35,396 nt of DNA from assembly GCA_937860145.1 (NCBI GenBank), contig CALMBF010000129.1, positions 1 to 35,396 on the forward strand. The letters are read 5' to 3'. This document shows, piece after piece, positions 1 to 35,396 of this stretch. The notes beneath the pieces were generated by a model. It saw nothing but the letters and a program-made list of their open reading frames with translations, had not been told where the DNA came from and searched no databases. Source of the DNA: an uncultured Geobacter sp. (lineage in GTDB: Bacteria; Desulfobacterota; Desulfuromonadia; Geobacterales; DSM-12255). A program made the translations under genes and the position numbers. Positions within the stretch are counted from its first letter, which is position 1; every line of letters starts with the position of its first letter.

Positions 1-1
1 C

Positions 2-58
2 GGCGGGGTCCGGGGGGTCGAGATGCTCGCCGGGGAACAGTTGCCGCGCATCTGCTGA
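2..58 (+). CDS. possible C-terminal end of an upstream gene (partial)
   Basis: The second reading frame is open from the window edge and ends with TGA at 56-58, giving a tail that ends in EQLPRIC. This would be the last 18 residues of a + strand gene that begins outside the window, 22 bases before the next start. The other two forward frames are also open here, so frame choice is a guess based only on the stop lying just before the next gene. No family can be recognised. Confidence 0.2.
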   Translation, partial: GGVRGVEMLAGEQLPRIC

Positions 59-80
59 AGCAACAGGGAAGGGGGGGCGG

Positions 81-458
81 ATGGCGAAGGGGTACCAGGC
101 GAACAGGGAACGGCTGGAGGCGGTCAGCGGCTTCGGCAAGATAATCAGTAAACGTGCCGGCTTCTGCTGTGAGTGGTGCGGTGACAGGGATGACCTGCGC
201 ATCTGGGAGCAGCGGCCGGAACGGGAGCCGGAGGAGGGGACCCTCGCCCTGCTCTGCGGCAGGTGCCGTCGCCTGGCAGACGGGGGCGGGTGGGAGCCGG
301 ACGAGCTCCGCTCCCTCAGGAACGCACTCTGGAGCGACATCCCGGCCGTTGCCGAGGGGGCTGCCCGGGTCCTGTCCCGCTGCCGCGAGCCGTGGGCACG
401 GGAGGCGATCGAGGAGAGTTTCATCCCCGACGAACTCAAGGCCGAGCTGCTGAAATAG
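81..458 (+). CDS. PhnA-like zinc-ribbon protein
   Basis: A 125-residue soluble protein. It starts MAKGYQANRERL and carries two cysteine pairs, CEWC near residues 30-33 and CGRC near 59-62, which would form a treble-clef or zinc-ribbon site. From memory this matches the N-terminal zinc domain of PhnA-type proteins, whose usual pattern is CELCG, a variable acidic stretch and then a second Cys pair, followed by a WSD(I)PAV segment that is also visible here. The PhnA name is historical and says little about function; no catalytic domain is visible. The start has a purine-rich ribosome binding site (AGGGAAGGGGGGG) just upstream. The gene converges with the histidine kinase gene, with 12 bases between the stops. 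The zinc-binding nature is fairly safe, the function unknown. Confidence 0.7.
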   Translation: MAKGYQANRERLEAVSGFGKIISKRAGFCCEWCGDRDDLRIWEQRPEREPEEGTLALLCGRCRRLADGGGWEPDELRSLRNALWSDIPAVAEGAARVLSRCREPWAREAIEESFIPDELKAELLK

Positions 459-470
459 GGTTGCCGGAGC

Positions 471-2363
471 TCAGGAGGTCAGGGTGAAGTAGAAGGTGGC
501 GCCGCAGCCCGGCGCCGATTCGGCCCAGACGTCGCCGCCGTGGCGGTGCATGACCCGTTGTACCGTTGCCAGGCCGATGCCGGTGCCCTCGAACTCGCTG
601 GCTTCGTGGAGGCGGTGGAAGGGGGCGAACAGCTTGTCCGCGAACTCCATGTCGAAGCCGACGCCATTGTCGTTGATGTAGTAGACCTGCCGTCCCTTGT
701 CGGTTCTGGTGCCGATCCTGATGCGGGGATGTTCCGCCTTGGCACTGTACTTCACGGCATTGCTGACCAGGTTGTCCAGGGCCACCCTGAGCAGCTGCCG
801 GTCGGCATGGACGACCATCTCCGGCTCGATCTCCACGGCCAATTTCCCCCCCGAGGTGTCGACCCCGCTCTCCTCGAAAACTTCCGTCGCCAGTACCCCG
901 AGGTCGAAATACTGGCGGTTTATCTCTCCCCGGGAGATCTGGGAGAGCATGAGCAGGTCCTTGATCAGCTGTCCCATGCGGATGCTGGCAGCCCTGATAC
1001 GGGCAAAGTAGTGCCTGCCGCTTTCATCCAGCACTTCACCGTGCTCTTCCTCGATGATGCTGCTGAACGAGTTGATGTGCCGCAGGGGCGCCTGGAGGTC
1101 GTGGGAAACCGCGTAGCAGAACGACTCCATCTCGGTGTTGGCGATCTCAAGTTCCCGGGCCCGCTTCCGCTCCGATTCCAGCAATGCCGCCTCGGCGACC
1201 TTCCGCTGCCTGTTGGCGATCACGACCAGGGCCAGGCTGCAGAGCAGGACGACGATGATGACAGCGGCGATGTTGATGACCGTGCCGTGCTGTTCGTAGA
1301 GTCCCGGCGGTTCATTGATCACCCTGCTCTCGGGGGGGAGTCGTTCCGGCTTGATCTTGAACCGTTTGAGCTGTCTGCTGTCGAAGATGAGCGTACTGGG
1401 GGGCTCGGTCATCACCGGGATCGCGTCCGCGCTCTCGCCCCGGATGATCCGCAGGGCCACTTCGGCCCCCATCGCCCCGTGGCTCTTCCCTTCCAGCAGG
1501 CTCCCGCCGATGATGCCGTGGCCGAGGCGCTCCACCTTGGTGCCGTAGACCGGGACCGGCGAGCTTTTGCTCAGTACTTCCGCAAGTTGTGCATGGTTGA
1601 AGATCCTTCCCGCCTTGTCGCGGCTGAAGGAGAAGGGGAGGACGATACTCTCCGGCTTCAACTTCGCCAGCTCCGCCGATATTTCCTCGATGGTCATCTC
1701 CGGCAGGTAGCGGAAGGTGAGCTTCCCGGCGAAATCCGCCAGCTGGTCCCGGGCCTCGTCCCGGGAGGCAAGGCCGGAGGTGGTGTAGTCATGGACGATC
1801 ACGACCTCCTTCACCCCGGGCTGAATCGCCAGGGCGGCCCTGACGGTCCCGGCGATATCCTGCCGCTCCACGATCCCCGTAATCTCCTTTTCTCCCTTGA
1901 GCATAGAGGGTTCGAAGTCGTTCAGGCCGACGAAGACGACCGGGATGCCGGCGAACAGCTCCCTGCGGTACCTGATGACGAAGTCGAAGGCCGGGTTGTC
2001 CAGGGCCATGACCAGGTCGGGCCTCGTGTCCCCGTACTTGACGGCGAAGAGTTCCTTGAGCCGGGGAAAATGCCGGTAATCGCTGAAGTGCTTGCTGTCC
2101 AGGTACTCGACGAAGGGGTCGATCCTGAGACCGGACCGGCCGAAGCTGTCCAGTATGCCGGTGACCTCGTTGTCGGCCCAGGTATAGCCGGGGTGGTAGG
2201 AGTCGAGGATGAGGATTTTTTTCTCTGCCGGCGGCGGGGCGGCCGGGGCGAGGAGGGGGATCAGCAGAAGGACGAGCAGGAGGAGGGCACGGCAGCACCG
2301 GACACTCCGGGCCGGTGCCGGGCGGAGAACATGCCGCCAGCAGGCCAGGCCCCGACTAGCCAT
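471..2363 (-). CDS. membrane sensor histidine kinase with ABC substrate-binding-like periplasmic sensor
   Basis: A 630-residue sensor kinase. Residues about 24-42 form an N-terminal signal or membrane segment. Residues about 48-345 resemble the ABC substrate-binding-protein-like sensor (family with ILILDSYHPGYTW at its start). A second membrane segment lies near 370-392, followed by a short coiled linker. The HisKA domain has SHDLQAPLRH with the phospho-acceptor His421, and the HATPase domain shows DNLVSNAVKYS (N box), DNGVGFD and GTGIGLA. There is no receiver domain and no response regulator next door, so it is an orphan kinase. The open frame extends further upstream, but ATG at 2363 has GGGGGGAG directly ahead and overlaps the lspA stop by 8 bases (2356-2363), so I choose it. 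Ligand unknown; many sensors of this fold read small organic solutes. Confidence 0.85.
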   Translation of the reverse strand: MASRGLACWRHVLRPAPARSVRCCRALLLLVLLLIPLLAPAAPPPAEKKILILDSYHPGYTWADNEVTGILDSFGRSGLRIDPFVEYLDSKHFSDYRHFPRLKELFAVKYGDTRPDLVMALDNPAFDFVIRYRRELFAGIPVVFVGLNDFEPSMLKGEKEITGIVERQDIAGTVRAALAIQPGVKEVVIVHDYTTSGLASRDEARDQLADFAGKLTFRYLPEMTIEEISAELAKLKPESIVLPFSFSRDKAGRIFNHAQLAEVLSKSSPVPVYGTKVERLGHGIIGGSLLEGKSHGAMGAEVALRIIRGESADAIPVMTEPPSTLIFDSRQLKRFKIKPERLPPESRVINEPPGLYEQHGTVINIAAVIIVVLLCSLALVVIANRQRKVAEAALLESERKRARELEIANTEMESFCYAVSHDLQAPLRHINSFSSIIEEEHGEVLDESGRHYFARIRAASIRMGQLIKDLLMLSQISRGEINRQYFDLGVLATEVFEESGVDTSGGKLAVEIEPEMVVHADRQLLRVALDNLVSNAVKYSAKAEHPRIRIGTRTDKGRQVYYINDNGVGFDMEFADKLFAPFHRLHEASEFEGTGIGLATVQRVMHRHGGDVWAESAPGCGATFYFTLTS

Positions 2364-2859
2364 GCTCCCCCCTCGATGTCGCCTTCGCGCGCCGTTCCTC
2401 CCTGACCATGTCCAGGGCGAGAAGGGCCACGCCGACGCAGATGGCCGAGTCGGCGACATTGAAGGCGGGCCAGTGATGGCCCTTCCAGTAGACGTCGAGA
2501 AAGTCGATGACCTCACCCAGCCGGACCCGGTCGATCAGGTTGCCGACCGCCCCGGAGAGGATCAGGGTGAGGGAGACGGACGCAAAACGCTGGTCGTCCC
2601 GCAGCTTGGTGAAGGCGACCATGATGGCCCCCACGGCTATGACCGAAACCAGGATGAAGAACGGCAGCCGCCAGCTTGCATCGGCAAGGAAGCTGAACGC
2701 CGCCCCCTTGTTGCGCAGGTAGGTGATGTTGAACAGGCCGTCGATCACCGGGAACGACTGGTAGAGTTGCATGCTCCGGTCGATGTAGAGCTTGGTCAGC
2801 TGGTCGGCTACCAGGACCAGGGGGGTGAGCAGCAGCAGGATGAGATACTTGGGCTTCAT
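2356..2859 (-). CDS. lspA: lipoprotein signal peptidase (signal peptidase II)
   Basis: LspA is the inner-membrane aspartyl protease that removes signal peptides from prolipoproteins after lipidation of the lipobox cysteine. The protein has 167 residues, normal for the family, with four hydrophobic segments. Conserved signatures are visible: DQLTK near residue 19, YLRNKGAAFSFL near 47-58, GNLIDRV near 106-112, VIDFLD with catalytic Asp119, and FNVADSAI with catalytic Asp137. The start ATG is preceded by AGGAC. It lies 165 bases downstream of ileS on the same strand, a common ileS-lspA arrangement, and overlaps the following kinase gene. The window encodes several predicted lipoproteins in the cytochrome cluster that would be its substrates. 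Confidence 0.97.
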   Translation of the reverse strand: MKPKYLILLLLTPLVLVADQLTKLYIDRSMQLYQSFPVIDGLFNITYLRNKGAAFSFLADASWRLPFFILVSVIAVGAIMVAFTKLRDDQRFASVSLTLILSGAVGNLIDRVRLGEVIDFLDVYWKGHHWPAFNVADSAICVGVALLALDMVREERRAKATSRGEHG

Positions 2860-2906
2860 GAATGTCCTGTACGAGGTTTGAGAACAAACCGTTAGTTCGC
2901 GCAGTG

Positions 2907-3009
2907 CTCGCTGAGAACGCAGAGTGAGTTAAGGCAGCGTGGTATCAATCCAGAGATCGGACGTCACTATCGAATCGGTTTTCTCTGCGCCTCTGCGTCT
3001 CCGCGCGAG
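2907..3009. repeat. imperfect inverted repeat between ileS and lspA
   Basis: CTCGCTGAGAACGCAGAG at 2907-2924 is an imperfect inverse of CTCTGCGTCTCCGCGCGAG at 2991-3009. The two arms flank about 66 bases without an open frame. The CTCTGCG/CGCAGAG wording resembles short dispersed intergenic repeats seen in many proteobacteria, but copy number cannot be judged from one window. Being inside the ileS-lspA unit it could affect message processing. Confidence 0.5.
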
Positions 3010-3024
3010 TGGCTGGCCGTTGAT

Positions 3025-5799
3025 TTAGACCACCGCGGCGGTGCATTTCGGGCAGATCGCCGGATGCTCCGGGTGGCTCCCCAGCTCCTCGCTGTAACAC
3101 CAGCAGCGTTCGCATTTCTCCCCCGGCGCGGCGTCCACGGCGATCCTCAGTCCTGCCACCCCTTCGGCCGCATAGGCATCGCCACTGAGCTCCTCCACCA
3201 GGTCGACCCGTGAGACGATGAAGATGGCGGCCAGTTCGCGGGCATACTCCCGCAGGAAGGGGAGCAGCTCCCCGTCAGCGGCGATGGTCACCCGGGCGTC
3301 CAGGGAGTGGCCGATGGTCTTGGCCACCCGCGCCTGCTCCAGGGCCTTCTGCACCTCGGCACGGACCTTCATGATCCGCTCCCACCGCTCCACCAGGAGA
3401 TCGTCCTTCAGCTCGGGCGAAAGACGGGGGAATGCTGCCAGGTGGACGCTCTCCTCGTGGTTCCCGGGGAGGTAACGCCACGCCTCGTCGGCGGTGAAGG
3501 AGAGGACCGGGGCGATCAGGCGCAGGAGCGTGTCCAGGACCCGGTACATGACCGTCTGGGCGCTCCGCCGCTCCAGGGAGTCCGTGCGGCTGGTGTAGAC
3601 CCGGTCTTTCAGGATGTCCAGGTAGAAGGCGCTCATCTCCACGGTGCAGAAGCCGTTCACCGCGTGGTAGAGGATGTGGAACTCGCACTCACCGTAAGAA
3701 GCGAGGACCTTTTCCTTGAGGAGCTCCAGCTGGTGCAGGGCCCAGCGGTCGATCTCGGGCATGTGGGAGGGATTCACGGCATCCTTCTCCGGGTCGAAGT
3801 CGCTGATGTTCCCCAGGATGTAGCGGCAGGTGTTCCGGATCCGGCGGTACGCCTCGGAGAGCCGGGTGAGGATCTCCTGGGAGATGCGGATGTCGTCCCG
3901 GTAGTCCTGGGCAGCGACCCAGAGGCGGAGGATCTCGGCGCCGTACTTCTTGATCACCTCTTCCGGGGCGACCACGTTCCCCACGGACTTGCTCATCTTC
4001 CTCCCCGAGCCGTCGACGACGAAGCCGTGGGTGAGGACGCTCTTGTAGGGGGCGACCCCCCGGGTGCCGACGCTCTCAAGGAGCGAGGAGTGGAACCATC
4101 CCCGGTGCTGGTCGCTCCCCTCCAGGTACATGTCGGCCGGGGAGCGGAGCGTGGCGCTCGGCTCCAGGACGGCGGCGTGGGAGACGCCGGAGTCGAACCA
4201 GACGTCCAGGATGTCGTTCTCCTTCTCGAAGGCCTGTGCGCCGCATTTGGGGCATTTCGTCCCGGGGGGGAGGAGCTTTTCCGCACTCCAGTCGAACCAG
4301 ACGTCGGCGCTGTGCTCCTTGAAGTGGCCGGCAACGTGATCCATGATCTCACCGTCCGCCAGGTACTCGCCGCAGGCGGTGCAGGAGAAGGCGGTGATCG
4401 GTACCCCCCAGCTCCGCTGGCGGGAGATGCACCAGTCGGGGCGGTTCTCGATCATGCCGAAGATCCGCTCCCGGCCCCACCGGGGGATCCACTGCACCTG
4501 GTCGATGGCGGCAAGGGCCTTCTGCCGCAGGTCGCCCGCCTTCATGGAGATGAACCACTGCTCCGTGGCGCGGAAGATGATCGGCTTCTTGCAGCGCCAG
4601 CAGTGGGGGTAGGAGTGGGAGATGGTAGAGACCCCCAGGAGGGCGCCCACCTCCGTCAGCTTGTCGATGACCCCCTGGTTGGCGGCAAAGACGAACTGGC
4701 CGCCGAAGAATTCCAGGTTCCCGATGTACTTGCCGTGGTTGTCCACCGGGTTGTAGATCTCCAGCCCCTCCTTCAGGGCCAGTTCGTAGTCCTCCTGGCC
4801 GTGGCCCGGGGCGGTGTGGACGCAGCCGGTACCGGCCTCCAGGGTCACGTGCTCCCCCAGGAGGATCACCGAGTCCCGGTCGTAGAAGGGGTGGGCGCAG
4901 TTCTTCCGCTCCAGGGCCCCTGCCTTGAAGGTGGCGATGACGTCCCCGGAGAGGCCGGTGCTCTTCAGGAACCCCTCCTTCAGGCCGTCGGCGACGATCA
5001 GGACCCCCTGCTCCGTCTCCAGGGCGACGTAGTCGAACTCGGGGTGCATGGCGATCGCCAGGTTGGCGGGAATGGTCCAGGGGGTGGTGGTCCAGATGAC
5101 CACAAAGGCCTCTTTCCCCGCCAGGGCCGGCACGGCACCGGAGATGTCGTCCTTCAGGCGGAACCTGACGAAGATGGAGGGGGAGGTATGGTCGGCGTAC
5201 TCAACCTCGGCTTCGGCCAGGGCGGTGACGCAGGAGGAGCACCAGTGGACCGGCTTGCGTCCCCGGTAGAGGCCGCCGCTCTTGGCGAACTTGGCCAGCT
5301 CGGCCGCGGTCAGCCCCTCGTACTCGTAGTTCATGGTCAGGTAGGGGTTGTCCCAGTCACCCAGTACCCCCAGGCGCTTGAACTCCTCCTTCTGGATGGC
5401 GATGAACTTCTCCGCGTACGTGCGGCACTCCTTGCGCATCTGCAGCTTGGAGATCTCGTGCTTCCTGGACCCCAGGTTCTTCTCCACCTGCAGCTCGATG
5501 GGGAGCCCGTGGCAGTCCCACCCGGGGACGTAGGGGGCGTGGAACCCCTCCATCCGCTTGCTCTTCAGGATGATGTCCTTGAGGATCTTGTTCAGGGCGT
5601 GGCCGATGTGGATGTGGCCGTTGGCATAGGGGGGGCCGTCGTGGAGTACGTAGAGCGGCCTGTCCGCGCCGGTCTCCTCCATCTTCCGGTAGAGCCCTTC
5701 CGCTTCCCAGCGGGCCAGGAGCTCGGGCTCCCGCTGGTTGAGATTGGCCTTCATGGGGAAGTCGGTCAGGGGAAGGTTGAGGGTGTCTTTATACTCCAT
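3025..5799 (-). CDS. ileS: isoleucyl-tRNA synthetase
   Basis: IleS charges tRNA-Ile with isoleucine in the cytoplasm and edits valine. The protein has 924 residues, typical for bacterial type I IleS (about 920-940). The class I signatures are clear: the HIGH motif at residues 64-67 inside PPYANGHIHIGH, and KMSKS at residues 601-605 inside GSGRKMSKSVGN. The editing domain contains TTTPWTIPANLA and a GTGCVHTAPGHG segment. The C-terminal zinc finger is intact, with CERCW and CPKC pairs in the last 35 residues. The start ATG has GGAGG at ideal spacing (CGGAGGATATCC before ATG). The leader from the predicted promoter is short, so there is no room for a T-box. Confidence 0.98.
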   Translation of the reverse strand: MEYKDTLNLPLTDFPMKANLNQREPELLARWEAEGLYRKMEETGADRPLYVLHDGPPYANGHIHIGHALNKILKDIILKSKRMEGFHAPYVPGWDCHGLPIELQVEKNLGSRKHEISKLQMRKECRTYAEKFIAIQKEEFKRLGVLGDWDNPYLTMNYEYEGLTAAELAKFAKSGGLYRGRKPVHWCSSCVTALAEAEVEYADHTSPSIFVRFRLKDDISGAVPALAGKEAFVVIWTTTPWTIPANLAIAMHPEFDYVALETEQGVLIVADGLKEGFLKSTGLSGDVIATFKAGALERKNCAHPFYDRDSVILLGEHVTLEAGTGCVHTAPGHGQEDYELALKEGLEIYNPVDNHGKYIGNLEFFGGQFVFAANQGVIDKLTEVGALLGVSTISHSYPHCWRCKKPIIFRATEQWFISMKAGDLRQKALAAIDQVQWIPRWGRERIFGMIENRPDWCISRQRSWGVPITAFSCTACGEYLADGEIMDHVAGHFKEHSADVWFDWSAEKLLPPGTKCPKCGAQAFEKENDILDVWFDSGVSHAAVLEPSATLRSPADMYLEGSDQHRGWFHSSLLESVGTRGVAPYKSVLTHGFVVDGSGRKMSKSVGNVVAPEEVIKKYGAEILRLWVAAQDYRDDIRISQEILTRLSEAYRRIRNTCRYILGNISDFDPEKDAVNPSHMPEIDRWALHQLELLKEKVLASYGECEFHILYHAVNGFCTVEMSAFYLDILKDRVYTSRTDSLERRSAQTVMYRVLDTLLRLIAPVLSFTADEAWRYLPGNHEESVHLAAFPRLSPELKDDLLVERWERIMKVRAEVQKALEQARVAKTIGHSLDARVTIAADGELLPFLREYARELAAIFIVSRVDLVEELSGDAYAAEGVAGLRIAVDAAPGEKCERCWCYSEELGSHPEHPAICPKCTAAVV

Positions 5800-5832
5800 G
5801 GATATCCTCCGAACAGATAACTAAAGTGCTCC

Positions 5833-5861
5833 AAAATATCCGGAACCCATTGAAAAGTCAA
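5833..5861 (-). promoter_or_regulatory. predicted sigma70-type promoter of ileS
   Basis: On the minus strand TTGACT (5861-5856) and TATTTT (5838-5833) are separated by 17 bases, a near-consensus pair. Transcription would begin about 25 bases before the ileS start codon. Confidence 0.65.
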
Positions 5862-5961
5862 GGTTAAAGGCGTGCCGGGGGCTTCTGGCGCGGCAATCCC
5901 GGACGTGGCCCGGGGCAATCCCCCCCAGCTGCCACCGTGCTCACGCCGGCCATAGCAGTTT

Positions 5962-6001
5962 CTTGATACTTTCTTGATACCCTTGACTGCCAACTTGATA
6001 C
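5962..6001 (+). promoter_or_regulatory. phased CTTGATAC direct repeats, possible operator array
   Basis: CTTGATAC occurs at 5962-5969, 5973-5980 and 5994-6001, with a related CTTGACTG at 5982-5989. Start-to-start distances are 11, 9 and 12 bases, close to one helical turn each, so all copies would face the same side of the DNA. The CTTGACTG copy also offers a -35-like TTGACT at 5983-5988, but the -10 position (TTTACC at 6006-6011) is weak, as expected for an activator-dependent promoter. The array lies 95 bases ahead of the KimA-type start. Confidence 0.45.
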
Positions 6002-6048
6002 CTTCTTTACCGGAGACGGCGTAGGGTTGAGGGTAAAGGAGAGCACCC

Positions 6049-6099
6049 ATGAGTCCGTTTCCGAGCAATACCCGGTGTCACGTGGTGGTCCTGCCATGA
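6049..6099 (+). CDS. possible 16-residue leader peptide ahead of the KimA-type gene
   Basis: ATG at 6049 has a strong ribosome binding site (AAAGGAG at ideal spacing) and opens a frame of 16 codons (MSPFPSNTRCHVVVLP). Its TGA stop at 6097-6099 overlaps the ATG at 6096 of the transporter gene as ATGA. The transporter itself has only a poor ribosome binding site, so its translation may depend on reading of this leader. Alternatively the ATG marks the real gene start and a frameshift separates it from the body; the predicted residues do not resemble the transporter family's N-terminus, which argues against that. Confidence 0.4.
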   Translation: MSPFPSNTRCHVVVLP

Positions 6100-8072
6100 C
6101 CGGGAGGGAGAATAACGCATCACTGGCGATGAAACTGGCCCGGACACTCTTTGGCGCGCCGAAGCACCTGAAAGACCCCCACCTGTTCCACAAGATGTCC
6201 CTGATCCCGATCCTCGCCTGGGTCGGCCTGGGTGCCGACGGCCTCTCATCGTCGGCTTATGGCCCGGAGGAGGCGTTCCGCGCCCTGGGCCAGCACACCT
6301 ACCTGGCGGTGTTTCTCGGCCTGGCCACTGCCCTCACCGTTTTCATCATCTCCTACGCCTACTCCCGCATCATCGAGCATTTTCCCCACGGCGGCGGGGG
6401 ATACATCGTTGCCACCCACATGCTGGGAGACAAGGCCGGGGTGGTCTCCGGCAGCGCCCTGCTGGTGGACTACGTCATGACCATCACCATCTCCATCGCC
6501 TCCTGCTGCGACGCAGTCTTCAGCTACATCCCCAAGGGGTACCACCACTTCAAGGTGCCGGTGGCCTGCGCCCTGACGGTGCTCCTGATCGTCCTCAACA
6601 TCCGCGGGGTCAAGGAGTCCATATCAGTCCTGGCGCCGATCTTCATGACCTTCGTTGCCAGCCATCTGGTGATGCTGACCTACGGCGTCCTGACCCATAC
6701 CGAGAAATGCGGCCCCCTGGTCTGCGATGTCCGGGCCGGATTCACGAACGATCTCTCCTCCATCGGCATCTTCGGCATCCTGCTCATCTTCGTACGGGCT
6801 TACTCCCTGGGTGGAGGTACCTACACCGGTATCGAGGCGGTCTCTAACGGCCTGCAGATCATGCGGGAACCGCGGGTGCAGACCGGGAAGCGGACCATGC
6901 TCTACATGGCCACCTCCCTGGCCTTCACCGCCGGCCTCCTCTTCCTCTGCTACTCCCTGGCCGGCGTCAGGCCGGTGGAGGGGAAGACCCTCAACGCGGT
7001 CCTGGCCGACAGCCTCTTCGGCAGTTGGCCCATGGGGAACTGGATTTCGTTCATCACCATCTTCTCGGAAGGGGCCCTCCTGCTGGTGGCGGCCCAGGCC
7101 GGCTTCGTGGACGGACCGCGGGTCATGGCCAACATGGCTATCGATTCCTGGTTCCCCCACCGTTTCGCTGCCCTGTCGGTACGGCTCACCATGCGCAACG
7201 GCATCCTCCTCATGGGGATTGCCGCCATCGCCCTGCTCTTCTACACCGGCGGCTCCGTCTCGGCCCTGGTGGTCATGTACTCCATCAACGTCTTCATCAC
7301 CTTCTCCCTCTCCCAGCTGGGGATGTCCAAGTTCTTCATCGGGAAACGCCGGGACGACCCGCGGTGGCTTCGGCACCTGGCGGTCCACCTGGTGGGGCTG
7401 GTGCTCTGCGTTACCATTCTGGTCATCACCGTGCTGGAGAAATTCACGGAGGGTGGCTGGATGACCCTGGTCATCACCTCGGTGGTGATCTTCCTCTGCT
7501 ACCTGATCAGGGGGCACTACACCCGGGTCCGCCAGGGGTTCGCCGACCTTGACAACACTCTCCTGGACGTGCCGATCAGCGAGCACGGCGAACCGCCGGC
7601 CATCGACCGCCATGCCCCCACCGCCATCCAGCTGGTCTCCGGCTACAACGGCTTCGGCGTCCACACCCTGTTCTCCATCCTGACCACCTTCCCCAAGACG
7701 TACCGGAACATCGTCTTCGTCGCCGTGGCGGTCATCGACTCCGGCTCCTTCAAGGGGGCCGAGGAGATCGAGGCCCTGGAGGCATCGATCCAGGCCGGCC
7801 TGGAGAAGTACGTGGCCCTGGCCAAAAAGCTCGGTTTCGCCGCCGAGTACCGGATGGCCCTGGCCACCGACGTGGTGGAAAAGGTCGTGGAGATCTGCAA
7901 GGAGGTCGGGGAGGAGTTCCCCCGCTCCACGGTCTTCACCGGCCAGCTCACCTTCCGCCTGGAGAAGTTCTACCACCGCCTGCTGCACAACGAGACCGCC
8001 TTCGCCATCCAGCGCCGCCTGCAGTGGGACGGGCTCACCACTGTCATCATGCCGATCCGGGTCAGGACGTAG
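6096..8072 (+). CDS. KimA-type APC-superfamily potassium transporter
   Basis: A 658-residue membrane protein. From memory it belongs to the KimA (formerly YdaO) group of APC transporters, proton-coupled high-affinity K+ importers that c-di-AMP inhibits in Bacillus. The hallmark LAWVGLGADGLSSSAYGPEE follows a cytoplasmic N-terminus with TLFGAPKHLKDP. About twelve membrane segments fill residues 40-490, and the last 150 residues form a soluble domain resembling the C-terminal USP-like domain of KimA. Several start codons are possible: ATG 6096 (chosen, overlapping the upstream short ORF), ATG 6129 close to the conserved part, and TTG 6027 with a poor ribosome site. The neighbouring kdp and kup systems support a role in K+ uptake. 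A related amino-acid permease cannot be fully excluded. Confidence 0.8.
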   Translation: MTGRENNASLAMKLARTLFGAPKHLKDPHLFHKMSLIPILAWVGLGADGLSSSAYGPEEAFRALGQHTYLAVFLGLATALTVFIISYAYSRIIEHFPHGGGGYIVATHMLGDKAGVVSGSALLVDYVMTITISIASCCDAVFSYIPKGYHHFKVPVACALTVLLIVLNIRGVKESISVLAPIFMTFVASHLVMLTYGVLTHTEKCGPLVCDVRAGFTNDLSSIGIFGILLIFVRAYSLGGGTYTGIEAVSNGLQIMREPRVQTGKRTMLYMATSLAFTAGLLFLCYSLAGVRPVEGKTLNAVLADSLFGSWPMGNWISFITIFSEGALLLVAAQAGFVDGPRVMANMAIDSWFPHRFAALSVRLTMRNGILLMGIAAIALLFYTGGSVSALVVMYSINVFITFSLSQLGMSKFFIGKRRDDPRWLRHLAVHLVGLVLCVTILVITVLEKFTEGGWMTLVITSVVIFLCYLIRGHYTRVRQGFADLDNTLLDVPISEHGEPPAIDRHAPTAIQLVSGYNGFGVHTLFSILTTFPKTYRNIVFVAVAVIDSGSFKGAEEIEALEASIQAGLEKYVALAKKLGFAAEYRMALATDVVEKVVEICKEVGEEFPRSTVFTGQLTFRLEKFYHRLLHNETAFAIQRRLQWDGLTTVIMPIRVRT

Positions 8073-8074
8073 GC

Positions 8075-8271
8075 AGGTTGCCCAAAAACAGCCATCTAGC
8101 CGCCGTCCTCGAAAGCCGCCGTGTGCGGCGTAGCGCTGCAACCCTCACCCAATCCCTCTCCCAGAGGGAGAGGGCAAGGCATGCTCTCCCCCTCTGGGGG
8201 AGAGATAGAGAGAGGGCTGCCTCCGCGGGGCTTTCTGCGGGTGCAACGATCTGACTGTTTTTGAGCAACCT
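8075..8271. mobile_element. MITE-like element with 17-bp terminal inverted repeats
   Basis: AGGTTGCCCAAAAACAG at 8075-8091 and CTGTTTTTGAGCAACCT at 8255-8271 are inverse copies with one mismatch. Inside are nested palindromes around CCCTCTCCCAGAGGGAGAGGG and CTCCCCCTCTGGGGGAGAG (8145-8205 region). There is no coding capacity. The structure fits a miniature non-autonomous transposable element or a composite REP-type repeat. It starts three bases after the transporter stop and could also end transcription by folding, although no T-run follows. The remaining 8272-8456 shows only the kdp promoter region. Confidence 0.6.
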
Positions 8272-8383
8272 TGTGTATTGTAATAGCCGTAAAAGACGGC
8301 AATTCATGTCTTTTCGGCAGGGTTCCAGGCTTTGGAGCTCCTGCCGTCCTCTTGATGCGGCCTTGACCTCCAACCGGTCCATT

Positions 8384-8413
8384 TTGACATTCAATTTATT
8401 CGACCCCTGCTAC
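8384..8413 (+). promoter_or_regulatory. predicted promoter of the kdp operon
   Basis: A perfect -35 TTGACA at 8384-8389 is followed after 18 bases by TGCTAC at 8408-8413, a poor -10. The spacer is AT-rich (TTCAATTTATT) in an otherwise GC-rich region. A weak -10 with an AT-rich stretch fits a KdpE-activated promoter, though no KdpE box can be defined here. Confidence 0.4.
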
Positions 8414-8456
8414 CCTGAAAGTAGGAAAGCACTGGTACTGAAAGGGGAGTTCGGTC

Positions 8457-8690
8457 ATGAAAGCCTACCTGTTCGATACGGAAACGGGACTGTATGAGGG
8501 TGAAACCTTCGCGGAAGCTGCTACACTTGGTCATGAAAGCGGACTGACCCCGGTCCCCCCACCGGCGTACGGGCATGGCCAGGTGCCGGTGTTCGACCGC
8601 CGGCATAGCACCTGGATACTCGTTCCGGTCACTGTCGCCCGCCAGCTGCTGGGGATCCGCGGGGTCGGCACCCTGGAGACACCTTCATGA
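8457..8690 (+). CDS. small protein at the head of the kdp operon, resembling phage tail-fibre assembly N-termini
   Basis: A 77-residue soluble protein starting [16 protein letters not shown]. It has a [14 protein letters not shown] stretch followed by STWILVP, a pattern I associate with short phage tail-fibre/tail-fibre-assembly-like proteins. There is no membrane segment, so it is not KdpF, the small hydrophobic subunit often encoded at this place. The start has GGGGAG at good spacing; its TGA stop overlaps the kdpA ATG (ATGA at 8687-8690), so it is translated with kdpA. Function unknown. Confidence 0.6.
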
Positions 8691-10471
8691 ACAGGTACGA
8701 ATGGCTGCAGACACTCCTGCTGTTTGCGACTCTGCTGGCGTTGGTCAGGCCCCTGGGGCGCTTCATGGCACGGGTATTCCAGGGGGAGGCGACGGTTCTG
8801 TCCCCCCTGCTCGCCCCCTGCGAGAACCTCCTCTACCGGATCTGCGGGGTTGACCGCGACGAGGAGATGGACTGGCGGCGCTACGCCCGGGCCGTGGTCC
8901 TCTTCAACCTCGTCCTCGTCGTCTCACTTTTCGCCATCCTGATGCTGCAGCACCTGCTGCCGCTCAACCCGCAGAAACTCCCCCCCTTCTCGTGGCAGCT
9001 GGCGCTCAACACCGCGGTCAGTTTCGTCACCAACACCAACTGGCAGGCCTACAGCGGTGAACAGGAGGCCAGCTACTTCACCCAGATGGTGGGGCTGACG
9101 ACCCACAACTTCGTCTCCGCCGCCACCGGCATTGCCATCGCCATCGCTGTCATCCGCGGCTTCGCCCGGCGTAGGACCTCGCTGCTCGGCAATTTCTGGG
9201 TCGACCTGACCCGTGCCATTCTCTACCTCCTCCTCCCCATCTCCCTGGGTGCAGCCCTCGTGCTGGTCTCCCAGGGGACCATCCAGAACCTCACCCCGTA
9301 CAAGACCGTGCCGCTCCTCCAGCCGGTACGGTACGACAAGGCGAAGCTGGACGGCCGGGGAGTCCCGGTCACGGATGCCACGGGGAAACCGGTCACCGAG
9401 AGCGTTACCGCCCAGGAGGTCACCATTCCCCTGGGGCCGGTCGCCTCCCAGGAGGCGATCAAGGAGCTGGGGACCAACGGTGGCGGCTTCTTCAGCGCCA
9501 ACTCGGCCCATCCCTACGAGAATCCGACCCCCCTCTCCCACATGGTGGAGATCCTCCTCATCCTCCTCATCTCCGGCAGCCTTACCTGCACCTTCGGCGT
9601 CATGGTGGGCAACCCCCGCCAGGGGTGGGCCCTTCTCGGCGTGATGCTCTTCCTCCTCCTGGTCTCCTTCGCCGTGCTCCAGTGGGCCGAGACGGGCGGC
9701 AACCCGCTGGTGGCGGACCTGGGGGTGAGCGGCGCCAACATGGAGGGGAAGGAGCTCCGCTTCAGCCTGGCCGGCACGAGCCTCTTCACCGTGGCGACCA
9801 CCGGCACCTCCTGCGGTGCGGTGGCGGCCATGCACGATTCCCTGACCCCCCTCGGCGGCATGGTCCCCCTCTCCCTGATCCTCCTGGGGGAGATCGTCTT
9901 CGGCGGGGTCGGCTCCGGCCTCTACACCATGCTCGCCTTCGCCGTGATCGCCGTCTTCGTCTCCGGACTGATGATCGGCCGGACCCCGGAATACCTGGGG
10001 AAAAAGATCGAGGCTACCGAGATGTGGATGGCCATCGTCACGGTCCTGGTCGCCGGGGTGGTGGTGCTGGTCCTCTCGGCCAGTGCCATGATCACGCCTG
10101 CCGCCGTGGCCTCCATGGCCAACCCCGGGGCCCACGGGCTCTCAGAGGTGCTCTATGCCTTCGCCTCCATGGCCAACAACAACGGCAGCGCCTTTGCCGG
10201 ACTGAACGCCAACGTGACGTTCTACAACCTCCTCGGCTCCCTGGCGATGCTCCTCGGCCGCTACGCCCCGGCGGTGGCCATGCTCGCCATGGCCGGTTCC
10301 CTGGCGGGGAAGAAGTACGTCCCCCCCAGCCTCGGGACCCTTCCGACGGACAAACTGCCGTTCGCCCTCTGGTTGACCCTGGTGATCCTGATCGTCGGCG
10401 CGCTCACCTTTTTCCCGGCCCTCTCCCTGGGACCGATCGTCGAACAGCTGACCATGGCGGGGGGTACGTAG
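8687..10471 (+). CDS. kdpA: potassium-transporting ATPase, K+-selective subunit A
   Basis: KdpA is the ion-selective channel-like subunit of the KdpFABC pump, which scavenges K+ at micromolar levels using ATP. The protein has 594 residues with about ten membrane helices. The four selectivity-filter loops typical of the family can be seen: TNTNWQ near residue 115, TNGGGFF near 263, TSCGAV near 373 and NNNGSAFAG near 495. The long periplasmic loop near residues 205-255 matches the family. The start overlaps the preceding small gene, and kdpB begins one base after the stop, so the subunits are translationally linked. Confidence 0.97.
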
Positions 10472-10472
10472 C

Positions 10473-12542
10473 ATGTCGAAACATGCACCGGAACCGGTAT
10501 CAATCTTCGATCCCCGGATCATGGGGCCCGCCCTGGTCGAGGCGCTCAAAAAGCTCGACCCCCGCGACCTGTGGCGCAACCCGGTCATGTTCAGCGTTGA
10601 GATCGCCAGCGCCATTACCCTGGTGACCTTCGTCATGTCCCTTAGCGGCGCGAACCGTGAACCGGCCTGGTTTACCGGCCTCGTCTCCCTCTGGCTCTGG
10701 CTGACGGTGCTCTTCGCCACCTTTTCCGAGTCCCTGGCCGAGGGGCGCGGCAAGGCCCGGGCCGCCAGCCTCCGCCAGAGCCGCACCGACGTCACCGCCA
10801 AGCGCCTGGACAAACAGGAGTTCGGCGGCAGTTACACCACCGTAGGCGCCAGCCAGCTCCGCAGGGGCGATCTGATCCTGGTGGAGGCGGGGGAGATGAT
10901 CGCCGGCGACGGCGACGTGATCGCCGGCGCGGCCCTGGTCAACGAGGCGGCGGTGACCGGCGAATCGGCGCCGGTGGTGCGGGAGTCCGGCGGCGACCGG
11001 AGCGCCGTTACCGGCGGCACCACGGTCATCGCCAATGCCATTATCGTCCGGATAACCGCCAATCCGGGTGAGACTTTCCTCGACCGGATGATCTCCCTCA
11101 TCGAGGGGGCCAAGCGGCGCAAGACCCCCAACGAGATCGCCCTGGAGGTGCTCCTCATCGCCCTGACCCTGGTTTTTCTCCTGGTCTGCGCCAACATCAG
11201 CCCCCTCTCCATCTACAGCGTGAAGGCCACCGGCCAGGGAGCGCCGGTGTCGCTGACGGTCCTGGTGGCGCTCTTCGTCTGCCTGGCGCCGACCACCATC
11301 GCCGCCCTCCTCCCGGCCATCGGCATCGCCGGCATGGACCGGCTCTTCCAGAAGAACGTCATCGCCCTGTCCGGCCGGGCCATCGAGGCGGCCGGCGACG
11401 TGAACGTGCTCCTCCTGGACAAGACCGGCACCATCACCCACGGCAACCGGGAGGCGGTGGCGTTCGTGCCGGTCGGCGGTCACTCGGAGCATGCGCTGGC
11501 CGAAGCCGCGCTCATGTCCTCCCTGACCGACGAGACCCCCGAAGGTCGGAGCATCGTTACCCTGGCGTTGACCAGGTACGGTTTCAAGGCGGAGTCGGTG
11601 CCGGCCGATGCGGTCACCATCGCGTTCAGCGCCGACACCCGTCTCTCTGGCATCGATACGGGGGGGAAGCAGTACCGCAAGGGGGCTTCCGACTCGGTGG
11701 TCGCCTTTGCCAGGAAGATGGGGTGCAGGGACGTGCCTGGCGAGCTGCGGGAGATCGTCGACCGCATAGCCCGGGCAGGCGCCACCCCCCTGGTGGTTGC
11801 CCGGGATTGCGAGATCCTGGGGGTCATCGACCTGAAGGACATCGTCAAGGAAGGGATCCAGGAGCGCTTCCTGCAACTGCGGAGCATGGGGATCAGGACG
11901 GTCATGATCACCGGCGACAACCCCCTCACTGCCGCTGCCATCGCGGCCGAGGCCCAGGTGGACGATTTCCTCGCCCAGGCAAAACCCGAGGACAAGCTTC
12001 GCCTGATCCGGGAGAACCAGGAGGCAGGCTTCATGGTGGCCATGACCGGCGACGGCACCAACGACGCCCCGGCCCTGGCCCAGGCCGACGTGGCGGTGGC
12101 CATGAATACCGGCACCCAGCCGGCCCGGGAGGCGGCCAACATCATCGACCTGGACTCCAACCCCACCAAGCTCCTGGACATCGTCGAGGTGGGGAAACAG
12201 ATCCTCATGACCCGGGGGAACCTGACCACCTTCAGCATCTCCAACGACGTGGCCAAGTACTTTGCCATCATCCCGGCGATGCTCCTCTCCATCTACCCCC
12301 AACTGGGGGTGTTGAACGTCATGCACCTGGCGACGCCCCACTCGGCGATTCTGTCGGCGGTCATCTTCAACGCGGTCATCATCCCGCTCCTGGTCCCCCT
12401 GGCCCTCAAGGGGACCAGGTTCCGCCCCCTGCCGGCGGAAAAACTCCTCATCCACAACCTGCTGGTCTACGGTCTGGGGGGGATCGTCGCCCCGTTCGTC
12501 GGGATCAAGGCGATCGACCTCGTGGTGGCAGCGATGCTCTAA
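10473..12542 (+). CDS. kdpB: potassium-transporting ATPase, ATP-binding subunit B
   Basis: KdpB is the P-type ATPase subunit that powers K+ import with KdpA and KdpC. The 689-residue length is standard. Visible P-type signatures are VTGESAPV (actuator loop, with Ser165 matching the regulatory serine of E. coli KdpB), [10 protein letters not shown] with the phosphorylated Asp316, KGAS in the nucleotide domain, and [17 protein letters not shown] at the hinge. The membrane motif for the ion path is [19 protein letters not shown]. It lies one base after kdpA. Two GC-rich hairpins separate it from kdpC. Confidence 0.98.
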
Positions 12543-12552
12543 CCCGTCCCGC

Positions 12553-12603
12553 CCTCCCCTTAAACTGAGGGGAGGAACCTCCCCCTCTTATGATACAAGG
12601 GGG
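12553..12603. repeat. two successive hairpins between kdpB and kdpC
   Basis: CCTCCCCT (12553-12560) pairs with AGGGGAGG (12568-12575), and CCCCCT (12581-12586) pairs with AGGGGG (12598-12603). The 88-base gap is unusual inside an otherwise 1-base-spaced operon. There is no T-run, so full termination is unlikely; it may be a REP-type insertion or a message-stability element that lowers kdpC relative to kdpAB. Confidence 0.55.
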
Positions 12604-12630
12604 CGTGGGGGAGTTATAAAGGATAAACCC

Positions 12631-13203
12631 ATGAAAGACCTGAAATCCGCCATGGTGATGCTCATCATCTTCACCGTCATCTGCGGCTGCATCTACCCGG
12701 CCGTTGTCACCGGTTTCGCCCGGGTACTCTTTCCGGACCAGGCCAGGGGGAGTTTCATCACTGACGGGAGGGGGAGAGACGCCGGTTCCCGCCTCATCGG
12801 CCAGCCCTTTTCCGATCCCCGCTACTTCTGGCCCCGCCCGTCGGCAACTGCCGGGTTCCCTTACAACCCCATGGGCTCCGGCGGCTCCAATGCGGGCCCG
12901 ACCACTCCGGAGTACCTGAAGGGTGTCGGCGACCGGGTGAAGTCGTACCGGGAGAGCGGCGTGACCGGACCGATCCCCGCCGAACTCGTGCAGGCCTCTG
13001 CCAGCGGCCTCGATCCCCACCTGTCGCCGGAAGCGGTGCTGCTGCAGGTCCCCCGCGTCGCCAGGGCACGTAATCTGTCCGAAGAGATGGTAACGAAGGC
13101 CGTCGCCCATGCAACCGAAGTGCGTCAGCTGGGATTTCTGGGGGAGCCGCGGGTGAATGTACTTGAACTGAATCTGGAACTTGATGGCCGGCTGAAGCGA
13201 TAG
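12631..13203 (+). CDS. kdpC: potassium-transporting ATPase subunit C
   Basis: KdpC is the single-span accessory subunit that stabilises KdpAB and aids ATP binding. The 190-residue protein has one N-terminal membrane helix (residues about 8-28) and a periplasmic domain with the family patterns GSRLIGQPF, YFWPRPSA and SGGSNAGPT, then SASGLDPHLSP. AAGGA precedes the start. The downstream 118-base gap contains a good internal promoter. Confidence 0.96.
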   Translation: MKDLKSAMVMLIIFTVICGCIYPAVVTGFARVLFPDQARGSFITDGRGRDAGSRLIGQPFSDPRYFWPRPSATAGFPYNPMGSGGSNAGPTTPEYLKGVGDRVKSYRESGVTGPIPAELVQASASGLDPHLSPEAVLLQVPRVARARNLSEEMVTKAVAHATEVRQLGFLGEPRVNVLELNLELDGRLKR

Positions 13204-13223
13204 TTTTTTCCAGGATTTTGGAG

Positions 13224-13251
13224 TTGATCCCCTTGGCTGCAATGCTATAAC
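13224..13251 (+). promoter_or_regulatory. predicted internal promoter ahead of the SpoIIAA-like gene and kdpDE
   Basis: TTGATC at 13224-13229 and TATAAC at 13246-13251 are 16 bases apart, and TG at 13243-13244 makes an extended -10 (TGCTATAAC). A short hairpin (GGGCAG-ACT-CTGCCC, 13275-13289) follows in the leader. It would give KdpD and KdpE a basal supply independent of the kdpABC promoter. Confidence 0.55.
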
Positions 13252-13321
13252 GAGTGGTAACGGTTCACTCAGGGGGGCAGACTCTGCCCTGCCGTCGGGC
13301 CTGGGGGAAAAGGGGGGGCGT

Positions 13322-13738
13322 ATGCCGATAGAACTGATATCGTTGGATCACACTCCCGGCGTTCTCTATCTCTGTACCGGGGTGGTGACCGGCGACGATC
13401 TCCTTGCCGCCGGTGCCTCGCTCCGCGCCTCCGAAAAGCGGTTGAAAAAACTCCGCTATGTGATCGTGGACATGACGCGGATGGAGTCGATGGATGTGAG
13501 CTTCGCTGATCTGAAAAAGATCGAGAACAACGACAGGTTGATAGCCCAGATCAACCCGGAAGGGATAGTCGCCATTATTGTCGACAAGGATCTTCCTTTC
13601 AACATTGTGAGCGCGTGGGATATCAGGACCACGGACATCTCCTGGGAAAAGAGGATATTCCGCGAAAAAAACGAGGCATACGACTGGGTGCGTGCCAGGA
13701 CACGGGAAAAGTTCGGGGAGGAGACCCACCCCCTATGA
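13322..13738 (+). CDS. SpoIIAA/STAS-like small protein between kdpC and kdpD
   Basis: A 138-residue soluble protein with an alternating strand-helix pattern: a first strand ending GVLYLCTGVVTGDDL, a strand RYVIVDMTRM, then AIIVDKDL, and a C-terminal helix with EAYDWVRAR. This layout resembles SpoIIAA-like or STAS-fold proteins, which often act in protein-protein signalling. No catalytic residues stand out. The start has a very strong purine tract ahead. Its TGA overlaps the kdpD ATG (ATGA at 13735-13738), so it is translated with kdpD and probably works with it, but no partner is known. The fold call is by pattern only. Confidence 0.65.
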   Translation: MPIELISLDHTPGVLYLCTGVVTGDDLLAAGASLRASEKRLKKLRYVIVDMTRMESMDVSFADLKKIENNDRLIAQINPEGIVAIIVDKDLPFNIVSAWDIRTTDISWEKRIFREKNEAYDWVRARTREKFGEETHPL

Positions 13739-16425
13739 CCGAGACCGACGACATGCGCCCCTCGCCGGAGGCGATGCTCAAACTTGCCCGGGCCGAGGAG
13801 GTGACCGCCGAACTGGGGCGGCTGAAGATCTTCCTCGGCTACGCCGCCGGGGTGGGGAAGACCTATGCCATGCTGGAGGCGGCCAGGCAGCGGAAGGGGG
13901 ACGGGCGCGACGTCGTGGTGGGGTACGCGGAGTCCCACGGACGGCCCGAGACGGACGCCCTGCTTGAGGGGCTGGAGCAGATCCCTCTCCAGCCGGTTCA
14001 CCACGCCGGCATGGAACTGCGGGAGATGGACATCGACGCCATCCTGGCCCGCGCACCGCAGATCGTCCTGGTGGACGAACTGGCCCATACCAACGCCCCC
14101 GGGTGCCGCCACGGCAAACGCTGGCAGGATGTGGAGGAGATCCTGGAAGCGGGGATCGATGTCTACACCACGGTCAACATCCAGCATTTCGAGAGCCTCA
14201 ACGACGTGGTGGCCCAGATCACCGGCATCACCGTGCGGGAGACCGTGCCGGACCGCCTGCTGGATCTGGCCTTCGAGATCCGGCTGGTGGACATCTCCCC
14301 GGAGGACCTGCTCCAGCGGCTGAACGAGGGGAAGGTCTACATCCCCGACCAGGCCGCCAAGGCGATCGAGAAGTTCTTCCGCCCCGGCAACCTGATGGCC
14401 CTGCGGGAACTCTCCCTGCGCCGCACCGCCGCCCGGGTGGACGACCAGATGCGGGCCTACATGGAGACCCAGTCCATTGCCGGCCCCTGGCCCACGGCGG
14501 AGCGGCTCATGGTCTGCGTCAGCGGCAGCCCCTACAGCGAGAAGCTGATCCGTGCCACCTGCCGTCTGGCGGAGGAGTTGAAGGCCCAGTGGTTCACGGT
14601 GTACATCGAGACGCCGGGTGGTGACCGGCATACCCGGGAGAACCGGGGGAGGGTCTGGCGGGACCTGCGGCTGGCCGAGGGGCTCGGCGCCCAGGTGGCG
14701 ACGGCCACGGCGACCGACATCAGCGATGCGGTCATGGAGTATGCCCGCAAACACAACATCACCAAGATCGTCATGGGGAAGCCGACCAAACCCCGTTGGC
14801 GTGAACTCCTCTTCCCGCCGCTGGTCGATCAGGTCATCCGCCGGAGCGGGGCGGTGGATGTGGTGGTCGTCAGTTTCGAGCCGGAAGGCCGTGCCCAGAC
14901 CGTCCCGGTGCCACCCCATCGCCACCCCCTGGAACTGGGCGCCTACGTCGCCAGCTGTCTCCTGGTTGCGTCGGCCACGCTGCTGTGCGAACTGCTCCGC
15001 CCCATTCTCGCGCCGACCAACATGGTCATGTTCTACCTCCTGGCGGTCGTGGTGGCATCGGTCCGCCTGGGTCGCAAGCCGGCCCTGCTCTGTGCCCTGT
15101 TCGGGGTACTGGCCTTCGACTTCTTTTTCGTCCCCCCCCGGCTCACCTTCGCCGTGGCCGATACCCAGTACCTGCTGACGTTTCTCGGCCTCTTCGTGGT
15201 GGGCGGGGTGATCAGCACCCTGGTGGTCCGGACCCGGGAGCGGGCCGAGGTGATCCGGGTCCGCGAGGTGCAGACCGCCAGCCTCTACTACCTCAGCCGT
15301 GACCTGGCCGCGGCGGTGGACATCGACGCCGTGCTGAAGGCGGTCGTCAGGAACGTGGAGGAGGCGCTCAATGCGCGGCTGGCGGTTTTCATCCCCGAGG
15401 GGGAGCGGCTGGACCTGGTTGCCTGCAGTGACGGCCTCACCCTGGATGTGAAGGAGCAGGCCGTGGCCGACTGGGCCTTTCGCAACAGCCATCCCGCAGG
15501 GCGCGCCACCGATACCCTGGTCTCCGCCGCCCTGATCTACCTGCCGCTGCAGACCCCCTCCAGTGTCCTGGGGGTCATGGGGATCAGGCTGGTCCACGAA
15601 CACGACTACCACTCCCAGGAGAACCGGCGTCTGCTGGATGCCTTTGCCACCCAGGCGGCCATGGCCATGGAGCGGCTCCAGTTCTCCCGCCAGGCCGAAC
15701 AGGCACAGATCCTCCAGGCAAGGGAGAACCTGGAGCGGGCCCTCCTGAACTCGGTGTCCCACGACCTGCGCACCCCCCTGGCCACGGTCACCGGCGCCCT
15801 CACCACCCTCCGCGACGACGGGGGGCACCTGGGCGAACAGGCCCGCGCAGAGCTGCTGGACAACGCCTGCGAGGAGGCCGCCCGCCTCAATCGTTTCGTC
15901 GGCAACCTGCTGGACATGACCCGCATCGAAGCCGGCGCGGTCAGGCTGAATCTGGAACCCTGCGACGTGCAGGACCTGATGGGGTGCGCCCTGGCAGCCC
16001 TCGAACCCCGCCTGGGGGGGAGGGAGGTGACCTTCAGGATGCTGCCGGTCATGCCCCTGGTGCCGCTGGACCCGGTGCTGATGACCCAGGTGCTGGTCAA
16101 CCTCCTGGACAACAGCCTGAAATATGCCCCCCCCGGCAAGCCGATCGAGGTGCTGGCGACGACCGAAGACTCCTGGCTGGTGCTGGAGGTTGCGGACCGG
16201 GGGCATGGCGTACCGGAGCATGACCTGAAGCGGGTCTTCGACAAGTTCTACCGTATCCCGATTCCCGAGGGGGCAGGGGGGACCGGCCTCGGCCTTGCCA
16301 TCTGCAAGGGGATCGTCGAGGCCCACGGAGGGAGAATCTCGGCGGAAAATCGAGCCGGCGGCGGGTTGAGCATCGTGATCCGGCTGCCGTTGTCACAGGG
16401 GGAGGAGATGCACCATGGTGGTTGA
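13735..16425 (+). CDS. kdpD: K+/turgor sensor histidine kinase KdpD
   Basis: KdpD senses low K+ and osmotic state and phosphorylates KdpE. The protein has 896 residues, the classical full length. Domains in order: KdpD N-terminal domain with Walker A GYAAGVGKTY (about 35-44) and Walker B-like IVLVDELAHTNAPG (about 109-122); a USP-like domain (about 250-375); four membrane helices (about 395-500); a GAF-like domain; HisKA with SVSHDLRTPL and phospho-acceptor His676; and HATPase with NLLDNSLKYAP, DRGHGVP and GTGLGLAIC. The frame is open 40 codons further upstream, but ATG 13735 overlaps the previous stop and begins the conserved region. The USP domain is where c-di-AMP binds in Staphylococcus KdpD; whether it does so here is unknown. 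Confidence 0.97.
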   Translation: MTETDDMRPSPEAMLKLARAEEVTAELGRLKIFLGYAAGVGKTYAMLEAARQRKGDGRDVVVGYAESHGRPETDALLEGLEQIPLQPVHHAGMELREMDIDAILARAPQIVLVDELAHTNAPGCRHGKRWQDVEEILEAGIDVYTTVNIQHFESLNDVVAQITGITVRETVPDRLLDLAFEIRLVDISPEDLLQRLNEGKVYIPDQAAKAIEKFFRPGNLMALRELSLRRTAARVDDQMRAYMETQSIAGPWPTAERLMVCVSGSPYSEKLIRATCRLAEELKAQWFTVYIETPGGDRHTRENRGRVWRDLRLAEGLGAQVATATATDISDAVMEYARKHNITKIVMGKPTKPRWRELLFPPLVDQVIRRSGAVDVVVVSFEPEGRAQTVPVPPHRHPLELGAYVASCLLVASATLLCELLRPILAPTNMVMFYLLAVVVASVRLGRKPALLCALFGVLAFDFFFVPPRLTFAVADTQYLLTFLGLFVVGGVISTLVVRTRERAEVIRVREVQTASLYYLSRDLAAAVDIDAVLKAVVRNVEEALNARLAVFIPEGERLDLVACSDGLTLDVKEQAVADWAFRNSHPAGRATDTLVSAALIYLPLQTPSSVLGVMGIRLVHEHDYHSQENRRLLDAFATQAAMAMERLQFSRQAEQAQILQARENLERALLNSVSHDLRTPLATVTGALTTLRDDGGHLGEQARAELLDNACEEAARLNRFVGNLLDMTRIEAGAVRLNLEPCDVQDLMGCALAALEPRLGGREVTFRMLPVMPLVPLDPVLMTQVLVNLLDNSLKYAPPGKPIEVLATTEDSWLVLEVADRGHGVPEHDLKRVFDKFYRIPIPEGAGGTGLGLAICKGIVEAHGGRISAENRAGGGLSIVIRLPLSQGEEMHHGG

Positions 16426-17125
16426 GAAGGGGAGTGAGAACCTCCCCCGGATTCTGGTGATCGACGATGAACTGGCCATCCGGCGCTTTCTCCGCACGGC
16501 TCTTTCCCCTGCGGATTTCGTCCTGCACGAAGCGGCGGACGGTCATGCGGGGCTCGCCGCCGCCGTTGCCACCAGGCCGGACATCATCCTCCTCGACCTG
16601 GGTCTCCCGGACCTGGACGGTATCGAGGTGCTCAAGCGGATCCGGGAGTGGTCGGCCGTGCCGATTATCGTCCTTTCCGTGCGGGAACGGGAAAGCGACA
16701 AGGTAGGAGCCCTGGATGCGGGGGCCGACGATTACCTCACCAAGCCCTTCGGCGTGGGGGAACTCCTCGCCCGGATACGGGCCTCCCTACGCCGCTCCCT
16801 GCAGCAGGTTCCCGAGCCGGTTTTTGCCAGCGGTGACCTGCAGGTGGACCTGACCCTGCGCCGGGTGACCGTCGGGGGGAACGAGGTGCAGCTTACCCCC
16901 ACCGAGTACGACATACTCCGTCTCCTCGTCACCCATGCCGGCAAGGTTCTGACCCACAGCCAGATCCTGAAGCAGGTCTGGGGGATGGCCTACCTGGAGC
17001 AACCCCACGTCCTGCGGGTCAACATCAGTAACCTGCGCCGCAAGATCGAAGCCGATCCCTCCCGTCCCCGCCACATCATTACCGAGCCGGGGGTGGGCTA
17101 CCGCCTCAAGGGCCAACCCGCGTGA
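16415..17125 (+). CDS. kdpE: response regulator KdpE
   Basis: KdpE is the OmpR-type transcription factor that activates kdp after phosphorylation by KdpD. The 236-residue protein has a receiver domain with acidic pair Asp17-Asp18, phospho-acceptor Asp61 in LLDLGLPDLDG, the conserved Lys in LTKPF, and a C-terminal winged helix with LTPTEYDILRLLV and a final GVGYRL. ATG lies 11 bases inside kdpD with GGAGGAG ahead. The likely targets in the window are the promoter before 8457 and perhaps the one at 13224. Confidence 0.96.
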   Translation: MVVEKGSENLPRILVIDDELAIRRFLRTALSPADFVLHEAADGHAGLAAAVATRPDIILLDLGLPDLDGIEVLKRIREWSAVPIIVLSVRERESDKVGALDAGADDYLTKPFGVGELLARIRASLRRSLQQVPEPVFASGDLQVDLTLRRVTVGGNEVQLTPTEYDILRLLVTHAGKVLTHSQILKQVWGMAYLEQPHVLRVNISNLRRKIEADPSRPRHIITEPGVGYRLKGQPA

Positions 17126-17146
17126 CACACCCCGGTGCTGATTCTC

Positions 17147-17174
17147 TTGACATGCTCCGCGAAAAGCGTATAAA
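17147..17174 (+). promoter_or_regulatory. strong sigma70-type promoter of kup
   Basis: Perfect TTGACA at 17147-17152 and TATAAA at 17169-17174 with a 16-base spacer. Transcription would start near 17181, immediately ahead of the riboswitch. Confidence 0.8.
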
Positions 17175-17185
17175 GGCAGAAAAAA

Positions 17186-17310
17186 TCAGCCGAGATCCGT
17201 TCCGGGAACGGATGCGGGGGACCCACTCAACAGGGGCGTATTACGGCTTGCGCGCCGTATAGAGGACTTTCAGCCTCGAGCCCGTCAGCTAACCTCGTAG
17301 GCATCTGGAA
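17186..17310 (+). ncRNA. c-di-AMP riboswitch (ydaO/yuaA type)
   Basis: The 3' part contains the family hallmark CCCGTCAGCTAACCTCG followed by TAGGC (17281-17302), which is the signature end of ydaO-type aptamers. The 5' part has AGCC (17188-17191) able to pair with GGC at 17300-17302, then the hairpin ATCCGTTC/GAACGGAT (17195-17213), GGGGGACC, a TACGGC/GCCGTA hairpin (17242-17259) and a GAGG/CCTC hairpin (17262-17277). These aptamers bind c-di-AMP and turn the gene off, which fits K+ importers because c-di-AMP rises with K+. The expression platform is the terminator at 17333. Boundaries are approximate. Confidence 0.88.
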
Positions 17311-17332
17311 GGGCTCGACAGCGGAGAGATAC

Positions 17333-17357
17333 CGCCGGTTCACGCCGGCGTTTTTTT
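17333..17357 (+). terminator. intrinsic terminator of the c-di-AMP riboswitch
   Basis: CGCCGG (17333-17338), loop TTCACG, CCGGCG (17345-17350), then seven Ts (17351-17357). It lies between the aptamer and the kup start, so it is the likely switch that stops kup transcription when c-di-AMP is bound. Confidence 0.85.
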
Positions 17358-17372
17358 ATTTCGCCTGTCAGC

Positions 17373-17395
17373 CCTGCAAGATTCTTTGCAGGAGG
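17373..17395 (+). promoter_or_regulatory. hairpin over the kup ribosome binding site
   Basis: CCTGCAA (17373-17379) pairs with TTGCAGG (17386-17392) around a six-base loop. The right arm overlaps CAGGAGG (17389-17395), the kup ribosome binding site 7 bases before ATG 17403. This gives a possible second, translational layer of control after the terminator. Confidence 0.45.
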
Positions 17396-17402
17396 CACAC
17401 AG

Positions 17403-19223
17403 ATGAAACAGCAGGGCGCCGACTCCTACTGGGGCGGCATCGTCAAATCCATGGGCCTGGTGTTCGGCGACATCGGCACCAGCCCGATCTATACCCTCAC
17501 GGTCATCGTCACCTTGGCCAAGCCGGAGCAGGAGAGCATCTACGGCATCCTCTCCCTCATCGTCTGGACCCTCATCACCCTCGTCAGCGTTGAATACGCC
17601 TGGCTCGCCATGAGCCTGGGGCGCAAGGGGGAGGGGGGGACCATCGTCCTCAAGGAGATCCTGGTCAAGCTCCTGAAGCCGGGGCGCCAGCTCGCCTTCG
17701 TCGGCTTCCTCTCCTACATCGGGGTCTGCCTCCTCCTGGGGGACGGGGTCATCACCCCGGCCATCTCCATCCTCTCGGCGGTCGAAGGTATGGAACTCAT
17801 CCCCGGGCTGGAGCACACCCCCCAGGGGCTGCTGATCGCCATTGCCGCGGTCATAGCCGTCGGCCTGTTCATCTTCCAGTTCAAGGGGACCGACAAGGTG
17901 GCCGGTGCCTTCGGCCCCCTCATGGTGGTCTGGTTCATAGCCCTGACCGCTTCGGGTCTCTTCTCCATCGTCGATCACCCGGAGGTGCTGAAGTCGGTCA
18001 ACCCCTGGTACGCGTTCAAATTCCTCCGCGACAACGGCCTCCCGGGGTTCTTCATCCTCTCCGAGGTCATCCTCTGCGCCACCGGCGGCGAGGCTCTCTA
18101 CGCCGACATGGGGCATCTGGGGCGCAAGCCGATCATCCGCGCCTGGTACTTCGTCTTCGCCGCCCTGGTAATCAACTACCTGGGGCAGGGGGCATTCATC
18201 ATCACCCACCCCAAGGCGACCAACATCCTCTTCGGCATGGTGAAGAACGAGGCGAGTTTCCTCTACATCCCCTTCCTGATCCTCACGGTCATCGCCACGG
18301 TCATCGCCTCCCAGGCCCTCATCAGCGGGGTCTTCTCCATCGTCTACCAGGGGATCACCACCCGGATCCTGCCGCTCCTGAAGGTCGACTACACCTCCAG
18401 CCACCTGAAATCCCAGATCTACATCAGCTCGGTGAACTGGTTCCTGATGGTGCTGGTCATCTTCATCATGCTGGTCTTCCGCAAGTCGGAAAACCTGGCC
18501 GCCGCCTACGGCCTGGCGGTTACCGGTACCATGACCATCACCGGCATCATGATGGTGATGATCTTTGCCAGGACCACCAAGAAGTGGAAGGTTCCCATCG
18601 CCCTCGGCGTCACCCTCCTGGATGCCGCCTTCCTGACCGCCAACCTGAACAAGCTCCCCCACGGCGGCTACTGGTCCATCATCCTGGCATCCGTCCCCTT
18701 TGTCGTGATCCTCATCTGGACCCGCGGACAGCGCGCCCTCTACCGGGCCCTCCGGCCACTGGACCTGGAGACGTTCCTCCTCAGCTACGAGCAGATCTTC
18801 GCCAAGGAGAAGAACATCCCCGGTACCGGTCTATTCTTCACCAAGGAGTGGAACGTCGTCCCCCCCTACGTGATCCACTGCATCATCAGGAGCAACATCA
18901 TCTACGAGCGGAACGTCTTCATCTCCATCGTCCGCACCGATGAACCCTTCGGCATCAGGACCAACCTGCGCACCGCCATCGGCTCCGGCCTGGATGCCTT
19001 CGAGATCCAGGCGGGGTACATGGAGAGGATCGACATCGAGAGCTTGCTGAAGAAGAACGGCATCATCGAAAAGGTCATCTTCTACGGCATCGAGGATATT
19101 GCCACCATGAACCCGGTCTGGCGGGTGTTCAGCACCATCAAGAAGCTCACCCCCAACTTCGTCCAGTTCAACAAGCTGCCTGCCAGCAAGCTGCAGGGGG
19201 TCGTGACCCGGGTGGAGATGTAG
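17403..19223 (+). CDS. kup: Kup-type low-affinity K+ uptake permease
   Basis: Kup (TrkD) imports K+ with protons across the inner membrane and is used in constitutive or acid-condition uptake. The 606-residue length and the N-terminal signature MGLVFGDIGTSPIYTL are diagnostic. About twelve membrane helices occupy residues 1-445, with GDGVITPAISILSAVEG near residues 111-127 and NYLGQGA near 258; the remaining C-terminal part is cytoplasmic. Expression is expected to be governed by the upstream c-di-AMP riboswitch. The gene converges with the NERD gene, leaving only three bases between stops and no terminator of its own. Confidence 0.96.
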   Translation: MKQQGADSYWGGIVKSMGLVFGDIGTSPIYTLTVIVTLAKPEQESIYGILSLIVWTLITLVSVEYAWLAMSLGRKGEGGTIVLKEILVKLLKPGRQLAFVGFLSYIGVCLLLGDGVITPAISILSAVEGMELIPGLEHTPQGLLIAIAAVIAVGLFIFQFKGTDKVAGAFGPLMVVWFIALTASGLFSIVDHPEVLKSVNPWYAFKFLRDNGLPGFFILSEVILCATGGEALYADMGHLGRKPIIRAWYFVFAALVINYLGQGAFIITHPKATNILFGMVKNEASFLYIPFLILTVIATVIASQALISGVFSIVYQGITTRILPLLKVDYTSSHLKSQIYISSVNWFLMVLVIFIMLVFRKSENLAAAYGLAVTGTMTITGIMMVMIFARTTKKWKVPIALGVTLLDAAFLTANLNKLPHGGYWSIILASVPFVVILIWTRGQRALYRALRPLDLETFLLSYEQIFAKEKNIPGTGLFFTKEWNVVPPYVIHCIIRSNIIYERNVFISIVRTDEPFGIRTNLRTAIGSGLDAFEIQAGYMERIDIESLLKKNGIIEKVIFYGIEDIATMNPVWRVFSTIKKLTPNFVQFNKLPASKLQGVVTRVEM

Positions 19224-19226
19224 GCC

Positions 19227-20810
19227 CTACCGGCGGCCGAGGAGGAGGCTTTCCACCTGTGCCGGGGTCGGCCGCTTGCCGAAGGCATGCTCCCGCCGTG
19301 CCTCGGCATCGATGTTCTCCAGGACCGCCACGAGGCGGTCGCTCCGGATGACCCGGTAGTACCGGCCGATCCGCTCGTCGAGAGCGGCAATATCGGCGGA
19401 TTCCGGGAACACGACGATGCCGTGGACCGGCAGACGCCACTGGGGCTGGCGCTGCTGCACCAGGTTCATCAGGCTCATGGCATACTCCCGCACCTGGTGG
19501 TAGGGATTGACCCCCCAGGAACTCTTCACCCCCACCGGCTCCCTCGTACCGTCCCGGCACTGCCACGGCGAATTTGCCGTCTCCCCCTCCGCCGTGACCT
19601 CTCCCCAGTAGTTCTTCACCTCCAGGACCACCAGGCAGTTCTTGCTGACCACCACGAAGTCGATGACCTTGCTCGTCGCCTTCCCCCCCGCCACGTCCAG
19701 ATGGGGGAGGACGAGCCATTCCCCCCTTCCTGCGGCCGGGCTCGCCGCGAGGGTCGCGAAGACCCGTTTTTCGAAGGCATTGGCGAACTGCGGGGTGATG
19801 GCCTGGGCCAGGGCCCGGGATGCCTCGGTCTTCTCCTTGCTGGGGGCGTTCCGGTACTTGTCCAGCTCGGTCTGCAGGCTGAGCTTTTCCGCTTCGGTCC
19901 GCGCCAGCTCCTCCCGGAAGCTGGCCGCCTGCCGGTTGCGCTCCGCCTCCAGTTCACCGATGATCGTGGTCGAAATGTCCCGGTACTGGGTGACATCCTG
20001 GATCCGCTGTTCTAGCTCGCGGATCCGGTCCACGTAGGCTTCGAACTGCAGGTGGAAGTGGCGCTCCCGGTCCTTGATCCGGTCTTCGTTATCCTCCAGC
20101 TGGCGCAGGTAGGTGGCTGCGCGCTCCATCAGCTCGGCTTCCCGCCGGGCCGCGCTCCGCACCTCGCTGCGCCTGATCTTGAGGAACAGTTCGATGATGA
20201 GCCAGATCCCGGTGCCCCCCAGGAGGGAACCGGCCATGGTGAGCAGGTACTTCCGCCAGAGCTCGTTGTCCCGGAAAGGGTTCCTGAGCCACATCCGGTA
20301 GTCTTCGCTGAAGGTCGGGATGGTACTGATGGTGTAGACCCGGCCGATGATCTCCCCCTGCCGGGCCTGCTTCCCCCGGGGGGCCAGCAGGTCGAACACC
20401 GATGTGGACGCCGGCGTCCGGAGTATCACGTAGGGGAATTCGGACAGCCGGTCGAGCCGGAACCCCTGCCTGCCGTAGAGCTTGGGATTGGTGGCGAAGA
20501 GGAGTTTCTGGTCGGGGCAGACCTCCTGTTCCGAGCGACAGTCGGTGATCACCAGGGCGAAGACGTTGTAGTCCCGGTCCAGGAGCTGCTGGAGGGGGGG
20601 GTAATCGCGGGCGACGATGAGGCGGGACAGCTCGTTGGCGTCGACCCCCAGGTTGGACTCGGCGTGGATCTTGATGAGGGTCTTGCTGATATGGTTCGAG
20701 TAGTTCTTGCCGTTCAGGTAGTTGGCAAAGAGCACGGCGGCAGAGAGGATGATGCCGAGACGGATGAGGGTAGCGGCAGCCTGGCGCATGCCGGTCGCTG
20801 AAAATACCAT
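19227..20810 (-). CDS. membrane-anchored NERD (nuclease-related) domain protein
   Basis: A 527-residue protein with an unusual layout. Residues about 9-28 form a first membrane helix, 30-185 an extracytoplasmic region with two cysteines (CRSEQEVC), 190-212 a second membrane helix, 215-325 a long charged coiled coil, and 345-460 a NERD domain. NERD features seen are FEKRVF, VIDFVVVS and VLEVKNYWG, where the Asp and the Glu-x-Lys match the nuclease-like active-site pattern. The topology looks like a sensor (membrane-flanked periplasmic domain) with a nuclease-like output instead of a kinase. GAGG precedes the start. Substrate and trigger are unknown; a role in DNA processing or defence is only inference. 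Confidence 0.8.
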   Translation of the reverse strand: MVFSATGMRQAAATLIRLGIILSAAVLFANYLNGKNYSNHISKTLIKIHAESNLGVDANELSRLIVARDYPPLQQLLDRDYNVFALVITDCRSEQEVCPDQKLLFATNPKLYGRQGFRLDRLSEFPYVILRTPASTSVFDLLAPRGKQARQGEIIGRVYTISTIPTFSEDYRMWLRNPFRDNELWRKYLLTMAGSLLGGTGIWLIIELFLKIRRSEVRSAARREAELMERAATYLRQLEDNEDRIKDRERHFHLQFEAYVDRIRELEQRIQDVTQYRDISTTIIGELEAERNRQAASFREELARTEAEKLSLQTELDKYRNAPSKEKTEASRALAQAITPQFANAFEKRVFATLAASPAAGRGEWLVLPHLDVAGGKATSKVIDFVVVSKNCLVVLEVKNYWGEVTAEGETANSPWQCRDGTREPVGVKSSWGVNPYHQVREYAMSLMNLVQQRQPQWRLPVHGIVVFPESADIAALDERIGRYYRVIRSDRLVAVLENIDAEARREHAFGKRPTPAQVESLLLGRR

Positions 20811-20836
20811 AAATCCTCGTCAGGGATGGAGGTTCT

Positions 20837-20856
20837 CCCCGGGTCGAAACCCGGGG
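20837..20856 (-). promoter_or_regulatory. stable UUCG-loop hairpin in the leader of the NERD gene
   Basis: On the minus strand CCCCGGGT and ACCCGGGG form an 8-bp stem closed by the loop TTCG, 26 bases ahead of the start codon. It lacks a T-run, so it is more likely a leader or stability hairpin than a terminator. Confidence 0.5.
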
Positions 20857-20880
20857 GAAGGGGCTACTCCCCATTGAGTT

Positions 20881-20889
20881 ATTCTACCA
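20881..20889 (-). promoter_or_regulatory. possible extended -10 promoter of the NERD gene
   Basis: Minus-strand TGGTAGAAT is an extended -10 element about 70 bases before the start at 20810. A TTGCCC lies 19 bases upstream of the hexamer as a poor -35. It sits just after the terminator of the cytochrome operon, where an independent promoter is needed. Confidence 0.35.
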
Positions 20890-20909
20890 AGCTTCTGCCG
20901 GAGCGGGGC

Positions 20910-20946
20910 AAAAAAAGCCCTGCGCGCTCCGTCGGAGGTGCAGGGC
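20910..20946 (-). terminator. intrinsic terminator at the end of the cytochrome operon
   Basis: Read on the minus strand, GCCCTGC (20946-20940) pairs with GCAGGGC (20923-20917), with an inner CTCC/GGAG stem, followed by seven Ts (20916-20910). It lies 27 bases after the stop of the OmcS-like gene. Confidence 0.9.
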
Positions 20947-20972
20947 AAGAGCGTGCCGGCTGAGCCGTCCCC

Positions 20973-22286
20973 TTATTGGGGTTGCACCTGGTGGCTGTCG
21001 TTCCAGTGGCACTTGTTGCAGAGCGACCCCTGGTTGATGGCGAAGCCGCCGGCATCCCGGCCGTACATCGCCTGCTGGTACTCCTGGACGGTCTTGCCCG
21101 TGGCGTTCTCCCCCTTCTGGCCGTCGATTGTCGGGGCGTTCGTCCCGGGCCAGGAACCGGAGACGGTCAGGTATGAACCGGGGGTCGTGTTCCAGCGGGT
21201 GGCGCTGCCCCAGGCCGAGGCGTGTGCCCGGTGGCAGGTGAGGCAGCTGACGTTGTTCCCCGCCGTTGCCCCGGCGGTGGAGGAGGTATCGGCCGCCAGG
21301 GCCGTGAGGTCACCCGTCCCCTCCTCGAACGGCACGAGGGAGGTGTAGGACGTGGCGATCGTCCCGGTGTAGAGGTACGACTTGAGGTAGGAGTTGTACT
21401 CGTCCGCCTCCGACTGCAGCTTGGCGGAGATCCCGGCGGGGTGGGACGCCACCGGCGAGGTCCCGGTCAGGGAGTGCTGGTAGGCGCCGTGGCAGTTGGC
21501 GCACCACTCGGACATGCCGCTGCCGTAGGCGACCCGCACATCCCCCGCCCCTTCGGAACGATTGTAGGTCGTGGGGGAGACGGCCACCGGCGGATTGTTG
21601 ACAAAGGCCGCGGCCGGCGTGGCGGCGACTGCCGCGGGGAGATAGCCCGCTCCACCCAGGAGCCGGTAGGAGCCGACCGCCTCGGTAGCCGTGGGGAGGG
21701 TGCCGTAGGAACCGGAGGCGAAGGTCGGCTTGCCGCCGGTTCCTACGGTTCCGTTCGTGTCGAGCTGGCGGTACCTGCCGTGGGGGTCGTGGCAGCTGGT
21801 GCACCCCAGGCCCGCTGCCGGGTAGGTGCCACCCGGTGCGACGCTGAACCGGCTGTCCGGGAAGTAGAGGAAATCGGCGGCCACGATGTTGTGGCCGTGG
21901 CTGTCGCCGCTGCTGGCGGTCACCTGTCCCGTAACGGAATTGACCCAGCTGTAGCTCTTCTGCAGGTAGGCGAAGTCGCCACCCGGGGTGAGCTGGACCG
22001 GGGGGGCTCCGGGAGCGGGGGGGGGAGAGGTCGCCACCCGGTACCCGTCTCCCGGGATCGACCCGGCATGGCAGAGGAGGCAGGTGGAGCTGGCATCGCT
22101 CCCCCGCAGGAGGTAGCGGTTGCCGGTCCCCGTCCCTGTGCCGACCCCCACCGGTTGCCCTTCGCTGGAGTTGTGCATGGTGTGGCAGCCGTCGCAGGAC
22201 GCTACCCCGCCGTCATGGAAGGCCGGAGCCTGGCCTGCCGTTGCGAGCAAAAGGGCGACTGCCGTGGCAATGGACGCTCTGTTCAT
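20973..22286 (-). CDS. OmcS-like hexahaem c-type cytochrome (nanowire subunit family)
   Basis: A 437-residue secreted cytochrome with six CxxCH sites: CDGCH, CLLCH, CTSCH, CANCH, CLTCH and CNKCH. A signal peptide ends at QAPA, leaving a mature N-terminus FHDGGVASCDGCHTMHNS. This matches OmcS of Geobacter, whose monomers polymerise into extracellular haem filaments. Mature His16 (in CHTMH), which from memory coordinates a haem of the neighbouring subunit in OmcS, is present, as are PGGTYPA, SCHDPHG, GMSEWCANCH and CHRAHAS. ATG 22286 is chosen over an upstream in-frame GTG (22298) because GAGG is correctly placed. It is the last gene of the operon. A second member of the family lies at the window's right edge, as omcS and omcT do in G. 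sulfurreducens. It could be an OmcT-like paralogue. Confidence 0.9.
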   Translation of the reverse strand: MNRASIATAVALLLATAGQAPAFHDGGVASCDGCHTMHNSSEGQPVGVGTGTGTGNRYLLRGSDASSTCLLCHAGSIPGDGYRVATSPPPAPGAPPVQLTPGGDFAYLQKSYSWVNSVTGQVTASSGDSHGHNIVAADFLYFPDSRFSVAPGGTYPAAGLGCTSCHDPHGRYRQLDTNGTVGTGGKPTFASGSYGTLPTATEAVGSYRLLGGAGYLPAAVAATPAAAFVNNPPVAVSPTTYNRSEGAGDVRVAYGSGMSEWCANCHGAYQHSLTGTSPVASHPAGISAKLQSEADEYNSYLKSYLYTGTIATSYTSLVPFEEGTGDLTALAADTSSTAGATAGNNVSCLTCHRAHASAWGSATRWNTTPGSYLTVSGSWPGTNAPTIDGQKGENATGKTVQEYQQAMYGRDAGGFAINQGSLCNKCHWNDSHQVQPQ

Positions 22287-22306
22287 GGAGCCTCGCACGG
22301 ATCGGG

Positions 22307-22642
22307 TCAGGGCTGTTGCGTGACCTTGTGGTAGGTTGCCTGCTGGCCGGTCCCCTCGAGGATGAACTCCTCACCCTCGAGGCGGCCGGTCAGGGTCCGG
22401 ATTTTCCCCTGGAAATCGATGTCGATCCTGACCCGGTTGGTGTTGTCCACGATCGACCAGGTGAACGCCAGGGAGGGGCGGTCCTTGACGACGAAGACGC
22501 CGCTCTTGTCGGCCCTGAATGCCACGGTTTCCGGGGTCTGGACGTTGCCCCAGAGACCGATCAGGTCGCTGCTGGTCTTGTTGCACCCCAGGATGAAGAT
22601 GACGACGATGGGGACGAGCTTTAAGGTAGATAGTGCCTTCAT
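22307..22642 (-). CDS. small predicted lipoprotein
   Basis: A 111-residue protein with a short signal peptide and a lipobox ending ILGC at Cys20, so it should be lipid-anchored after LspA cleavage. The mature part is rich in beta-strand patterns (AFRADKSGVFVV, RVRIDIDFQGKI, RLEGEEFIL), like small beta-sandwich or lipocalin-like domains, but no family is recognised. AAGGAG precedes the start. It lies 20 bases upstream of the OmcS-like gene and 37 after the Sel1 gene, inside the cytochrome operon. Confidence 0.75.
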   Translation of the reverse strand: MKALSTLKLVPIVVIFILGCNKTSSDLIGLWGNVQTPETVAFRADKSGVFVVKDRPSLAFTWSIVDNTNRVRIDIDFQGKIRTLTGRLEGEEFILEGTGQQATYHKVTQQP

Positions 22643-22679
22643 GCGTGCTCCTTGCGTTGTGAGTGAGGGTGGTGCAGGG

Positions 22680-23195
22680 CTACTGCTCCCCCATGACGGT
22701 GAGCAGCTTGCGGGCTCCGACGTGCCCCTGCCTGGCGGCCTTGCGGAGCCATTTCACCGCTTCCTTGCGGTCCTTGGGGACCCCTTCGCCGTTGGTGTAC
22801 ATGAGCCCGAGGTCGAACTGGGACTGGGCATGCCCCTGTTCCGCGGCTTTCCGGTACCAGGCGGCCGCTTCCTTCAGGTCCAGGGGGACTCCGTCCCCCT
22901 TGTCGTAGATCATGCCGAGATTGTTCTGGGCCCGGACATGCCCCTTGTCCGCGGCCCGGCGGAGCCAGCGGATCGCTTCGGCCTTGTCCGGCCGGACCCC
23001 TTCCCCCCGGTAGTACATGATCCCGAGGAGGTAGGCGGAGTCGGAGCTGCCGTCCTCCTTCAGGAGCTTCAGGGCGGTGGGGAAGTCCCGGTGCTGGTAG
23101 GCCTTCATCCCGGCGCTGAAATCGGCCCGGCTGGCCAGGGCCGAGAAGAGGCCGAGGAGCAGGGCAATGGACAGTCTGGTGGTGAGTCGTTTCAT
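22680..23195 (-). CDS. secreted Sel1-repeat (TPR-like) protein
   Basis: A 171-residue protein with a signal peptide (MKRLTTRLSIALLLGLFSAL) and three Sel1-type repeats of about 36 residues, each with the pattern LGxMYxxGxGV followed by EAxxWxRKAAxxGH. Such repeats form helical scaffolds for protein-protein contact. In this setting a periplasmic adaptor for cytochrome or outer-membrane assembly is plausible, but that is inference. It sits 23 bases after the NHL-repeat gene. Confidence 0.85.
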   Translation of the reverse strand: MKRLTTRLSIALLLGLFSALASRADFSAGMKAYQHRDFPTALKLLKEDGSSDSAYLLGIMYYRGEGVRPDKAEAIRWLRRAADKGHVRAQNNLGMIYDKGDGVPLDLKEAAAWYRKAAEQGHAQSQFDLGLMYTNGEGVPKDRKEAVKWLRKAARQGHVGARKLLTVMGEQ

Positions 23196-23218
23196 GGTCG
23201 GTTATCTCTCCCGGTTGG

Positions 23219-24115
23219 TTACTTGAGTGCTTCGAAGAGCTGGACCCGGTTGTTGTTCCGGTCGGCCACGACGATGGTGCTGCCGCAGACCGCCACCTGC
23301 CCCGGGTAGTAGAGCTGACCCTCCTTCCAGCCGAGGGTCGCGATCCGCCCCGTCGGGCTCCCGTCCGGCCCGAGGGTGGCGATGGTGCCGCCGTCCTGGT
23401 CCACGAGGAAGAGGCCGCCCCGGTCGTCGCTCGTCAGGTAGGTGGGGAAGCTGACGGACTCCTGCAGCTTCGCCGTGAGGGGGGAGAACGACTCCGCCCC
23501 GTTGCGGGCGATCAGCACGGCCCCCTTCGTGCCGTCCAGGAGGAGCAGGTCCCCCGAGGGGGTGACCGCCAGGTCCGAGGGGAAGCCGTGGTCACCCGGG
23601 AGGGGAACCTGCCTGATGAACGCTCCGGCCTGATTGAGGACCAGGACCCGCTGTCCGAACAGGTCGAGGAGGTAGATGGTGCCGCTCCCGTCGACCCGGA
23701 AGCTGCGGATGCTCATCGTCCCGGGTGCCGGGATCCCCTGGGGATCCAGGTAGCCGGCAAAGGCCCCGTCGGGGGTCAGGTGGACGATCCGGTGGAGGCG
23801 GCCGTCCAGGGCGTAGATGTCGCCCCCGGGGGCGAGCTGGAGCCGGAGGGGATAGGAGAGCTGGGGAACCTTGATCTCCGTTCCCCCCTTGACCCCGTCA
23901 CTCCCGAGGGTGAAGCGGAGCAGCCGGCCGTTGGCCGTGTCGGCAACGATAAGGGCCTTGTCGGTGCAGGCGACCCCCTCGGGTGCCTTGAGGCTCCCCC
24001 CCTTGTCGTCCTTGTAGAGGGAGGTGGTCTGTTTGTACTTGTCAGCGGCTGCCTGGCAGGCGAGGGGGAGCATGACGGCCAGGATCACGATGATGGGGAT
24101 GAACGATCGTCGCAT
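23219..24115 (-). CDS. secreted NHL-repeat beta-propeller protein
   Basis: A 298-residue protein with a signal peptide starting MRRSFIPIIVILAVMLPL. The mature part shows repeated blades such as APEGVACTDKALIVADTANG, YPLRLQLAPGGDIYALDG and a last VVADRNNNRVQLFE, as in NHL six-bladed propellers. The open frame extends 37 codons upstream into the 16-haem gene, but ATG 24115 has GAGGTG ahead and begins the signal peptide, five bases after the previous stop. There is a Cys after the hydrophobic stretch (LPLAC), yet the lipobox is imperfect, so lipidation is uncertain. NHL propellers are often encoded beside OmcS/OmcE-type cytochromes; their role is not established. Confidence 0.85.
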   Translation of the reverse strand: MRRSFIPIIVILAVMLPLACQAAADKYKQTTSLYKDDKGGSLKAPEGVACTDKALIVADTANGRLLRFTLGSDGVKGGTEIKVPQLSYPLRLQLAPGGDIYALDGRLHRIVHLTPDGAFAGYLDPQGIPAPGTMSIRSFRVDGSGTIYLLDLFGQRVLVLNQAGAFIRQVPLPGDHGFPSDLAVTPSGDLLLLDGTKGAVLIARNGAESFSPLTAKLQESVSFPTYLTSDDRGGLFLVDQDGGTIATLGPDGSPTGRIATLGWKEGQLYYPGQVAVCGSTIVVADRNNNRVQLFEALK

Positions 24116-24120
24116 GGTGG

Positions 24121-25401
24121 TCACCTCTTGAATTGCTCGTGGCACTGGACGCAGAGGTCGCTCGTGGTCGGGAACGGGATGAAGTGCTTGTAGTCGGTCC
24201 CGTGGGAACGGTGGCACGAGAGGCACTGCAGGGTCTGGTTCTTGTTGCGGGGGTCCTTCACCTTGTCACCGATTGGGTGGGTGGAGTGCTTCTGCCAGTC
24301 GTGGCACTTGCCGCACAGTTCGATGGTGGAGGCGTTGTTGACCAGGAACAGGTTATCCGACCCGTGGGGGTCGTGGCAGGCGATGCAGTTCCCCTCCATG
24401 ATCGGCTTGTGCTTGGTCACCGACTTCTCCTGCCGCTGGATGGTGTCCTTGTGGCAGGAACCGCACAGGGTGAGGAGGTCCCCCTTGATCAGCGCCTTCT
24501 GCCTGGAGGCGTGGGGGTTGTGGCAGGCGAGGCACCCCCGCCCGGCGAGCAGCGGCCAGTGGATCCGGTTCTTGCCCATGGCCGTGTTGACCATGTCGTT
24601 GTGGCACCCCTTGCAGAGCTCGAAACCGGTGCGCTTGGTCTTGAGAGGGTTCGCCGAACCGGCCTCCTCGTGGCACTGGTTGCACATCCTGTTGGCCACG
24701 GGCTTGTGCACGGTGTTGTAGAGGATGCTCGGACGGTCGGACCCGTGGGGGTCGTGGCAGGAGGTACAGCGGGAGCCTGCCACCGGGTAGTTCATGTGCT
24801 GCTTGATGAACAGGGGCTTGGTGGCATTGTGGCAGCCGAGGCAGAGGCCCGGGACGTCGCTCTTCAGCAGGAAGCCCCCCTTGGTCGAGGCGTGGGGGTC
24901 GTGGCAGGTGAGGCACCCCTTGGCCACCGGCGGGTGCTTGAACCTGGCCTTGGCCACCGCGTCACCCATCTCCTTGTGGCAGGAGAAGCAGAGGTCGTTC
25001 CCCCCCTTGACCAGGTTGGACTTGTTGGCGGCCGCGTGGGGGTCGTGGCACTTCATGCAGCTCCCCTCCCCCACGACCTTGTGGACGCTCTTGGCATCCG
25101 CCGGCACGACGCTACTGTGGCAGAGGCGGCAGATGGAGCCGGTCTCGGCGGCGAGCAGCTTGCCGTGGGAAGAGGCATGGGGGCTGTGGCAGCCGATGCA
25201 CTCCCCCGCCTTAAGGGGGGTGTGGACGAACGGCTTCTTCACCGTCTCCTGCATGTCGTTGTGGCAGTTCAGGCAGAGCTTGCCGCTTGCCCCCGGCTTG
25301 AGCTTGAATTTCAGGGCATTGTCCTCGGCCCGGACGATGCCGCCGGGCAGCAGCAGGAGGGCGAGGGTAAAGGCGATGGCTATGGTCAATCGTTGGGTCA
25401 T
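24121..25401 (-). CDS. 16-haem periplasmic c-type cytochrome
   Basis: A 426-residue protein with a signal peptide (cleavage after VRA) and sixteen CxxCH motifs. They come as eight two-haem modules of about 50 residues: a CxxCH followed by PHAS or PHGS, a leucine pair, then the next CxxCH and a free His that can act as distal ligand. This is the doubled-CXXCH family. No lipobox is visible, so a soluble periplasmic or secreted electron carrier is likely. GAGAGGAG precedes the start. It follows the related 26-haem gene by 12 bases, suggesting tandem duplication and module gain. Confidence 0.9.
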   Translation of the reverse strand: MTQRLTIAIAFTLALLLLPGGIVRAEDNALKFKLKPGASGKLCLNCHNDMQETVKKPFVHTPLKAGECIGCHSPHASSHGKLLAAETGSICRLCHSSVVPADAKSVHKVVGEGSCMKCHDPHAAANKSNLVKGGNDLCFSCHKEMGDAVAKARFKHPPVAKGCLTCHDPHASTKGGFLLKSDVPGLCLGCHNATKPLFIKQHMNYPVAGSRCTSCHDPHGSDRPSILYNTVHKPVANRMCNQCHEEAGSANPLKTKRTGFELCKGCHNDMVNTAMGKNRIHWPLLAGRGCLACHNPHASRQKALIKGDLLTLCGSCHKDTIQRQEKSVTKHKPIMEGNCIACHDPHGSDNLFLVNNASTIELCGKCHDWQKHSTHPIGDKVKDPRNKNQTLQCLSCHRSHGTDYKHFIPFPTTSDLCVQCHEQFKR

Positions 25402-25413
25402 GGCATGCTCCTC

Positions 25414-27387
25414 TCAGCGCTTCTCGACGATATGGCATTCGTCGCACGAGCGGGCGGCGAAGGGGGGATGGACCTCCTCCTTGAAGAACTTGGGGTCCTT
25501 CGATGCGTGGGGGTTGTGGCACTTCATGCAGTCCATCTGCTCCGGCGCGATGTTCAGGTGAGTCTTGGCAAAGGCCGGGGCCTTCATGTCGTGGCATTCG
25601 CCGCAGAGGCTGCGCTGGGGCTCGCTCAGCAGGACCCGCTCGGCCGAGTAGTGGGGCTTGTGGCAGGTCAGGCAGTTCTTCTGGGCCGGCGGATGGGGTG
25701 TCTCCTTGGTGAGCTTCTCCTTGACGGCCTTGTGGCAGGTGAGGCAGAGGTCGGGGCTCGGCGAAAGGAGCAGCTTGTTCAGCTTCGACTTGTGGGGGCT
25801 GTGGCACGTGGTGCACTCCCCCCCCACGACCGGGGCGTGGCCGCTCCCGGCACCCATCCTGGCCTTGCCCAGGTCGTCATGGCAGGTGGCGCAGAGGGTC
25901 GCCTGCTTCTCCACGAGCATGCCGGCCGTGGCACTGGCATGGGGATCGTGGCAGTTCAGGCAGTCGCCGCTGGCGAACGGCTCATGGTTGGTGCCGCCGG
26001 TCTCGGCCTTCATGAAATCGGCATGGCAGCGGCTGCAGACCTGGGTGACCGGGGCCTTGAGGAGTTTCTTCTCGTCGGAGCCGTGGGGTGAATGGCAGGC
26101 CATGCAGTTGCCGCTGGCCACCGGCCTGTGGGTATAGGTCATCTTGAACTTCAGTTCGGAATTGGAATGGCAGCCGAAACAGACGACCTCGGTGCGTGCC
26201 TTGAGCATCCCGGGGATGTTGGAGCCGTGGGGATCGTGGCAGGCGTTGCAGTCGCCGTCGGAGAAGGGGGTGTGGACATCCTTCCGCTTCAGGGTCTCCT
26301 TGACCTTGTCGTGGCAGGTATAGCAGAGGTCCGCCCCCTTGGCGACCAGGAGCCGCTTGTTGGCCGACCCATGGGGGGCATGGCAGGAGAGGCACCCCTT
26401 CCCGGTGGTCACGGCGCCGTGGGCGGCGCTCATCTTCTCACCCTTCTCCGTGTGGCATTCGATGCAGAGGCTGTTGCCGTCACGGGAAAGGAGCTTGGGG
26501 AACTCGGACGTATGGGGGTTGTGGCAGGAGAGGCACTCCCCGTCCTTGAAGGGCTGGTGGCTCACGCTCCCCCCCCCCTGCAGTTTGGCGACCTCGTGGC
26601 ACTGGTAGCAGAGCTCCGACCCCTTCTGGGTGACGGTGAACGGTTTCTCCGCATTCGCCGCCGGATGGCAGCCGTCGCAGCCGATGGTGGCCACGGGGTT
26701 GTGGGCGCTCGTCTTCAGCAGTTTCGGCTGGTTCGAGGAGTGGGGGGAGTGGCAGGCGATGCAGTTGCTCCCCTCCACCGGGTAGCCGCCGTGGGCTTTC
26801 TTGAAGGAAGCGGCACCGCTGTCGTGGCACTCCAGGCAGAGCTTGGGCACGGCCTTGCTGAGCAGGTTTTTGGTGTCGCTGCTGTGGGCGACGTGGCACG
26901 CCTTGCACCCCTCCTTGGTCAGGACCGGGTGCACCGTCTTCCTGGTGAACTCCTCCTTCTTGTGGCACTGGAAGCAGAGGTCGCTCCCCTCGGCCCGGAG
27001 GAGCTGTTTCGACGGGGAGGCGTGGGGGTTGTGGCAGACCGTGCACTTGCCCGTTTTGAGCGCGGAGTGGACGTTGGCCCGGTTCATGCCGATCTTCTCC
27101 TTGGCGTGGCACCGGAGGCAGAGCCCGTTCCCCCCCTCCTTGAGGATGAGCTTCGGCACGATACCGTGGCGCAGGTGGCACTCCTCGCATTTTTTCTCAG
27201 CCGTGACCTTGTGCACATCCTTCATGCCGAAGTAGGTGTCGTTGAACTTCTTGTGGCACGAGAGGCAATCCTTCTGGGCGAATTTCAGGGTCGCGGCGGT
27301 CGCGGTGCCGCCGGTCCCGGCCAGGAGCAGTGCGGCCATCATGGTGAGCAGCACCGGGAACATCCGCTTCATTCTTGACGCTGACAT
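25414..27387 (-). CDS. 26-haem c-type cytochrome made of repeated two-haem modules
   Basis: A 657-residue secreted protein with 26 CxxCH motifs by direct count, from CLSCH near residue 41 to CDECH eight residues before the end. The haem density is one per 25 residues. Thirteen modules of about 50 residues repeat the pattern CxxCHxPHxS, a Leu-Leu pair, CxxCH and a spaced His. The signal peptide ends near ATAA; no lipobox is present. ATG 27387 is chosen because GAGGA lies at the right distance. From memory, G. sulfurreducens carries a 26-haem cytochrome near omcS, which fits. A periplasm-spanning molecular wire feeding the outer-membrane filament is a reasonable inference, not shown. Confidence 0.92.
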   Translation of the reverse strand: MSASRMKRMFPVLLTMMAALLLAGTGGTATAATLKFAQKDCLSCHKKFNDTYFGMKDVHKVTAEKKCEECHLRHGIVPKLILKEGGNGLCLRCHAKEKIGMNRANVHSALKTGKCTVCHNPHASPSKQLLRAEGSDLCFQCHKKEEFTRKTVHPVLTKEGCKACHVAHSSDTKNLLSKAVPKLCLECHDSGAASFKKAHGGYPVEGSNCIACHSPHSSNQPKLLKTSAHNPVATIGCDGCHPAANAEKPFTVTQKGSELCYQCHEVAKLQGGGSVSHQPFKDGECLSCHNPHTSEFPKLLSRDGNSLCIECHTEKGEKMSAAHGAVTTGKGCLSCHAPHGSANKRLLVAKGADLCYTCHDKVKETLKRKDVHTPFSDGDCNACHDPHGSNIPGMLKARTEVVCFGCHSNSELKFKMTYTHRPVASGNCMACHSPHGSDEKKLLKAPVTQVCSRCHADFMKAETGGTNHEPFASGDCLNCHDPHASATAGMLVEKQATLCATCHDDLGKARMGAGSGHAPVVGGECTTCHSPHKSKLNKLLLSPSPDLCLTCHKAVKEKLTKETPHPPAQKNCLTCHKPHYSAERVLLSEPQRSLCGECHDMKAPAFAKTHLNIAPEQMDCMKCHNPHASKDPKFFKEEVHPPFAARSCDECHIVEKR

Positions 27388-27415
27388 GGCTAATCCTCGC
27401 TATGGTTGGTGATCG

Positions 27416-29194
27416 CTACCGGCCCTGGTCCGCCAGGTAGATCTTCACGGACGATGCCGCGCGCAGCTTGGCTCCCCACTCCTCAACCGACGTGGCGATC
27501 TTCTCGCCGAACAGTTTCTGGGCGATCGCTTTCCGCTCCTTTTCCAGGGGGCTCGGCTGGGGATTGATGACATCCAGGACCTGCACGGCATAGCTGTACC
27601 CCTCGGGGCTGGCATAGAGCCGGAAATCCCCCGGCTTGGCGCCGTCGATGGTCTGCTGCAGCTTCTCGGGAAGATTCCTGGTGATCACCGGCGTCGCTTC
27701 GAACTCCATGAGACCGGGGCTCTGGGCCGGGACCAGCCCCTCGGCATTGGCCTGGAGCCACTGGAACTCGGCCCCCTTGCGCAGCTTCTCGATGGCCGCC
27801 TCGGCCTGGCCCTGCTTGCCGAAGGCGAGTGCCTTCAATTTTACCATGGCCGGGGTGGAATAATCGGCGAGGTGGGCGGTGTAGTACTCCTGGACGTCGC
27901 CATTGGTCACCTTGATCTCCGGGACCACCACCTTGTCGACGAACAGGCCGAACACAAGGGACTCCTTGTACTTGCTGTTGGCCTGGCGATAGTCGTCGGA
28001 CTTGTCGATCCCCTGGCGCAGTGCCTCCTGCCTGAAGAGCCGTTTCAGGAGCATGTCCTCGATGGCCGGATACTTCCCTTCGTTGACCTTTTTCACCCTG
28101 ATCGCCTCGTCGACGCCGTGGAAGAACTTCTTCTGCATCTCTTCCGCCAGCAGGGCGACTGTGATCGGCTGTTCACCCTTGATCGCCACGATGACCCGCT
28201 TGTCCTTCAGCAGCTTCTTGAACCCGGGCTTGGGGGCCTCGAAGTCGAGCTTGTCGATGAGCTTCCGGTTGATTTTCGCCTGTTTCTTCTTCAGCCCTTC
28301 CCAGTACTCGTTCATGATCCGGGTTCCCCGGGCGTCGGTGGCCCGTGCCCGTGCCTCGGCCATGGCGGCGGCGTTCCCCTCTGGGTAGCGGATCTCCTCC
28401 AGTTTCACCACCGTGAAGCCGGTGCCGACCGGGATGACCGGTGTGGCCTCCCCCGCCTTCAGGGGGGCGAGGGCGGCGGCGATCTGGGGCAGGAGTTCCT
28501 GGGGCTTGACATACTCGCCCGTCTTCCCCCCCTCGGCCTTTTTGTCGTCGATGAGCTTGTCCGCCAGGGCGGCGAACTCACCCCCCCCGGCGAGCCCTTT
28601 GGCGAAGGCGTCCGCCGCCTCCTTCCCGTCGAACTTGACCGAACGGATCTTCCACTCCCGGACCAGCTGGCGGTAGGCCTCCTTCACCACCTCCGGGTCG
28701 GGGGTGAGGTCCTTCAACAGGCGCCGTTTCAGGACTTCGCGCAGACTCGACTCCTTGAAATCGGCCAGTAGCCGCTTCGCCTCCGGCAGTTCGTCGAGCC
28801 CCATGGTGAGCCCCTCCTGGAGGATCAGCCGGGCATTGATCAGCCGGTTCAGCACCTGGTCGAAATCCGTCTTCCCGGCCTTCCTCCCCCCCGTCCCCCC
28901 TTCGTGGAGAGCCTCCAGGGTGGTGACGAACTCATCGAGGAGGATCGGGTCGTCGTTGACCAGGGCCACGGGGGTCTGGCTGAAGCGGGGCGAGAAGGCC
29001 GGAACCTTCAGGGTGAGGGTGATGTCGTCGCCAGCGGGGGTTTTCTCCCCGGCCCCTTCACCGGCTTTGGCATTCCCTATGGCGGTGGGGCCGACGGCAG
29101 CCGGTGCCGGCGCCGTTTCTGCGGCAAAGGTGGCCGATACTCCGAACAGCATGAGTGTCGCTACAAGCTTCGCTACGTTGGCTGATGTTTTCAT
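27416..29194 (-). CDS. SurA/PpiC-type periplasmic peptidyl-prolyl isomerase with tandem chaperone-isomerase units
   Basis: A 592-residue exported protein. A signal peptide (ending TFA) is followed by a low-complexity linker and then two similar halves. The first (about 65-330) has a SurA-like start VALVNDDPILLDEFV and a parvulin-like part ending in GTGFTVVKLEEI. The second (about 350-590) repeats this with VIVAIKGEQPITVALL and a parvulin-like segment ending EGYSYAVQVLDV. Proteins of this type help fold outer-membrane barrels and secreted proteins. Neighbours include a beta-barrel and multihaem cytochromes, so it may be their dedicated foldase. ATG 29194 with AGGAG is preferred over the longer open frame. 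Confidence 0.85.
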   Translation of the reverse strand: MKTSANVAKLVATLMLFGVSATFAAETAPAPAAVGPTAIGNAKAGEGAGEKTPAGDDITLTLKVPAFSPRFSQTPVALVNDDPILLDEFVTTLEALHEGGTGGRKAGKTDFDQVLNRLINARLILQEGLTMGLDELPEAKRLLADFKESSLREVLKRRLLKDLTPDPEVVKEAYRQLVREWKIRSVKFDGKEAADAFAKGLAGGGEFAALADKLIDDKKAEGGKTGEYVKPQELLPQIAAALAPLKAGEATPVIPVGTGFTVVKLEEIRYPEGNAAAMAEARARATDARGTRIMNEYWEGLKKKQAKINRKLIDKLDFEAPKPGFKKLLKDKRVIVAIKGEQPITVALLAEEMQKKFFHGVDEAIRVKKVNEGKYPAIEDMLLKRLFRQEALRQGIDKSDDYRQANSKYKESLVFGLFVDKVVVPEIKVTNGDVQEYYTAHLADYSTPAMVKLKALAFGKQGQAEAAIEKLRKGAEFQWLQANAEGLVPAQSPGLMEFEATPVITRNLPEKLQQTIDGAKPGDFRLYASPEGYSYAVQVLDVINPQPSPLEKERKAIAQKLFGEKIATSVEEWGAKLRAASSVKIYLADQGR

Positions 29195-29259
29195 GGTGCT
29201 CCTTTTCGTTCTTCCTGGTGTTAGTTCCATCTGTGTCGTGGTGCGGACCGGGATGCCGG

Positions 29260-30372
29260 TCACGGTTGCCGGGCGGTGCCGGGTGGCACCAGCGTCTGTA
29301 CCGCCCCCCTGGTCATGGCCGCGGCCAGGGCGTTGGCCGTGGAGAGACGGCCGAGGTCGAACAGGTAGACCCGGTCGTCACCCCGGGCGTGGGTATCCAC
29401 TGCCCATCCCGCCTTCCGGTTGTCCCGGTTGAGCATCAGGGCGGTGAAATCCACCTTCGGTGCGCCGATGACCCCCTGGATATCGTCGTAATCGTTCACA
29501 TTGCCGGTGAAGAGGAGATCGACCCTCATGATGCCGAACACGAGCTCCGCGTCGGCCAGGGAGACCCCGTCTTCCATGATGATCCGGTACTGCAGGAGTT
29601 CCTGGCGTGCCACGCCGGGCTCGAGGACGCTGAACCGGCCGGCCTTGACCAGTTCCCTGATGAAATGGAGGGCCACGATCTCTCCCGCGTAACGCCGGCT
29701 GCTCTTGTTGAAGAAGGGGAGCACGGCCACGTTGTACCCCTTTCCCGGGTCGAGGGGCTGGTTCCTGAACACGCTCGCCGGCCTCAGCGCCGGACCCGTC
29801 CGCTCCCTCCCACCTTCTGCCAGCAGCCCCGCCACCAGCCGGTCCATGGCCACGGCGCGGAGCGTCTGCGGCTTGTCGATCAGCCCCATCCCCAGGAGTC
29901 CCGGCGTGTCGTCGCCGGCCAGGGCGGTGCTCTCCATGGCGAGGATCTTCGGGTCGCTCCCGGTGGAGACCAGCCGGGTCGTCAGGGCGATGCGGGGGGG
30001 GAAGCTTTCGCCATAGAGCTCCAGGGAGGTGACGGCCACGGCATCGACCCCGGCTTCCTGCCTGAAGGCGACCGCGTCGTCCCGGGTCACCCCCCCCACG
30101 TACCGGAGGCGGTGCCGGGTCATGAAGGCGTCCAGCTCCTTGTCCGGGAGCACCGTTATCCCCCTTGCCAGCAGCCTGGCGGCCAGCTCCTCCCGAATGG
30201 TCTTCAGGGGGGCAGCGCTCCCGCTCAGGTTGTCGACGGGGAGCACCGCGACCCGGGCGACGGGAACCGGGGTTCCCGGTGCCGGCATCCGCCCGGCGCA
30301 CCCCCCCAGAGCCAGGGCAAGGGCCAGGAGGCTGCGGGTAAGCTTACTGGAACAGTTTCCCGATGATCTCAT
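29260..30372 (-). CDS. CsgG-like lipoprotein with two related domains
   Basis: A 370-residue predicted lipoprotein (lipobox LGGC at about Cys25). Two segments have the start typical of the CsgG/LpoB/FlgO fold: VARVAVLPVDNLSGS near residue 38 and YNVAVLPFFNKSSRR near 214, each followed by a helix, an ITVL/FSVLE strand and later a LLFTGNV-type strand. CsgG forms the outer-membrane pore for curli subunits; relatives such as LpoB activate peptidoglycan synthesis. ATG 30372 overlaps the preceding gene by 29 bases with AAGG ahead; no later start keeps the signal peptide. A channel or platform for filament export is inference. The membrane-inserting hairpins of CsgG could not be identified with confidence. 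Confidence 0.75.
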   Translation of the reverse strand: MRSSGNCSSKLTRSLLALALALGGCAGRMPAPGTPVPVARVAVLPVDNLSGSAAPLKTIREELAARLLARGITVLPDKELDAFMTRHRLRYVGGVTRDDAVAFRQEAGVDAVAVTSLELYGESFPPRIALTTRLVSTGSDPKILAMESTALAGDDTPGLLGMGLIDKPQTLRAVAMDRLVAGLLAEGGRERTGPALRPASVFRNQPLDPGKGYNVAVLPFFNKSSRRYAGEIVALHFIRELVKAGRFSVLEPGVARQELLQYRIIMEDGVSLADAELVFGIMRVDLLFTGNVNDYDDIQGVIGAPKVDFTALMLNRDNRKAGWAVDTHARGDDRVYLFDLGRLSTANALAAAMTRGAVQTLVPPGTARQP

Positions 30373-30916
30373 CGATGGCCTTCACGGTTATGGTGTTCAT
30401 CGCCTCGCCGCCGCCGCCGAACAGGCGGTCGGAGATGCCGATCCCCCCCTTGGTGGTGGAGGCGGTCCAGACCAGCTTGCCGGTCTGGGCCTCGATCAGC
30501 TGCATGCTGAGGGAGATGACGTTGGCCGCCGAGCTCCCCGAGCGGACCTCTCCGTACTCCTTGATGGTGCCGGTAATGATGGCGTCGGCCTTGATGACGG
30601 CGGCCAGCTTGATCGCCTCTTCGGTGCTCGGTGCCGCCGGATTGGCCACCCCTACCCGGTTGAGCCCGCGGGCCACCTCGCCGGGGGGGATGACATAGAG
30701 GGAACCGGTCGCCAGCAGGGCGGTGCCGAACACGTCCCGCACGCGCTCGGCTGCCGAACTCTCCCTGGTCAGGTTGGCCAGGGGGAGTATGGCCACGGTG
30801 CGGACGGCGCCGAAGTCCATGTTGGCGTCGCGATACATATCCAGGGGTGCGGCGGCGCACCCGGCCAGTGCCATGGCGACCAGCAGCAGGAGAGCGCTTG
30901 TGAAACGTACAGTCAT
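30344..30916 (-). CDS. LpoB/CsgG-like lipoprotein
   Basis: A 190-residue predicted lipoprotein with lipobox ALAGC. The mature part shows VRTVAILPLANLT at the first strand, SLYVIPPGEVARGL, ADAIITGTIKEYGEV, SMQLIEAQTGKLVWTAS and a final helix, the usual order for the CsgG/LpoB/DUF799-type fold. ATG 30916 is chosen because GCGAGGA lies 7 bases ahead, whereas the longer frame has no site. It overlaps the next, larger CsgG-like gene, so the two products are probably made and used together. It is 32 bases after the beta-barrel gene. Confidence 0.8.
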   Translation of the reverse strand: MTVRFTSALLLLVAMALAGCAAAPLDMYRDANMDFGAVRTVAILPLANLTRESSAAERVRDVFGTALLATGSLYVIPPGEVARGLNRVGVANPAAPSTEEAIKLAAVIKADAIITGTIKEYGEVRSGSSAANVISLSMQLIEAQTGKLVWTASTTKGGIGISDRLFGGGGEAMNTITVKAIDEIIGKLFQ

Positions 30917-30948
30917 GAACATATCCTCGCAATCAAGAGAGTCACTCC

Positions 30949-33210
30949 TCAAAATGACATGCGCAGGTTTGCGCTGAAGGTTTCGGATGCGGTGGTCCCG
31001 GAGAGGGAGGTGGTGCGCAAGAACGGGTAGGAGAGCTCCAGGATGGCCCGATTGGTGATCTTCCAGGTGAGGCTCGGCGAAATCAGCCTGCTCCGCTCCT
31101 CGTTCAGGGTGCGGACGTTCTCCTGGTACGAACAGTTGAACTGCAGGGTGCCGTCCGGAAAGGGTGACCAGTTCAGGCCGTAGTTCTGGATCAGGTCGGT
31201 CTTGCGGTTCGTCTGCTGCAGCTGCCCCAGGGAGGCGAGGAGGTAGAGGTTGGTGAACGGGCGGTAGGTGATGCCGACATCACCGCGCCTGGTGTTCGAG
31301 GTCACGTCCCCCTGGTTCCCCCCGGACAGGTCCGTCCTGTTCAGGCTGTAGTTGACGCTCAGGGACAGGTCCCTGCGCGGCATGACGTTGAGGCTGGAGA
31401 TCATGTTGTAGGAGACGACCTTTTCCCCGGTCTGGTTGGTGGCATTGCTGGCGCCCCCGTTGAGGCTGAGGTTCACCCCCCGGTAGAGCTCGGCCGTATT
31501 GCTGAGGTAGAGGGAGTTGGAGGTGCTGGTCTGCCCCTGGAAGGTATCGGCGCGGCCGGCGTAGGCAAGGGTGTGGCTCAGGGTGCGCAGGGGGGTTACC
31601 CGCAGGGTGGCGGTGTAGGTGTAGGCCCCCCGGTGCCCCTGGGGTTCTTCGCCGTCCTCCCGGGCGACCCTGCCGCTGGCGCTGACCAGCTCGTTGAACT
31701 GGTGGTCCCCCTGGAGGGCGTTGCTCATGGTCCACTTGAGAAAGCCGTTCGGCGAGGTGCTCGCCAGGTAGAAGTTGGTGTTGTAGTAGAGGGCATGGTC
31801 CTGGAGGAGCCGTACCTTCATGTCCAGGTTGAGAATACTGGAGACAATGCTGGTGTGGCCCTGGGCAGTGGCGGCCGGGACCCGGTCGGAGGCTTCGATC
31901 CTGGTGACCGGCACGCTCAGGGCCAGGTTCGAGGAGGGGATCCCGCTTGCGATCAGCGCCTGCTGCACGCGCGACTCGTTGGCGTTGAGCTGGGTGACCA
32001 CCACCTTGACATACTGGGCCCTGGTCGTGTCGAAGACGATCTCGAACTGGTACATGACCGGATCGAACGTCACCGACTGGACCGTAACCTCCGTCCAGTG
32101 GCTGGCCGGCGTATTGTCCGGGCTCTGGTAGACGGTCCAGCTGTACAGGGGGGCGATATTCTTCCTGAAGTCATCCGCCTTGACCGGTGCGGAGCCGCTG
32201 GTGAACAGGGAGGGTGCAAGGGAGACCAGCACCCTGTTGACCGTCGTGGCGCCGTTGACGAAATCGAATCCCATGTTCTGTGACGGCGACTGGATTGCCG
32301 TCGTCGTCCCGATATCGATGGTGGCGTTACCGTCTACCAGTGCCTGGTTCGGCTCCAGCCTGCCGATGCTTGGATCGGCGAGCTGGGCGGAGAGCCCGAA
32401 GAGAGGCTGGGCTATCGGCAGGTTGACGAGTCCCGTGCCGCTGGTGGTGGTCGTCGTGGTCTGCTCGCTGATGTTGTAGGACGAGTAGAGCGACACCCGC
32501 TCCTGGAAAAACTGGCCGCTGTAGGTCGCCCGGGCGGCGTGGGTCACCTGGTTGACGTCGATCCTCTCCAGCTTGTCCGTATGGTCGTTGTAGGTCCCCG
32601 CGTAGCGGAGATCCAGCCCCCTGAGCTGGTAGGTGAGGCCGAGGGTGGCCCGGTCGTTGGTGGAATCCTGGAACAGTCGCTGGCCGTCGTAGATATTCGT
32701 CCTCTCCAGGTTGAGGCTGACGGCAGGGAGCCCCGCCGGGTGCCAGTTGAGGGTGCCGTGATAATCCTCGTTGTACGTATCCATGGTGGCGACGCCCGAC
32801 GAGCTGATGCTCTCCTTCCTCCTGTTGTACCCGGCGCTGGCGTTCAGGAGCTTGGAACCCAGGGTGAGGTCCCCGGAGGGGAGGCTGGTCGTGATCCTGG
32901 TATGGGTATCCTGGTCGCCGCTCGTGAGCCAGGTCTGATCGGTCTCGAACAGGTAGCCGGCACGCAGGGTCAGCAGGGGCAGCAGGTTCGTGTTCAGCAT
33001 CAGGTTGTATTTCTGGTTGAACGAGTTGGATCTGGTCATGGTGTCGTTGCCGGTAGCATCACTTGTTTTGGTCGTCATGTGGTTGTAATCCAGCTCCGTG
33101 AACCCGCTGAACACGTCGGCGCGGGCCATGAACGGCCGTGCCAGGGCTGCCGCGAGCGACAGGCCCGCCACGGCGGCAAACCGGAAGAAGGTGGAAACGC
33201 CGCACCGCAC
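30949..33210 (-). CDS. large outer-membrane beta-barrel protein with discoidin-like insert
   Basis: A 753-residue exported protein with a signal peptide ending MARA. Most of the chain shows alternating hydrophobic strands (LTLRAGYLFE, DLRYAGTYND, SLSVNYSLNR, LYLLASLGQL) and it ends in Phe (ANLRMSF), the usual outer-membrane sorting signal. About residues 275-400 look different: SWTVYQSPDN, HWTEVTVQSV and ARAQYVKVVV-type text resembles a discoidin (F5/8) beta-sandwich, probably an extracellular or plug-like insert. No haem motifs. The start is GTG 33210 with AAGG ahead, six bases after the previous stop. A porin for a porin-cytochrome conduit or for filament exit is plausible; homology to MtrB-type porins is not evident by eye. 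Confidence 0.8.
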   Translation of the reverse strand: MRCGVSTFFRFAAVAGLSLAAALARPFMARADVFSGFTELDYNHMTTKTSDATGNDTMTRSNSFNQKYNLMLNTNLLPLLTLRAGYLFETDQTWLTSGDQDTHTRITTSLPSGDLTLGSKLLNASAGYNRRKESISSSGVATMDTYNEDYHGTLNWHPAGLPAVSLNLERTNIYDGQRLFQDSTNDRATLGLTYQLRGLDLRYAGTYNDHTDKLERIDVNQVTHAARATYSGQFFQERVSLYSSYNISEQTTTTTTSGTGLVNLPIAQPLFGLSAQLADPSIGRLEPNQALVDGNATIDIGTTTAIQSPSQNMGFDFVNGATTVNRVLVSLAPSLFTSGSAPVKADDFRKNIAPLYSWTVYQSPDNTPASHWTEVTVQSVTFDPVMYQFEIVFDTTRAQYVKVVVTQLNANESRVQQALIASGIPSSNLALSVPVTRIEASDRVPAATAQGHTSIVSSILNLDMKVRLLQDHALYYNTNFYLASTSPNGFLKWTMSNALQGDHQFNELVSASGRVAREDGEEPQGHRGAYTYTATLRVTPLRTLSHTLAYAGRADTFQGQTSTSNSLYLSNTAELYRGVNLSLNGGASNATNQTGEKVVSYNMISSLNVMPRRDLSLSVNYSLNRTDLSGGNQGDVTSNTRRGDVGITYRPFTNLYLLASLGQLQQTNRKTDLIQNYGLNWSPFPDGTLQFNCSYQENVRTLNEERSRLISPSLTWKITNRAILELSYPFLRTTSLSGTTASETFSANLRMSF

Positions 33211-33216
33211 GGAGCC

Positions 33217-34620
33217 TTACCTCTCGCCCATCAGTGCCACCCGGCCCGGTTCTCCCCCCAGGTCGAGCTCGTCCTCGACCCGGTAGTCCGCCAGGTTGAC
33301 GACCTGCAGCGAATGCCGGCGGGCGTTCCCCACGTACAGCCTGTTCTCCTCGCCGTCAATGGTCAGGTAGCCGGCACTCCCGCCGATGCTGATCGTTGCC
33401 AGCCTGGTGAAGGAGAAGGGCTCATAGACCTCGGCCTGGGCGTCATGCCGTTTCCCGGCGTAGACCAGGTCGGTCAGGGGGTCCACTTTCAGGGAGGTCA
33501 TCCCCATCCCCACATACTGCCGCTGCTGCTGCGCCATGGTGACCGGGTTGTACACCGTCAGGTACGAGCCGAGGTCGTGGATCACGTACAGCTTGTCCCC
33601 GGCCCGGCTGAAGCTGCCCCGGGATGCCCCCGGTTCGGAGGGGACGGTGATCACGACCGACCGCCTCCCCACGTCGAGGACGGAGATCGTGGAGGCGAAC
33701 CCGTTGAACACGTAGGCCCGCTGGCCGGCGGGGTCGATGAGGATCGAGGAGGGGCCGTCCCCGACAGGGACCCGCGTGTTCTCGAAGTAGGAGAGGGGAT
33801 CGATGAAGCTGACCGTGTTGGAGCCGGGGTTGACCGAGAGCAGGGTCCTGCCGTCCGGGGTCAGGGCCAGTTCGGTCGGTCCATCCCCGGCGAGGAGCCG
33901 GATACGGCGCACCTCTTCGCCGGTGACGATGTCGATGACCGCGATGGCGTCCTCGCCGGACAGGGCCACGTAGGCGCGCTTGCGCTGCTGGTCGAACACC
34001 AGCCCCCGGGGCTCTTTCCCCGTGGCGATAACCCCGACCACCTGCCGGTTCTGCTTGTCGAACACGGTGATCGAGTTGGCCGCGGGAGTGGTGGCGTAGC
34101 CGGTCAGGCCGGCCACCGGCCGTCCGGGCATGCGTATGGTGAACATCGGCGCAAAGGAGAACCGTTGGCGCACCGACGTGGGATAGTCGAAGGTCAGGGT
34201 CAGGAGCTGGGCCTGCTGGCGACGGACCGTGAAGGGGAAATCAAGCAGGGTGGCTTCCGTGCCGGCCAACAGGGAGGCGTCCGCCTCGTCGGTTTTCAAC
34301 CGTGGTTTGCTCGCGCGCAGGGCCAGGCCACGGTACGTTCCGGGGGGGATGCGTCCCGATGCCAGGAATCGTTGCCTCCGGAGCTCGGGGCCGGCCAGGT
34401 CGTGGAGGGAGAGGTCCAGGGGGAATTCGGCGCCGTCCTCGCGGACCGCGGCGACGGAATCCAGGGTGAAGCTGAGCCGGTCGCTTTCCCGGGGGAAGGG
34501 CTGGAGATAGAGAACCAGCTCGCTCTCCTCGTTCAGGACGGGTTTGAGCATGGCCAACTGGGTCTGGCAACCGGTGAGAACCAGGAGGACAATCATGGTG
34601 AAAAACGTTCGTACGTGCAC
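33217..34620 (-). CDS. YVTN-type beta-propeller lipoprotein
   Basis: A 467-residue predicted lipoprotein with lipobox LTGC at Cys17 (signal peptide beginning with the GTG at 34620, AAGGGA ahead). Residues about 25-150 form a beta-rich domain (ELVLYLQPF, FTLDSVAAVRED, PPGTYRGLALRAS) similar to DUF4382-like carbohydrate or surface modules. Residues about 155-467 are a propeller with repeats such as SITVFDKQNRQVVGVI, AIAVIDIVTGEEV, NTVSFIDPLS and TISVLDVGRRSV. It is the first gene of the ten-gene unit and has no catalytic signature. A surface or outer-membrane scaffold is likely. The open frame extends far upstream, but that part lacks coding character and covers the terminator. Confidence 0.82.
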   Translation of the reverse strand: MHVRTFFTMIVLLVLTGCQTQLAMLKPVLNEESELVLYLQPFPRESDRLSFTLDSVAAVREDGAEFPLDLSLHDLAGPELRRQRFLASGRIPPGTYRGLALRASKPRLKTDEADASLLAGTEATLLDFPFTVRRQQAQLLTLTFDYPTSVRQRFSFAPMFTIRMPGRPVAGLTGYATTPAANSITVFDKQNRQVVGVIATGKEPRGLVFDQQRKRAYVALSGEDAIAVIDIVTGEEVRRIRLLAGDGPTELALTPDGRTLLSVNPGSNTVSFIDPLSYFENTRVPVGDGPSSILIDPAGQRAYVFNGFASTISVLDVGRRSVVITVPSEPGASRGSFSRAGDKLYVIHDLGSYLTVYNPVTMAQQQRQYVGMGMTSLKVDPLTDLVYAGKRHDAQAEVYEPFSFTRLATISIGGSAGYLTIDGEENRLYVGNARRHSLQVVNLADYRVEDELDLGGEPGRVALMGER

Positions 34621-34737
34621 AACGGATCCCTTGTATCTGCTCCTCGGGAAACAGTCCGGTCCATGGGGCGGACAATTGCATTTCATCGGTGCTGCACTGT
34701 TACGACTCACGGTGGCAAACCGGTGAGTTGGTGAGCG

Positions 34738-34769
34738 AAAAACGGGGGCTGACCCGCAGGCCAGCCCCC
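34738..34769 (-). terminator. intrinsic terminator after the right-hand OmcS-like gene
   Basis: On the minus strand GGGGGCTG-type arm (34769-34762 and 34751-34744) forms an 8-bp GC-rich stem with a ten-base loop and is followed by GTTTTT (34743-34738). A further hairpin GGTGCC/GGCACC lies at 34779-34798. It separates the right OmcS-like gene from the ten-gene unit, so a promoter should lie in 34621-34737, but none with good -35/-10 hexamers is visible. Confidence 0.85.
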
Positions 34770-34810
34770 CCTTTCGATGGTGCCTCAGCAGCGGCACCGT
34801 GCCACCAGGA

Positions 34811-35396
34811 TTAATCCTTGGCGTGGCACTTGTTGCAGAGCGACCGCTGGTAGGTGGCGAAGTTGGTTGCCGGACGGTCATAGAAGGTGGCCTGGATTTC
34901 GGCCTGGGTCTTGCCCTGGTTGTACTGGCCGTAGCCGCCTTCACCGGCAACGCCCGTGCCCGGGTAGGCACCGGCAACGGTGAGGAACTCGGCCTTGTTG
35001 TTCCAGCGGGTCATGCTGTCCCAGCCGGAGGCGTGGGCACGGTGGCAGGAGAGGCACATGACGTTGGAGTTGGCGTCGGCACCGGTGGTGACGGAGCCGT
35101 CGATGACCGCATGGCTAGCCAGCGCGGCGCGGTCCTTGGTCCCTTCCTCGAAGGGGACGAGGGAGGTGTAGGCGGTGCCGACCGAACCGGAGAAGTCGCC
35201 GGATTTCACGTAGGCGTTGTAGTTGCCGAGGATGGTGGCCCCGAGCTTGGAGTCGCTGCTGGCCGGGTGGATGAAGCTCGCGCCGCTGTCATAGTCGGCG
35301 GTGGAGTTGTGGATATTGGTGTGGCAGTTGGAGCACCACTCGGACATGCCGGTACCGTAGGCAACGCGGGTGTCGGTGGTCGTCTCTTTCCGGTTG
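34811..35396 (-). CDS. OmcS-like multihaem cytochrome, C-terminal part (cut by window edge)
   Basis: The visible 194 residues are the C-terminal part of a cytochrome whose start lies beyond the window. Three CxxCH sites are present (CSNCH, CLSCH, CNKCH) and the end is LCNKCHAKD, identical to my recollection of the OmcS C-terminus. Segments GMSEWCSNCH, YTSLVPFEEGT, MCLSCHRAHASGWDSMTRWN and YDRPATNFATYQRSLC align with the complete family member at 20973-22286 and with OmcS. If full length, it should have six haems. It is closer to OmcS than the left copy is, so this may be the main filament subunit. The gene ends at its own terminator. Confidence 0.88.
   Translation of the reverse strand, partial: NRKETTTDTRVAYGTGMSEWCSNCHTNIHNSTADYDSGASFIHPASSDSKLGATILGNYNAYVKSGDFSGSVGTAYTSLVPFEEGTKDRAALASHAVIDGSVTTGADANSNVMCLSCHRAHASGWDSMTRWNNKAEFLTVAGAYPGTGVAGEGGYGQYNQGKTQAEIQATFYDRPATNFATYQRSLCNKCHAKD

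Follow-up and report, generated by a model that had tools for sequence, protein, structure and literature searches.

The closest described system is the osc (omcS-companion) cluster of Geobacter sulfurreducens, which comprises omcS (GSU2504), omcT (GSU2503), oscC (GSU2501) and the block GSU2500-GSU2493. As related in excerpts of two later papers, the work of Shen et al. 2025 ties this block to OmcS nanowire maturation and secretion, OscH being assigned to folding of OmcS, OscE, OscF and OscG to its secretion, and OscD to filament form (PMC13194489; PMC12977616). The sections consulted of a 2025 review still call the mechanism of OmcS secretion and anchoring speculative and state that extracellular OmcS disappears when the pilin PilA-N is lost; a route driven by pili has thus been published as well (PMC12307469). 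Whether G. sulfurreducens needs OmcS to respire is itself disputed, again according to an excerpt (PMC13194489). The view of an earlier note on the present DNA, that assembly of these filaments is poorly understood, is thus partly outdated by the reported osc roles and, by that review, still stands for secretion and anchoring.

Here we compare this system with a stretch of 35,396 nucleotides from an uncultured Geobacter sp. (hereafter the window). We conclude that the locus is very probably an osc cluster making OmcS-type cytochrome filaments. All cluster genes are co-oriented on the minus strand, to which all coordinates below refer. The block starts with an oscD-like beta-propeller lipoprotein (33217..34620; GTG start at 34620 or ATG at 34596 proposed, longest ORF to 34977; lipobox LTGC identified by eye), and continues with an oscE-like outer-membrane beta-barrel of 753 aa (30949..33210), two PelC/LpoB-like lipoproteins, oscF (30344..30952) and oscG (29260..30372), an oscH-like double peptidyl-prolyl isomerase (27416..29263; PF13145, E 7.2e-24; PF00639, E 1.1e-6), an oscI-like 26-haem cytochrome (25414..27387) and an oscJ-like 16-haem cytochrome (24121..25401), both assigned by Pfam and haem motif count, and an oscK-like NHL propeller protein (23219..24115; ATG at 24115 proposed, longest ORF to 24226; Pfam). 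Outside this eight-gene block lie a Sel1-repeat protein (22680..23195; Pfam), a small lipoprotein of 111 aa, slp (22307..22642), which gave no match in a Pfam search and has homologues at a similar place in relatives, and a downstream OmcS-like hexahaem gene, hexDown (20973..22298). From oscD to this last gene the spacing ranges from -29 to +37 nt when the proposed starts of oscD and oscK are used in place of those of the longest ORFs, which begin too early. Pfam matches in the cluster comprise Rotamase, Rotamase_2, Sel1, NHL, a YncE-like propeller and GNA1162/LpoB, and the cytochromes carry 26, 16 and 6 CXXCH haem motifs. ORFs, Pfam matches and motif counts thereby bear out the earlier note's gene list, with all named genes present, co-oriented and tightly spaced.

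The eight accessory genes D to K follow one another in the fixed order on a single strand and correspond one for one to GSU2500-GSU2493, with the PPIase-domain chaperone as the fifth gene and the 26-haem cytochrome as the sixth, the position that GSU2495 (oscI) holds in G. sulfurreducens. The osc letters follow from gene position, anchored on oscC=GSU2501 and oscI=GSU2495 (26 haems). Directly 5' of the block, at the oscC position, lies the C-terminal part of a second OmcS-like hexahaem gene, hexUp (34811..35396), as in G. sulfurreducens. The earlier note placed this gene immediately upstream, and it is indeed there, though cut by the end of the window. The N-terminal part (L004:2-796) is found on contig C26 of this genome, which shares 11 bases with the window end; together the two parts give an intact hexahaem protein of 456 aa. 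Farther upstream on contig C26, and oriented likewise, are an NHL propeller gene, a histidine kinase and a response regulator. Compared with G. sulfurreducens, the window's genome has no OmcS-clade gene among the two hexahaems found and has the additional Sel1 protein, small lipoprotein and hexahaem at the 3' end, an extension that is also seen in Geomonas.

The gene order is conserved well beyond the window. Of 58 loci, 45 carry all eight genes in this order and on a single strand; once 13 loci that occur in both sets are removed, the figure is 32 of 45 distinct loci. By set, the figures are 24/25 for relatives of the same order and 21/33 for named loci, of which 13 are already in the first set. 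The remaining loci are truncated at a contig end, rearranged or missing a gene. Loci with the cluster order include Nitrospirota, Rokubacteria and Acidobacteriota, and most loci displayed have an OmcS-like hexahaem gene upstream of the block, so that the accessory genes are conserved beside OmcS-type genes and chance adjacency is ruled out by the conserved order. The haem numbers are equally constant (duplicates included), with 26 haems in 50/50 full-length oscI homologues and 16 in 48/49 oscJ homologues. The search covered 48 genomes of the family, seemingly without G. sulfurreducens (best OmcS match 72%), which was not returned by the scan for named loci either. Together with the reports on the matching G. 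sulfurreducens operon, the conserved order supports the earlier reading of the locus as a nanowire production and export unit; that idea is sound but already published.

Both hexahaem proteins match OmcS of PDB 6ef8 over its length, hexDown with an E-value of 3.8e-100 and the C-terminal part of hexUp with 8.7e-63; the latter part is 53% identical to hexDown. Like OmcS (PDB 6ef8, 6nef), to which hexDown is 48% and hexUp 55% identical, each has six haem sites and all 12 axial His columns, the His after the first haem motif (H16) included; the second haem site of hexUp reads CX4CH. In the tree, neither of these two hexahaems, the only ones found in the window's genome, belongs to the OmcS clade, and both fall in other subfamilies. 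Filament formation by hexUp and hexDown is therefore inferred.

The earlier note described the unit as bounded by two terminators. Hairpins are present at both places: a G+C-rich, attenuator-like hairpin with a T tail between hexUp and oscD (34744..34769, minus strand), found by the terminator scan, and a terminator-like hairpin with a T run 3' of hexDown (20910..20946, minus strand), seen by eye and unlisted by the scan, whose loop limit was 8. Overall, the scan found 10 terminator-like sites against 11.0 (sd 3.3) in shuffled sequences, that is, no excess. Several other loci have a comparable hairpin in their hexUp-oscD gap, and the hairpin 3' of hexUp may allow an excess of subunit over machinery. 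No typical sigma-70 promoter was found between 19000 and 35396, where shuffles give 1.6.

In the PelBC exopolysaccharide exporter, a ring lies under the barrel. The PelB-PelC pair (PDB 9h80, 5t11) would work like the proposed osc exporter, combining an outer-membrane barrel with PelC-fold lipoproteins, whereas OscG apparently has two PelC-like domains per chain and the proposed osc cargo is a protein. OscF consists of a single PelC/GNA1162/LpoB-like domain by Pfam and profile search, behind a lipobox (LAGC) identified by eye; the profile search gave PelC at E 2.3e-6 and also listed GNA1162, and CsgG was not among the matches listed. OscG had no match in the Pfam search, and its structure model points to a PelC/LpoB-like fold, apparently in two tandem domains, whose best solved Foldseek matches are chains of the PelC dodecamer (E 6.8e-9, TMt 0.81). 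Both proteins thus place a PelC/LpoB-type alpha-beta fold behind a lipobox assigned by eye. The OscG core is also of the LpoB/PelC/CsgG type, but CsgG, the curli pore, scores at an E-value of about 1e-3 only and PelC, GNA1162 and LpoB chains score higher. Of the two lipoproteins first described as CsgG/LpoB-like, one is therefore matched to GNA1162/LpoB by Pfam and the other to a PelC/LpoB-like fold by its model. These matches would suit lipoproteins serving an export barrel.

The model of the barrel itself (pLDDT 84.4, pTM 0.57) could be read in another way, in which OscE sheathes OscI or OscJ as a porin-cytochrome conduit and moves electrons rather than subunits across the outer membrane. 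Multihaem proteins are encoded in the same operon, and the best Foldseek E-value is that of MtrB of the Mtr complex (1.1e-8). The TM-score of this match is only 0.35, however, with unrelated barrels close behind, and other barrels lead in a second structural comparison (Z 13-18, rmsd 6.5-14.7). OscE could not be placed in a named barrel family, as Foldseek returned many unrelated barrels with query-length TM-scores of 0.20-0.35 among the 50 matches listed; PelB was among the matches listed in neither comparison. A conduit would also give no role to the PPIase and the PelC-like lipoproteins. We regard this explanation as quite improbable. In the export reading, which we prefer and which draws mostly on reports from G. 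sulfurreducens, Sec would export the hexahaem subunits, haems would be loaded in the periplasm, OscH would help to fold the subunits, and OscE with OscF and OscG would form their exit through the outer membrane. The propellers OscD and OscK may influence filament form or handling at the surface, and the 26- and 16-haem proteins probably bring electrons to the filament, so that electron supply would lie within the unit, as the earlier note proposed. At the 3' end, the window extends this scheme by the Sel1 protein, the small lipoprotein and a second hexahaem subunit, which also bears H16.

Polymerisation of the exported subunits would proceed head to tail, with H16 of one subunit completing haem 5 of its neighbour, the role that we take this residue to have in OmcS. 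The motif CXXCHxxH follows haems 1, 3 and 5 (H16, H147, H335), and H16 is the likely inter-subunit donor because only the first of these motifs would lack a preceding odd-numbered haem within its chain to serve. H16 is a His in 84/117 homologues, hexUp and hexDown among them, and in 39/39 same-strand upstream genes (loss in 0/39). For this count, 8/100 candidate ORFs without an OmcS match at 1e-10 and 3/120 aligned rows without an N-terminus were left out beforehand, short fragments and weak OmcS-type matches were not all included, and the 84 H16-bearing rows include two (L064) that are identical to rows of G099. The retention of H16 suggests polymerisation, because one of the 12 axial His of OmcS serves a neighbouring molecule, as stated in the part of the structural report consulted (PMC6584659). 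It also argues against the idea that hexahaems of the window's type are secreted or surface monomers using the same exporter, with OmcS filaments as a later use of it. Such proteins do fall outside the OmcS clade, and an excerpt of PMC12977616 raises the possibility of a cluster that originally had a secretion function and was later adopted for nanowires; even so, we consider the monomer explanation unlikely.

H16 is not kept everywhere. Of 25 same-order relatives with oscE, 24 have one or more OmcS paralogues that retain every haem and 11 of the 12 axial His but lack H16. The loss is accompanied by a relaxed donor loop, as judged against control rows of oscC, omcS and hexDown that were chosen by genome and position, not by tree. 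One paralogue, in G039, is one column off at H2, which we took as an alignment slip. A single origin of the loss was rejected, as two changes are required on the tree and p was 0.0164 in the AU test, for a group picked after seeing the data and on a quick tree; the loss appears from the sequences to have arisen at least twice, once in each of the cluster's two arrangements. A role of the H16-minus proteins as lipoprotein anchors was likewise dismissed, as in 32/33 rows the eight residues preceding the mature start contain no Cys, G099_C70 being the exception. These paralogues and the 3' extension go beyond the literature surveyed, in which Shen et al. 2025 is represented by passages in citing papers.

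With its haem 5/6 end, the H16-minus paralogue would accept another subunit, whereas its haem 1 end could not bind one in that manner; therefore, it would start or cap a chain. In chaperone-usher pili, the tip adhesin lacks the donor strand, and the paralogue resembles it in that the donor element is absent in both. We tentatively propose, at somewhat less than even odds, that OmcS-type filaments have a dedicated, one-ended terminal subunit, the H16-minus paralogue, which starts or caps the chain and sets its polarity. This lead rests on the relatives, because both hexahaems of the window's genome keep H16.

The window thus contributes a further osc cluster, one extended at its 3' end, and confirms how far the cluster has spread. 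If the proposal is true, the end-piece is genetically encoded, and deleting a single gene would allow tests of how cytochrome filaments nucleate, acquire polarity and length, and are anchored.

The earlier note described a candidate locus for nanowire production and export, and all the genes that it listed are present on the minus strand. In order of transcription they are hexUp, an OmcS-like hexahaem cytochrome gene of which the C-terminal 194 codons lie at 34811-35396; genes for a propeller lipoprotein (oscD, 33217 to about 34620), a 753-aa barrel (oscE, 30949-33210), two lipoproteins (oscF, 30344-30952, and oscG, 29260-30372), a double PPIase (oscH, 27416-29263), a 26-haem cytochrome (oscI, 25414-27387), a 16-haem cytochrome (oscJ, 24121-25401), an NHL protein (oscK, 23219 to about 24115), a Sel1 protein (22680-23195) and a small lipoprotein (slp, 22307-22642); and hexDown, a full-length OmcS-like hexahaem cytochrome gene (20973-22298). 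From oscD onward the gaps are -29 to +37 nt, disregarding the over-long ORF starts of oscD and oscK. The window is the entire contig C129, and the front part of hexUp was found on C26 of the same genome; the two contig ends overlap by 11 bases, and the joined frame gives an intact 456-aa protein. Past hexUp, C26 carries, in the same orientation, genes for an NHL protein, a histidine kinase and a response regulator. The haem 2 motif of hexUp, in the part on C26 (stretch L004, 2-796, minus strand), is CX4CH (CLMSGCH), and its near relatives have six CXXCH. Elsewhere in the window, at 17178-19223, a Kup-type potassium transporter is immediately preceded by a c-di-AMP riboswitch (Rfam RF00379, 79.9 bits), and kdpC (12631-13203), kdpD (13615-16425) and a gene for a response regulator (16415-17125) are beside it; a protein with a C-terminal NERD (nuclease-related) domain is encoded between these potassium genes and the cluster (19227-20810, minus strand).

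The reading as a production and export unit is supported, since the locus matches the published omcS-companion (osc) operon of G. sulfurreducens, so that the main idea on the locus is already in print. According to the accessible portions of two papers, that operon consists of omcS, omcT and oscC followed by the eight-gene block GSU2500-GSU2493, which is linked to OmcS maturation and secretion, with proposed roles of OscH in folding, of OscE, F and G in secretion and of OscD in filament form (PMC13194489; PMC12977616, both after Shen et al. 2025). GSU2495, given as a 26-haem protein in the available part of PMC12977616, is by count sixth in the block, and the window's 26-haem gene holds the same place. 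A 2025 review citing Shen et al. 2025 regards the secretion mechanism as speculative, and describes, in the part available, a pilus-based route, extracellular OmcS being abolished on PilA-N loss (PMC12307469).

The barrel was found in 26 of the 97 genomes searched, the window's own included, and a collection-wide scan gave it in 33 named loci, among them Nitrospirota, Rokubacteria, Acidobacteriota, Schekmanbacteria and one Syntrophaceae MAG. Conservation of the accessory genes, which the earlier note had put forward for comparison, was borne out: 45 of 58 loci (24/25 plus 21/33) have the eight genes in order and on a single strand, or 32 of 45 distinct loci when the 13 present in both sets, all complete, are counted once. 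In the remaining 13, the same-strand genes that are shown keep their order; these loci are truncated at contig ends, show a cytochrome half on the opposite strand (L075, L090; together with the PPIase in L068, L069 and L070), include inserted genes (L083) or lack a gene. The opposite-strand cytochrome half occurs in some Nitrospirota and Rokubacteria loci, with the PPIase included in the Nitrospirota ones. The haem number of the two large cytochromes is rigid: 26 haems in 50/50 oscI homologues and 16 in 48/49 oscJ homologues, duplicates included.

Loci and trees of same-order relatives revealed two arrangements. In the first, the block is preceded by an OmcS-clade gene and one of the oscC type; the second, which includes the window, has a response regulator, a kinase, an NHL gene and one hexahaem gene in that place, with variations. 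A 3' extension of Sel1, slp and hexahaem genes after oscK is found in the window and in four Geomonas-type loci of the second arrangement (L033-L036), each with an slp match. The hexahaem gene of this extension falls in a clade of 11 rows (SH-aLRT 100), with further members in G014, G017 and G026 (opposite strand) and in G080 (another contig). Three first-arrangement loci (L050, L051, L057) carry, after oscK, hexahaem, small lipoprotein and Sel1 genes in that order, and L047 has Sel1 on the opposite strand. The accessible portion of PMC12977616 lists patterns of upstream hexahaem genes, and hexahaem duplications elsewhere in G. bemidjiensis, with no mention there of downstream hexahaem genes. 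A G+C-rich hairpin with a T tail stands 3' of hexUp (34769-34744, minus strand). A number of second-arrangement and other-phyla loci (for example L033, L037, L039, L041, L070, L071 and L075) have a similar hairpin within about 80 nt past their upstream hexahaem gene; several first-arrangement loci have a short gap, with the scan match placed further in. The overall count, 51/54, includes matches inside oscD and had no shuffled control, and is no measure of conservation.

The two lipoproteins before the PPIase, called CsgG/LpoB-like in the earlier note, are OscF and OscG. OscF has a single PelC/GNA1162/LpoB-like domain. The OscG model (pLDDT 86.8, pTM 0.85) presents one helix/strand pattern twice. 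Among solved structures it matches PelC dodecamer chains best (E 6.8e-9, TMt 0.81), with GNA1162, LpoB and CsgG behind, and the OscG profile matches PelC in the second half of the protein; on these grounds we read OscG as two putative tandem PelC-like domains. Since PelC partners the PelB barrel (PDB 9h80, 'exopolysaccharide transporter PelBC'), OscE with OscF/OscG may be better likened to PelB-PelC than to a CsgG pore. OscE itself was modelled as a large barrel (pLDDT 84.4, pTM 0.57), and structure comparison of this model brought out no clear family. Between its N-terminal and C-terminal barrel strands lies a lower-confidence stretch (residues about 257-433; window 31912-32442) with a conserved RYIKVV-like motif, which could be a plug or binding domain.

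We take the inter-subunit ligand donor of OmcS to be His16 of the mature protein (H16), and the CXXCHxxH motif, which recurs after haems 1, 3 and 5, points in that direction too. Eleven of the twelve axial His belong to the subunit whose haems they bind, and the neighbouring subunit supplies one, to haem 5, as stated in the available parts of PMC6584659 and PMC7096707. We aligned 120 rows (92 of 100 candidate ORFs, found in stretches of 29 same-order genomes, 25 rows from named loci, OmcS and the window's two), and excluded three with missing N-termini from the counts, one being its genome's sole row. All 12 His are present in 84/117 homologues. H16 is absent in 33/117, where the other eleven are kept in every case (G039 with a one-column slip at H2) and loop 14-46 is without any His. 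At least one H16-minus gene occurs in 24 of the 25 barrel-bearing relatives, the exception being G080; searches of the window's genome gave two hexahaem genes, both with H16, and no H16-minus gene. None of 39 same-strand upstream hexahaem genes lacks H16. Of the 33 H16-minus genes, 17 lie downstream on the same strand, three downstream and two upstream on the other strand, seven on a different contig and one far away; the last three come from genomes without a barrel position in the table. Several H16-minus genes thus do not adjoin the cluster, and some genomes hold two or three. The two upstream ones (G034:C11:461897 and G089:C3:16076; L180, L181) carry an extra CXXCH before the usual N-terminus.

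A quick tree built without residues 1-25 of OmcS shows two changes of H16, one in a clade of 22 (SH-aLRT 99) and the other in 11 rows of a clade of 12 (SH-aLRT 100), of which one row retains it. That row, G084:C93:32051 (L161), is placed at the base of the second clade and is a possible intermediate in the loss. A single origin of all 33 rows was rejected (p-AU 0.0164, for a group chosen after the data were seen). H16-plus rows have 109 columns with conservation of at least 85%; three of these (H16, S18 and L37), all close to the N-terminus, drop below half in each of the two H16-minus clades, and A182 does so in the larger alone. L38, D42, W88, D116 and Y290 do so in the smaller alone; its change therefore extends beyond the N-terminus. 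Conservation in columns 295 to 404 has its minimum at 0.64 (V326, one clade). In loop 14-46, pairs of rows share on average 28% and 33% identity within the two H16-minus clades versus 54%, 64% and 71% within three H16-plus groups; the corresponding values are 63% and 70% versus 60%, 82% and 76% for segment 328-407, and 54% and 67% versus 62%, 74% and 71% for the whole chain. By these identities, the donor loop drifts in H16-minus proteins and the acceptor end much less.

Such a protein could accept a neighbour at its haem 5/6 end but donate no ligand from its haem 1 end, as a possible terminal subunit of filaments. The loss of H16 would also be consistent with a monomeric cytochrome whose haem 5 is open, which does not obviously account for the conserved acceptor end. 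Literature searches gave nothing that, by title and abstract, appeared to deal with capped or terminal OmcS-type subunits, most subscription papers lying outside the coverage. The terminal-subunit reading concerns proteins of relatives and not those of the window itself. Named loci gave access to 19 further genomes, almost all from other orders, and two of these show an H16-minus row (L210, and L222 with a divergent 345-aa frame; 38 rows read, including a few cut or repeated ones), so an H16-minus subunit is no general need of the osc cluster. What is new is the 3' extension of the cluster and, in relatives, the H16-minus paralogue.
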